DNA from: Sanguinoderma infundibulare
Taxonomy: Eukaryota > Basidiomycota > Agaricomycetes > Polyporales > Polyporaceae
Assembly (NCBI GenBank): GCA_032821775.1
Contig: JAVLRN010000021.1
Coordinates: 62,001 to 126,000, forward strand
DNA: 64,000 bases
Direction of reading: 5' to 3'
Shown here: positions 1 through 64,000 of the stretch, piece by piece
How the letters are laid out: every line of letters starts with the position of its first letter
Position numbering within the stretch: the first letter of the stretch is position 1
Notes under the pieces: model-generated
Told to the model about the DNA's origin: nothing
The model's database searches: none
What the model saw: only the letters and a program-made list of their open reading frames with translations
Position numbers and translations under genes: made by a program

Positions 1-150
1 GACCGTCGGTCATGATGGTGAGAGGCAACCCAGGCCGCTGGCGCTTGGCTACCAGCGGTGTTCAGACGGCGTCGCTCGTCTTTGTACTTCAACTTGACTT
101 CAACCCTCTCCTTCTTGCCTCCTTCAAATGCTTGCCTGAACGTACGATGG
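1..150. repeat. Direct repeat, copy A
   Basis: This stretch is nearly identical to 14,487-14,635. The match runs from the first base through a shared block ending with the start-like codon near 147. Copy A carries about 20 extra bases (around 60-80) that copy B lacks. It may be a duplicated promoter and start region, because both copies run into an ATG followed by similar codons (Met-Asp/His-Ser-Asp-Leu). Only the right-hand part of the unit may be visible, since the window begins inside it. Confidence 0.8.
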
Positions 151-288
151 ACTCGGATCTGGCGATGGATGGTCGTGTCTCCCAACCGATCTCTGCCCCC
201 ATCGATGCAATTCTCGACGGCGCTCCGGGCCGGGGCCGGGGCTCGAGGCATGTGTTTCTCTCTTCAGACTCGCTCTGACGTCTGCCTC

Positions 289-432
289 TCTCTCGCGAAC
301 ATGGAGCTCTGGCGCCGCGACGCATACACCAAGTTCTTCGATCACCTCGAGTCCAAGCGCGGGCTCTGCTACGATCCGAGCGTGGCCCGCCCCCACTTCG
401 TCCGTGCGCAGCCGGACGCAGGAAGATCATGA
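289..432 (+). pseudogene. GT15 alpha-1,2-mannosyltransferase (KRE2/KTR-type) fragment
   Basis: A frame from about 289 reads SLANMELWRRDAYTKFFDHL and then ESKRGLCYDPS. This matches the GT15 region with the consensus N-F-E-I-A-x-M/L-x-F-W-R-x-E-A-Y-x-K-F-F-x-x-L-x-x-K-G-G, which in the family continues into F-Y-Y-E-R-W-G-D-A-P-V-H. Here that continuation, which holds key donor-site residues, has decayed (L-C-Y-D-P-S-V-A-R-P-H), and a stop follows at 430. Nothing else of the roughly 400-residue GT15 enzyme is recognisable, so this is a relic of a Golgi mannosyltransferase gene. The family assignment rests on one short block. Confidence 0.6.
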
Positions 433-985
433 CTGGGGAGGTCGCGTCCGTCGCCACGAATACGCGTTGAAGAGGACGTGCTCGCCCGCGGCCTTCTGCT
501 GTTGCGCGTACGGATTCGGGGAGTCAATCAATCCGATAGGTCGTCTTTTGTCCGGCCTGCTCGCACAGTTCTGGTGAGTGCCGCACCTCTAAAACCGCTT
601 CGCGACTTGGAAGAGGTTGAGATGCGTACCGGAGGAGGTCGATAGACGACCTGAAGCTGCGCATGGCGAAATTCGAGTCTGGATCGGATCGCGCGAGTTT
701 TGTGAGTTATTGCTTGAGGAATGTGGTGGACCAGGCGGGTGGCTCACCTATTCTTCCTCTGCGAAGCTCGATGTCGCACATGCGGTATATGATCATCTCC
801 TCTACGGGCTCTGGATGTGATTCGAACATGAAGCCTGCGATAGGTGGCGTTTAAGTTGTATGCTCGTCATCAAAGGAAATGCCACTTACCGTAGTCGTTG
901 AGAGCGGCGTTGAGGATAGCTGTAAGAGTGTCACTGACTCAGTAGAGTCGGGGGAGTTACGAGCGCGAGCGCGAGCGGTCTTCAT
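427..985 (-). pseudogene. Small membrane-protein gene, damaged copy 1
   Basis: This is a diverged copy of the intact gene at 26,359-26,983, with the same four-exon layout: introns begin GTAAGTGGC, GTGAGCC and GTGCGGC. The first exon starts with Met-Lys-Thr-Ala-Arg and has lost one base around codon 19 relative to the intact copy, which throws it out of frame. The last exon keeps the QKAAGEH block, but the C-terminal membrane helix is replaced by an unrelated short tail ending at 427. Both defects point to a dead gene. Confidence 0.75.
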
Positions 986-1400
986 TATGGTGGAAATGCG
1001 GTGGGTACGAAAGACGAAACGGCCCGTCGTCTAGGTGCTTATGAGTGGTGCGCAACTGATGAAGTTCGCGCATGGGAGCATATGCTAATGTTAACGGAGG
1101 AATGATCCTTCAAAAGCGGGTCTTTGTTCGCTCAAAAACGATATGACAAGAGACCGGACCAGGCTTGTCTGACGGCTGGCCACAAAGCATCGCGACATAA
1201 TTATGTGACACAATCTCGGAACAGGTACATGCATGCAGGCTTCCGAAACATACGCGAACATAGAACAAGCACAACGAACAACGATGTGGTGAGCGCACCT
1301 GACGATTCTATTGTACATGCTCACCAACATCGAGAACAGAAACGGAAGGAATGACCCGGCAACGGATATCTGTGGACCGTTCCTCGTCTCCCGTGAGTCG
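440..1400. repeat. About 1-kb segmental duplication, copy A
   Basis: The similarity to 26,450-27,400 covers the small membrane-protein gene and several hundred bases upstream of it. Blocks such as the one around 1,125-1,260 match almost base for base (same orientation). The upstream homology ends near 1,380-1,400, right before the truncated MINDY gene. The junction suggests that the duplicated segment landed next to, or replaced, the 5' half of that gene. Confidence 0.85.
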
Positions 1401-1584
1401 TGCTCAACCATTACAGTGTACTATGCTAATCACAGCGCACCCCGTGCCATACCAACCGTCTAGATCATCCTCCACGCCCCAAGTCCGGCCCCGTCCGATG
1501 CACGCTGGTTAGAATCCTCAACAACATCAGTTCGCACGCCTCCAAACGACGGAGACCGCATGCACTTACCCTCTGCTGCCTGGC

Positions 1585-2535
1585 CGGACCGAGGTCGTCT
1601 CCCGACTAGCAGACTGCGACTCCGCCGTCAACCTTCTCGCCGAGGCCGACTACTTCACCGAGGGCAACTTCGTCGTCGCCGAGGACGAGCCTGGACCGTC
1701 ATCTTCCGCAGGAGCCGGGCCGTCAAGTTCACGCATGTACAACCTCACGCCCCAGCAGCAGCAGGAGGTCGAGCATGGTGCGTTCCTCCTGTCCTCACTT
1801 TCCATGCTCACAAGGCCTCGACTAATCTACCGATGCATTGGCAGCGCTCGTGGTCCGCTCGTACATCGAGTCCACCTCGTCCCAACTCACGTACTACGGC
1901 CTCTTCAACCTCGTGTCCTCCCTCCCGCCGAACTCCCTCTTCGCCCTCTTTCGCAACTCGCATCTCTCCGTGCTCTACAAATCCCCCACAGACCGCGCGC
2001 TCTACACGCTCGTCAGCGACCAGGTCTTCCTGCACGAGTCCCCTGTCGTGCGGGAACGGCTCGAGGACGTCGACGGCGGGTGGTCGACATTCGTCGACTC
2101 CGAGTTCCGCAATTCGAGCGCCGCGCGCGTCGACTCCGCCGGGCACACCGCCGAGAGCGCGCTGGCGGCGCTCGAGCACCAGGCCTCCGGGATGACGCTC
2201 GCGGACCGCGCCCAGTGAGTCGCATTACCTCCCGTTAGCTGTGTACGTTGCATGGCGCGCTGACAGGTTCGTACGTACGTTTCAGCGAGGAGCTGGCGCG
2301 GCAGCTGGAGGCGGCGGAAGAACAGCGCATGAACGACTACTGCGCTCGCCAGGAGCTGGAGCATGCGGACAGGGATCGCGCTGCTCCGGAGGTCCCGCCT
2401 TCTGTCACCAAGGCGGTCAGCGTTCAAACGTCTCCCGACAACCCAGCACGCGACGTACCTCCCTCAAGCGGCGTTCACCACAAACACCATCCGCTGGACG
2501 CTTGCTGGGACAGCGGCGGGACAAGACCAGCATGA
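1585..2535 (+). pseudogene. MINDY-family deubiquitinase, 3' half only
   Basis: Exons at about 1585-1777, 1845-2214 and 2286-2535 join in phase to a protein containing SQLTYYGLFNLV, LFALFRNSHLSVLY, LYTLVSDQVFL and VDGGWSTFVDSEF. These match MINDY-1/2 (FAM63) blocks with the consensus Q-L-T-Y-H-G-L, V-F-F-R-N-N-H-F-S-T, L-V-T-D-Q-G-F and V-D-G-D-x-x-F-x-D-S-x-F. The His of the FRNSHLS block is the family's catalytic His. The tail has the usual E-L-A-R-Q-L-E-A-A-E-E-Q motif region. The N-terminal half with the catalytic Cys is missing: the frame is closed by a TAG at 1510 and no start codon precedes 1735. The product could not cleave ubiquitin chains even if expressed from Met 1735. Confidence 0.8.
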
Positions 2536-2552
2536 GTACGAACTGAAGCTGA

Positions 2553-5090
2553 CAGCGGTGAATGGACAGAGCCACCGGGGACGGGGGCGAGGATGCGTCC
2601 ATCTGTGACCCCACGCCTCATCCTAAATACCTCGAGAGCACTGCGGTCTTTGTCCGCCAGCCCGGGAGACCGCGGGCAACGTGGATTTCGGAGAATCGGC
2701 TCCCATGTGCGGCCGACGGTCCATTTTCCTTTGCGACCGCTTGGTACGTTAACCCTGAACGCGCGCCATGCGGTATCCTTGTCGGCTAACCACTCTCCAG
2801 GCCCCTGGCGACCACCGCTCATTGATCCCGCACCGTCTGTGGCGGTACGTTCGCAGATCTCCAGAGTCCGTGACGACGGAGCCAAGCGAGATGACATCTG
2901 GGGGTAGCAATGTACACTTACGCGCATGGGCTCACTTGCATCGCGATTCCAATACAGTCCGGGTTCCCCATCAAATGAGCGGAGTGAGAGCTTCAGCTCC
3001 GACGGCGGGTTCGAACTTCGAGGACGAAGGCGGCGCCGCCTCATTCTCCTCACCGGAACACACCGCTGCGCGCAAGTGGATCCGCGAACAGACCCAAGTC
3101 CAAGTGCAGCTCACCGGTCAGTGAGTATTCGAGAGCCCGAGCCTGTCCACGCGGAGCGGACCTCATGCCGCTCACTGGATCGAAGACGGATGGGATGCTG
3201 AGTGTCGGTCGGGTCATTTGGGGACAACCGTCCTACCGCCGCGCGCCGTGTCACAGTGTCGAGTGCGCGTGCCGACGTCGCTCGGCGGCCTTTCCTCAAC
3301 ATGCGGACGATGAGAAGAAATGTGCGCAATCTACACCGAGGGACTGCGGGCGAAGACATCCGGAAAATGAGAAGGAGCGCGAGTCTCCGCTTGACGACAG
3401 CGGTGCGCGGGGCATGCTCCAGTCCACGGCCACGCATCTCCTTCCCACTCAGCCGCTTCTGCGTCCGGCCGCCGCTACTATGCGAAGACGGCGCGCATCG
3501 CGCACTCATATCCACAGCCGAGACAACCCTTGATGGGTGAAAATGAGTGCGCGCGATGATCCTCCCAATGTCCGCGCCCAAGACCAATCTCAAGCCCGAG
3601 GACAGGCAAGACACTCGCCAGTCTCGACGCAGTCCTCGTCCGTCGAGCACCATGTCGAGAGCGCACACGGGATAGCGTCGAGCGGCGCGTGAGGGGCAAA
3701 TATTGTAGTGACGACGCGCCGCTCTGCAGTCTTGCTGTCGCCGCTGCTGGGTTTTGGCCGAGGATGTCTTCCTGCTCGGGCACGCGCTTCATGGTCACGC
3801 TGTTCGCAAGGTCGGCCGCCTCCGCCGCGCATACGCCGGTCATGGACTGCTTCTTCGCGACCTCGGCGACCAGTGCCTCGATCGTCGGTTCGTCGTCGAC
3901 GAGGGTGTTGGACCCGCTCGGGGCGGGGCCACCGGGAGCTGCTCGTATGCTTTCCGCTTCGAGTCATCCATCGTCATGCTGCTCATCATTTCCACGCCGC
4001 GCGCGGTGACCGTTGCATGCAGCGGTCGCCGTCCCAATACATCAAGCAATTTGCTGCGTTTTTGCAAGCGAAGCCGAAGCCACGACCGGCCAGACTCGAT
4101 ATTCACTTGTCAAGCTGCCAGCTTCGTAAATACCGTAGCTACGCGACAAATAAACGTGGGGCGGTCGTTTCGCCACGTTGTCGGACCATCCTGACCGGTC
4201 TGGTGGTACATTTTGTGAGTTCTGATTCTCAGCACCAAACCCGCGGATACGACTCACCTCGAACACTGCACTTGAACGGGTGCCTTTTGCCCGTTGGGTG
4301 GTTCTGTTGCGCGACTAGAGTTCTCTAATAACTGACCATTCGTTGAGTACGGAACACAGGGGCAGACCCGGCCGATAGAAAAACAGAGAGGCAACTGAAG
4401 CGAAAAGCTTGCAAGAGCTTGAGTGCTTCCTCTAGTGCTCACCCTCCCATGGACGAGGGAGCGACCGACCTCGGTCTGCACCACGGGGATCTCCCTTCAA
4501 GTTGTGACAGATACGAAGTGGTCGAGCCTCACAACGGCACCTTCACTTCCTTCCACGGACCGTTGGCGACGTCGAAAGCTCATGGGTCATCGCCGAGTGG
4601 AGCCAGCCGTATGCTGCGCCCGGCATGACCGCACTCGCCTGAAGTGGCACTGCCTGCCTGGCCATGGAATTCCACAATCCGGACAGCCGCACAATCAATT
4701 GCAAGAAGAAACACGTTCAATACACTAGCCGAAACGAACAAGGGCGGTCAAGACAAAACGCGGGGGAAAGAGAAAGGGGCCGAGGTAAGGGTGTGCCGTC
4801 GAGACGATGAATCCAAAGTCCAAGTCCGTCCGAAGCCTGCAACAAAGTCCAGCCCAAACGAAGACGACGGCACTACCCGCCCACAGGACGTCAGCCAAGA
4901 CCCCCTCAAAGGTGGCCGACAAGCGTAGAATGCACCTTCGCTGCCGCATGGTCGGCGCAGCGCCCCGCAGGTGCATCCGCCCGTCCTTCAGACTCTCGGT
5001 GATGATAGGGCTCGCTGCAGGCCGGAACTTAGATTCGTTCGAGTACCTACATCGCCCCGCCCATCCCCATCCAAATCACAACCCAGCCCT
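2553..5090. other. No confident gene; scattered possible exons
   Basis: Several open frames overlap here on both strands, but none gives a recognisable protein with good splice sites. Two stretches read most like coding sequence. On the plus strand an exon ending at 3124 contains FEDEGGAASFSSPEHTAARK. On the minus strand about 3700-3915 contains DEPTIEALVAEVAKKQS followed by VTMKRVPEQEDILG. Both may be parts of decayed or very small genes. The rest (4,000-5,090) shows nothing I can support. Confidence 0.3.
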
Positions 5091-5096
5091 GGGTAT

Positions 5097-5390
5097 TCAG
5101 CCACCCTCGCCTCCGACGCAGCTGTTGGCATGGATGATGCCCGGATTCGCCTCGAGCTGCTGGATGGCGTTCAGGCAGAGCTTGAGGCCGAGGTAGCAGA
5201 GGAAGATGAAGAAGACGATGAGCGCGAGCCGCTTCCAGGACAACGGCGGCGGCGGGTTGAACCGCGGGTCCCGCGCGAGGCGGCGGTGGAGCTTGCGGAC
5301 GTCGCTCGTCGGCTCGTGGCGCGGGTACTCACGACGCTTCTCGTCGCCGCTCGCCGCCAGCCGTTCGTACTCGTACTCGTGCCCCGGCAT
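5097..5390 (-). CDS. Small single-pass membrane protein
   Basis: A 97-residue frame begins at Met (5390) with MPGHEYEYERL, continues through a basic Arg/His-rich segment and ends with a strongly hydrophobic helix (about residues 60-80, RLALIVFFIFLCYLGLKLCL). The longer open frame upstream of this Met is low-complexity and probably 5' leader. The layout (charged N-terminus, one helix near the C-terminus) is that of a tail-anchored or type II membrane protein. I do not recognise the family. The last dozen residues could be changed by an unseen intron. Confidence 0.6.
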   Translation of the reverse strand: MPGHEYEYERLAASGDEKRREYPRHEPTSDVRKLHRRLARDPRFNPPPPLSWKRLALIVFFIFLCYLGLKLCLNAIQQLEANPGIIHANSCVGGEGG

Positions 5391-6016
5391 GTCGGTAGTG
5401 TTGCTTATGCTGCCGGGAGCGGAAGGGGTGGGAGAAGGATGGCAACGGGAGAGTAAGGAATGGTGGCGGTTGTGACGGTGTCTGATCATCGGAGGTCGAG
5501 GCCGAGGCCGAGGAGATCTAGATGCTTGTACTTTGAGCGTTATTTTGCAATAATTCTGCTGTCGAACGTTAGCATTGATATGAACAAGGATTGGCGAGGT
5601 GGAGGAGGTTTGCGAGAGAGCCGTAATTTCGAAATTCCGCAAATAGCAGCTGTGGGCGCTTGGCCCCTTGTGGCACTGCACTTCGGTCCCCGCGTCCAGT
5701 CGACCCTTTTGCTCTCTTCCACGACCATCGCTGCATCAATAACCGACCCTTTGCCAGTAAGTCCATCATGATTGTTATAATATTCCTGTCTCTTATGTTG
5801 CGCACCCTCAAGTACAGCGACCGGACTCGACGCAGTCTCCATGTGAGGGTTGAGGTACCATTACGTCCTACCTGAGCAATTTCATCCGTGCTCCGTTCTC
5901 GCCTCAGGCTGTGGCCTGCCGGATGTATCGCCGTGAGTTTTACTTGAATGCACCACCAACTCTATTCCCCCAGGTCGAGCGTGGATTGCGGGAGGACGGG
6001 AGACGTCTGCAATCTG

Positions 6017-6054
6017 AACCCCGCACAGATGCAGCCTAACCTCCAGAACATCCA
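6017..6054. repeat. Exact 38-bp repeat, copy 1
   Basis: The 38 bases beginning AACCCCGCACAGATG are identical to 6886-6923, and the eight bases before them also match in part. The similarity stops abruptly after the repeat in this copy, but the sequence resumes (CCGGATC) about 45 bases later. The insert between could be an intron-like GTGCG...CAG segment. It probably marks two decayed copies of one exon. Confidence 0.8.
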
Positions 6055-6254
6055 TGTGCGTCGGTTGATGCGTGACGTTGCTCAGGTGCGCACCCACTCG
6101 ACCGGATCCACCCGAGTTGCCATGCTCGCGTGCTTCACCCTCGGGTTGCCAATGTGAACGGGGCTGGGGAGTTGCCGCTGAGCCGGGCACAGGGGAAAGT
6201 GGTGGACATTGCGAACTATAGGTATGCACGAAACAATCCGTCCACTCCGCTGAT

Positions 6255-6510
6255 ATGAAGCGCTTGGCTCGGTTGCAGCACCCGACGATTCTGTCGGACG
6301 AAACGAAGATTTGTCCTCCGCGTATGTCTCATCCGAAGCCGCAGTCTTGGTGGGTAGCTCAGGCCCTCGGCAGCAGCGTGCGCGTGCAATCCGGTAGAAA
6401 GTTCGTGTTCATCTATCATACGTTCGTATGCAGCTAGAGGGTCGTCTGGGAGCCGGTGAGAAAACCGGTGGCCCGGAGCCTTTCGGCGATGCTCGGTTCT
6501 TGTGATGCAG
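6255..6510. pseudogene. RING-gene relic, head-to-head rearranged
   Basis: Bases 6255-6365 read on the plus strand match the start of exon 2 (and the end of intron 1) of the intact RING gene at 13,071-14,417: the shared stretch runs from the intron's branch-side end to the GGSGTS-like codons. Bases about 6385-6510 match the next part of the same exon (AAYERM-DEHELS and the Ser-rich block) but on the minus strand. The two halves therefore face each other, so this copy was broken and inverted inside the exon. No RING residues are present. Confidence 0.8.
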
Positions 6511-6885
6511 GTATCGGCACACGATTATATGCGGGCCCTGCGTCTGGAACGGGCAACTCAAGCGGTTTGCGGAGATGATCTTTGGATCCAACCGTCAGTG
6601 TTCTCATTTGATTCAAATATATGCAGGCTTAATGTTCACTACGATGTTTTCCAGCGCAGGGTGAAACGTTGCTTAGAGTGCATATGAGTCCGGCACGACA
6701 TCCTCCGGTGGCCATGGCTGTGGGAACGCATATCAAGCTTCTGTCGCCCGATCAAACCCCGCGCGCGTGGTACGCGAACGTTGTCGTTCAGCGCCGCATC
6801 AACTTCTGGTCGTCCGCTTCTCTGGGTCATTGCATGTTATTTTTGTTCCAGCATGTGAATGTGGATTGAAGACATCGGCAACACG

Positions 6886-6923
6886 AACCCCGCACAGATG
6901 CAGCCTAACCTCCAGAACATCCA
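6886..6923. repeat. Exact 38-bp repeat, copy 2
   Basis: Identical to 6017-6054. Here it runs directly into CCGGATCTGG without the extra segment seen in copy 1. It lies just upstream of the decayed 5' part of the TVP38-like gene, so it may be an old exon of that gene. Confidence 0.8.
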
Positions 6924-7225
6924 CCGGATCTGGATCATTCAGTTGGTGCGCAGTGCTCCTCATTTATCCGCTCTTCACAAGCACTCATGGCCTTCCCTCC
7001 AAGCGGTCCTATGCGAGTTTCTATGGATTTTCCACCTAACACCGCAGCTGGATTTCAGCCGATTCGGACACTTCGTCACAGCGGCTTGTGTGCTTATGAA
7101 CTTTGTACGTGCTTTTGCTTGATTCGAGCTATTGGTAACGACTCTCTTTCATGCACCCTTGCTCTGTGCTCATGCAACCATTTGACGTGTAGCCTCGGGC
7201 CCAGCATGCAGAATGTGTTGTATGT

Positions 7226-7812
7226 GCAGGCTATTGGCAATCCACAGATGACGACTGTTCTGCCGTCGCGCAGATACAAATTGGACATTTGGGCACCATC
7301 CGCTCGACCCTGCCTGGCCCGTGTGGTTCGCGAAGGCGGCTTCAAGATCGCGTTGATTTCCGGGCTGAGCGCCCTCTCAGGTCATCGTGCATCCCTTACA
7401 TATTCCGTTCTCGTTTTTGCCACGCACTGACATGACATGTCTCTCGGCAGTCAACACAACGGTGTTCTCCACCTGTGGCATGGGCGTTATTACGCTCTCG
7501 ATGGCCGCCGTACTCTCGCTCCCAAAGCAGTTCATCACCGTCTACCTCGGCGTTGCGCTTGAGCAGTCCGAAGACGGCAGCAGCAGCAAGTCCGATACTA
7601 TCATCGAGGATGCCGTGCTCGGTGTTACGACGCTCATCACGATCGGTGCCATGTGGCACATCTACCACAAGGTGAATCAGGCGAAGCCGCACGTCATCTA
7701 TGACCGGCGTAAGGCCCGTCAGATGAAGCTCGCGAACGTTCAGTGCGGCAGCCGCTGGCAGACTGGCGAGACGGCTCCAGCGCATGACTGCTGTTCGGTT
7801 CGTGCATGCTAG
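7226..7812 (+). pseudogene. TVP38/TMEM64-type SNARE-associated Golgi protein, 3' part
   Basis: Two exons (to 7380, and 7451-7812) encode CLARVVREGGFKIALISGLS, then TTVFSTCGMG and LSLPKQFITVYLGVALEQSE, and a second membrane helix before KPHVIYDRRKARQMKL. These are the signature blocks of fungal TVP38-like SNARE-associated Golgi proteins. The family's Pro-Gly-His-Phe step between the first two blocks is missing at the splice junction, where Ser-Val-Asn replaces it. Upstream of 7226 the expected N-terminal membrane helices cannot be read in one frame. I therefore treat it as a 5'-decayed gene, although the last two exons are open and could still be translated. Confidence 0.65.
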
Positions 7813-7875
7813 GCCTCGGCAAGTCATCATCCAAGACCCTTCAGCTGTGGATTCAGGCCACGACAAGATGTTCGT

Positions 7876-8661
7876 TCACCATTTGCTTGACCCCGGTTCC
7901 ATTTGGCGCACGCGAGCCACGCCGTCCGCCTTCTTCTTGAACCCCCACGGGTTGTTGAACTGCTCCATGCTGACCTCGATGGGGATGCTCGGGTCGACGC
8001 GCGCGAGCTGGACCCACACGCCCTCGATGCTCATCCCGATCCACATCTTGTCCGCGATCTCGGAGTTGACGTACACGACGATGTCGTCCTTGAACGGGTT
8101 GTGCGGCGCGCCGGGCCCAGGAGCGACCTCGGCGTCCTCGCCGTCGTCCAGGACCGCCGCGCCGCGCGAGTCGGGCAGGATCTGCGGCTTCTGGACGTCC
8201 GCGATCGGGTTGACCGCGTACACGGGCCACGCGGAGAGCATGAGCTTCGCGAACTTTGTGTCCAGCTCACGCTCGACTGCCTCAGGGTCGTGCAGCAGCG
8301 CGGGCTCGAGCGTGCCCTTCCCGCTGTTGTTCTTCTGCTTCTGCGATTGCGTTGAGGGCAAGGGCGCAGGCGGCACGATGACGCTCTTGATTCGCCGCGT
8401 GGATCGCTCGACTACGCCAGTGGTGTGCGTGAGGGGCAGCGTTGTCGGCCCGAGGAGCTTGTGGAGGACATTGATCACTGGCCCCGACTCCCAGTCGGCC
8501 GCGGAGGTCGTCGCGAGGAAGGGGTTGTCGCTGACGTCGCCTCGCCACGCACCCGCGTCAGCGTCGCCCCACTCGCCGCTGGCCGCGTTCGCATCGCCCT
8601 GGCCCCACTCGTAGTCGTTTTCGTGCGCGGAGGGGCCGAGGGCTTTCAGGTCCTGCTCCAT
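7876..8661 (-). CDS. Conserved hypothetical protein
   Basis: A single open frame of 261 residues starts at Met 8661 (MEQDLKALGPSAHENDYEWG). It has an acidic, Gly/Asp-rich N-terminus, a basic Gln/Lys segment in the middle, and an ordered C-terminal block with NPFKDDIVVYVNSEIADKMW and GVWVQLARVDPSIPIEVSME. No signal peptide or membrane helix is visible. The ordered C-terminal block looks like a conserved fungal domain, but I cannot name it. The chosen Met avoids a 25-codon extension that reads like leader sequence. Confidence 0.6.
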   Translation of the reverse strand: MEQDLKALGPSAHENDYEWGQGDANAASGEWGDADAGAWRGDVSDNPFLATTSAADWESGPVINVLHKLLGPTTLPLTHTTGVVERSTRRIKSVIVPPAPLPSTQSQKQKNNSGKGTLEPALLHDPEAVERELDTKFAKLMLSAWPVYAVNPIADVQKPQILPDSRGAAVLDDGEDAEVAPGPGAPHNPFKDDIVVYVNSEIADKMWIGMSIEGVWVQLARVDPSIPIEVSMEQFNNPWGFKKKADGVARVRQMEPGSSKW

Positions 8662-9016
8662 CGTCGCGACGTTGGGCCGCCCACTAACTCTCAGCTCTAT
8701 CGGTATGGCTGGACGGCACTGCAATGAGGGCAACACGCGGTTGTCACGGCTACATCGAGGTTCTGATAGGAAGGGAGCGCTTCTAACCGCTTGCTGGATG
8801 TGTGAGTTTTCTATTTAGTACCTCATCGAGTTCGCACTCATTATTTTTAGCGGTGCTTGCGGGCACCAATAATCTGAAAGTTCACTATGGGGGTGGTCAT
8901 CTCGGAAAGTGCAAAAGCGACCGGCCTGCTGTACGCCGCGTTCAACGTCGAGGTGGCCAAGATTTACACCAATTCAGTCCTAGCCGCGTGAGATTGCAAC
9001 ATCTGTTCAAACATGA

Positions 9017-9945
9017 TCCTGCGTTCTCATAGCCTGTCGCCTCAGCTTGAACTTCCGGCACCCTCACGAGCCGGTCACCGCAACAATTGGTTTCGGCAGT
9101 ACAGAAGAATCTGCTTGGGTCAAAATCTGGAGATTCGCGATGATCGTCATTTCAAACCACCTGGAAACGTGAGTATACTGCCCCATCAATTGCCTTAACC
9201 TCGGCTGACACACGGCTGGCACATCCGCAGCCCACACATGCTTTGCTGATGCGAGCACAATAGGTAGTATGTGAAGTTTGTTTGTTGGTTCCCCTCGAAA
9301 TTCCCCCTTCCTCATCTTCCGTCTGCTCCAGTTCTACCCTCGTCCCCAGCTCACGTGGCGAGGGCCTCGTGCTCATGGTCAAGAAGGCGGGCGACTGGAC
9401 GAACAAGCTCTACGACCTTGGCCGGTGCACCGACTACAGTGAGGCCAACGGCCTCGATTGCAGCGTCCAGGTCATCGTCGAGGGCCCCTATGCCCCGGCC
9501 ACACCGTCTTCTCCGCCTTCTCCAGCATGCTCTTCGTCCCTGGCGGCTCCGGCATCACCTTCGTGCTTGCGGCGGTCCAGGACCTGATGAAGAAAGCTCG
9601 TCTGGTCCATGCAGGACCCGCCACAGCTCACGCCGCTCGTGCCCCTCTTCCAGTCACTCCTCGCGCAGTCGTACGACGCGTACGCGAACCTCCGCATCTC
9701 CGTCTTCTACACCTGCGCACCGACATCCGACAACGCACTCAAGCGCTTCGCGAACCTGCCCCTGGCCTCACGCTCTCGCCCACGCTCCTGCGCATTGGCA
9801 AGATCCTGGAGGGCATTGTCGACCGGTCCGCCGCCCTCTTCTCTGGGTGCCGCGGGTGCACGCGCGGTGAGGGTGGACGCAGAAGTCATTATGGTGCATT
9901 CCCATTCCTGTTTCCGGGAGGCACATTGAACGGTTCCCGCTGACC
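9017..9945 (+). pseudogene. Ferric reductase (FRE-type) relic
   Basis: Near 9050 the sequence encodes TIGFGSTEESAWVKIWRFAM, which fits the entry to the ferric reductase membrane domain. From 9350 it encodes GLVLMVKKAGDWTNKLYDLG and VIVEGPY, then FVPGGSGITFVLAAVQDLMK (the NAD-binding G-G-x-G-I-T loop), then DPPQLTPLVPLFQSLLAQS, and finally GLTLSPTLLRIGKILEGIVD. The four blocks lie in alternating frames, with breaks near 9486, 9600 and 9765 that no intron explains, and most membrane helices are absent. This is a dead plasma-membrane metalloreductase gene. Confidence 0.75.
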
Positions 9946-10048
9946 AAATCATGCTCGTTTTACAGGTCAACGTCTTTGATTGAAACCATCAAACCCGAAA
10001 CACATTGTGGCCTCTCTCGCATCCCCTCGTTAACATTCATGCTCACAT

Positions 10049-10618
10049 CATGCGTCCCCATCACTTCCGAGCACGTCCGCTCGCGCTGTCTCCCTCCCTC
10101 CGACTACGGACCACGCTCGGGCACCGCTTTCTTTACTCACGGAGCCGAGCGACTCGGAAACGACGCCAACAGTGCAAGCTCGACCGGAGTGCTCCATCGA
10201 CACAGTGCCAATAGACGAGGTGGAGCCTCTTGCGGCATATACGTGCCCCATCTGTTTCTCGCCGCCGTCCTACACCACGATGACGCCATGCGGACACGCC
10301 CTTTGTGGTGAGTGTCTGTTCACGGCGGTAAAGACGACGATCCAGCGGGGTGCATATACCCTTCCTCCGGGCGAGTGGATGATTGGCGGGATTGCCGCGA
10401 GAAGCATATCATACATCAACTCCCCGGGTCATCTCATGTGGTCGTCGGAGAGTCGGTCGCTAGGCTCGCTGGTAAGCTCAGCTTCGGAGCATCCTCTTGG
10501 AAATGTGTGCAGATGGCTTAGTCCTCATGATAGGTCGCCTGTGACAACTGTGGAGGGTCATTTACGCAAGGTGTGGCGCGGCCAAAGTGTCCGTCTCCCG
10601 GGGCAGGTCAACGTGTAG
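10049..10618 (+). pseudogene. RING-gene relic, 5'- and 3'-truncated
   Basis: Read on the plus strand, this matches the second half of exon 2 of the intact RING gene, from SPSLPSTSARAVSLPPTTDH through the zinc-ligand block YTCPICFSPPSYTTMTPCGH, CGECLF and TTIQRGAYTLPPGE. The match ends at about 10,375. There the intact gene splices to an exon carrying the last two zinc ligands (CPVC), and here the sequence diverges. With no start codon and an incomplete RING, the product could not act as an E3. Confidence 0.8.
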
Positions 10619-11073
10619 AAACTGGGTGAGTGGATCTTATACCAAATTTATTCTCATATCCGGCGAGTCCGGACGACGGGCGTACTAACTTCGGATGGCA
10701 GTCGGAGCGCGCATGTGGATGATGCACGCAGTCTCGTTTGGTTCGTTCGTACACCGGTGGCCGTAGGCGGGAGTCGATGCGTCGCACTGCTCAGGCCTCG
10801 GTACTGCTGCTGTATGCTGCTGTTTTTAACTTCGTGTACCGGCCGGAATGTCGGGTTTTTGTGTTTTGTGGCTAGTGAGCGGATTTTTTTCACGTACTTG
10901 GGCTCGGTTTGACTCGGATCGCAGGGGGAGGAATTTTGTCGGGAAAGTACCTGTGTATTAGAGCTCTCTTGTACATTGTGCCCCATCGTGTCCGTACGTA
11001 GACAGCTTGAGATGGCACGTCCTTCCCGCTCTCCTCTCCCTCCTGCCGTCCGGACTGTATACCTACACCAGAA

Positions 11074-11177
11074 GTCACCGTCCGGATTGTTCACCAGAAC
11101 TCACCATCCGGACTATTCACAAAAACTCACTGTCTGGATTGTTCACAAAAACTCACCGTCTGGATTGTTCACCAGAA
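11074..11177. repeat. Minisatellite, four 26-bp units
   Basis: Four head-to-tail copies of a 26-base unit (consensus CTCACCGTCTGGATTGTTCA plus six A/C/G-rich bases) differ at only a few positions, mostly the CC/TC and CCAGA/CAAAA alternates. It lies between relics and no gene spans it. Confidence 0.9.
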
Positions 11178-11179
11178 CT

Positions 11180-12735
11180 CTCCCTATGTCAAGCCCTTGT
11201 CCCGGTCATTCGCAGCGTGTGAAGCGGCAACGAAATATATTTGTCTGGTGATGCGACGACCTCCACCCGCCGCGTCGTCCGCACTCCCCCCTTGCGAGAA
11301 ATGGCAGTAGGATGCCCATATTCTGCTCTGGCGCAGGTCCGGCTGGGCGGAGAATTGCTGCGACCTCATAGGTCCACAGAAGCACGTCCGAGCTGCCACT
11401 TGTGCATGCCCTGAGGCATTGAAGTCGCGTTTGCCGCTTGCGCGTGCCTCGTCCGCTACCGACGACGGTTAAGCAGGCTGTCATCGCTTTGGCAACCGCG
11501 GACGTCCTGTGAGCCGAACTCTGAGCTTGAGTGGGCCGCGCCGTCGGTCACGACGCAATGGAAGAAGGAAGTCGAAGGAGAACGACGGGCACGTCCGCAC
11601 ATGCGTCTGTCTCCTTCTGTCACGGGCGAAGGGCGGCGTGATCGCAGGACGACGAACTCATCGTGTGTCTCAGAATGGACAACATCAGCACCAGCTCCCG
11701 CCGCGCGAAGCCGGACCACGCACCACCATGACAGATCGGATCCGGATCTGCACCCTCGACAGGGACCTCTACATAGCCGGGGCCCAATGGATGGGTGTCC
11801 AAATAGGCGCGCGTGCGCAATGCGGCAGCCCCACGCCGTCTCGTTCGTCGTGGGCCGCCATCCCGACTCCGTCGCCCCTCGGGATGCGCCACAGAGCACA
11901 GGTTCGGAGCGAGGCTGATCTCGGTCGCCATAGTCTCATAGAGGTCGCGACGTCCGTTGTCGGGCTGAGCAGTGGGCATCATGTCGTCTGGCAAGGCCAC
12001 AGCCACGGATGCACCTCACGCCATTGATGGAGCGCATTCGCAGCTATTCGTGGGGTGCGCTGCAGGGACAAAAATGATAAGGGGTGTGTCGTCGATGTCG
12101 TGCGGCAGCGCCAATTTGGTGAGGTAACCGACCGACTGACCAGGGACCGATGGCGAGTCGGGTGTCGCGGAACGTAGTGACACCACTGTTTCAGTATCGC
12201 CGACCTTCGCCCGACCGATCCAAGCGTGCGGCGTGCGTGATGTCTATGACCGCTGTTCGAGTTTCTTCGCGATGCTGCTAGAAGCCCAAAAGCTGTTTGG
12301 CCTGTCAAGTTGCGTTCGTGAGGAGGACCCTGCCGTCAATGATGTCCGCGGTCAGGAGCCGAACCCACGGTTCTAGACCCCTCAACCTGATCTCGTCAAG
12401 CTTCTCCCGCGTTTCCGGTGCAGATTTGACTGGACGACCTTCCAAGGAGCACGTTGCTAGTCCAGTGACGAGCGGGGGGAACGGATACGGCCATAGGTAT
12501 TTCATCCGATGATAGATACAACATTGGTTCTCGGGGAACGGTTAACGCCGAAAAGTTCTTGAGGCCGCTCCACCATCGCACTCTCCCAAGTCGGCTTCTG
12601 GAGATATAGTGGGACGTTGGTACGTGACGGGCCACGGCAAATGGTGAGAACTTACCTCACAATGATGGCATTGAGACTTTGCATCACGAGACGTGAGCTG
12701 ATAACGTACGTTTGAGAGGACGAGAGTAGAGTGGC
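11180..12735. other. Possible decayed gene(s), minus strand
   Basis: The minus strand has protein-like stretches in changing frames. One at about 11,640-11,830 contains AYLDTHPLGPGYVEVPVEGA then GGAWSGFARRELVLMLSILR, and one at about 12,305-12,430 contains TREKLDEIRLRGLEPWVRLL. They cannot be joined into one frame with credible introns and I do not recognise them. They may be remnants of one or two genes, in keeping with the relics on either side. Confidence 0.3.
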
Positions 12736-13070
12736 TCAGCACGAGGCTATGCCCCAGGCAGCGAGCCAAGCGCTAGGATCCGTTCGTGAGAGAAACGCGT
12801 TCGATAGCTTCCGGTAGACCACATTCAACAACCGTAGATGGACCGCATTGTGGTCGTAGCAGGACGCGATACATCGCCAGCGACGGATATGTACAGGGTG
12901 CGGTATGGCTCGGTGCAGCGCGCATGCCCTTGTAGCTCGAAGCTTGGAACCGCACAGCGGAGAACGGAAAAGAAAGCTGAGATTATTGTCCCTAAAACAG
13001 GATTTTGATGATGCGAGACGGTCTTCAGAGACTAACCTTCCGAATTTGACATTCCGAGAACGACCGGACG

Positions 13071-14417
13071 CTACAGACTGAACACGGCTCGCGGTCTCAG
13101 GCCTATCACCCCTCCGCCCCTCCCGTCCCATCCCGGAATGGAAGCCCTGCACACCGGGCATCTGTGTGGTATCCCGCATCAGTGTCGCCTCTGACAGCGG
13201 CAAGCACATGAGAGCGTACCTGGCAATCATCCGCTCGCCCGGAGGAAGGGTATACGCACCCCGCTGGATCGTCGTCTTCACCGCCGTGAACAGACACTCG
13301 CCACAAAGGACGTGTCCGCACGGCGTGATCGTGGCGTAGGACGGCGGCGAGAAACAGATGGGGCACGTATACGCCGCAAGAGGCTCCACCTCGTCTATTG
13401 GCACTGTGTCGACGGAGCGCTCCGGTTGAGCTCGCACTTTCGGCGTTGTTTCTCCGTCGCTCGGCTCTGCGAGTAAAGAAAGCGGCGCCCGAGCGTGGTC
13501 CGTAGTCGGAGGGAGGGAGACAGCGCGAGTGGACGTGCTCGGAAGTGATGGGGACGCGAAATTTTCGATGAATGGAGCATCACCAGCCGTTGCGCCGCGA
13601 GTGTTGGGCGGAACACCCGTGGATGAAGACATGTCCCCGGCGGCAGCGTGGGCGCGCGACCTGGAAGAAAGTTCGTGTTCATCCATCATACGTTCGTATG
13701 CAGCTCGAGGGTCGTCTGGGAACCGGTGAGACAAACTGGCGGTCTGGGGCATTCGCGCAGCGGGTATTTCGGCGACGCTCGGTTCTTGCGAAATGGAGGA
13801 CGAGGTGCCTGAGCCACCCACCAGGACTGCAGCTTCGGGTGGGACGTGTGTCGGGGACGAACCTTGGTTTGATTTGACAGCATCGTCAGGTGGTACATCT
13901 GCAACCGAGCCCAACGCTTTCATATCATCTCAGGCTAAGGGAGGGAATGTTCATGCGTACCTGTAGCCCGCAATGCCAATACCCTCCTCTTACCCTTGCG
14001 TCCACCCGTTGCGCTACTGCCTGCGACAGGGGACGCAGAGCGTCTCCGTTTCTTCCACGCACTCGAGTTGCCCTCCCCGCGGTCTCCTTCGGCAGGATGG
14101 TAGCTTGCGACCTCATCGTTTGTTCTGCTTGACACTGCGGTGTCCGACGCCTCTTCCGACCGGTTAATGGTATGTGCTGAAGAGCTTGCTGGATGTCTTT
14201 GAGGACTTCCGGGGTCTTCGGGGTACAGAAGCTGCTGATGACCAGTAACCGACTGCGAGCGGGAGCGAGAAGACGAGACAACAGAAGAACGGGCTGAAGA
14301 CCCTCCCCGCTGTCGACGAGGACGCAGAGACCTGTTCGAGACCGTCGTCGGTGGAGGTAGCGACGCAGCTGGAGGCGACTGAGTCAGGTCGATATTGGGC
14401 CCCTCGGCGTCGGACAT
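13071..14417 (-). CDS. RING-HC E3 ubiquitin ligase, Slx8/RNF4 (STUbL)-like
   Basis: Three exons (13,961-14,417; 13,220-13,898; 13,071-13,161) splice in phase to 408 residues. The N-terminus (MSDAEGPNIDLTQSP) carries an I-D-L-T core resembling a SUMO-interacting motif. A long Ser/Arg-rich disordered region with a KKRRR cluster (likely nuclear localisation) follows. At the C-terminus lies a C3HC4 RING: CPIC, then CGH and CGEC, and, across the last intron, CPVCR. After the RING there is a Gly-rich IPGWDGRGGG segment. SIM-like motif plus C-terminal RING is the layout of SUMO-targeted ubiquitin ligases, so a nuclear role on sumoylated substrates is inferred, not shown. Two broken copies lie 3 and 7 kb to the left. 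Confidence 0.8.
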
Positions 14418-14486
14418 TTGGCGTTTTAATGTCGTACTTTCCGCAATGTAGAAAACGGTGAGCAAACCTAGGAAATGGAGGGAAGG

Positions 14487-14635
14487 ACCGTCGGTTATGA
14501 TGGTGAGAGGCAACCCAGGCCGCCGGCGCTTGGCTACCAGCGGTTTTTGTACTTCAACTTGACTTCAACCCTCTCCTTCTTGCCTCCTTCAAATGCTTGC
14601 CTGAACGTACAATGCACTCGGATTTGGTTCAAATG
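14487..14635. repeat. Direct repeat, copy B
   Basis: Nearly identical to 1-150 in the same orientation, with an internal deletion of about 20 bases. After the shared ATG region the two copies diverge. The 14.5 kb between the copies contains most of the relic genes. Confidence 0.8.
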
Positions 14636-15005
14636 TTCAGTGATGGGTCATGGTTAGTCTCGCAACCCTATCTGCACCCTTATGAACTTACAACAATGCT
14701 CTATGGCTTGCACGACTAGATTCGTCACGGCGATGGCCTATTAAATGGCTCTCTGGGTAGTCCCCACAGGCTTCAATGAGATATATAGCCATGTGCGAGT
14801 AAGATCTGGAAAGTGATCGTAATTCCTTTGTTCAAGATGGTCATGGTGGGATAAGGTATGTTCTCCGCACCCTATGCCTTGATGCCTGTATAACATATCC
14901 TTTCCAACAACAACAACAGATGTCCTATTCGCACTACAAGGGCCTTCAGCACACGAATCTAGCAAATCTTAGTGAATCCTCGCCTCCCAGTCAGAACAAT
15001 GCTGC

Positions 15006-16289
15006 TTGGATCCAGCTGCGTCGCTGGCACGCTTGCAACAACACGTACGCGTTGACTCATCTGCCATGGCTCCTTTTGTGTTACGGATCCGGTCAGTGAA
15101 CGTTGCTTGTTCGCTTCCGTCACTCGGTCACGGGCCTGCAAGTACGCATGTCCCGAGGCTTTTTAAACCGCCTCTAGTCCTCTCAACCACCGTTTCCAAC
15201 TTGCCTCCGCTCCACTTCGTTCAAGCCACAGAAATACCACAAATGAGGTCTCGCTCGCACAGTTCAGAGAAGACGTACTCGGCTTGCCGCACGACCCTTC
15301 GTAGGTTCTCAACCACACATCGCGTGACGTCTACTGATACCACTTTTCCTCTCGTAGCCGAGGAGCTTACTCGTGCTGGTGAGAATTCACCAAGGCTCGT
15401 CCCTATAATGTTACCTGAGGATGATGAGGCAGAGCTGTCGCCATTCGCGTATTCACCGGGTCGGTGTCGTCGTCTTTCGAACCACCTACATTGGCTAATC
15501 AACTATTGCACCAACATAGGGGATCGCATTCTCCAAAGTCAGGACATCACGGAAGTGATTCTATCGCCCAGCGGTGTCCCTGGCGAGTTGTTCGTTACGG
15601 GTGCGTCGTGCATGCAACTCTTGTGTCTTACGTTTCGCAACTCACGGATGGACGGTCATTGCAGACGACGTGGACATGGAAGATCATTTGCCACACGAGA
15701 CAACCCCTTCGCACCCTCCCGGCGTTCCTGGGAACGGTCGTGGTATGTCCACCCCACATCACCAGTTCTTCTCATAGCTAACGACAAACGCAACCTCCTA
15801 GTTCACCAGCCTTCGGCGTGGCCCGATGTCCCGCCGAGTCGCCCTGCAAACCCAAGCCCTCCCCCTACGCCTCCTGGGCTGAAGCCGATGCCGTGCACCC
15901 ACTGTCACCACGCGCACGGGCCGCGCACACTCCGTCAGAAACGCCTCGAGTACCTCTATGCCATGTAGTACGCCATCCTCTTCATCGTTCTCTCACGGTC
16001 CCGTGTACAGAAACTGATTGTTTCCTATAGCCAGATGGTCAACGAGACAGGCCAACCGCCTGCGCTCCCCGCGCCATTCTATAGGGCAGACGCGGTACCC
16101 GAGCGATGCAGCTGGAAGATCGAGTGCGGCTTCGTCGGAGACTGGCAGTGGTGCCCGAAACGGCCGCTCCCCGCATTCCAACGACTCTACGACGGGTTCC
16201 CGTTGTGGCTGCTTGATGCAAAGCGCAACAACATCCACCACTTGAAGCAGGGTGATGTCGTTCCCCGGTGCACGACCCCGACTCCGTAG
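15006..16289 (+). other. Long open frame and a possible exon of an unknown gene
   Basis: A 320-codon open frame (15,006-15,968) has mixed composition and no recognisable domain. It overlaps, in another frame, a stretch that reads more like real protein: PYASWAEADAVHPLSPRARA, then FYRADAVPERCSWKIECGFV, LYDGFPLWLL and a stop at 16,289. The Cys/Trp-rich second part looks conserved. The two parts need a frame change near 15,960 that could be an intron or a mutation. I cannot assign a function. Confidence 0.35.
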
Positions 16290-17173
16290 CCGCCCTAGGC
16301 GAGCACGTTCGGGAACACGGAACCACACTTCGTCGCGATGTACTAGGCCGGCTTGCAAGTACGGGTTCTCCGACTCTCGCGCTTCAGCTGCAACTTGCCT
16401 CCCGGATCAGCCTCGACATTCGTTCGCCATCGTTCTTTCGCCATCGTTCTTTCGATACACCTTGTTTTGTGCCCACGCCCGGGCGTTACTCATCGTCCAT
16501 GACATGCACGTACGACTTCCGCTATCGATGATATCCTCACCTTCAAGTCCTACACTTGTCCTATACCGATATTTCCATGATTACGATTCTCCATGTAGCG
16601 TTACGATCCATCTACCTTGTATAGCTTTCACGAACACGAACACCATGTAGACATGCTGGTCTAAAAAAGTCCGTGGGAAAGAAGCAGAGAAGTTCGAGCG
16701 GAGACTAGGTTTAATGGGCCTGTACATACTATCGTCATTTGTCGCGGCAGCATTGTCCGCCTGCTTGTGCGTGGCTTGATGCTCGATAGTAGGTGTAGAG
16801 CGTGGATGCACGAGACGTGGTGTCAGGGAGTTAATATCAGATTCGACGCTTGGGCTTACAAACCATTGAGATGGCGCACCTCGGATTGACTCGGAGCCTC
16901 CTTCCATCTGGCTTGCTTCCAGCGAAAACCGCCGGGGCGGTATTTCAGGCAGTATGATCAAATCAACCAGAAGATGGGACCTTATTCGATGTCTTGGTGA
17001 TCCTCTAGGCTGCAATGCACCATCTAGGGTTCGGCAGGTTCTTGGCGGCTTCTATCAAGCTCCTATTGGCCACAACTTGAGCGCCAAACACCCGCCCGTA
17101 AGGGTTCCAGCTGGATCGTTGTTGGTCCTTGGAAGTGTACTGCGATCGTCAAATCTTCCGACAAAAAGACTAG

Positions 17174-17922
17174 CTAGGTCGGTCTGAAGATATCAGCCCT
17201 CAACCTTCGATATGATGGCCAGGAAAAGGTCGGGGAAGCTCGAGCCTCAAGTTTCCGGCATTGCCAGCACAACACCTTGTACCCTTTGCGCCGGCCTGCA
17301 AATTTATCTAGAGGTATATAAACCTCAAAAGAAGGTATAGTGATGAGGTATGTGCCATATTGAATGGTTTCCAAGTCGTGTTGCGCGGGGATGGGTCGAT
17401 CCAGACATTTTTGTTCGAGTTCGTCCAACCGGACAAACTCGAGCAAAGAATGCTGTTCCCACCCCATGAAACAGGTATCCGTGATCGTAGAATAATCAGG
17501 ATTCAATGATGCACGTACATCTGGCATCCCTGTGATGTTTATGACTGTCGAAACGGTCATATGATCATAGTGGTGTCTGCAAGCTCCTCCAAGGGGCCGA
17601 TAGTCGTTTCCCTAGCTGCCGTTCTTATCATTAGCATGCTCATACTTTACGGGGATTAGGCCGTACCTTGGTTATCCCACGCGAGACCGGAGGAGTCAAG
17701 ACGAACCTCCCGCCGATAGTAATCGAGCACTGTGGCAGGATGGACCTTCATCAACTGCCCTGCAGGCGATGGAGGATGGGTCTCCGTCGACCCTACCACT
17801 GGCGTCCTTCCGAGCTGCTTGAGACGAAAGGCACTTGCGGGATGCTTACGGGAGACCGCATCATTGGGACGTTCCTCACGGGTCCCAGATAGCATCGCGG
17901 AGGCGTGCGTGGCCGTCGGCAA
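17174..17922 (-). CDS. Hypothetical two-exon gene
   Basis: An upstream exon ending near 17,667 reads LMKVHPATVLDYYRREVRLD before a GTACGG donor. The next exon starts near 17,530 and reads NPDYSTITDTCFMGWEQHSL, YGTYLITIPSFEVYIPLDKF and KGYKVLCWQCRK. The second block is ordered and Cys/Trp-containing, so it is probably part of a real protein. The intervening intron would be about 140 bases, long for this genome. The start is uncertain and the family unknown. Confidence 0.4.
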
Positions 17923-18504
17923 TACTCGCGCCCCGTACAGACAGGTCCAGGACTACGTGCGCTTGGTGGTTGAGGTTTTGAATGTTGCGCTTCTCTGGGA
18001 AGGGCGGTGGGAGTTTCTTTCAGGCCATGCAATCATGGTCGTCCCTGCGTGTACGTTTCCTGGCTGTCAAAGTTTGAACCGTAACAAGTATTGAATAGCA
18101 TTGTTGGAAGCATGAGTTCACCTGGTACGTCGTTTTATGGTATGCATCATGGTCACCGATTTGAGGTTGGAAGACTTACCGAATCGATGCTTCTGCAGGT
18201 GCGGAGCAATCATCTTTGCCACTGGTTGCCACTAACCTCCCATTGTCCACAAGGACTAGTCGGAGTTCCGGAGCAACATAAGACCAGGCGGACCGCTCCG
18301 AATTGCTTTGTCGGTGCGTCACACCCCGGGTGTAAGCGCGCTCATGAAGGTGGCCCAATCAGAGCGTCTAACGGTTCAACCAACTTGTCATTCGACCACT
18401 CCATTTCAACACACATCTTGTTGTTTTTCGCGCTGTTTCGCGTCACGACACGCGGTTCCACCGGTCTTATTGTTTTCGACAACTCGCCTTATTCATCATA
18501 AAGC

Positions 18505-19435
18505 ATGGTTCGAATCCACCGTGGTTCCTCTCAGCCACCCCCTTCCCTACGGAAGACGTCGGCCGTACTTCAACCCATATCCCCGCGGCTGGAGAACATA
18601 CCTCCGCCAATATACGCTCTCCCGTCCACCCTAGACATAAGAGTGAGCTCGAGAAAGCGCAGGAGGGAAGAAGAGAACAAGGATGCCTCGGTGGTTGGGT
18701 CTCGAAAGCGGGCAAAATCACTTGCCACAGGTGAGCATCGATCGGCGCCATCTCCGTGGATCTGTCCTAGACTCATAACGGTTGTTGTCTTCCCTCACCT
18801 CAACCCTGTTTAGATGGTGGCTGGAAGTCGACTCCCCGTACCGTCAAGAGCCCGAAGTCGCCGCGACGTCTAGGTACGTTCTCGTCAGATACGCTGCTCA
18901 ACGTGACTTGACCGTCCCTCAAAGGCTCGCCATCTATCCGAACCGCGGCCGACTACCTGGAGACGGTTTATGGGTATGGCTCTCAGGGTGCGTCTGTCCA
19001 CTGTGATTGGCGAATGACGTGGGTGTACTCAGACAGACCGCGCCTTTCCCTTCAGGAACGGACCACGAATGCGGGAGCGACACCGACTCGTCCTCGGAGG
19101 AGGAGGAAGAGGAGGAGGATAAGCGGTCCACTGTCGCGGTTTCCGACGACAGCGATAGCGAAGGCGACGACGCTGATGAGGAGACCGAGGGCACTGAGTT
19201 CGAGGCCGAAGACGACGAACACGAGAGGGTCAATGTGTGGTCGAAGCCCGGACCGTCCCCGCTCCGCCAAGACTCCTCACCCGACCGTCCGGGGAGGCTT
19301 AGCCTACATCGCGACTACAAGAAATCGAAGTCGCGGCCATTCCACATTATTCCGATCGTGCGCAACTCCTCGCGCACGGACCGATCGGATGGGCGCAAGG
19401 AGCTTTTGCGCAGGCGTTACCTTGAGGCACTGTGA
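18505..19435 (+). CDS. Acidic nuclear-type protein
   Basis: Exons 18,505-18,730, 18,814-18,873, 18,925-18,973 and 19,033-19,435 join in phase to 245 residues. The N-terminal third has two basic clusters (SSRKRRREEENK and SRKRAKS) typical of nuclear localisation signals. The middle is a Ser/Glu/Asp tract starting DTDSSSEEEEEEEDK. The basic C-terminus contains HRDYKKSKSRPFHIIP and ends LLRRRYLEAL. No catalytic domain is visible. The next gene starts 69 bases downstream on the same strand and is also acidic, so the two may be relatives or a functional pair; the sequences do not align clearly. Confidence 0.65.
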
Positions 19436-19503
19436 GGACCTGCATCCTCGTTCGTACCCCGCTGTTTTTCTCATTTTGCTCTCCCTATGTTAGAGCCTCG
19501 ATT

Positions 19504-20568
19504 ATGATGTCGAAGAAAGCGTTGGGAAAGCGTCGAGCGGGCCCCCAAGACGACATCAGTGACAACCCGGCGGAGGCTGAGCAGCCAACGATGGGCCGCG
19601 GGACGCCGGCCGGCGCCCGCTTCGCGCCGTGGACCCCGCTCGCGATCCCGCCTTCTCCCTACAAGTACCACGTACGTCACGAGATGGTCCCCTTCCGCGA
19701 GTTCAGCCGGTGCTTGTTCCACGGCGAGGACGCGTGCGCCACCCTCCTCCGCGAACCAAGAGAAGCAGAGGACGTCCATGACCAGGGGTATGTGCGGCAC
19801 ATCATGCGCGTCGGGAGGACGGATCGGCAGGTCGAGTTCAGGACGAACAAGGCGGCAATGCGGCACCTGCGTGCGCACGCGCGCGAGCTCGAGTCGGTGC
19901 CGGTCCGGCTGGACAAGCAGACGACGGGGGAGGTGCTTGAAGAGGCTAAGCGCATCCGGGAGCAGGCACGCTCGCCGTCTCCGGAGTTGCAGATATATCA
20001 CTCGCAGAGCGACGATTCGGATGGCGAGGGCGTGCTCCGGTTCGGCGAGGAGAGTGTGGAGGACTTGGGGGCGTGGGTGCCTTCCTCATTCATCGAGGAG
20101 GACGCGCGCGCAAGGGAGCTCTTGGTCGGACCGAATGGGGCCTCGTCTGTGGCCGGACCGAGCGGGTGCTCGTCATGGGCCAGATCGAGCGGCTCGTTGG
20201 CGTCCCTGCCGGGGTCGCAGAGCGAGAGGGACGAGGAGAGGGACATGTCGCAGCATGACGAGGAGGTCGACGACTTGGGGCCTTGGTTGCTTTGGACCGG
20301 GGAGGGCGTGGCCGAACCTTGGAGCCCGACTTTACAAGAGTCACAGAGCGACGGCGACGAAGAGGCGGACAAAGACCAGGGCGTGTTGGAGTACGACGAG
20401 GCGGGCGTCGGGGGCTTGGACGCTTGGCAGCCGTACGGTACCGTCCTCTGGCAGCCGCCACCTGCGGCGAGATGGAGCGCGCCTTCGCCGGAGTCGCCGT
20501 CTGAGAGCGATGATGAGGAGAACATGACGCAGTCCGAGGATGATGATGATATGGAAGAGGTGTTGTAG
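19504..20568 (+). CDS. Acidic protein with internal D-L-G-x-W repeats
   Basis: An uninterrupted frame of 354 residues begins with Met-Met-Ser-Lys-Lys at 19,504. Residues about 50-160 form an ordered, mixed-charge domain (VPFREFSRCLFHGEDACATL, then GYVRHIMRVGRTDRQVEFRT). The rest is highly acidic and built from three imperfect units: each begins Ser-Gln-Ser followed by an Asp/Glu run, then a Leu-Gly/Leu-Asp step and a Trp (EDLGAWVP, DDLGPWLL, GGLDAWQP). A final acidic tail ends the protein. The repeats look like short linear docking motifs in a disordered tail. The family is unknown to me. Confidence 0.7.
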   Translation: MMSKKALGKRRAGPQDDISDNPAEAEQPTMGRGTPAGARFAPWTPLAIPPSPYKYHVRHEMVPFREFSRCLFHGEDACATLLREPREAEDVHDQGYVRHIMRVGRTDRQVEFRTNKAAMRHLRAHARELESVPVRLDKQTTGEVLEEAKRIREQARSPSPELQIYHSQSDDSDGEGVLRFGEESVEDLGAWVPSSFIEEDARARELLVGPNGASSVAGPSGCSSWARSSGSLASLPGSQSERDEERDMSQHDEEVDDLGPWLLWTGEGVAEPWSPTLQESQSDGDEEADKDQGVLEYDEAGVGGLDAWQPYGTVLWQPPPAARWSAPSPESPSESDDEENMTQSEDDDDMEEVL

Positions 20569-20950
20569 TGGGGTACATGCCGCTAGGTTATTTTGCGAAG
20601 GTGCATTGTATCAGTATGGCGGACATCTGTACTTCTGGTCTTGCATTACGCGTCTCTTCACTGTAGCCTTAGCAACGTTGGCAACGAACGGTTCCTTGCT
20701 GTACTCATTTATGGGCCCATGCTGTATTAGTTCGTAGGGTATCGATACACATTGGGTGTTCTGCGATTTCCTTTACTTGGGCTCGTCGAGCCCGAGACCG
20801 ACTCGTGAAGCAAGACGCGTTGAGTACGTTGAGTAGCACTAGGGTGTTCTAATTTAAGTTCAGATTGGTGACTTTGATTTTCAACACGCAATTTCGAAGT
20901 CGAGCAACCGAACCGATGAGATGGATTGTGATTGAAAGTGAGAGACGACT

Positions 20951-21010
20951 ATGTACGGTGAAAGGATGCGAGATACGAGTATGTACAGTGAGGGGATGCG
21001 AGATGGTTCT
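20951..21010. repeat. Tandem pair of 30-bp units
   Basis: Two adjacent 30-base copies beginning ATGTACGGTGAAAGGATGCG and ATGTACAGTGAGGGGATGCG share most positions. They lie in the 20,570-21,390 spacer, which otherwise shows nothing I can support. Confidence 0.7.
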
Positions 21011-21390
21011 GGAGAACGATATGGACGAGAGCGACATAAAGCAAAACAGATGAGGCGATAGTACAGCAGTGGTGTACAACAGAGCATGGTCCTATATACG
21101 CTATTGGGAACATCGAGCACGGAGCTTAAGCATTAGAATCATGATAGTGTCGTGAAGTGACAATTGTGGTTGCGATATTTAGCAAGCACGAATGCGACGG
21201 AGGAAACGATGACCAGTGAAACCCGTCAATCTAAGGCGAGCCGCGTAAATGGCGGGCGGGGCGTTGAGTTCGACAACGCCCTTCGACGCTTCGGAAGCTC
21301 GTCCACCAGGGGAGCTTCAGACGATTCGGGTGTGGTCGGGAACCTAGATATGTTGGCTGTCAGTTTAATTCGTTCAGGCAAATGAAAGTA

Positions 21391-22039
21391 TCACACATAC
21401 ATAACGGTGTTCTCGTCCGTGACAGGACGACGCGGACGAGGGCGTGGCCGGCTGGCCTTGGTCCTGACCATCGGGTGTAACATGCCCACTGATACCGGCA
21501 GTGGCGAGGCGTATTTGAGCTCCTCGCCCTCCCTGAGGGTCGGGATCTTCTCAACCAAGCACTTCCCCCGCGCAGCGGGCATTGGCCTGGAGCGGAACGC
21601 GCGGTCGCGGCTGGGGATGAACGTCACCCGTCGCTCAGCGTTGTGGAGGGCGAGGATGGGGGTGAGCGGGCCCACTGGCGCGCGAGCGGTGGTTGGGTTC
21701 GAGCGACGTCGGGGCGACTCTGATGGCGGGAAAGCGACTGTGTATGTTGAGAACTCTACACGTCGCGAAATGGCTGTGGGGCCATTGTTGTGGGGGAGCC
21801 GGCGGACGTGAGGGTTGGGGCGGGGAATTGTGGATGGGGCGACCACGCGCTTTGGTGGTTGGGGTGCTCGAGCCGACGCTGGGATCCACAGCGACACAAA
21901 AGACAAGAACGCGTATTAGAATTGTGGTCTATAGTGCTAAATCAAAGACGTCTCGCTTCTGAGGCTTACCGGATAGTTTGGCGAGATTGTTGAGTATGAT
22001 GGCGTTCGCGGCTCTCGGGATTGGGGCGTGGATTGTCAT
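21391..22039 (-). CDS. Hypothetical Pro/Arg-rich protein
   Basis: Exon 1 (21,970-22,039) begins MTIHAPIPRAANAIILNNLA. A 91-base GT-AG intron separates it from exon 2 (21,391-21,878). The 185-residue product is rich in Pro, Arg and Ser, with NAERRVTFIPSRDRAFR and LVEKIPTLREGEELKYASPL as its most ordered parts and a basic C-terminus (RPRPRPRRP). No signal peptide, helix bundle or known domain is seen. Confidence 0.6.
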
Positions 22040-23476
22040 GGTAGTGGTCGTGGTGGCCATGTTTCAGAATGTAGAGCCGATAGAAGTATTAGAGCGGAAA
22101 TATGGAGGAGAAGTTTGACTGTGAGGAAAAGGCTCAGGGATAGTGGTACTGGAGGAGGCGAGGTGGATGGCACTGGTTGAAGTTCAAGTAGTGCCACTGG
22201 CGCCGGGCGCGACAAGGTTTGGCCACTCGTTCGGGCGCCAGTTTGGCCATGAGGCTCCGACAATGGAATACTTATCCGGACAACAACGACGGGGGATATC
22301 CGCGCATTGTTATTCATGACAATGATTTCAGGCAGAGCAGGAGACGTACGTTAGTTTATGATGTTAATGGAAGCTTCAGGGTCAGTTCCGATGAACGTCT
22401 GAACTTTCTCCGACATTCTTGTCCAGCGTAAATCTTTCACCCAATGATACACACCCCCAGAAAGCCGTGCACAGGCCATAACACCAGGTTTGACCACGAA
22501 TTTGACATGGTAGTTATCCTGCAAAACGTCCGGGAGCGCACGACCCCCGCCTGATTCCCGTGCACTGCGGTCGGTCCATGACCACCGCTACCTCGCCGCC
22601 ACCGTTGCCAACGAGGAATGTTGCGGACTGGACATAAGCAGTTCTGGCCCATTTTACACCCACTTCTCGCTGTTGCTACATGGTTAGCGGCTTTTTCCCA
22701 AGTGTCCGACAGCCTCATTTCTGGCCTATGATCAGTAGTTCATGGCAGTTCTGAATCATCTGACCCATACGATCAGAGGTAATTCGGACCTGTGAGAGCC
22801 TCGGAGGTACAGGTACGCAATAATATTTATTACTCGAAATTCTTTCATCTGGCAGAGCTGCGTGAACCGCCTTTCGAATCACGGATGAACTTCAAGTAGG
22901 ATGTCCGCATGAACACATTGCATACATCGCTGCTAACCCCAATGGATATCGTACGGATAGCTTGGACTACATCAACTGTCAGCTACACAAAATCTTTTCA
23001 ACCTTGGGATGCGACGGTACTACGGATACGGAGATACATACACTGGTGGGCGGAGCGAAAGCGATTGGACAGCGACGAGGATAGCAATACAGAAAGCATA
23101 AAAAGCGAGAGGGAATATTAACAGTGGAAGTGGATACTGAGACGTGGATATAGATAGCAGGGAGAGGATGTGTGCGTAGAACGAATAATCGCAAGAATCG
23201 GGGTTCGAAGACGGGGAACGCCTCCGATGGCGAGAGAAGTCTTAAGGATCAGGTCGCTACAAGTTGTCAGAAATTGTGAGGGCAAGAGAATAGTGTGTCG
23301 CCAGGTGGCGGATCTCTTTGGGTCTGTGAGCAAGTCATTCAAGAAGAGGCATGGGTACATGAGAGAACGATCAGGCATTAGAGAGGCGAGGCGTTCAAGA
23401 CCACAAGGTCCAAGTGAAGCCAAGGATTACCCGAAGAGACAAGAGCCGACAGCGCGAGCCCTATGTCCTAAGCGGC
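22040..23476. other. Intergenic, nothing recognised
   Basis: Only short overlapping frames occur. There are no protein-like blocks, repeats or strong promoter elements that I can support. Confidence 0.5.
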
Positions 23477-24955
23477 TCAGAAGCCGCGACGATCGACCGC
23501 TTCACCACTCACAAAGAGCGAGATGTCGTGCCAGAGCTTTGACAGCCCGTGAGCCCACCGCACGCCCCTCGCGTGCGCCTCTTTGAGCTTACTGGCATCG
23601 CGCTTCGCGCCAGCGAGTACGCGGCTCTCGGTGATCTTTACCTTCTTATTCTCATTTTCAATGTTGGCATTGAACTGGTCTCGGAGCATCTGGAGCTTGA
23701 TACTCGGACAGTAGCTGCCTGGGAGCCGGGGAAGGAGGCACCCGCGTTCAGTGCAGCAAGCGAGTCCAACGTGAACCGGGTCCCAGGAGAGGCGCGGTTG
23801 AGGTAGGTCGACCTCGAGCGGAGGCGGAATGTTCAAGTAAGTGGATACGTTGCGAATGCTGCACTCGTCGCATGAGCGATACGCAAAGAAAGTCAGAAGT
23901 TATTCCACTCACGCCTGTTCAGTCTTGTAAAGGGTGAAGTACTGGCCCGTCGGTACAGACCTCTCCTTGTAGGGGAGCGGCTGCGTGCCTTGCCAGTAGG
24001 TCGACTCGAGCTTTATGTTTTCCGCCCAACGCTTCGTGAAGGCAAGCACCATGTCGCAATCTTTGCGCTCGAGGCTGGTAAGGTCCTCATCATCTTGGTA
24101 GCAGTCGACTACGGATTTGGAGAGGCGACGCTCTGGAGCGACGGGAGCTAGTATCGCAGATGTTTTCATGAGTTTACAAGGCTCACCCTTGAAGGGGGAA
24201 TTCCTCACCACTGCTGATGGTCGAAACTAGACTGGAGACTACGGAGCGCAACGCGCTGCCCGATTCCGAGTCTTTGTCGTCCGAAAGGAGCATGTTATTG
24301 AACCCAGACATTGCCGCCCCAAGTCCGAAGCTAGGAGCCCGCATCCGTGCAAAGGCCATCGCCCTCAGTGCATAATCGTCGTCGTCGTCATCTTCAGGGG
24401 ACTCTTCGGAAGCGCGATCTTCGGATTCCCCTTTCGCCTCAGCTGTACGCATCATCAGTTCAAGTTCGGAACCATCGGATAAGGTGATGGGACGCTTACC
24501 GTCGGGATCGTAGGACGGATCGTGGTCAAAGTCCGCAAAACGTCGAGAGCGAGCTATGATGCACGAAACATATTGCGCCAAAACACCGCGAGTCAAGGAG
24601 AGAGAACCGGGGCAGAGCCAAGGAATACTAACTCAGAGCTGTGCGAGAGTCCGTTAGTGCCAGGGGAGCTGTCGGCGTAGTGATCAGGAGAGCCCGTTCT
24701 TCAGGTTCTTTTGGCCCAGAATTCCAGTGGTCGTTGGCTGGTCAGGGGCCATGTCAGATATAGCGACCAGCGCGGAGAGTTTTAAAATCACTTACACTCC
24801 TCCAGTACCTCACGCAAGCATGCAAGAGATGAGTTCTCGTCGGTGAGAGTGACGTGCGACTCGTAACCATCGCCTTGTTGAATCGAGAGGATCGGGGAAA
24901 GTGGAACGTTGGCCTGTCTCAACGAAAGAGAGTCGAAGGGTTGTCGTGGGATCAT
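23477..24955 (-). CDS. Hypothetical six-exon gene
   Basis: Starting at Met 24,955 (MIPRQPFDSLSLRQANVPLS), exons join in phase through donors near 24,795, 24,640, 24,500, 24,205 and 23,913 to a stop at 23,477. The product is about 380 residues. It holds an acidic run (ESPEDDDDDDYALRAM), a block QDDEDLTSLERKDCDMVLAF with WAENIKLESTYWQGTQPL, a Cys-containing segment and a Lys-rich, probably helical C-terminus (NANIENENKKVKITESRVLA, then HGLSKLWHDISLFV). No known domain is recognised. Good phase at every junction supports a live gene. Confidence 0.6.
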
Positions 24956-25204
24956 ATTAAAGGAATGTGGTAGAATGTGTGGTATATATGAAAAGATGGC
25001 GAGCGGGTTCTGTCCTATAGAGACGGGAAGGCGAGGGAGAAGGAAGAACCTTACCACCGGATATCTAGGGAAGGGGATATTTAGGGAAGGGGTCGATCGT
25101 TGCGGTAGCACCGACCGGCGAGAAAAATAAGTAGTGTTTGCGGAGTACAAACCTTTGACATAAGAAGCCTTGCAAAAAGCCGGCCCTAACTCAAACATTT
25201 CCAC

Positions 25205-25270
25205 GCGATGTTTCGGGTGGGCGGTTGTTGTGGTCTATTTGGCAAAGGCCTCTGAACCTAACAAGCACAA
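25205..25270 (+). repeat. Short dispersed coding-like repeat, copy 1
   Basis: This stretch and 35,180-35,250 both encode, in the same orientation, VVVVYLA-K/A-ASE-P/L-N, and they share about three quarters of bases by eye. Flanking sequence also shows weaker similarity. No complete gene is visible at either place. Confidence 0.55.
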
Positions 25271-26358
25271 ATTCAGCCCAAACTCTTCATCGGCACAATT
25301 AGAGTCCGCCGCCGCATACAGCGAGCTCGTCGAGTACTCCTTTCTCTGCACGCACCTTAACATGCTCATCCTTGGGACTTGCAACGACGGCATGCTATGC
25401 GCTGGAGACTCAAACGCCGGGAATGATCCCTAGAATGACCGCCATCGAAGTCCCGGGTCCGACGACGAGTCCAAGGACAGCACATAGCAACCTAGGGATG
25501 ACGAGGAGCGTCCTAGATCGTGGTGAGCTACTACCTTGTCCTCAGTCCAAGTCCCTGGTTCTTCAACCTGTCCGCTGTCCGTTGCGAATTGAAGATCGTT
25601 TCCGGTGTACCAGCGTGTTGCGAGGAAGGCCATCGTCATCGAGAGGAATGAGGAGCTAGAAGCGCTTTGTGAGCCCAACGTCTGTGAATAAAATGGGGCG
25701 TCCACTGGTCATGGAGGACGCAGGAAGAGGAGAGTTGGATTGTAGGCTGCGATCTTGATGCATGAACAAGACTGCGTCGACCGGCCCTAAAGAGCTTCCT
25801 CGTGTGCTCAGCCCTTCCAGTTCCCCCTGACTCTCATCTCTCGCTCCTTCCTTTTCACAGTACTTGTCTTACCTGCAGTCGTTTTCGCGCTTACGCAACC
25901 TTCAGATGAACTGCGGCAACGTTCTCTGTCGTGCTTGCTGCGCGCTTTTAGCGATATCCGACCACCAAGCAACTCGAAGCCCCGGCAAGAACAAAAGACA
26001 ATGGCCCCTATTGGAATCGCGAAATCCGCACTCACAGCAAGCCCTCGATGCTGTTCCCTTCACACTGACTTCGGTGAGTCATGCTCTGCTGACAAATTTG
26101 TCCCCCATTCTCTTGCGAGTCTTGCGAGGAAGTGTGCTTGAATACACTGGGTTCCCTCCAGCGCAGTACCTTATTGTGTTCTTACTGGGTACGCGAACCG
26201 TTGATCTTGTGATCTTGCGGCGTGAGGACACGCGAGCAGTCGCAGCACCCAGAGACGCCCATTGGCAGGGGGTTGCGTCTGAGGAGCACGAGCTGCGTCT
26301 GCCGCGCGGACTAGAATTGAATGGCTATATACGATAATATAAAGCGTATGCATTTACA

Positions 26359-26983
26359 TCATAGCGCATCGCGAACGACGAACAGCGCATCCATGCGCGA
26401 GATCAAGTACACGACCAGACTCGCGATGACCAGGAGGCGCGCGAGGACTGGGTCCGTCGCGCACGAAAACGCGAAGAGAAGGTGCTCGCCCGCGGCCTTC
26501 TGCTGTCGCGCGCGCATTCCGGAAGTCAACCAACCAATAGGTTGTCTATGGTCAGGCCTGGTCGTACAATTCTGGTGAGCGCCGCACCTCGAGAATCGCG
26601 TCGAGACTTGGAGCAGGTTGAGATGCGTGCCGGAGGAGGTCGATAGACACCCCGAAACTGCGCGTGGCGAAATTTGAGTCTGGATTGGACCACACGAGTG
26701 TCGTCAGCTATTGGATGAAGAATGTGAGGGGCGAGGGAGGGGAGACTCACCTATTCTTCCTCTGCGAAGATCGATGTCGCGCACGCGGTATATAATCATC
26801 TCTTCCCCGGTTTTTGGGTGTGGTACGAACACGAAGCCTGCGATAGGTGGCGTTTAAGTTGTATGCTCGTCATCAAAGGAAACGCCGCTTACCGTAACCG
26901 TTGAGAGCGGCATTGAGGATCGCTGTAAGAGTGCCCTCAGACTCCGTAGAGTCGGCGGAGTTACGAGAGCGAGAGGCGTTCAT
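26359..26983 (-). CDS. Small membrane protein, intact copy
   Basis: Four exons (26,893-26,983; 26,751-26,837; 26,588-26,679; 26,359-26,502) join in phase to 137 residues. The protein starts MNASRSRNSADSTESEGTLT, has a compact central part (GFVFVPHPKTGEEMIIYRVR, then RSFGVSIDLLRHAS) and ends with one membrane helix (ARLLVIASLVVYLISRM). A damaged copy sits at 427-985. The shared exon structure and the frame preserved here indicate that this is the functional or parental copy. The family is not known to me. Confidence 0.7.
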
Positions 26984-27400
26984 TATGCTGGGAATGTGGT
27001 GGGTGCGAAAGAGGAAACGGCCTGTGGTGCTTATGAGTGGCGCTCAAGGGTGGATGGACTAATGAAGGTCGCGCATGCGAGCGGATGCCAATGTTAAACA
27101 GGATGAAAGTGATCCGTCAAAAGCGGGTCTTTGTTCACTTAAAAGCGATATGACAAAAGACCGGACCAGGCTTGTCTGACGGCTGACCACAAAGCGTCGC
27201 GACAAAAGCATGTGACACAAAAGCTCGGAACAGGTGCATGCATGCAGACTTCCGAAACATACTCGAAGGAAGAACAACAGCACAGCGAGCGACGATGCGG
27301 TTAGTGCACCTGACGATTCCATCGTACAAGATCGCTGATATCGAGAATAGAAACCGAGGCGGAATCGATAGTTGTCCGGCAACAACGGTGGGCACTCCCG
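26450..27400. repeat. About 1-kb segmental duplication, copy B
   Basis: Same-orientation match to 440-1400, covering the small membrane-protein gene and its upstream region. The next gene on this side ends at 27,405, immediately outside the repeat. Confidence 0.85.
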
Positions 27401-27404
27401 CTAG

Positions 27405-28574
27405 TCACTGGTGCGCCTCCTCTTTCTTGGCCAACCTCTTCTTGAGGTTATCACCCGAGGTCATGTCAGGATTCGTTTTCCCGGTTAAGTACTTCGCAGC
27501 GATGCGGCCGTGCGACTTGAGGTACCTTTCCGCCGTCGATTGCTCATCGCCAAATGGAACTTGTTGGTACTTGGGACATGGGAACGGACCGTATATTGGG
27601 TGACTCAGCCTCTCCCCCGATGTGCCCTTGGGCCTGTACACCGGTGGGTCCGGCTTTCCGAGGCGAGGGAGCTTTATTTCCGGATTGCTGTAGCGGGGAG
27701 TGAGCGATCGTGAGTACGGAGCGGTTGAAGACCATGCACTCACTAGTGACGGTACCGGAGCAGAAGCAATGTATCCTGGAGGGTGACCTCCTGAGACGCG
27801 TTATTCACGTAGGAGGCGTAGGATCGGTCATCTTTCTCCCCGGTCGCCTTGCAATCCTGCTTGCCACTGACCTTGGCCAGCAGCTTGCGGACCCTGTCCT
27901 GCTTGGGAGTCGTTCCGCTCTGCTCAGTATAAGTTTTCGGTCTGCGGATATGGTTGAATCCTGCGCCTTTGGCACGACTGTCCCAGAACCCGCGTCGTCC
28001 GGCTGCATTTGCGGCCTTGGGGTTGCTGCGTTTGTCGACCCGCCGCTTCTCCAGGACCTTTTCAGAGTCCTTCTGATCTCGAGTGAAGTAGGGCATGACG
28101 GCTTTCGCAGGCTTTGAATGAGAAGGTGGTTGGGTACCGCTGATGGAAAGCCACGTACCTACGCTCGGGGAAATCTCCCGATTGTTCGCCGACAACACAT
28201 CGTTTTCGACGCACCCTCCCTCGTTTGGGGAAATGGCCGGATTTTCCACTGACAACATGTGGTTTTGGATGTATTTCGCCTGTGTCGTGTCCCAGCCATT
28301 CGGATGCTCCCCACGTCTGCGATCTGTAGTCCCTGAAATGAATGTGAGTGGCCTTGCGAGACAAGGCGATGCAAGGGTGTGGGCACAAACCAGCCCTTTG
28401 CTGAATTTCCTCCCTGATAAGATATTTCTTGAGGAACTCTCTTCGAAGAGATGTCCGGAAGTACACCCGTATGGCAGGGAATTTTAGTTGCCGTGGGCAG
28501 GGGATGCGCCGCTTCTTAGGAAATTTCTCCTTCTTGGAGGCTTGGCGAGTGTCAGCCCAGCGCTTCGATGCCAT
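27405..28574 (-). CDS. Hypothetical Lys/Arg-rich protein
   Basis: Exon 1 (28,467-28,574) gives MASKRWADTRQASKKEKFPK and a basic run. The following exon reads GWFVPTPLHRLVSQGHSHSF. Later exons give NPAISPNEGG and NREISPSVG-like twin segments, then AVMPYFTRDQKDSEKVLEKR and a basic Asn/Lys region. The last exon (from about 27,690) reads LPRLGKPDPPVYRPKG to a stop at 27,405. All junctions can be placed in phase, but one intron would be only about 35 bases. It is probably nuclear from composition; family unknown. Confidence 0.55.
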
Positions 28575-29262
28575 TGCGAGTGATAGGTGTGGAAAAGAGT
28601 TAGGTTGACGTTATACAGTGGAGAAACAAGACGAGTGTTGTCGGTCGGTGAGTGGTGGTTGGGATCAAGTTCAGACGACCCGAGCGCTAGACGCGAGCCT
28701 TGAGTTGGGCCTTGTCGGCGAACAATGGGCGGGCCCGACAATTTGCGCATCAGCGAGTCACACATTTCCGAACCCACTGCGGCCGAATTAGAATACCTCG
28801 CGGGCCGCTTAATTGCGGTTCAATTTCCCGGACGGACGAAATGAGACGACGTGATTGTAATTCAATTCGATACAGTATTGCGAGGATGGCTACATTGATA
28901 CAGTATGTGAGATCAGAATTGGAGCAGTGAGAGGATATTCCAAATCACTGTGTTCTGGTGAGTACGTTATGGATGTAAAGGAGAATGGGCATGCAACATG
29001 ATGACGAGCGCGCAAGTAGGGACTGGGATGGAACACAGCAGACAGTAGAAGGAGCGACATGATGGTAAGTTAATAAATAGTTAGTCAGCATAAATATACT
29101 AGAGATTAAATCAGCACATGATAGCGACTACAAGAGCACTTCAGTGAGCGACGCACCAATTATAGGCATGATATTTGGAAACACTGGGCTCGGACCGCTA
29201 GCTGCGAGTGGCTCACGCCCTCGCACTCGAAATCCGATTCGAATTACACTGCGTCTTTGGCT
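28575..29262. other. Intergenic, nothing recognised
   Basis: This AT-richer spacer is the upstream side of the minus-strand gene at 27,405-28,574 and the 3' side of the gene at 29,263. No frame, repeat or RNA gene can be supported. Confidence 0.5.
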
Positions 29263-30378
29263 TTAGCCCTCAGCCACTTCGACATTCCTCCCTGTGGATT
29301 CCTTCAATGCCTGGCGTGACTGCCGCAGATAGTCTTCAGGTGCGTCGGTAAATTGACGAGGTCCCCTACGAAGAACGCCCGTCTCAGCCACGCACGCGTG
29401 GGATCTGTTCAGGCAAAGTATGGCTTTGCCTTCCTTGGAGGAGCGCCGTCCGGTCTTAGATTTGTGCGCCTTCCGCTTCGATGCCTTCAACAGCGGTGCT
29501 ACTGACACTTGGAACAGTTCAGCGTTTTCCAGACAGCCATCGTTGAGCCAGGACGAACTCACCGGTAATGGGCGTCGGTTGCTTGCCTTGGTCGAGTGCC
29601 CTCGACTCGCTTACCATCGACTCGATTGTGCGACTCGACTGGGTGACAGTCACCTCAACTCGAGTCGTCGACGCAACGGGTGTGGTCTGCACCTTCGGGC
29701 GAGCAACAGGCCGTGGAATGCGAGAGGGCCTCGGGTTTACCGGCTTTTGCACAGCTGACTGAGGCTGGTTCAGCGCATGCTTGGGCTGGCCTGGAGTGGC
29801 CGTGTGCTGCGACACCGAATCTGATTAATTCAGTCATGAGATCAGGAGGCAAGGCAGAAAAGGGATCTTTGGAAGCATTTACTCACCGTCACTCTGACCG
29901 TTATCGACGGTTGTCTGTTCCGTATTGGCGATCCTCTCGGCCTCAACATGACGAACTGTGAAATCGATTATCATCCAGCAGAACTAGTCTACGGAATTAA
30001 TCGGGGACTTACCAACCGCGGCGTAAATCTTAGTCCGTCGCGCGACCTCCTCCGGAGAGTCGTAGTCAAAATTGGGGTCAGTCCACCAACCCTCGAGATC
30101 CATCTTCAGCGCTATTGTTGTACACCATCAAATGGTTATATACCATTGAGAACAAAAGTCAGCCTTGGACGCGCTCGACTATGGCATTGCAAAAGGGATT
30201 GACACGTACCCTCGTTGTAAATCCTGCCCAGAATAGAAGGAACAGCGCGCCATTTCATTGAATCGCAGTCCCCGTTCGATGTGCACTCAACATGCAGAGG
30301 CGTAATGACCGGGGGAGGGGCGACCGCTGGCTTTCCGCGGAGAAGGACGATCGGTGGAGGACAAGAACGGGGAGCCAT
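29263..30378 (-). CDS. Hypothetical five-exon gene
   Basis: Exons 30,210-30,378, 30,013-30,111, 29,887-29,955, 29,563-29,820 and 29,263-29,507 join in phase to 279 residues. The N-terminus is Pro-rich (MAPRSCPPPIVLLRG) with ECTSNGDCDSMKWRAVPSIL. The next exon encodes an ordered stretch, MDLEGWWTDPNFDYDSPEEV. The middle is Pro/Thr/Ser-rich and the C-terminus is basic (KASKRKAHKSKTGRRSSKEG). Two Cys residues and the basic tail suggest a DNA- or chromatin-associated protein, but no domain is recognised. Confidence 0.65.
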
Positions 30379-30917
30379 CTGTACTGTGTAGTACCCGAAG
30401 GCGAGCGAACACCCAGAATGACGGAAAGGAATGAAACTGAGCTGTGAGAGAAGTCCAGAAGCAAGGTGGTGGTCGGTTTGAGAGAGTGAGGGGAGTGAGA
30501 CGGGAGGGAAAAGGCTGCGGGGGCGGGTCATGGGCTCTTAAGCGAAAACCTTACCGACGCACATACCGTTATTCAACTGTCAACATTCCCGTGACGTTCC
30601 TGATGCTCCATCGTACGCAAAGAGAGGGCCATTGTCCTCATCAACGTGATGCAAGAATAGATCAGTTCACCGTTTAAAGCTTTAGTCGGAAGCCGGACCA
30701 TGTACAAAGAGCGATCATTTTTGGGAAGCGTTATTATGTCCCTCTGCTCGAAATACACATGTCCGATGTAAGAACGGAAGACGTAATACAGATATAGACC
30801 ATAGAAAGACGAGTATACAGCGAAGCGTCCACAAAGCACAGGTCAAAACCAAGAAACAGCAGACTTGACGCAGGGCGGGACACGGTAAGTCCATGAGCGT
30901 AATAGGCAGTCCGAAAA

Positions 30918-32304
30918 TTACCACAACCCGTACTCCACTAGCCATTTATCGTAATCAAAAACTTCTCCGCACTCCTCGCCGTCCTCACTACTACTGTACA
31001 CGGTCGAATCGTCAGAGCCGAACGAAATGTCCGCCTCCAAATCAAGGCTGACAGCAGAGAAATCGAACGAAACATCCGCATCCGACTGAACGCTAGGAGT
31101 AGGGATGTCCACTGCCTCCATTTCGGCGACATCGTCATCGTCCTCATCACTCCACCTCAAGAACTCCAAAATGGCCTGCTCCCTCAGCGCCGCCGCTTTC
31201 CGCTCCAAGATGTCGGACGACTTCGCCTTCCAGAACGTCACCGCCGCCGGGTCGACGTACACCTTGATCGTACCGAGCGGGTCCGGGTCAGCCTTGTGGT
31301 GAACGCAGTGCTTAACGTCCTCGACGTTCGGCGGAACCCGCCTCTCCATGTCGGCGTCGAGACCGAACAGCTCGGACGTTGTGTAGCCCTGAGCGTGCTT
31401 GACGTGGATGCGACCCTTTCCGGTGCGGTCGATGAGCTTCTTCGCGTCGTCTGTGTCCAGGAAGTATCTGTATTGGCTTGGGGACGGTTCGAGTTTCGTG
31501 CGCTGGGCGATGTTGCCGGCAGGTGTTCCGGGAAGTCGCGGGGTCGGTGCGTCACGCTCGTAAAGCGGCGGGAACGGGCATTGGTAGGAGGGATATATCC
31601 TGGTGGTTGTACACAGTCCATTTAGAATCTGGGATACATGACGAATGGAGTGTTGAACGTACCTCTGGAGGCGCAAGTTGTTGAACACATTGACGCGAAG
31701 GTCTTCTGTGTCCAGAGTGTGGCCGCCAGGGAACTTGGAGACGGGCCGAGGGACCTTTTCTGGAGGGATGTGCTCGGATATTTGCGCATGGGGACTGTGG
31801 ACGTAATGGATCCTATCGTCGTCGACTGCGAGTAGTGGTGGCGGCGGTGGTTGGTGCGAAGACGATTCTTCGGGATTGTCCTGCCTCAATGACGACGAAA
31901 TTCCGTTTAGTATGTCGTCAATGTCCGGAAGGTCGTCGATACATGAAAAGATATCTCCGTCGGCTGGGACAGAGGGGGTGTCGAGAGGCGGCGCATCGTC
32001 AGATAGACTTGCCAGGCTCCAAGGATCGATATCTAGGGATGGGATGGTTGGGCTGAGATATCTACTACCTATCAAACACGTACACGCACCTGAGCCATTC
32101 CATCCGCCGTATCCGTCCGTGCTATATGGTCTTAACATATCTACAGCCCGGGGCAATATATGTCAATGACCATCCATCCAGTGCGACGAACATGACTGAC
32201 AACATACCGAGTGAAACCCACCCGTCCGCGTCGTCAATATCAAAGGGAGGTTGGAATTCCTCTGGGGGCGGAAAAGCCATGGGATCCACTGATGGTTGAG
32301 ACAT
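30918..32304 (-). CDS. Hypothetical acidic protein
   Basis: Exons 32,208-32,304, 31,663-32,068 and 30,918-31,599 join in phase to 394 residues starting MSQPSVDPMAFPPPEEFQPP. A disordered Asp/Ser/Pro-rich N-terminal half precedes an ordered region: KLEPSPSQYRYFLDTDDAKK, TGKGRIHVKHAQGYTTSELF, GTIKVYVDPAAVTFWKAKSS and a helix KAAALREQAILEFLRW. The C-terminus is a long Asp/Glu/Ser tail. No known enzyme signature is seen. The ordered region may be a fungal-specific domain. Confidence 0.7.
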
Positions 32305-33785
32305 GTCAGTCGGGAGTTGGTGGTTAGCAGCGTCGATGCGCAAGGAACGTACATGGTGGGGAAGTTCTGGGTCGCTTTGTATGAGAAGAGACGTCCTCTA
32401 GATGACGCTTCTTTGGCGGAGAGGGAGGCTCGGGGACGATCCGTGCAAGCGGGTGGCAAGGAGCGGCAAGCCGGCGAGGGACAACAATTGGTGTTATAGT
32501 CACTGCCATCGCGATTGTGAGCTGATGAGAATGTCGGTATGTCTGGACGTTGCGGGAGGAAGCTGAAAGGCAGCTGTAAAGCGCGAGCGGCGTTGAAAGA
32601 GGTTGTGGACGTGGTCAAAAGGGATGTTGAAAGCGAAAGGGCGCCTCGCGTCTCCCCAGCACCTAAGCGAACCATAAGCGCCGCCACATCCAGACAAAGC
32701 AAGGGCCACTCGACGCACTGAGGGTAGGCTCCACTCTGGAAGAACAGCATTTGTAATAATACACAATAAACTTGTCAGTTTCGTTGGTTCTCGCACATGA
32801 AACCTTTCGACTAACCTGGATAAATGTTTGGTGTTATCTGTTACATACAACGTTGACTGTCCAAAAGCTTCTCCCCAAAAGTACACATTGCCTCTTATCG
32901 AGAACTTATAAAAGCATCACTGACGTCCGTGTATCCACAAGCTGGGATGCACGGTCGAGCCAGAACTTCCCGCATGGCTTATGCGGGGACCGTCTGCGTG
33001 TGGGAGGAACAGATGAATTCCATCTCGTGTACAGGGCGATGGAGAGCAACACACCTCGTATGTTGTAGACGTGGCCCAGTCTTTCCTGACCGTCGCTAGG
33101 TCGTGAGTACCGCCCGCCGTCTACTGAGAGTTCGAGGGTCGCGCGGCACTGTACCTACCGCATGATGCCTTCACCCCTGCCTTCCTCGCCGCCATAGGTC
33201 ATCATCAATGACATAACACGCGATACACGGCGAGCAGTGCAGTACATGAAGTGCGGACGGGAGGTCGTCGCAGTGACAGTGGAACAATACTTGATTTTTG
33301 GTGCACAGTTGTGGACGATTCTGATTGGCTGCTCGACATTTGCGATACTCAACGCCGCACTGCCATCCAGCGCTTCGAATGTTGGGCACAACAAGGGGGA
33401 GACTATGATAGTCAAAATATGCGGCAGAGTATGACAGCGAATAGATTTGGCATCCAACGGTATCGATACAGTGGTATGATATGAAGCGAGAGCACCATGC
33501 TAAGGTGTGCGTATTCAAGAGACGACGACGATTCAGATAGCGCGGACTTGAAGGACAGCATAGCGGATGGGAAGGTACGGCTGCGATAGACGTGTTGTAC
33601 ATACGAGTGCGATAACGCGAACGAGATAGAGAGCTGTGGACAGCATTGGAGAAATATCGTATGAGAATTAGGTCGTCATCATGAGAACCCCGGTAAGACA
33701 GGGCGTCGCATGTATTTCCAGAGAAATACCTCGAGAGAGCCGGGTTCCGTGAGACAACGGAGGGAGGGAGTCGGCGAGCCACCGC
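32305..33785. other. Intergenic, nothing recognised
   Basis: Short overlapping frames only. The part nearest 32,305 is the promoter side of the acidic-protein gene. No RNA gene or repeat can be supported. Confidence 0.5.
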
Positions 33786-34646
33786 TCAGATCTCCTCGTC
33801 AGACTCAGGAGACCGCTCTTCTTCCGTTATCTCAAATCCGGTCTCCTCTGCGTCCTCGTCGTCCTCAGGATCTTCGGACTCGTATGGGTTCCTCTCAAAG
33901 AGAGTCGCCTCGTCCAAGCCCCTTGAAGCATAGTGTACGCTGCACAAACTCCAGCAAGTCAGTCAAGCACACGTGAGGGTTGAACACGACTACTGACGCA
34001 TTTATAAAATGTCCAGTCAACACCTTCTCATAAAGCGTGCACCCCACGCGTCTGCGGCGCAGAATCCGCGGGAGGCCGCAGGCGGTCGTCTTAGGCAAGG
34101 CTTCTACTCCGTGGATAATTCGCACGAGGTACTCCTCGACCATTCGTGTCTCTGCACGCGCAAAGCGGCCCCCTTCCGGGCCAGACGAGCGGGCTATGTG
34201 TTCTGTGCCCAGATTGCGGAGCCCACATGTGCCAGTATGATCCCCACGCATGAAGGATTCAAGGTGACACGTACCGACCAGGTCGAAGTCAAACGCATCG
34301 AAGGTATATTCTGGATCTGGCGATGTGCTCCTGTCACCCGACGCTATCGATTTCGTTTCAACAGCAAGCGCAAGCGGGACGAGGTTTAGACTTACGGGAC
34401 CCGACATCGGCATCGACATCGCTGAGAGCACATTGAAGAGGAGCCGCTGTCGTCTCGTGGGTACCTTCGGTGGTTGGATGTCAGACTCGAGGCTGGAAAG
34501 ACGCGATGATGACCGACCCGTTGCCCCAGACGCACTTGGAGATACATGTGTAGTAGCATTCGCTGGAGGGCATAAGGGATGTGGGTGAGTAAAAAACGAC
34601 GAGCTCCAGCGCGACACGACGCGGACGCACCACAAGCTTGAGGCAT
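33786..34646 (-). CDS. Hypothetical acidic-tail protein
   Basis: A start at 34,646 (MPQAC) leads through an intron or read-through to exons encoding SPDPEYTFDAFDFDLV, then HIARSSGPEGGRFARAETRM and EEYLVRIIHGVEALPKTTAC with RRRRVGCTLYEKVL. The last exon gives LDEATLFERNPYES and an Asp/Glu tail ending SPESDEEI at 33,786. The later junctions are in phase. The splice between the first Ser-rich part and the SPDPEYT exon does not fit a standard donor in the frame I prefer, so the 5' end is uncertain. Confidence 0.5.
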
Positions 34647-34649
34647 CAC

Positions 34650-36787
34650 GAGATGAGGTGGGGAATGGGAGTGTACAGCCGAGCAGCAAAATGAGAGAAC
34701 CGCGGGAAGGACGGGGACGAAAGAGGGTTGAGAATAGAGCTAGATATAGTGGGGATGAAGGAAAAAGAGTGAAAGAGAAAGAGAGAGACGGCGAAGCAAC
34801 TGGTAAACCTGCGGAGTGTCGGTCGGCGTGTGCCGCTGAGTTTGTCGCCGAGGTGCCGGGTTGAAAGCAGTCCCAATGAGGAAAGTACGCACGGAACAAC
34901 ATGGGCCTCTCGGATACCATTGTGTAGTTGACGGCTATGGTGTGGGACGTACCTGATATAAGTACGTGTCGTCAAGTGTGGGCGCTGCTCGAATCAATCA
35001 CTGCAAAATGCAGGCCACAAAGCGGCACGTCCTTATTTGATGGCAAATAACTTGCATATGTTAACACTCCCTTCTTCACAGAGCCACTGCAGCTATTAAA
35101 TGGGATCGGAGTCAGCCTCAACTGTCCGGAAGCGGATATGTGACACACACTGTGATCGATGACGGTCACGATATCCCATCAAAGCGTTGTTGTCGTCTAT
35201 TTGGCGGCGGCCTCTGAATTAAACACGACCAAACAAGTCTTCCGAGACAGCCCGAACGCAGCTTCGCCCGGCGACCAAGCATCGACTATTGTCCTCGAGA
35301 CCTTCCCTACCATTGTCCTGCCAGTTCCTGCCGCCCAGAACAAATGCATTCGTGACCTTGAAGCCCATTGCTGTGGATGGAGTTCCGAAAAGCAAGCCAA
35401 ACGCATCAGGGTCGACGTCGATGTCGACGAAGCTTCCCCCGGCGCAGTGGCCGAGAGCGGAGAAGGGAAGAGGGCTCCTGGTACGCACGTACACTCATCG
35501 TCTGTTGCGCTTTGGGTGGATTTGGTGAGGGCCGATGGATCGCCCGAAGTTGAGTGCTTGCGTATGCATAGTGCTTGCTAGTCTTCCAGTCCCAGCTGTA
35601 CCCTGTATGCGGCTGAGAAAACGTCAACGGGGTATCGAATTGCAAGGCACATAAGGGAATTGTACAACAGGGCAATTTTGTCAACGGAAACAAGCGGTCG
35701 TTGGGTTGAACTTGAGGAACTTGAAGGAATCGGATTCAAGCTAGATTACTCCATTTTGACGCTCAGCGTACTGAGGGTTCGCTATGATGACCGCAATTTG
35801 AGGTACCCACGAAGCTCGAACATGCTCTCATTCTGGCACATATGTCTGTGGTTAGTTAGGCAATATTCGTCTTGTTTCCACTTCTCAGAACGGATCGATC
35901 AATCAGGCTCAACATCTGCTTGCGCTCGAGCCATCCGCTCCCTGGGGGCTTGCACGAGTTCCATCGAAGCATTGCTCTTCTCCTTCCAAGATGTTGGTTG
36001 ACACCCGTAAGTGTCTCGGTTTGAGTGAAAAGTTCTCTAGCCACATGAGGTTGGTTGTGGATCGCAAAAACGTGTCTATTCTGGGAGTGATTCCCACTCC
36101 TAAGTGACTCTATCTCGCCATTTCTTCCAAATGCACCGAGGTGCGACGGCTCATCATTTGCTGACGCGTACTGAGTAACTACTCTTCGTGTGTAGGTATT
36201 AGGCACCGGCGTCGTCCAACATTAGATCTCGACACCTACTAAGCCCTTGGTGAGCATTTTTGCCGCGTGTGGACGTATGCTACTTCGATAAGCCTCGTGC
36301 CATCACTGCGGAGAACCTGGTTGTTGAGGGAGTCACTAGTGTTGAGTGATTGCGCCGGTATCCTTGTAGACAGTTCACCATTGACCATGATTGTAGCTCT
36401 TCGGACGCTACCAAGCTTGTCAATGTCAAGGCCATGCGCCGTGAGACGAAGGCTCTAGTTCTCGCTGCCACGCACGCGCTTGTTCGTCTCGACGACCATA
36501 TGATCGTCTGCGAGCCAATGGAACGGACGACTCTCGATGAAGCCAAACCAGGAAGGTCAGAATCATCGGTGGATAGAGGGGATTTTGTGTACAAGCTAGG
36601 ATCATTTTGAATCCAATATTTATGATACAGCCTGAGTCAAGGCACAGAATTTGGGCGTTCAAGTTCATCACGAGTTGGAAAGCACAGCCTGTGGGAACTT
36701 AATACCAAACAAGTTTAGCCGAAGCTGATTAGTAATATAATGTTGTCCTTCCACTCGGTGACCACCACAGCCCTCCCCCCCGAAGAC
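34650..36787. other. No confident gene; includes repeat copy 2 of 25,205
   Basis: At 35,180-35,250 lies the second copy of the VVVVYLA-type repeat. Around 35,220-35,500 both strands give protein-like frames (minus: GGSFVDIDVDPDAFGLLFGT), but neither extends to a full gene with credible splice sites. The remainder to the F-box gene shows nothing I can support. Confidence 0.35.
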
Positions 36788-38683
36788 ATGGTGATGGTAC
36801 AAAACCAAGGCAATCGCTCGTGAGTTGGCTTGCAATTGAGCTCGACTTCAAGCGCTTATGGTCCCTACCATATAGGCCTCCAGATGCCTTTTGTCGATTG
36901 GACAGCGACAGCCTGGATCAGCTATTCGAACACGTCGTCGCATGCAAAGGCTTGCGCCCACTCTCCTTGACTTGCAAGTGGATAAGGGAAGCGTGCAGAC
37001 CAATATTGTTTCGTAGGTGCCTCATGTGGACACTGTACACGGCCAATTCTAGGAGCATGCCTCCAGAGACGGTATGGCCATACGTCCGGTCAGCAAGATC
37101 CCCTCCTTCGTTCGTTGCAAGAACTGAGATATCTTGCAATAAACCAGGTCCCTCGTGCTACGGTGCCACTTTCCTCGTCTTCAGCACGCGACACATGCAT
37201 ACTTCGACTGGGAGGACGTATACGACGACATTTACGCACCGCTCACTGCCACACTATCCCGTATGCCCAACCTCCGGAAGATCAGAATCGGCTATTCGTA
37301 CGATGAGGGTGTCCCATGGGAAGCGATTAACGCGGTCATTCAGATTCCTCAGCTTCGCAGTCTTCATATTGGCGGTTATCTGGACAATCGCCTTGCCCTC
37401 CCTCCCGAAATCGAGCAGTCCTTGCGTCTCCCGATCCACTCGCTCGCGTCTATCGACTATCCATCTTGGGGATATCATGAATGTTCCCCCACAGAGATCA
37501 AACTCTTTTCCGTCCTCTTGCAACAATTCGCCGCTCAACAGTCGCTCGAGAGGCTCATCATCCCCAGCGAATGCGCACCTTTGGATTGTTTGAGCACGGC
37601 GCAGTTCCCTCGCCTCCGCGAGTTCTCTTTGACTGGGCCGCGCTGCGTTATCACGTCGGCTGTACACGGCCAGCCATACGTCCCTTACATCAGCGTTCTA
37701 TCAAACACGCCTCGTCTCCAACAACTAACGTTGGCCCTAGGACAGCCCGCCAACCTGCCGCGCCAGGAGATATGGCCCGCCGGGATGAGGACCACGTTCC
37801 CCTGCCCGGATCTCCGCAACCTGTCTGTCTCCTATCCCCATCCTGACGACGAGTTCTATACTCATCTCCCACCTACCCTCGAGTCCCTCGCGCTACGCTG
37901 CTGGCCTCGCCACTACCTCCACCTCCTCTCACACGACATCGAAGCGATGAAGGAGCTAAGCTGGCACTCTCCCGTCCTTAATTCGTCGGAAATGCTCCGA
38001 ATCCTGCGTCGCTGCGCTTCGTCCAGCCTCCGGTTTCTGGAAGTGGAGTTCGTAGAGGACGATCAGGCGAACGCACTCTTCAGTTTCATCCCGAATGCGT
38101 TTCCCCAGCTCCGGGATCTGATCATTCATCGCTACCGTGACGCACGCGGGAGCGTCGTGCCTGTGGTGCGTTACCCTTCCCCTCTGAAATCCAACTCACA
38201 AGCCGATTCTCTGCGCTTTCCTAGGCCGCTGTCGCAGAGGCGTTAGCTGCCTTGCAACATCTTCGCGTGCTCCTCTGCTACCTAGATTTCGAGGACGCCC
38301 CACACCCTTCCGTCCGCGACATCAGAGGTTTCAATTCAACACTGCAACGTGCGGCAGACGAGTTCGCGAATGCGCTCTCGCGGACCATGGAAGTGGTGGG
38401 CCTCTTGCGACGCCACAATTACACGAATGAATACGTTTGCTTTCGAGTTGTTCGCGACGATGACAGTAGCGTACGGGCGGTGCGCGATGTGTCTATCCAT
38501 GAAGTACATGGGATTTCGTATGTGGCGTCACATACCCTTCGGTTTCTTGGCAAATTTTCTCACATATCTTGTTCGCCAGCACCGATGACGGTGAGGGGCC
38601 GCCTTTCAAGAGAATACGTTGAATGGCATATGGTTTCTCGATTCAATGGGCCATCGCCTATGTATGTTATAAGTTGCGCCTGA
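36788..38683 (+). CDS. F-box/LRR-like protein
   Basis: Exons 36,788-36,819, 36,876-37,088, 37,148-38,165 and 38,225-38,683 join in phase to 573 residues. Near the N-terminus is the short F-box-like segment typical of this basidiomycete family: LDSDSLDQLFEHVVACKGLR, LSLTCKWIREACRPILFRRC and PPETVWPYVRSL. Leu-rich repeats follow, such as MPNLRKIRIG, IPQLRSLHIGG, LSNTPRLQQLTLAL, FPCPDLRNLSVSYPHPDDEF, LESLALRCWPRHYLH and FPQLRDLIIHRYRD. Such proteins are thought to act as SCF substrate receptors. Two broken relatives lie at 50,014 and 52,790. Confidence 0.85.
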
Positions 38684-38935
38684 ACCGTCGCGGCTTCAGA
38701 AGATCACCGCATGTAACATTCCATCCATGTTGCAATGGGAATCCAAGACTACTTGTACATTCATGCCCCTGTATGACCATCGAGAGTATCCTCCGCACCT
38801 GGACAACTACTGTCTGTTCCTCATGACGAGTCCAAACCGGAAGTATGGCTGCTTAGATTCGTCAGGTCTGTGCATGGCGACAATCGCTGTTTGGATAAAG
38901 TTCTTCCGGGCTAATTAGCACTGAATCGCATCAAT

Positions 38936-40650
38936 TCATTGAAAGGAACGTACGAGGCCTAAGATGCAGGGACTAGTCTTTGACGGGCATTGCCAAAGGA
39001 GTCCATTGCGCTCACGATCGCAGAGGAAAGGGGCAGCTTTTGTACGCAATGGTACCTGTGTACCTTTTGACATAAACAACCATTCGATTCTTGACGCAGG
39101 AATGTTCGCCCATTCAGGTACAGAGAATGGTATGCCGATCACGTCGAACGCATCTACAAGCGGCTTCAAGGGAGTGGGTTTGAAATACGAACAACACGTC
39201 CCTAGATAACGCGATGGTGAGCCGAGACGAATCCGACACACAAGACCATCGACACCACTCGTACCTGTGTCAACGTAGAAATTCTCGCCGCCGCCGAATT
39301 CGATCAATATATCTTGGGGTTCGTAACGTCCTTGATAAGCTGGCAACACGGGAACGTGGATGCGCATCTCCTTGACGGTGATCATCCACTTGGACGGTGA
39401 CTCGTCCGCGGTGAAGATCTGAGGGCTCCAAAACAGTGTATCCGAAAGCATATGGGATGGGAACTCGTTGAACGCGAGGAAGCTGGTACTGAAAGTAGCA
39501 ACAGCCCATGAAGAATTCTCAGCAGTCCGACACGATAAGGTCGCTCTGAACATACCCCGACGATCCTGGAGGGATGAGACGCCAGTAAAGGACAATTCCT
39601 CCATCGTCCTGAGAAGACACTTTGAGATTGTTAACGAATAAGTCATAGTAAACTGAACTCACGCCTTCGACGGTGGGAAGCTCGCCTTCAATGGCTTTCG
39701 AGAAGCTCTATCATCCAGTCAGACAGAGTCGCGCAGGGAGATCGTGAGGTACATACACGTAACATGTATGGCTGACGCTGATCAGGCCTTCTAAAAGGCC
39801 GGTCAAATGCCTTCTGGACTCTGTTAACATTATAGTCATATTCCTGAACACCCGACTTAAGGATGGAAACAAACCACATTTCCGGACTCAATCCGATCAC
39901 CCCGTGCATGCGCTTGTCATCCAAGATGAGGCTTGAGGCTGCATCGCAGATCCCGAAGGCAAAATTCGCCGTAAACTTCTCCCTTTGGTCAGGGTTATCC
40001 CGAGATGCGTACCAATCCCACGCGTTTTGAAGCTCGAATTCAACCCCGGGAGGGGTCATTGCTCCGAGAACTATCAATACTCAGTTAGCATGGTTTCATG
40101 CAGATAGATATCACTCGCCTGTCACAGACTCGTCGACATAGGTGACACGCGGATAGTGGCAAAGCGCCTCGACAATGTAAGGGTCGGTCTGTTGTCGTGG
40201 AATCTCCCGCTCCAGGTACTTCGGCAGGAAGCTGAGAGGAATTGAAGGAGGACGATGGTTGCGCTCGCATTTGGCCACCGTAATCCAGCACTGAACGCCA
40301 TCTTCACGCTTCCACTCGTCCTTGATGCTTACCAGCTGGCAAACGTGCCTGTGAAACAACCAACTGCAAAGAGGAAAGTCCGTTAGATATCCTGAGTGAT
40401 CGCACTTGGCCTTTCACTCACGAGGTATCCGAACCTGCGGAGAAGGTTTGTCAGCGGGTATACCTAAGCATTACTCGCTGTACGACTCACCGGTGTCGAG
40501 CTCGACCTTGAACATTACCCTGTGACCATTCAAGATTTCAAGTGTCTGAACGTATATCAGTCAATATTCCCAGTCCTCTTGAGCTATGGGACTTATGATC
40601 TTGACGTAATACAGCCGTGACTCTGGAGCGAAAAATGAGTTATTATCCAT
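38936..40650 (-). CDS. Pepsin-like aspartic protease, N-terminally shortened
   Basis: Predicted exons are 40,606-40,650, 40,491-40,545, 40,422-40,434 (13 bases), 40,119-40,363, 39,757-40,070, 39,663-39,707, one near 39,265-39,640, and 38,936-39,201. The first catalytic Asp is in ILNGHRVMFKVELDTGSDTS, the second in FGGGENFYVDTGT just before KWMIT-type strand residues; both D-T-G/T motifs of family A1 are present, each interrupted by an intron. The intron after exon 4 has a GC donor (CAG|GCGAGT). There is no signal peptide, and the start codon falls on the edge of the repeated unit at 40,648, so the original 5' end may have been lost. One join near 39,550-39,640 is uncertain, so activity is unclear. 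Confidence 0.7.
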
Positions 40651-43434
40651 CAGCAAACCGGGTTTGAGATTTACAAAGACCTGTAACAATGCATGTAGCT
40701 CTGTAGCCATCGTAGTGGTTAGTAGGTGCCTCACCCGATATTCCAGTTTTGCTTCTGGCTCTGCAGCCTTCCGACGGACACGCCGATTCGCTACAGTTTA
40801 TAGCTGAACGTGCTCCGGGGCGCTGTAGGATTTCGCCGGAGCCGGGGGAAATACTGTAATGGCCTGTCGGATAGGTGCGCGCTCCCTGTAGTGCCATGTA
40901 GGATCAATGGGGATATTTTGTAGCACCATGCAGGATTGATGGGGAGATATGGTAGAGGACTACAATAGTCCCCGGGCGTATGGTAGTGTACAATGAATGG
41001 CTGTAGTTGCTGTATAGTGGGTCACTGGCAGGCATTGCCCTGGTACTCGCCCACGGCCATGCAACGCACACGAAATTTAATAATGGTCAAAATTATCAAT
41101 TTTGGCGGGCGGAGCAACAATACATCACAGCATCTATTACGAAAAGAGAGAGAACGCGAGCATGCGATTTGTGGACCAGCGCGAGACAAAAAGAGACCAA
41201 GGCACTTGCAAATCGACAGCAGAGCGAGAACAGGCGAGCAGGACAGAGCCACCAAGAGAGCAAGCAGACAGAATGGGCAGGGAGGAGGTCGAGGCGTTCA
41301 ATGAGATCCTCTATACTGCCGAAGTAAGAAGGTCGTCGTGGAGGACCTGAACACAGCGCGAGGTCAGCAAGATCAGGAAGGCTAGCTGTGCGTACTCTAC
41401 TCGGAATACATCCCATCCACATCCTCGCACGCGGTGTTCTGAGGGTGCTCGGTATCCGCAGCCAGTTCATTCTCTTGGTGGGGACGCTTCGTCTCCGGTT
41501 GGGGGGCCGCGGCCTCAGTGTCCGGCTCCTTGTGCTTGGTACCGCCCGCAGCGCTCCCGCTCGGGCCTTCCTCGTTGCCGTTGGTGTTCGCGGCGTCCTC
41601 GCCGTTGTCATTTGCGCCTTCCGAGCCGCCTTTGTCCTCACCGCTGTTATCGTCCGAGCTGTCCTCGCCATTGTTGTTCCGGCCGTCCTCGCCGCCGTTC
41701 TTGGTTGCACCGTCATTGGTGCGGTTGCCATTGTCGTTGTTCGTGCCATGCGCGTCATTCGAGGGGCGAGCAGGCTTCCTCTTCAGCGCGACCGCCTCGC
41801 GCGCATTGATGCGCTCGCTGGTCTTCTTGAAGAGCGCAAGCGCAGTGTTCCCTCGCAGGACATGGAGCTCGACTGGCTCTGCGCCTCCTGTCCCGAAGAC
41901 CAGGCTGGTTGTCGAGATGGTTGTGCAAGTTGAACTGGACTAGGAATGCGGGAATTCACTTACCATGTCCACCAGGCGAGGAGCTCCTTCGCCCACGTCG
42001 GCGACTCGAACGCGGCCTCGAATAAACTTCGTGTGAACTCCCTGCCATGCCAAAATTGACCATCAGCCGCCGCCCATCCAGGCTGAGAGCAGACAAGGTT
42101 GCGCATCTGACAAACAGTTAGCTCGACAACTGTGCGCGTGGGAGGCAGGGGAGACGGAAGAAAAGTCCTTCGGATGGATGGAAAGACGCAACTCCGCGAG
42201 CGAAGCACGGAAGAGAGGCTGGATGGCCTGCGCCGACAGGGGTCGAAGTGGTAAGGCAGAAGGAGTGGAGGAGGAAAGAGCGGATTGGGTGTAGGGTCGG
42301 GTGGCATCCATGCGCGTCAGCAGTGCGCTGTCGGCTTGGACATTGCTGAACTCGGTCATATGGCGGCCGAGAATGCAGGCATCCTGATATATCTTCTCAT
42401 ACCCGAGGTACACCCGGGTATCCTTGCTATATGCGCGCATACAGCCATGTACATGGTAGATGGCATTGGACGACTCACTTGGCTTTGTGTTCCAGCCTGC
42501 GAAGGAGCTGGATGGACGTGTCTTCGTCCTCTCTCTCGTCCTCGTCCTGCTCATCCGCCGCCCCGCCCTTGGCCTCACCCTCACCCCCACCCTCATCCCG
42601 CCCATCCTCCGCCCTGCGCTCACTGTTTTGAATGGCAAACAAAGGAGCAGAGAATGAGACACATACTTGATTCACCGGCATCCTCCTTGAGTCTCTGGAG
42701 GACGTCTGCAAATGAGGATTGGTTTGGCTCAGAGTTTGTAGGACCGGATGGGGAAATCTTGCGCTTCTTGGAAGCAGGCTGTGAGTCCATATTGAGCTTG
42801 AAGCTCGTTTTGCTGTGGAATGCGTGGGTGGTGGTCAGATGGTGCAGAGAACGCGTCGGGAGAGGCGCAATGGACGGACCCGCCATGGAAAGGGAAGTTT
42901 TCTTTGGAGGACGGAGAGATGGTCGACGTAAGAGGTCAAGAAGCGAGTCTGAGATTGATGGGGAGCGCGAGGGTTATTTTATGGGGAAGTCAAGGGTGCA
43001 TGTCATTGGGGAGAGAGGGAGAATCAGATGCTTCCGCGCGTATAGGGAGAACCTGATCATGTGACCGTCTCCACTCGCACTCTTGTGCGCCCGGGTCCTA
43101 CTGCACTAAATATCTGCGAAGGATTTCTCCTGGGCTATACCTGCCGTATTGCCCTGCAATAATTGGCCGCACGCCGAGGATGAATTGCATCACTTTGCAG
43201 TGATTAATGGTTTCCGTCGGCACAGCTAACATTGCTCTGTAATAATTACTATCACCCGGCGGCAGCATTACAGGGCTCTACAATTGATTAATCGTATGCG
43301 GCTGAACCCTCCAGGATTCCATCGTATCCGACGACTTCCTACAGAGTCCTACGGTGGGGCTGGATCCTGTGAAATCTGGCATAGCCCCCTAGCGCTTAGT
43401 GTAGCCTTTCAGGCAGGTTGCGCTTTTGCTGATG
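40648..43434. mobile_element. Left copy of an inverted pair of gene-carrying units
   Basis: Three blocks match the right unit (53,129-55,990) in inverted orientation: 40,663-41,140 with 55,545-55,990, about 42,290-42,610 with 53,985-54,245, and about 42,880-43,434 with 53,129-53,685. The unit begins CATCAGCAAA (40,648) and ends TTTGCTGATG (43,425-43,434), a 10-bp terminal inverted repeat. Block A is dense in TGTAG/CTACA motifs. No transposase is present and no target-site duplication is obvious. A non-autonomous element with captured genes is one reading; a segmental inverted duplication with later cargo replacement is the other. Confidence 0.6.
41397..42790 (-). CDS. Cargo gene of the left unit: acidic, Asn/Gly-rich protein
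   Basis: The start at 42,790 gives MDSQPASKKRKISPSGPTNS (basic cluster, likely nuclear). An acidic exon follows, ending TSIQLLRRLEHKA, then an exon with RVYLGYEKIYQDACILGRHM. Further exons give EAAFESPTWAKELLAWWTW and FGTGGAEPVELHVLRGNTAL with FKKTSERINAREAVALKR. A long tail rich in Asn, Gly, Asp and Glu ends at 41,397. The donor of intron 1 is not fully clear (a GTGTCT site gives the right phase). The right unit shares the acidic and YLG-KIYQDA exons but has a different first exon. Function unknown. Confidence 0.6.
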
Positions 43435-44031
43435 TCAGCTGCTCGATACAGAAATCAACAGACGGACTGCTCTGTATCTCGTAGATCATGTTCTCGAGAA
43501 GGTTCGCAGTGTGGTCGGTGAAGGCATAAGTCCCCTTCGAATACGGAGAGTCCTCTGCGACTTTGCTAGCGTGTTCCGAAACTTTCATTCCCTCGAGTTG
43601 CGATGCGATTGTCGGAGACGGAGGCCGGTGGACAGTGTCCTGCAAAAATGTGTTATCGACTACGTCTTTTTTGAAGCACGGACACGTACTTCGGATACCA
43701 CAGAAGAAGAGTCAACCGCCGTTGACTCGGACTCGGATCCTGAATCGCCATGACGAAGACGCCGCTCATTGTCCTTGATAAATAGACGCAGTTTGCCGTC
43801 TTCGCCTGTGTCCAGGTAGACCCCGACTGGGGAATCGTCCCGGCGATACATGTGATGACGAATAGCATCGGCAGCGCGCTGTGATTGAGTTAGTGCTCTG
43901 GATCGAAGACGTCGCGACAATGTAGCAATACGTACACGTTCGAGGGATGTCATCAATTGGGGGGGATCAAGTAAGACATATCGACCCTGTGGCTTTGCAG
44001 GTCGATCGGGGGGCACATTGATAGCGTCCAT
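43409..44031 (-). CDS. Hypothetical three-exon gene
   Basis: Exons 43,936-44,031, 43,690-43,878 and 43,409-43,639 join in phase to 171 residues starting MDAINVPPDRPAKPQGRYVL. Middle blocks are RAADAIRHHMYRRDDSPVGV and GEDGKLRLFIKDNERRLRHG, followed by a Ser/Glu stretch and a C-terminal helix-like region (GTYAFTDHTANLLENMIYEI). The last nine codons and the stop lie inside the repeated unit ending at 43,434, so the unit supplied the present C-terminus. Family unknown. Confidence 0.6.
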
Positions 44032-47000
44032 ACCGGAAGCAAAGACAGAGTGTAGCGAGGGGCTCGATGCTGGGTTACGGGCGCTGTGGGACGGCGAATG
44101 CGGAGAGAGTTGAGTTAGAATGTGTGCAACACAGAGCCCTGGGGTTTATAGAGAGATTTAGACACCGGAGCCTGACAGGGTAACGTGCAGAGATAGATAA
44201 ACCGCCCGACCCTCCGATGTGTTCGAGGAACAAATCGGAGAGAAGACCTCTTATCACTGGGAAATCTGCGCTTCGACAGGTCGCAGATAGACGGGCAACA
44301 AGAGAATGCCTTCCAAAATCAATCAGCTGGTGCACGGTACGCTCGAGAAATTCTCCACAAAGGCGATAGCGTCCTCTGGCTGGACCCACATACCCCAATA
44401 TAGAGGTTCAACTCGAGTCATTTTTCCTATAAATGGTGTTCATGAGAAGAAACTGACACGTTGGAGCAGAACTCACCCCTTCTTGTGTTCTCCGTCCCTG
44501 AAGTTCCCGACGAATCGGTATGTTCTCGCAAGAGCCTTGGGATGCTCGTCATAGCCTGAGGAGCTCGGTGACATCGATAGTGGAGGAGAACACGCCTGCC
44601 CTGCTAGTGAGGTTATCATTGCACGACAGCGACTTGAGTCTGCGGTACCTCGGAGCGCACGTGTATTAGGGTCCGAGACTACGGAGACCCAGCGAAGATC
44701 ACTACTCGGGGCGCGGCGAACCGCGTCCGGTTTGTAGCCGGCGCCGCTCGGCACTAGTAGCCCCACATACGCTGCTTTTATGTTCACAATGACCGCGCCC
44801 GTGTCTTCCAGGCATAATATTTGTAATCACAACCAAACACACAATTTGGTTTCGACGAAGTTGAACATCAAGTTCAGGCACCCCCCAAAACCACCCCATG
44901 CTCACATTCGTTCCATGTAAGATGCCAGGTTGTGTCTGACCATCGTGTTTGCAAAGGTCGCTGCTGCCAGCTCGCTCACGAGGGATAGTTGATGAGCAAT
45001 GACGGAGGTCAACGCTCAGGAGATTGCTTTCGCGCACGGGGGTACAACAGGTCGCTCTTCTCAATATGACATGTTCTTCGAGCCCTAGTCCGTGTTCGCG
45101 ACTCATGACGGCGGCTTTGACTTGGTGCGTACGGGCTGGACCCGTGCTGCTGGCCACGGTACGGCTGGTGCATGACATGGCGCGGAGGTGACACGCGCGC
45201 TCGTTCTGCCCAAGTCGGAGATGCTCGCGTTGCGAGCCCGAGCGAGGCGCGCCCGAGGAACGAAAGTCCAAAGCCTCGAGGTCGAGTGCGTTGCGGAGGC
45301 GAAGGGGGCCCGGGGGAGGGAGAGGTCCGTCCTGGCTATGTGCTTTATCTCGCACGCGGGCCCGGACGTCCGGTTTTCGACGATCTACTTGGCAATGTGC
45401 CGCATCGGCGATGCGCTCAGCACCCCACTCGCCTTCAACGTATGTTCAAAGGTACCGGTCGTCTTCTCTCGGGTGCTTTGACGACCGAGTCGGCCTGGTT
45501 ACGGCGGCAGAAACTGGGGTCGCAACTGAAGCGATGTGCTGATGTCGGTATCTACATACGACGGCTTAGCGACAGCACAGAACGCCGCAGGCGACGCGCG
45601 AACAGAGAAAAATGTTACGAGTGACGTCTACGCTGATGGCATCGATTGGAAGGCCTCGAGGAAGACTGCACAGGATATCAGGTACGTCTGCGGCATATCT
45701 CTGGGGGATGCACATGATGAGCAATGCCGTGAGGTAATCAAGCAAAAAAAAGAGAGGCCGAACCGAAAGATAGGTCGGTACGCGGTGAAAACCTATCGCT
45801 GGTTCATAAGACCGCGAGAGCGCAGTCGATCTCGAGCGACGACAATCTCCTACTTCCTGTGCTATGGTACGTGATGAGCTGTCGAACGGATTGGTCCTCA
45901 TCAGCAACTTGAACCTTGAGCATCGGCGCCGATTGGGATTTTGACATAGAGAGGAGCGCATCGAAGGCGGCCGTGATGGACTTGTCGAACTGTGCGTGAT
46001 CGCCCTCGCTGTCGAACCCACGGCTGGGACGAGGCGGCTTCAGGTTATGTTTAAATGCGGTTCTCTGTGGGCAGAGGATCACCGGCGCGAAGATGCAGCC
46101 AAGTGATGTGGAGATACGGAAGCTCCAGAAGGGAAGAAGGACGTAAGATGGACCGCTGAGAACCCTTGGCCTGCACAGGGACGAGCAAGTGCCGACATGC
46201 GGCCGCCGGAATGAAAGGCTGGACGATGGGGACCCGAACGGGGCGTTGATTGAAACCGGGAAGACCAGGCGGCCAACGACGAGGATTCATATTCGCGCCA
46301 CAAGAGCCCGCATATGGCCTAGTTGCTGTGAAGGGCACTGACACGATCAGGGACCCTGGAGGCGAGCCGGCGACGACGTTGGATAGCAAAGTGGAGCAAT
46401 AAATGCTTCGGAGACATGATCCTCGTGCGCTGTTCTCCTGCTGTGTCCGAGCAATTGGTGAGACTTGGCTTGTTTGGTTCCAAGGAAAATGTTCCTGAAA
46501 CAAAGTCGGCGCAGCAGGTTAGACTGGTCTACAAGCGTCGGTTGACTGGTTGACAGCGGACTAAGGACGGGAGGGAGAGGGAATTTACTGAGGAGTCTTG
46601 ATGGGGAAAGGGGACCTGGCGTTTTAGGAGAGCAAGCGCGGTTGCCATTCCGAGCAGTGTCGACCCACTTCGCGAGAGATCTAACGAGCGATGGTCGTTC
46701 ACACGTCGTACAAAAGCAAGCTTCTTCGCAGTATTCGGACGCGGGCCTCTTCCTCGCATGGACAACCTCCCGCCCGATTCGTGTCTGCAGGTCGCAGGAG
46801 GCGCCCTGTGGTGGTCCGTGCGCAGGGAAAGAGCTCACGTGCGGATTTAGGGGAGGCTTCGGCAGGGGCGGCATGTGGTGTACATGGCGTGAGTGCGGAT
46901 GATTGACAGGGAAATGGTTGGACTCCTGACTGCAGCCTTCGCGGCCCCTCGCCATTACGAGCATCATCGATATCCGATCTCGAATTGACACTCTAATTCA

Positions 47001-47246
47001 TCCGCTTCCGTCTCCATCCTCTCGGCCCTTCCGTGCCACCCTCTCCAAGGCAAGCCACGCCCAATATATCCAACGTAACCTTCTTCCTTTGTCTCTTCTC
47101 CGTGCCTGTACTCACCGCCCTTCCAACCACCATGCGTTTTCCAGAGTGTGCCCCCGCCAGCCAAGCAACGGCCCACTCAGGGACGCCTGACCCCATCCAA
47201 TCCACGGTAGCCCCTCCCCGAACCTCGCCACCGGCCACAGCACATC
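44032..47246. other. No confident gene; possible small minus-strand gene
   Basis: On the minus strand, 45,804-46,070 reads FKHNLKPPRPSRGFDSEGDH, then FDKSITAAFDALLSMSKSQS, and could be the last exon of a gene with an upstream exon near 46,280 (MNPRRWPPGLPGFNQRPVRV). Around 45,330-45,440 on the plus strand, GPDVRFSTIYLAMCRIGDAL is protein-like but isolated. Other frames at 44,470-44,790 and 45,170-45,660 cannot be joined sensibly. I cannot assign any function in this stretch. Confidence 0.3.
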
Positions 47247-49567
47247 ATGGCGCTCGTCGTCCACACAACGCCTGTCGACGGCCCCAGACGCTCGCCTCGC
47301 ATTCGCGTGCGCCGTCAGGCCAACCTTAGCCGTGCATCCTACCTTCTCGCTCACACCCAGTCTGCCGTAAGTCGCCGCTCCCACTCCCGTAGCCCCCACG
47401 CCCCCGATCTCGCCCTCCCACAAGACCCGTCTGCCATCGTCGCCTCCCTAGCGACCCACTCCAAATCAGGAGCATACCCGACTTCCAGTCCTCCCGCCCC
47501 TCCTCCGAGTAACCGTCGTCCTCGCCCCACCTCTAGTAGTAGCACAGCCCCTTCTTCTTCTAGAAGCAGGTCTCTCCCTGCAAAGAAGCACCATCCGTCG
47601 TCCCCTATCCCCGTTTTGGCGGGCACAAAGCGAAAGCGGTCTCAGAACGTTGCTGATCGCGCCGATCGCCTGGCGTACGAACTCGTACCTGTCAACAAAC
47701 ACGCCCACGACGATTTTCAGACCCCGAGGCAGCTGCGCTACGCGAAGCGGCAGCGTCTTCTGACCTCCCTCTCCGACAATGAGACCCCGGCCGCCCGAGA
47801 ACCTCATGTAGAACGCGCACCTAGTCAGAAGCGTGGAACGCATCATGCAACCACCGTGAGTCATCACCTACATCCCCGCCACTTCTTTGTCCTCAAACAG
47901 ACACCTTTCATATAGGACGGTCGCTTGTTGCCCGTGGCGCGCCCCTCCGATGCCATCCCTTCTTCGGAAGAACGCCCACGAGCTCTACGTCCGCCTACTC
48001 CTCACCCGAAGGCCGATGTCCTGTCAAATCAGCAAGTGCCGCCTATTCCCGCTCCTTCGTTCACGGAGCAGCCCGAGCCGTCTGCTGATGCGGCCGAAGA
48101 GACCACGGAGCCGATGATCTGCCAGTTCCACCGCCTGAAGCTCCCTCCTCGCGAGCAGAGACCCGAGACGGCCGATACCGGGTTGTGGAAACTGGCCTGC
48201 CAGGAACGAGTCGAGTACCTGTAAGTTACGCCGCGCAAGGTCCCTCCTTACGGCAGCCACTTCCCTCCCTGCCTTTATTCTCTCATGGCTAATCATCTCT
48301 CCGGTTCCGCAGGAAAGAAACGTACCGCGAAATCTACGAGGCCGTCGTCCACGCCGAAGGAGCCGCTGCGGGGCGGTTATACCCTCAAGCGCCCAGCACC
48401 GCCTCCGTCTCGCCCCCATCATCTCCAGTTACCCCTACTGCTCAGTTTACCCTATACACGCCCTCGTCCTGTGCTGCAGCGGCTCGTGTCGATTCTGAGG
48501 GAGATACGGACATGGATGTGGAATACTCGAGTGATTGGGATTCGGACGAGGACGAGGAGAGATCCGAGGACGATGACCTCATGTTCGATGCGCATGCGCA
48601 GACGTACGACAACCCCTTCGAGAACATTGGCTGGAGCCCCGGTGCTCAAGCGTTCGGAGCTCCACATCTTCCCCCGTTGGGTTCCATACCCGTCTACGCG
48701 CTCGAGTGCGTCCCGGAGCAGACGGCCCGGAACGGTGTCCCATTCATGGGGCGCGGCACGCCCATCGACCGTGCGCGCCGCGCGGAATGGGCAGCGCCTG
48801 CCGTCCCGCTTCTCCCGCGCGTCATGAACATGAACATCTCGCACGAGCCGTGGGCATTAGTACGGCAATCGACACCGATGCCAACACCGAGTCCATCTCC
48901 GGGCCAGGAGTACTACGCGCCGCAGCCGCAGATACTTTACGCCCCGGAGATACCCATGAACATGAACGTGGGCTTTGACGCGATGCAGATCGACGTCATC
49001 CAGCGCCCCGTACCTTTGCAGTACGAGCAATCGTACACCGAGCCGGAATGCATGTCATGGCTCGATCCTGCTCTTCGTGCCGACGAGTATTCGTCTCCAT
49101 CGCCCTCTCCCGCCCCTCCGCAGTACGCGCTTCCGTGCACGCCTTCGCCGCAACCACAGCAGGACTTCGTAATGGACACCACTCCCGAATACGAGTACCC
49201 GACCACGCCCGAGCTCACCTCGTCTCCGTCGACAACGCCATCGCTGTCGTCGAGCCCCACTGGGTGCGCGTGGCACGCGAGCTTCCTCCAGTGCCTGCAG
49301 TCCCCGACGGGGTGCGCGCCGTGCTTTCCATCGTCCCCTTCCCCTTCCCCGCCAGCTCCAGTGCAGACCACCTACCCGAGCCCGACGCCGGCTTTTGTGC
49401 AGCCTGCAACGCCAACCCCGACGCTGCAGCACTGCGTTCCCGTCTCGCTCACACCGCAGCATTGCGTTCCCGTTTCGCCCACGCCGGTGTTCGCCAGCGA
49501 GGGCTTTCACCATCATCATCTCGTCACGGTACCCGGGAGCGTGACGCTCAGCCACGCGCTTGGCTAA
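47247..49567 (+). CDS. Large Pro/Ser-rich nuclear-type protein
   Basis: Exons 47,247-47,855, 47,916-48,220 and 48,313-49,567 join in phase to 722 residues starting MALVVHTTPVDGPRRSPRIR. The first exon encodes a Ser/Pro/Arg-rich region with basic clusters (GTKRKRSQ). The most ordered part spans the second junction: ICQFHRLKLPPREQRPETAD, then LWKLACQERVEYLKETYREI, which is probably helical. An acidic stretch follows (DMDVEYSSDWDSDEDEERSE). The C-terminal half is very rich in Pro, Ser, Thr and Tyr. Composition suggests a transcription-related scaffold, but no named domain is visible. Confidence 0.7.
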
Positions 49568-50013
49568 AATGCTCATCGTCGCTTTCGATACAGATACGTG
49601 CATGCATACCATACCTATATACCTCCATCCGTCGTCGTCGTATTGCTCTCCGACTCTCTCGCAATTATCGCATATACACTTGCGCTCACCCACCCCACTT
49701 GAATCTGATATATCCGTGTATTTTTGGCGCGTGTACGTTGTATCTCATCTTGCTTTCCGTGCGCTGTTCTGCTTTGAATGATGTGTGCGACTAGATACGT
49801 CCCAAGCGTGATGGTGAGGTTGTGTTTGTCCTTATTTGGCTGACGATTATCAAAGGGAAGTGACGCTTTGCGAATTGCAAACCGTGGCCGCACTTGCGCT
49901 TGCAACTTGCCACAGGACTGTTGCCCCGTCCGTCGCCGTTTCAGCAAGGATTCTCGTAAGCAAATAAGAATGACACCTTTTTTGTCTCTAATAATCACTA
50001 CAGTCTCCACCAG

Positions 50014-50497
50014 AATGTCGGGTACTAGCAGTACCCTTGCTCTCTTGGATGATGACTGTCTCGTTGAGCTCTTCGAGCATGTCGCGGCGTGCCAAGGCCT
50101 TCGTCAGATGTCTCTCGCTTGCAAATGGATCCGGGAGGCATGCAAGTCTGTTTTGTTTCTGTTTCGCAGGTGCCATGTGCTGACACAGTACACGTTCGAT
50201 CCTCGGCATTTCGTCCCTGAGCACCTTGTGGCCATACGTGCGGTAAGCCCGATTCACTTCCTCCGCCGTCTCGAAGTTGTATTCGAAGAAGACGATGATG
50301 GGGATCTCTTCCGCCTCATCCGAATCGGCTTCCCCAACTCGCTTCCGCCGTGTCGGTATCAGCGCAACGCCCGAGGTATGCGTGTTCTCTCTGCTATCAG
50401 TTCTGCGCTCACGGTCTGTACATCGCTAGGCTACCATAGCCACATCCTTGGCTTCTCTGCAAGACCTAGCACAAAGGCAGGAAATACGCAGGCATAG
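50014..50497 (+). pseudogene. F-box protein relic with the LRR core deleted
   Basis: The frame starts MSGTSSTLALLDDDCLVELF and continues through the F-box-like block (AACQGLRQMSLACKWIREAC and FRRCHVLTQYTFDPRHFVPE). It then jumps directly to HFLRRLEVVFEEDDDGDLFR, which corresponds to the last repeats of the intact gene at 36,788 (LRFLEVEFVEDDQANALFSF). About 800 bases of repeat-coding sequence are missing. The C-terminus soon loses similarity. It could still make an F-box-only peptide, but not a substrate receptor. Confidence 0.75.
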
Positions 50498-51250
50498 AAG
50501 AATTCGGGTGCAGCGAGCGCACTCGAACCATCGCACTCCTCTCTCGCATCTTGTTACTTGTCTCGCGACCGCTTGACCCAGGACGTTTCGTGCGCGGGCC
50601 GCGTCGGACTTTGACGGCGCACGCTGCAGGTTGCGTAGTGCCAGAGTCCCGGTCGGACAATAGATCTGCGAGTACAAGAAGCTTGACAGCGTGATTCACC
50701 TCGTGAAGTGCGCAATGTTCAATTGCCATCTTCTCACATTCGAAATACTGTGGGCCGTAGGTCTTTGAGCGCCGCATCCCATAGGCTGTACGTCGGAAAT
50801 CAGGCCTCTTCTCCACAGAAATCTTGGGGTCCAATGAGGATTTGGATTACGACTCTGATGCTCCAACGCTTAACCAATTTGTCCCCCGCCTCTTGAAGAG
50901 ACGAGTCTTTATTTCACAGGTCGAGGCAGCATCGTGACATCCATGCCCAGCGCACTCTAAACCACTTTGCTCAATGATGGCATGGCACACCACACACTGG
51001 ACACGATCCCACGAGACTTGACCACAGTTCGAATGACGACGAAAGTGGAGCACTCGCGCTCGCAGCTGACGACACAAGATCCGAGGTGGAACTCTAAAAC
51101 GCTGTTCATTTCCGCCGACATCGGATTGCAGTGATTTGCGGTTCTCGGCTGAGTTACGCGCAGACCAGAGCGATGTTTTGGACTCGAGCCGTGGTGAAGC
51201 GCTACTGACGCGCATGGGGTCTTTGACAGCTCGCACCAAGTCACAACGTA
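50466..51250 (-). other. Possible coding remnant, Cys/His-rich
   Basis: The minus strand reads FRVPPRILCRQLRARVLHFR, then WDRVQCVVCHAIIEQSGLEC and AGHGCHDAASTC, and further downstream SVEKRPDFRRTAYGMRRSKT with CEKMAIEHCALHEVNHAVKL. The C-x2-C and C/H spacing is suggestive of a zinc-binding segment. I could not find a start or a clean intron joining the two stretches. Confidence 0.35.
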
Positions 51251-51318
51251 AAGGGCACACTAAACGGCGTAGTACACCGGCAGCGAGAAGAAAGTGACGT
51301 AGGTGCAGCGATCCAGAA

Positions 51319-51326
51319 TATATAAA
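51319..51326 (+). promoter_or_regulatory. TATA box of the secreted-protein gene
   Basis: TATATAAA lies 70 bases before the start codon at 51,396, a good spacing for a fungal core promoter with a short leader. It suggests strong, regulated expression. Confidence 0.7.
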
Positions 51327-51395
51327 CGAAGGGTTGAGCGACCTTACCTTCAGACCCCCAACCCCACAGAACATCTCTACCTCTGCATCATTACC

Positions 51396-51895
51396 ATGTA
51401 CGCTACTCGCGCTGCTGCGTTCGCCCTCGTTACCGCCCTTGGCCTCATCCTGCCCGCCAAAGCAGACTTCTTCGCCAACTTCTTCGACGGTGAGCTCCTC
51501 GTCCCATCCCCCCCTCCCGCTCCTTGCTTCCGTGGGACTGACATCTTGACGCTGCCTTCACAGACGACAAGTGCGCCGTCAACGGCGGCATTGGCGTCGA
51601 CATTCGTAACCCAGGCTGCCTGGGCGAGGCCGGCCGCAAGTCGGTCTACATCCCCAACACCGGCCTGGGCACGTCGGGCGACAACCAGTTCTGCCTCGTC
51701 ATCACGTCGGGCAGCGGCAGCTGCACGTGCCAGAACGTCGGCTTCGACTTTACCGCGACGGGCTTCTGCAAGACGTTGAACCCGAGCGACCAGAGCTACC
51801 GCTTCATCTCGGTCAGTTCTGTACACCGCCTACTGAGTGGAAAGCTAAGCTGACGTTTTTCACGACAGGGCTCATGCGCTGCCAACAACTGCTAA
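51396..51895 (+). CDS. Small secreted cysteine-rich protein
   Basis: Exons 51,396-51,489, 51,564-51,811 and 51,869-51,895 join in phase to 122 residues. MYATRAAAFALVTALGLILP followed by AKA is a clear signal peptide with a likely cleavage after Ala-Lys-Ala. The mature protein of about 98 residues has eight Cys in DKC, PGC, FCLV, CTC, FCKT, SCA and NNC contexts, probably forming four disulfides. The Cys spacing does not match hydrophobins or cerato-platanins, so it is an unassigned effector-like or cell-wall protein. The gene lies between the two inverted units and has its own TATA box. Confidence 0.8.
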
Positions 51896-52789
51896 GCATG
51901 ATGCACCTACACAGGTGACACGGACGAATCGGAGAGAGCAGGAGAGCCAGTGCGATGTTGGACTCGGATCAGCTTCGGACCGTATTGATATTTGTTAACT
52001 GTTTGACGTTGAAAATCCATGCTCATTATGCACCGCGCGAGCCGTCGACCGACATTGGCAGGTCGACTAAAAGAAACAGGACGTTGGTGTGCTCAGTATG
52101 ATTGCAAGTTCATATTCTGTTTCGCCAACGGCCATACCCATTACGTCGACATAGATGGCGCACTTCGGGAGGATGTTCGTCTTCGTCATTGAGGCTAAAC
52201 AATAGGTATGTAAGGACACATATCACGGGAGGGAATAATCGACGCAGCATACGACAATTCATGCATCTCCCTCATGGTACTATCGCGTTCCGCGCGTGCT
52301 TCATTATCCCTGAGCCAATCGAGGGGTGCACACGGGCTCGGGTTGTCAAGCAAGATCTCGAGTGACTGCTGAGTGGCGGTTTATCCCAAGAGCACCGAAA
52401 AGGCCTTTATCCCGGTAGCGGAGTATTCTGAGATGCTGTAGAATCCCGGGATAGACTACTCGAGAGACGTCAGTGCAGACACTGGCAGAAGGAAGGACCG
52501 TTCAACCAACCTGTGGCAGTATGTAGCCCAAGCGACTGTCGATAGGAAGACCTCATGCCTGGGGGATATCAGCGACGGCGTTAATGTCCTCCCATGGAAG
52601 ACGAGTGTCATAGAATTTACGAATCGTGATCAACTGCAGCTTGAGCATCTCCCAGAGCGCCGCGGTCAGCGGATGGTAAATTCTGTGGTACCCTTCTACA
52701 GGGTAGCGATAACATGTTGCAGGCAAGGAAAATTGCAGGATAGGAGGAGAAACATGATTGCAATATCGATCACATTTAGGCCTGACTCC

Positions 52790-53000
52790 GTCTGCAAGAA
52801 TAGCGGAACATTACACACCTGATGTATGGCCAAAACTGTTCCGGGACAGCATTCCGAACGTCGAGCACATTTGGCGCCTGAACCCGACAGCGACGGAAAC
52901 AAGGTAGGCCTTCACGCTTCTCTGATCTATTTGCAACTAGGAGACATCTGTCGAAGGCTTTCGAACAGTGCGGTGAGACTGTCGTTATCCCACCGAGAAA
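52790..53000 (-). pseudogene. F-box relic with stop codons
   Basis: Read on the minus strand, it gives DNDSLTALFE, SLRQMSPSCK-stop-IREA-stop-RPTLF and, in a shifted frame, FRRCRVQAP and VPEQFWPYIR. This lines up with the F-box block of the intact gene at 36,788 (LDSDSLDQLFE, KWIREACRPILF, VWPYVR). The Trp codon after Lys has become TAG, the Cys codon TGA, and seven codons are missing. Only the N-terminal domain survives. Confidence 0.75.
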
Positions 53001-53486
53001 GGACATCTAGCAACGTTCTGGAAGTCGCAGTAGCTATGAGAGATAGCATCGAGGTTTCATTCTAGTCTGTAAGTTGCTTACGAGTATTGATCTTCGTGCT
53101 GAATCATTCTGGAGGGACGGAAGCTGAGCATCAGCAAAAGCGCAACCTGCCTGCAAGGCTCCACTAAGCGCTAGGGGGCTATGCTAGATTTCGCAGGATC
53201 CGGCCCCATCGTTTAGGACTCTGTAGGAAGCCGTCGGATACGATGGAATCCTGGAGGGTTCAGCCGTATACGAGTAATCATTGTAGAACCCTGTAATGCA
53301 GCCGCCGGGTGATAGTAATTAGTACAGAGCAATGTAGCTGTTGCGACGGATGCCATCAATCACTGCAAAGTGATGCAATTCATCCTCGGCGTGCGGTCAA
53401 TTATTGCAGAGCAATACTGCAGGTATAGCCTGGGAGATATACTTCGCAGATATTCAGTGCAGTAGGACCCGGGCGCACCAGAGAGA

Positions 53487-53494
53487 TATAAAAG
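53487..53494 (+). promoter_or_regulatory. TATA box present only in the right unit
   Basis: TATAAAAG lies within block C, about 200 bases before the cargo gene's start at 53,692. The left unit lacks this element: a gap of about 27 bases removes it near 43,090. The two cargo genes may therefore be expressed differently. Confidence 0.55.
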
Positions 53495-53691
53495 AGAGCG
53501 CCGGACGTATGTGGCGAGCGGAGACGGTCACATGACCAAGCTGTCCCCATACGCGCGGAAGCATCTGATTCTCTCTCTCCCCAATGACATGCGCCCTCGA
53601 CTTCCCCATAAAACGACCTTCGCCGCCTCCCCATCAATCTCAGAGTCGCTTCTTGACCTCTTACATTCTTGATCTCGCAGTCCCGTCCAAC

Positions 53692-54250
53692 ATGTCCACC
53701 GGGAACGGCCTCACTCAGACAAGGGGTTGCGTGGTGACTCGCGCCAACCCGATGAGGCCCGCAAAACCCCCAGCCTCGAACTTCCAACCCGCACCCAAGA
53801 AGGCGGCAGCAACCCCGGCCAAGAAAACACTGACAGCAACCAAAAAAACGCCCACCACGTCCAAGAAAGCATCGACGACAACGAAGAAAACGGCTGCCTC
53901 ACGGCGGGCTGAAGGCTGCTCAAAGTAAGCCCTCGATTATCCCGGCTCTGGACTCTAGCAGCGAAGGGGAGGCAGATGAGAACACCCCAAATGTTGTGGG
54001 ACATGGTGAGGGCAGGGCGGAGGATGGGCAGGATGAGGGCGAGGGTGAGGGTGAGAACGCGTCCATCCAGCTCCTTCGCGTGCTAGATCACAAAGCCAAG
54101 TGAGTTCTCCAATACCAGCTACTGCATACATGGCTGTATGCGTGCATATAGTGAAGATACCCGGGCGTACCTCGGGATCAAGAAGATATATCAGGATGCC
54201 CGCGCTCTCAGCCACCATATGACAAGTTCTGCAATTTGGGGAAGGACTCG
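53692..54250 (+). CDS. Cargo gene of the right unit, 5' half
   Basis: The start at 53,692 gives MSTGNGLTQTRGCVVTRANP and a Lys/Ala/Thr-rich basic region with repeated TKKT/TTSKKA/TTTKKTA steps, like a linker-histone tail. A phase-2 intron leads to an acidic exon ending ASIQLLRVLDHKA, and a second intron to DTRAYLGIKKIYQDARALSH. The last two exons match the left unit's gene. Instead of that gene's 3' exons, the frame then runs into the aminotransferase fragment and ends at a TGA at 54,513. It is a truncated, chimeric relative. Confidence 0.6.
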
Positions 54251-54344
54251 GCACCGAGGGCCGCGATATCCTTCTGAGCACTGCTTCTCTTCCTCCGCCC
54301 TTGCCTGGCTCCTTGCGAACTCACGAACGCTGGTACTGACCGTG

Positions 54345-55545
54345 GTCCCATATTCGTCGAGGTCACGACTGTCTGCAGAGCGCGCGGACGAAGCACAGCG
54401 AGCCGTCCTCGAATTCTTCCACGCCCCGCCAGGGTACACCGTCATCTTCATGGCCAACGCCACCGGTGCACTCAAGCTGGGAGAGTCCTTCCCCTTCACC
54501 TCCGACAGCACATGAGTCCTCGGCGCGGGCTCACACAACAGCGTGCACGGCATCCGCCAATTTGCGACCGCTCATGGCGCACAGGTGTGTTACGTCGAGT
54601 CAGCCGATTTTGGCGGCGTGGACGTTGCAGAGGCAAAGGTGATGTGCACGATCCCGCGATCCTGCCGTCTCCGTACACCAGCTGATCGGTATCCTCTCAT
54701 CTCCCTCTGGGGTCCCGGTCTGCCCTGATCCACCCAATAGGCCGTCCTCGGCCACCACCGCCCATGCGGCTGATGCGCACCTTCGCGCTCACGGGTCAAT
54801 CGAATGTCTCGAACACAAAGAGCGCGCTTTCCCTCACTGAGTTCACCGCGTCACAAGGCTACTCCATGCTCCTCGATGCCGCCGTGCTAGCACCGACGTC
54901 GGTGATCTCGCTCGCCGACACCCGTGGACGCGATGGTGATCAGTTTCTACAAGATGTTCGGATTCCTGACGGCCGTCGGCGCGCTGGTCGCGGAAGAGTC
55001 GTTCCTGGTGCGCCTGGAGTGCCCCTGGTTCGCCGGCGGCACCGTCGACGTCGTCCAGACGCCTGGTGAATGGTTATTTTCAGTGGTGGCCGTGGCCGCG
55101 GGGGAGTGCGAGTACGAGAGCGCGTTTGGCTGACTTTGGCGCGTTTTGCACTCCAGGACGGCACGATCAACTATCTGAACCTCCCTGCAATCACTGACGG
55201 CCTGAGATTTCTCTCGGCGTACTTGCCCTTCTTGCCCCTCCGCCTCTCTCGTTTCACGCGCTACCTCATTACGTCACTCTCTGAATTGCGACACGATACG
55301 ATGGACACGCCTGTCGTACAGATCTTGTCGCGCGGCCCGAGCAAGGACGTCAAGAATGTCGGCGAGCAATCGGATACAGGCTCTGTTATTGCACTCCTCT
55401 TCCTGTTTGTGAGTCCGTTCCCAATTCAACCCACACCCACGGTCTTTCATTTTGCGCTAACTCTACACGTCCCGCATTCCTAGCCCTCTGGCGAGATGAT
55501 CCCAAACTTGTTCGTCGAGTACGCCGCGTCGGCACTCTCTCTTTT
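54345..55545 (+). pseudogene. Class-V aminotransferase / MoCo-sulfurase-like relic
   Basis: Blocks in order are PYSSRSRLSAERADEAQRAV with TVIFMANATGALKL, GSHNSVHGIRQFATAHGAQV, FALTGQSNVSNTKSALSLTE, MLLDAAVLAPTSVISLADT, ISFYKMFGFLTAVGALVAEE (holding the PLP-binding Lys), ECPWFAGGTVDVVQTPG, and TINYLNLPAITDGLRFLSAY. This order and the S-F-Y-K-M-F-G site fit fold-type-I transferases of the molybdenum-cofactor-sulfurase group. An in-frame TGA at 54,513, a missing codon just before it and a frame change near 54,923 kill the gene, and the 3' part stops at 55,545 where block A begins. Confidence 0.75.
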
Positions 55546-56454
55546 CGTAATAGATGCCGTGATGTATTCTTGCTCCGCCCGCCAAAATTGATGATTTTAA
55601 CTGTTATTAAATTCCGTGTGCGTTGCATGGCCGTGGGCGAGTACCAGAGCAATGCCTGCGAGGGAGCCCACTATACAGCAACTGCAGCCATTCACCATAC
55701 ACTACCATACGCCAAAGCACTATTGTAGTCCTCTACAATATTTCCCCATCAGTCCTGCATGGCACTACAGGGAGCGCGCACCATTACAGTGTTTCCCCCG
55801 GCTCCGGCGAAATCCTACAGCGCCCCGGAGCACGCTCAGCTGTAAACTGTAGGGAATCGGCGTGTCCGCCGGAAGGCTGCAGAGCCAGAAGCAAAACTGG
55901 AATATCGGGTAAGGCACCTACGAACCACTACGATGGCTACAGAGCTATATGCATTTTTACAGGTCTTTGTAAATCTCAAACCTGGTCAGGCTGCGGTGCA
56001 GTGTAGAACTTGAAAGCGGGATGAAGCCTCGCCGTCATAAGCGCCAGGATGTGTGTTTGGCATTATTTGGCATTGGCTGTGGTTCACCTCAAACCTGCCT
56101 CGAACTTCCCGGTATCTTGTTGAACTTGATGATAAGTACATTGATTGTAAACCCCTGCGGGCCCACTTTTACTCCCAATTATCTCTCTCAATCTCGCAAG
56201 GGATGAGGAGATAGTCATTGTACTCCACCACGATATCTGGTGAGGTTCTTTCCGTTCATCATGACATAATTCTTGCTCACTTCGCAGGCACATGAATGAC
56301 AGAGCGTCCGGTCAGAAGCGGGCCTGTGGGAAATGCACACGGACGCTCAATGATGCTGTGCATCCGAATTGAACTGAGGAGGCGATGATATTCGGTTGGT
56401 TTTCGTGGCTTGCCATCCACCTCCCAAGCACGTCTGGCGCGTCGTCTGCTCGCC

Positions 56455-59280
56455 ATGGGGAACAGCTATTCCGTCGCGCAAGAAGAACGGGAGGAAGCAG
56501 AGTTCGAGAGGCTCGTTCGAGCCGTAGAGCGTGCTCGACGCGGCTCCGAGTCCGCGGCTGACGGCGATCTGGAAGCTCAATACCTCGCCGCTGAATCCCA
56601 GGAGAGGCCGCCGCGTTCAGGAAAGGCGTTAACATGGTTCCGAGCTCGGCATGTAAGTCGTGTCTCTGAACCTGAGGGCAGGAGCGGCCTTGACAGCGTT
56701 GCTCAGCAAGAGCCCCGGAGTAAGTACAGTAGCCCTACGTTTGGTATAACAAAGACTAATCGACTTGGCAGGGGAGCCATTGACTGTTCGCGAAGCTTTC
56801 AGTCGGCTCGATCGCTCTCCTCTCCGGGGGACTATTCCACCCAGATTTAACGAACTACTCCCGGGCATCAATCCAAGCGAGGACAACTTCGTCCGCCCAG
56901 TCTCGCCGCATGAATCCCCGCGCGGACGATCGCCCGTACGACGTTCGCCTCGATCGCGCAATCACACCTATGGTGACGGGTCTCTCGCTCGTTTGAGTAC
57001 TCGCGGTAAGTTGTGCCCTCTATGATTGAGATTCTTTTTCGGGCCGTTGATGTCCCGTAACTCCTCCCAGTTCGCAGCCCTGTGCGTGATCTCGGCCGTG
57101 TGAGAGTCACGTCTCCATCCAGAAGCGCTTCGTGCAGGCTTCCTGTGTCGGTGCGCTCGCGATCTCCACAGTCGCGAGATGAGCATTATAGACCATGGTC
57201 GCCACGAGATGAGCGCTATAGGCCACGGCCGCGGCGGGACGAGCATTATAGAGCACGGTCGCCTCTGGAATACTATTATCGTCGACGAAGCCGGTCACCT
57301 TCAAGTTCACCGGTAATCCCATCAGTACCCATCATCCGGCCTCCACGGCGGACCGTTTCACCCACTGTGATAGTCCCTATGTATGGCCCTCCACCCGTCG
57401 TCGCCCCGGCACCGGCACCGGCGTGCATGGTACCCCCCGCCGAACACGCACCGTCTGTGTACGAATCGCCAGGGTCCCGATCCCCCTCGATGACACGTAT
57501 CATCCAGCCTCCATCCTCGCCCTCGGAGAGAGTACGTACCAATCCAGGAGAGGACGACAGCGTACTCCCGGTTCCGCCTCCGGGGATCGCGGACGAATCC
57601 CCGCGCGGTCGGTCGCCTGTACGAAGTTCACCTCACTCGCTTGACCACGAGCATCGCGACTGGTCTCTCCCGCGTTTCCGTACTCGCTGTAAGTTGCGCC
57701 CTCAACCATTGCGATTTTTCAACGAAGCGCTGATGTCCCGCAACTCCCGCCAGCTCGCAGTCCAGAGCGTGGTCTGCGCCGCGTCAAGCCAGTCTCTCCA
57801 TCCCGCGACGTTTCGTGCGGCAGTGCTGCATCTGGGGACTCGCGGTATCGACCACGGTCCCGAGTCGAGTGTCATAGGACACGGTCGCCACGAAGGAACT
57901 ATAATAGATCATGGTCGCCTCCAGAGCTCTGTCATTATCCAGGACGCGCCCGGTCAAGGTCTCCGTCAGTACCCATCATCGTCCAGCTTCCTGCCCGTTC
58001 ACACACTGTGATGATCCCCATGGGTGGCCCCTCACCTGTCTGCTGCACCCCGGAACCTCAAGCGTGCGCCATACCCCAGGTCATAAACCTCCTGCCGTCT
58101 GAAGGCTGCAGAACTGCATCGGTAGTACGTTTCGCCCCATCTGCGTCCCCATCCCCGGAGAGGGCGCGCGTGAGGTCTCCGTCCGACCGCATTATAGCCG
58201 GGTCGCCGCGCCGACCGGATCGGATCGAGCAGCTTCTGCAGCTGTACGAGAAGATGCTGCAAGACTACGAACACCGCGCCGCGCGCTGGCACGAGCAGAG
58301 CGCGGCGCTCACCAGCGTCGTCCGCCGCCTCGAGAAGCACCTCGTCACCCTCCGGCACGGGCCCTCCGCCTCCGTCGACTCCCTCCCTCTGTCCGTCCTG
58401 GACGAGAAGCTGCTAGTGGTGGACGAGAAGGATGCACTTGACCTGGCGACAAAGCACCTGCAGTCGCTCGCGTACACCGGGCCCGCGGTCCTGCCAGGGA
58501 CACGAAAACCGTACCCGAGCCGACCGTACGCGGCGGGGCTGCCTGTACGGCGGTGCTCGGACGACTGGGAGCCGCGGTGGGACGTGTTTCCACTCAAGGC
58601 TTTCCGCGGGTCAAGCTACACGTACCTCAAGATAGACGCAGACTGGGACGACGCCGCGCTGCTTCGGGAGCTCAGCCGGACGTATGACAAGCTGCGGACC
58701 GTCTGGCGCAAGTGGTTCTCGCTCCGGAGTGTGCGGTGAGGGAGCGTTTCTGAACGTATGGTCCGTCCTTCCGAAGCTGACACAAGTCGCTCGAGCAGGT
58801 CCATCTCAATGGTATACGTACGTCGCACACCTCTCGGACTGCACCTGCGAACTGACCCATCAGAACGCTATCCCAGGCAGACCACACTTGCGTCTACCCC
58901 CGGCGGATCGGCCCCGCGGGCGTGAGTCCATCCAAGAATATGCGGCTCCGGTACTTTCTCCAGCACCCGGACGCGATGAAGGACCGGCACGAGTTCATGC
59001 AGGTCCTTACCGCGCGCACCGACCTCGGGATCGAGTTCATCGAGGGCTGGCAGCTCAGCCGGATCTCGGTCGCGATCCTCCTCCCTGTCCTCGCCTCGCT
59101 CGTGCTCGGCGTGCTCTATTCGGTCCTCTACGGCGACGTCTCAGGCGCATTCACGATCGCTGGTGAGCACGACTTCGCTGCCGTCTGAACATTGCGCTCA
59201 TCGACGTTGTAGGGTATATGACGTCTGCGTACTCTGTGTGCCTTGTGTTGCTCGGTTTGTTGAATTTCGTGGAGTTTTGA
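56455..59280 (+). CDS. RS-rich protein with coiled segment and two-helix tail
   Basis: Seven exons (56,455-56,719; 56,772-57,005; 57,071-57,688; 57,754-58,730; 58,787-58,811; 58,881-59,162; 59,213-59,280) join in phase to 822 residues. MGNSYSVAQEE is a possible N-myristoylation start. Two similar RS-rich sections follow, each preceded by E-S-P-R-G-R-S-P-V-R; the first contains three DEHYRPWSP-like decamers. A helical region (RIEQLLQLYEKMLQDYEHRA) and an ordered block (RWDVFPLKAFRGSSYTYLKI) come next. The C-terminus reads MRLRYFLQHPDAMKDRHEFM, FIEGWQLSRISVAIL and two hydrophobic helices ending LLNFVEF. The tail is a well-kept fungal family; its function is unknown. Confidence 0.75.
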
Positions 59281-59779
59281 GCTGCTGTGCGATGTATGTA
59301 GTAATGAATTAAGACGATAACGCACTTCATTGGAAGACCATGCTGCACATAACAGTAGTAGCACACGTTTCTGACGAACGAAGAACACCCTGTGAACGTT
59401 GAAGATGACGTGCATAGGCGATATATATCTGGAACCGGTAGATCCTCCGCCGAATATGGTAGTCACATATACTCATGTAGTCATGGCGTATGAATGGAAC
59501 AGGGTGGTTTAGGAAATAGAGGGCATCGTAACTCGTTTATGAAGTCAGGATTTGGACAACGACATAGCATGAAAAGTTTGACTGCAGAGCAATGGGACAC
59601 GATGGTAATAATACACTAGACTCGTACACCAGCGAGACGCACACTAACATAGACACCAGTTGACCGAATAACCATGGTGGTAAGAAAGATCGTACAACAT
59701 AGAGCGCTGGAATCGTAAGCCATAATTATCGCGAAAAATGAGCGAGCCGGTCACCCGTAAAGTTCTACAACAGGACCTC

Positions 59780-61358
59780 TCAATCGTCATCGTCCGAGAG
59801 CGTCAAGTCGATGAACGCACTGTCGATTGGGAAGACGTCCAGAGCATGCTCCCGCTTGACAGGGGAAGACATCTGTGCTTGGCGCGGGCCCGGACACGCC
59901 TGTGGCATCGATTTCTTGCTTGCCAGCCTGGGAGAGGACAGATCGGCCTTCGGACGCTTGAGGTACTCGGGGCCGTCAGCGTCTGGACTGACCGAGCGTT
60001 TCCGGCGAACGGGGGGAGTGTTCTGCACCTGGGCCGACGGCGCGCCACTCCGGGCTGCGACGGAGGGCAGGAAACGTTTCCGGGGATCTGTAGTGGGGTT
60101 TGAAGGAAGGGGGGCGAGAGGTCGAGACGGACCTGCCGAAGTCGACATCGACGTCTGCGAAGGCTTTGATCCGCGCATCTCCGCAAGTATGTCGCCAACG
60201 TTCACACTGGGCGCGCTCGTCGCCGTCTGTGCACGATTAAAGCCGGGCCGCGTGCGGACAGAGGTCATGTTCGTCGTCGGGAGGATCGGCGCTGGGGCAC
60301 GCATGGGGGGCGGCTTCCGGACCTGACTTGGCCCGGCCACGGCATTACCGTGCGCCCTTTCCTTCCCCTTCTCTACCCTCTCCTGTTTCGCGGACTTGGG
60401 TGACGTCGGGCTTCGGGGCTCCTCTCCAAAGTGTCGGGGCTCCTCCCAACGCGAGAGGTCAAGGTGGAGCGTGCCCTGCCGGCGAGGGATGGGCGGTTGG
60501 TCGGGGAGGCGCTAAGACGGCCGTTGAGGAAAATACGCGACAACAAGGGGGAGCTGGGACGTACCCTGAGGATAAACTTGCAGACCTTGAAACCGCTCTT
60601 TCCGGTGTCCATAAACGCCTGGTCGACTACATACAGCCCATCGTAGCGATAGCCTTCGCAGGGTGCGTAGTCGGAGTGCAACTTGTATCCCCGCACGACC
60701 CGCACCGGCTTCTTGGTGTGGGCAGACACGCGAAGGGATGCGTTTCGGCTGTTCTCCCATTTCTGGTCGCACGTTTGGGGCCCTTCTCGCGGCTGGGAAA
60801 GAAGCCATAAGGAGATCGGGATTGATGCATGAAAAGGGAACGCACCTTCTCGCCATTCTTGGTATCGCGCCCTCCACAACCGGTATAGTTGCTGGATGAA
60901 CGGCGATTGGTTTGAATGCGGTAGGGACAATGGAGACACACTCACAAGCGATAGCCCTCATCCTTGTCATCTTCGTATCCCCCAGAAAGCACGATGCTGA
61001 AGCATCCCATATCCTTGGTTCCGTATATCCCCGCCATAATACCGGAGTGCACGGAAGAGTGGTGCAGGAAGAGTCTACACAGGATCGAAGTGAGCATGAT
61101 CGACAGCACCATCGAAACTCACACTGCCGCAACACAAGAACTCACCGGTTCTCGAACGTCGATCCCACAGGTACGCCTGAGATATGTCCAAATACGTCTC
61201 TGCAACCACCAAATAGAACGTGAAGGGATGGTACAGCGTCCGAGTCCGACGACGAAGCGGAAACGATAAAGTTTTCAGCCATCATATGCGCGCCTGCAGG
61301 GAATCGAAACTTACGCTGGCGTCGTCCGCTTGATGGACGGTTTGCTGCTGAACCCCAT
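59780..61358 (-). CDS. SRA-YDG domain protein with C-terminal SIM-like motif
   Basis: Exons 61,315-61,358, 61,146-61,199, 60,946-61,074, 60,846-60,891, 60,565-60,792 and 59,780-60,475 join in phase to 398 residues. The SRA domain reads FGHISGVPVGSTFENR, VHSGIMAGIYGTKDMGCFSI, VLSGGYEDDKDEGYRFNYTG, CGGRDTKNGEK, DQKWENSRNASL, RVVRGYKLHSDYAPCEGYRY and DGLYVVDQAF. In UHRF1-type proteins this fold flips and reads modified cytosine. No RING, PHD or SET domain is attached. The disordered C-terminus is Ser/Pro/Lys-rich and ends FIDLTLSDDDD, a hydrophobic core followed by acids, as in SUMO-interacting motifs. A nuclear, DNA-methylation-related role is inferred. Confidence 0.85.
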
Positions 61359-61479
61359 TCCGGCCTTGTCGAGTAGAAGCGGACGTTGTCGAAGTCGATG
61401 GTGGTTGGTGGGAGAAAAGCAATGCGACGGTAAGCAGCGTCCTGTTGTCCTGTTTTGGAAATACTGCACCCGGGCATTA

Positions 61480-62880
61480 TGTAATCACAACCGCAATTTG
61501 GCCGCTAATTTTCCTGTCTACTTGAATGAAGTACTTCCCTACCTGGTCCTGGCATGGCTGTCTCTCACCAATGTCGCTACAATGGCTCCAACTCTACCAG
61601 AAAAGAGACGACAGATACTGCAAGTAAGTAGTAATTGCCAGTGATCCCCATGCAGTATTACACGTGTCCGGAATTGACGAGGACTTCGACAGCCCATCAT
61701 GCCAGTGAGCCTTCTATCGAATGTCTTCCTCGGTAGGATACGACAGCGTTGCTAAACTCTTCTGAAATAAATGAGTATTTTATTATTGTAAATGAGACTT
61801 TAATCACAGTTCTTCGCAATTTCTGAACCAGATTTTATCCGACGGGATCGGTCGGTCATGGAATCAAACACTGCGACCCCGACACAAGCCCGGTGGCATC
61901 CGTGTCCTACAGCGAAGCATATCCTTCACCGCCATTTGGTTACGAGAAAGTCCAAGGAGCGTGAGTGGGTGAGTCGACAGGTTATCTTATGCAATCACTA
62001 TCGGCAGTGCCGTAGTGCATCACGACCTCCTCTTCGTGGACTCTATCGACCCTACAGGAAAGCTCTGACAAGTGCGGGGGCCCACTCCCACCTCATCATT
62101 GGAACTTTGGTACGCGGTCGTATGAAGATGACGGAGACAAGGCAGTGACCTAGCAAGGCCATCCCCTTCCCCCCTCGCCGAGGCTCTTGAATTCCACCGC
62201 TCACGGCCTTGGGGTGTCTCAAACCTGCACAGATACCGAAGGGCTCAGGAATAAGAAGTGCAGCGAGGTGCGTGGTCTTCACAACGTCGGATCCGGTTCG
62301 TTTGGAACCAAGTGGGTCACAACGAGTCCCGCAATAGGTAAACGCAAGCAGCGCGACCTCCTCTGTCGGGACACATCCTTCTTCTATTCGCCAACGTACT
62401 CCACGCCACAACGAGCTGAAGCATGTCAAGCCGCATGTCAAACCTGAGCCGTCGTCGCCGCTGTTTAGTACCACAAACTTTGGACTACTGGTCCTGGATC
62501 TCAATTTCAGGATTGGTTCTGTGACGAATCTGGGCTTAGTTTGCGGTTTGTCTCCGTGTTCGATAATTCGGAAAGCCTAGACTTAGGCTCGACATCGGAA
62601 ACCTGGGTCTAATTGGTCGTGAGTGGTCTCTCAAACTATTCTGTCACATGCTGTTTGCTGAATAGGATCCGTGCCTCCTTGTACCTGACACCCGTTGTGC
62701 GGTCTCATTTCCCGCAAGTCATACTAATTCAATAAATACCAACTGTCCTTTGACACAGTGGTACACAGTGGCTGTGATCCAGTGGCTCGCGCCACAATGC
62801 GCATGGAAACAATGCGCAAGTGGCTCAGCCCTTTGCGTCAAAAAGCACTCGACCAAGCCGGAACTCGGGATAGGATGGAG
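61480..62880. other. Intergenic, nothing recognised
   Basis: Only short frames without protein-like blocks are present. The left side is the promoter region of the SRA gene and the right side leads into the promoter at 62,881. Confidence 0.5.
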
Positions 62881-62886
62881 TATAAA
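62881..62886 (+). promoter_or_regulatory. TATA box of the right-edge gene
   Basis: TATAAA lies 148 bases upstream of the start at 63,029 and about 70 bases before the CA repeat. Confidence 0.6.
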
Positions 62887-62955
62887 TCGCCTCTCCCACT
62901 GCCCTGTAGTAGACTGTTCACCAGACATTGCGCCCCCCACCCCACCCTACCCCCT

Positions 62956-62956
<1 letters not shown>

Positions 62957-62990
<34 letters not shown>
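62957..62990. repeat. (CA)17 microsatellite
   Basis: A perfect run of 17 CA units lies between the TATA box and the start codon of the gene at 63,029, so it would fall at or near the transcription start or in the 5' leader. Confidence 0.95.
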
Positions 62991-62994
<4 letters not shown>

Positions 62995-63028
62995 GCCCAG
63001 TTCTCTACACACCTCGACTCCAATCTTC

Positions 63029-63951
63029 ATGTATCTCATATCTCTCCCTGAACCTATTCCTGTCGAAACATTTGTCTTTCCGCCGGATTGCAACGACGAC
63101 CTAGAGTATGCAGGTGCGCACCACCTCTCTGCCTTCCCGCGGACATTGCTCATAAGTCCATTCCAGCCATAAAGCAGGAAAGAGAATTCCAAGAGGTGTA
63201 CAAGGTGCTGCCGTACCCGTTCGACGTGGAGCTCGGGTACAAATGGGAGATCCGGTGTGCCGAAGACGTAGACGGCACGGCCAGCGGGGAGGGCGTGCCG
63301 ATGCTCATGGCGCACTGTGTCTACTACAGCGACGCCGACAAGGACTACAAGGTAGGCAACTACATTGACGAGACGCTCATCTTCGGACAACAAGTCGCCA
63401 CCAACGGGCTTATCAATGACCCCTACCTTTTGCTCACGAAGGAACGCGTGTACGTCTCGAGAGGCCTGGTACGTCACGATTGCGCTAGTGCACGCTTTCA
63501 ACTGGACCTAACCAGTCACTTGTCGACCGTGCAGTTCGAAGACGAGGACCCCAACTCAATCGTGCGGCCCAGCCCTTTCGATCTCAAGGCACACAAAATC
63601 CACCCCCTGGACTTGAGAGTGAGCGACGTGCTCAAGCTGATTGTTTATCTCCAATGGGAGGGCGCTAAAAAAGTACGTTCATGTCTCCCTCTTTGCGGAT
63701 CTTCACGAGTATTCACTATCACCACACGGGATAACCAGAGATACGGCGAATATGCCAAAAACGAATTCGACAGGCTCCGGATCACCGCCATCCGGCGCAG
63801 CGTCGGAATTGACGGGAAAGTGCGATTCTTCCCCGAACTGCAGGTGCCGAACATTCGTCATCCGCACTGGGGGCTATGTGACTGGTCACTGCCTAAAGCA
63901 GATAATCTGAAGGATTGCGAGGTACTTGGTCGTGGTGTAGCTTCCGGGTAG
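63029..63951 (+). CDS. Hypothetical four-exon gene
   Basis: Exons 63,029-63,113, 63,167-63,468, 63,535-63,672 and 63,739-63,951 join in phase to 245 residues starting MYLISLPEPIPVETFVFPPD. Ordered blocks are YKVLPYPFDVELGYKWEIRC, LMAHCVYYSDADKDYKVGNY, LDLRVSDVLKLIVYLQWEGA and EYAKNEFDRLRITAIRRSVG. There is no signal peptide or membrane helix. The last 30 residues may be replaced if a GT donor at 63,843 is used, in which case the gene would continue past the window. Family not recognised. Confidence 0.6.
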
Positions 63952-64000
63952 TGGGTGACGTTACTTGTGATCACGAGTGTTCTGTGGATCTCGTGTGTGC

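Follow-up and report, generated by a model that had tools for sequence, protein, structure and literature searches.

Probable Pack-type Plavaka transposons with host-gene fragments in Sanguinoderma infundibulare

A 64,000-nucleotide stretch of contig JAVLRN010000021.1 of Sanguinoderma infundibulare (the window; contig C21) contains two gene-carrying units that face each other and have the same ends but different cargo, which raises the question of whether they are mobile elements that capture gene pieces or products of gene conversion at a single locus. Self-comparison of the window bore out the initial annotation of two inverted units sharing both end blocks and a middle block: block A (40657–41152 versus 55986–55535, 84.5%), block B (42928–43440 versus 53664–53122, 86%) and block M (42342–42569 versus 54235–54009, 82%). 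The unit limits given there, 40648, 43434 and 53129, proved to be the exact outer bases of CATCAGCAAA terminal repeats. As judged from sequence, the units are very probably non-autonomous PlavakaB-type DNA transposons with captured host-gene fragments (Pack-type Plavaka).

On the A side of the left unit, a target-site duplication, TC (40646–40647), adjoins the terminal inverted repeat CATCAGCAAA (40648–40657, forward strand, from aligned termini). On the B side, the same repeat (43425–43434, reverse strand, from motif position) adjoins a second TC (43435–43436); both duplications were identified from sequence and duplication statistics. The features between the repeats all lie on the reverse strand. 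End block A, the 3′ side of the element gene, occupies 40657–41152 by block comparison. Translation revealed an Asn/Gly-rich C-terminal ORF of a DUF6698 gene (41401–41939, limits approximate), and a profile match to positions 151–205 of PF20414 marked a DUF6698 C-terminal piece with 1 internal stop (41957–42118; C21:103957–104118). The left cargo, first described as 3′ exons of an Asn/Gly-rich gene, is the C-terminal portion of DUF6698, ending in a tail rich in Asn and Gly. Block comparison and translation assign to middle block M (42342–42623) a DUF6698 5′ exon with an acidic stretch and a presumed intron. In end block B (42928–43434, block comparison), the presumed promoter region of DUF6698 is joined to a transposase-side terminus (the outer ~365 bp). 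The units differ between the middle block and block A, as first described, and also between block B and the middle block, where comparison of fetched loci identified a replaced first-exon segment with a KKRK motif in the left unit (42626–42915, reverse strand). Among the fetched loci, this segment occurs in class I copies only and is possibly a further capture; a search of solved structures with the class I first-exon peptide gave no match.

The right unit lies on the forward strand. Its B-side terminal inverted repeat (53129–53138, from motif position), end block B (53129–53664), middle block M (54006–54235) and end block A (55535–55986, from block comparison and aligned termini) follow in that order, the three blocks by block comparison. 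The outer A end is truncated, with loss of the terminal repeat, and the last base common to other copies is at ~55986. Between M and A lies a putatively captured class-V aminotransferase fragment (54236–55531) that is 92–94% identical to a donor at C2:1795659–1797040. The initial reading of this cargo as a PLP-transferase piece was correct: this fragment matches PF00266 with an E value of 1.8e-4, narrowly missing the curated cut-off, and the donor matches with an E value of 1.5e-18. Precise intron loss, which would suggest an RNA intermediate, was considered for this cargo and rejected, as the 79-bp internal gap looks like an ordinary deletion. No Rfam match was found in the window at gathering thresholds, and block A had no match in a plasmid collection.

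Across the genome (48.9 Mb), the 23-bp B-type end occurs in 66 copies at up to 3 mismatches, compared with 0 for the reversed control, which excludes restriction of the end blocks to this locus, the outcome that the initial annotation had held to be incompatible with an element. The CATCAGCAAA terminal repeat is present in 384 copies, compared with 47 in the control, and aligned ends define the element termini as CATCAGCAAA...TTTGCTGATG. We assembled 45 B-to-A units from 43 fetched loci and the window; 13 of the 45 are without a recognisable end pair. Target-site duplications of 2 bp were found at 14 of 27 distinct flank pairs and are absent from the remaining 13, with a mean of 1.9 and a maximum of 6 in 200 shuffles. 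When lengths of 2–9 were tested at 16 offset pairs, a clear excess was seen at 2 bp only. Multiple copies with both ends, varied cargo and target-site duplications in this genome support the early suggestion of a non-autonomous, gene-capturing element. However, the accompanying statement that no described element has such ends did not hold, because CATCA..TGATG termini with 2 or 3 bp duplications are known for PlavakaB of the CMCT clade (Kojima 2025, PMC12730594). The family shares with PlavakaB these termini, the 2-bp duplications and, as partial matches in its long relatives, PF18759; unlike PlavakaB as described in the available part of that paper, the window copies are without transposase and bear DUF6698 and host-gene fragments.

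Two long relatives of ~10 kb, at C2:2146989–2157534 and approximately C4:1353778–1363609, have the B tip and A block of the window units and, between these ends, matches to PF18759 (Plavaka transposase) and PF20414 (DUF6698). The transposase matches are partial and weak (E values of 5e-9 and 3e-8) and point away from the DUF6698 gene, and 1.6 kb of adjoining sequence at locus L014, scanned against Pfam, gave no hit. DUF6698, a Pfam family without an assigned function, is linked in this way to a transposon as a divergent second gene; our literature search found no paper naming it. Contig C21 has no PF18759 match, and the window units are accordingly without transposase. Another DUF6698/Plavaka element, at C3:3769702–3779317, was ruled out as the parent type because its left end has only the ~17-bp tip in common, leaving the C2 and C4 elements to represent that type. 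Such a two-gene element, with its transposase deleted internally and the DUF6698 gene partly retained, seems to have given rise to the window units.

We propose that an ancestral element of ~10 kb carried two divergent genes, the Plavaka transposase and the DUF6698 gene. Internal deletion would have taken out the transposase, bringing its ~365-bp terminus up against the DUF6698 promoter, and the resulting 2.5–3 kb derivatives and 0.6–1 kb miniatures would be mobilised by transposase acting in trans. Host-gene pieces, copied from DNA and perhaps acquired through break repair or template switching, would replace or interrupt the DUF6698 gene. Some cargoes would then have been multiplied through transposition, and later recombination or gene conversion among copies would have reassorted ends and cargo.

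Members of the family contain five distinct host-gene fragments: a class-V aminotransferase, a C1-like peptidase, DUF4419, a weakly oxygenase-like gene and one unknown. For all five, the best match outside the units has 80–94% DNA identity and lies at a site without an A or B hit. Besides the aminotransferase donor, the putative donor loci are at C9:1224417, C2:3180545, C8:2478587 and C5:3889137. The aminotransferase class accounts for 14 of the 45 units, one of them on a duplicate contig; the peptidase class and class IV have two units each, and classes V and VI are single. The aminotransferase donor, the one donor sequence read among the five, runs beyond every capture boundary, and the copies of this class, in which the junctions were examined, have a common donor start base.

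Plants provide the best-known cases of TIR transposons that capture host genes. Pack-TYPE elements in plants (PMC8903248) and animal Pack-TIRs (PMC8277862) are non-autonomous TIR elements with host-gene fragments and identifiable parents, some of them multicopy. The window family resembles them in being non-autonomous and in having host-gene fragments, parental copies elsewhere and multicopy cargo forms; it differs in being a fungal Plavaka in which one set of ends serves several cargo classes, most of these classes have the same 5′ exons, and ends reassort between classes. Two fungal cases of capture concern superfamilies other than Plavaka, namely a hAT with a histone H3-like gene and a Tc1/mariner element, both in the transduplication described for Pyrenophora tritici-repentis (PMC3538342). 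These are likewise TIR elements with extra genes, in a long, likely autonomous form and a short derived form, but, as described there, with one fixed cargo per family. The captures described for Plavaka in the available part of PMC12730594 are of TET/JBP genes, not of DUF6698 or other host-gene fragments; among the Plavaka papers sampled, each in part, none linked Plavaka to host-gene capture beyond TET/JBP, and the part of PMC9674265 that was available contained nothing relevant to capture. The present family would have repeatedly acquired fragments of ordinary fungal genes, some of which it then spread, a possible route for coding-sequence shuffling in such fungi, and it ties DUF6698 to a transposon as a divergent second gene. 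As a single genome contains 66 ends, intermediate forms and several cargoes whose parents lie outside the units, the order of capture, amplification and reassortment can be worked out.

A more far-reaching version of this scheme, which we consider unlikely, makes DUF6698 a standard PlavakaB accessory gene whose promoter and first basic/acidic exons form a recurrent exon trap: host domains would be inserted downstream in sense and swapped by gene conversion, in a genome-wide cassette system making chimeric nuclear proteins. A selected exon trap, in which cargo is kept because the element or the host benefits from chimeric DUF6698–host proteins, is less probable still. All five cargoes seem to lie in the DUF6698 sense direction, inside or replacing that gene, but this sample (5 of 5) is small and two of the orientations are weakly supported. 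Differences among aminotransferase copies show a third-position excess (71 versus 49 and 44), and their lesions differ between copies, in three patterns, so that the captured fragment may originally have had an open frame. Measured against the donor frame, however, each of the ten aminotransferase copies tested is interrupted by one or more stops or frameshifts.

The units might instead belong to a dispersed, immobile host gene family, DUF6698, with a conserved promoter and 3′ region and a coding part diverged through domain shuffling. An intron-bearing gene does sit between the constant blocks, and DUF6698 is present at 11 distinct places. This explanation is nevertheless very improbable given that the copies end sharply at shared termini, with inverted repeats and 2-bp duplications, that nine copies of 0.6–1 kb have no space for the gene, and that transposase matches adjoin DUF6698 in the long forms. 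A Helitron-like rolling-circle element is hardly credible: Pleurotus Helitrons are also reported to have captured and spread gene fragments in a mushroom (PMC4289320), but Helitrons have neither terminal inverted repeats nor target-site duplications, both of which are present here, and the long forms have Plavaka transposase matches.

The two units could also stem from an inverted duplication at this locus, with inserts that diverged, or from a conversion hot spot limited to it, as the initial annotation had alternatively suggested. Such an origin would account for two units that face each other, and contig C15 carries a nearly identical copy of the window region. It is equally hard to credit, as copies lie on many contigs with unrelated flanks; this dispersal rules out local duplication. 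Gene conversion itself fared better: end-block trees conflict with cargo trees, which suggests that parts were exchanged between copies of the Pack-type family. Elsewhere, at the B ends of locus L049, neighbouring copies seem to undergo conversion, an observation that would also suit a local origin.

The initial annotation had described two facing units with three common blocks in the window, which we propose to be non-autonomous PlavakaB-type transposons carrying host-gene fragments; self-comparison recovered both at 40648-43434 (left) and from 53129 to near 55986 (right). An exact CATCAGCAAA forms the outer border at 40648, 43434 and 53129; the second border of the right unit is truncated in the aligned ends, and TC stands on either side of the left unit. 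The window corresponds to C21:62001-126000 in a genome whose genes with introns, Plavaka elements and DUF6698 are suggestive of a basidiomycete. In this 48.9-Mb genome (87 contigs), at least 43 matches were found for end block A (best 40 of 64 candidates scored), at least 40 for end block B (best 40 of 80) and at least 41 for the middle block M (all 40 candidates scored). The 23-base tip of block B, at up to 3 mismatches, has 66 genome copies versus 0 for a reversed control. From the window and 43 fetched loci (L numbers), 45 B-to-A units of 599 to 4773 bp were assembled. Twenty-five measure 2.5-2.9 kb, and nine are miniatures of 0.6-1 kb in which B and A almost touch (L017, L021, L022, L023, L026, L031, L040, L042 and the second unit of L050). 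Because contig C15 (L002, L048) matches window 39140-42700 and 51494-57596 at 100% and 99.9% identity, in inverted order, its copies were regarded as duplicates rather than independent insertions; from the stretches read, this region is either an allelic contig or a recent segmental duplication of the window region.

When aligned, the units start with CATCAGCAAAAGCGC and finish with CCCGGTTTGCTGATG. Setting aside 13 units without a recognisable end pair and one duplicate (L048) left 31, which gave 27 flank pairs once shared left flanks were removed. Both flanks were compared over 8 lengths and 16 offset pairs, with 200 shuffles as a control, and a clear excess was observed at a 2-bp duplication only: the 2 bp directly outside the C...G ends are identical in 14 of 27 pairs (shuffles: mean 1.9, maximum 6, n=200). 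Kojima 2025 (PMC12730594) gives PlavakaB the termini CATCA..TGATG and duplications of 2 or 3 bp. Elsewhere in the genome, CATCAGCAAA pairs ~184 bp apart recur with a period of ~11.9 kb at C1:128675, 140564 and 152453, followed by a lone plus-strand copy at C1:164361; the pairs are possibly miniature elements inside a tandem array such as rDNA.

Six classes of unit were distinguished by cargo. Class I, which includes the left window unit, keeps a shortened DUF6698 gene, the first exon of which (window 42626-42915, with a KKRK motif) differs and may be a sixth capture. Class II (14 of 45 units) carries a class-V aminotransferase fragment that is 92-94% identical to its donor, the host locus at C2:1795659-1797040; with its flanks (L052), the donor sequence runs beyond the capture boundaries (PF00266, E 1.5e-18). 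The captured piece begins at donor base 260 in 13 units and at 262 in one; its end lies at base 442 in L016 and otherwise at 1289, 1652 or 1759. The common start and varied ends are explained by a single capture followed by trimming. Class III (L020, L044) carries a Peptidase_C1_2 fragment (E 6e-47), with its best outside match, 94% and colinear across 1.03 kb, at C9:1224417-1225444. Class IV (L041 and one L037 unit) matches C8:2478587-2479836 best (87%), and a Pfam scan returned nothing above cut-off. Class V (L011) holds a DUF4419 piece (E 4e-51; best outside match C2:3180545-3181376, 91%) within otherwise nearly unbroken class I sequence. Class VI (L043) has its best outside match at C5:3889137-3889863 (80%), weaker ones at other places and a weak 2OG-Fe(II) oxygenase match below the Pfam cut-off (E 0.036). 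At the donor places of these five cargoes, the matches listed include no A or B hit and the 23-base search found no B tip. All five cargoes (classes II-VI) are oriented in the DUF6698 direction, as judged for class IV from its open frame and for class VI from its open frame and the weak oxygenase match; this bias is suggestive, not significant (two-sided P of 0.06). The left interior of the peptidase-bearing units (L020:2140-2726) also matches 12 other places, on C3, C4, C7, C8, C10, C13, C15, C17, C18 and C22; nine of these lie no more than 1 kb from a B-type tip. Subfamilies thus outnumber the six classes described.

In 10 class II copies, two donor-frame stretches presumed to be exonic were checked, and every copy is interrupted by one or more stops or frameshifts relative to the donor frame. 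The lesions form three patterns: a stop at donor base 423 is common to eight copies, seven of which also have a 1-base deletion at 899, and the window copy and L039 each have separate lesions of their own. Lesions in every copy make it unlikely, as read from these frames, that any of the 10 encodes a working aminotransferase, and their three patterns suggest that the fragment may have had an open frame at the time of capture. Among 566 sites, those that vary number 49, 44 and 71 at the first, second and third codon positions; the mild third-position excess may reflect composition.

Profile searches of the genome found 40 stretches matching the Plavaka transposase (PF18759) and 23 matching DUF6698 (PF20414). 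Grouped by location, with the C23/C5 and C15/C21 duplicates entered once, the latter make 11 DUF6698 places. A PF18759 match lies <6 kb from seven and <16 kb from two further places, the C14 one being below the PF18759 cut-off, and the two genes are divergent in all nine; the other DUF6698 places are C5:3863025 (L028) and the window. The same searches found no DUF6698 match near 10 stronger PF18759 places, which may be another lineage, PlavakaA, nor near the weaker C3:459996. Two long elements, at C2:2146989-2157534 and ~C4:1353778-1363609, have B and A ends of the window type and PF18759 and PF20414 matches, all partial. In the parts read, their sequences upstream of DUF6698 are 91.5% identical across 1.5 kb, a stretch in which a Pfam scan (L014) found no family. 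In these long forms, block B adjoins the DUF6698 gene with its inner part alone; the short units therefore resemble products of internal deletion in which the terminus on the transposase side has been joined to the DUF6698 promoter. Plavaka transposase produced elsewhere would recognise the CATCAGCAAA ends and mobilise such deletion derivatives. The resemblance of a third long element, C3:3769702-3779317, is limited to a ~17-bp tip at its left end, and this element belongs to a more distant family.

Capture takes place at the DNA level, since donor and cargo are colinear through frame-shifting stretches, presumably introns. Mechanisms put forward for animal Pack-TIRs (PMC8277862), namely repair of a gap or template switching at a fork, would fit. 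In L009 (C1:79500-86000) and L032 (C6:3019400-3026500), sequence past donor base 1759 consists of reversed donor bases 259-203, a piece immediately adjacent to base 260, where the capture begins; this arrangement could stem from a template switch, or from a first capture in antisense that was then inverted.

Exchange between copies is also apparent. In trees built from block A (42 of 45 units) and from block B (35 of 45 units), cargo labels cluster, yet form no single clades: class II requires seven changes on the A tree, five forced by well-supported branches, and four on the B tree, three so forced. The A blocks of L051, L050 and L009/L032 group with other cargo classes, and the mosaic interiors of L009, L032 and L041 agree with the reassortment seen in the trees. 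One head-to-head element pair, ~13 bp apart, occurs on both C6:3079311-3084655 (L034) and C16:342227-347565 (L049) and is a duplication; the B ends cluster with each other in L049 but not in L034, a sign of conversion between neighbouring arms.

Pack-type capture is already known in plants and animals. In fungi, TIR transduplication is described in a Pyrenophora study (PMC3538342), and Plavaka elements are known to carry TET/JBP genes (PMC12730594). Among the papers listed in a literature search outside subscription journals and Repbase, none joins Plavaka to capture of other host genes, and none has the term DUF6698.

Further repeats occur in the window. An extra exact CATCAGCAAA lies on the minus strand at 9242-9251, with no partner within the window. 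Outside both units, a 0.9-kb direct repeat (82% identity) joins 446-1346 and 26452-27357. Positions 36907-37094 and 50054-50248 share 68% DNA similarity and have open frames reading LFEHV..GLR..SL.CKWIREAC, which we take to be F-box-like. A 334-bp inverted repeat (93% identity) occupies 10052-10385 and 13224-13557, and a dinucleotide repeat, (CA)17.5, lies at 62957-62991.
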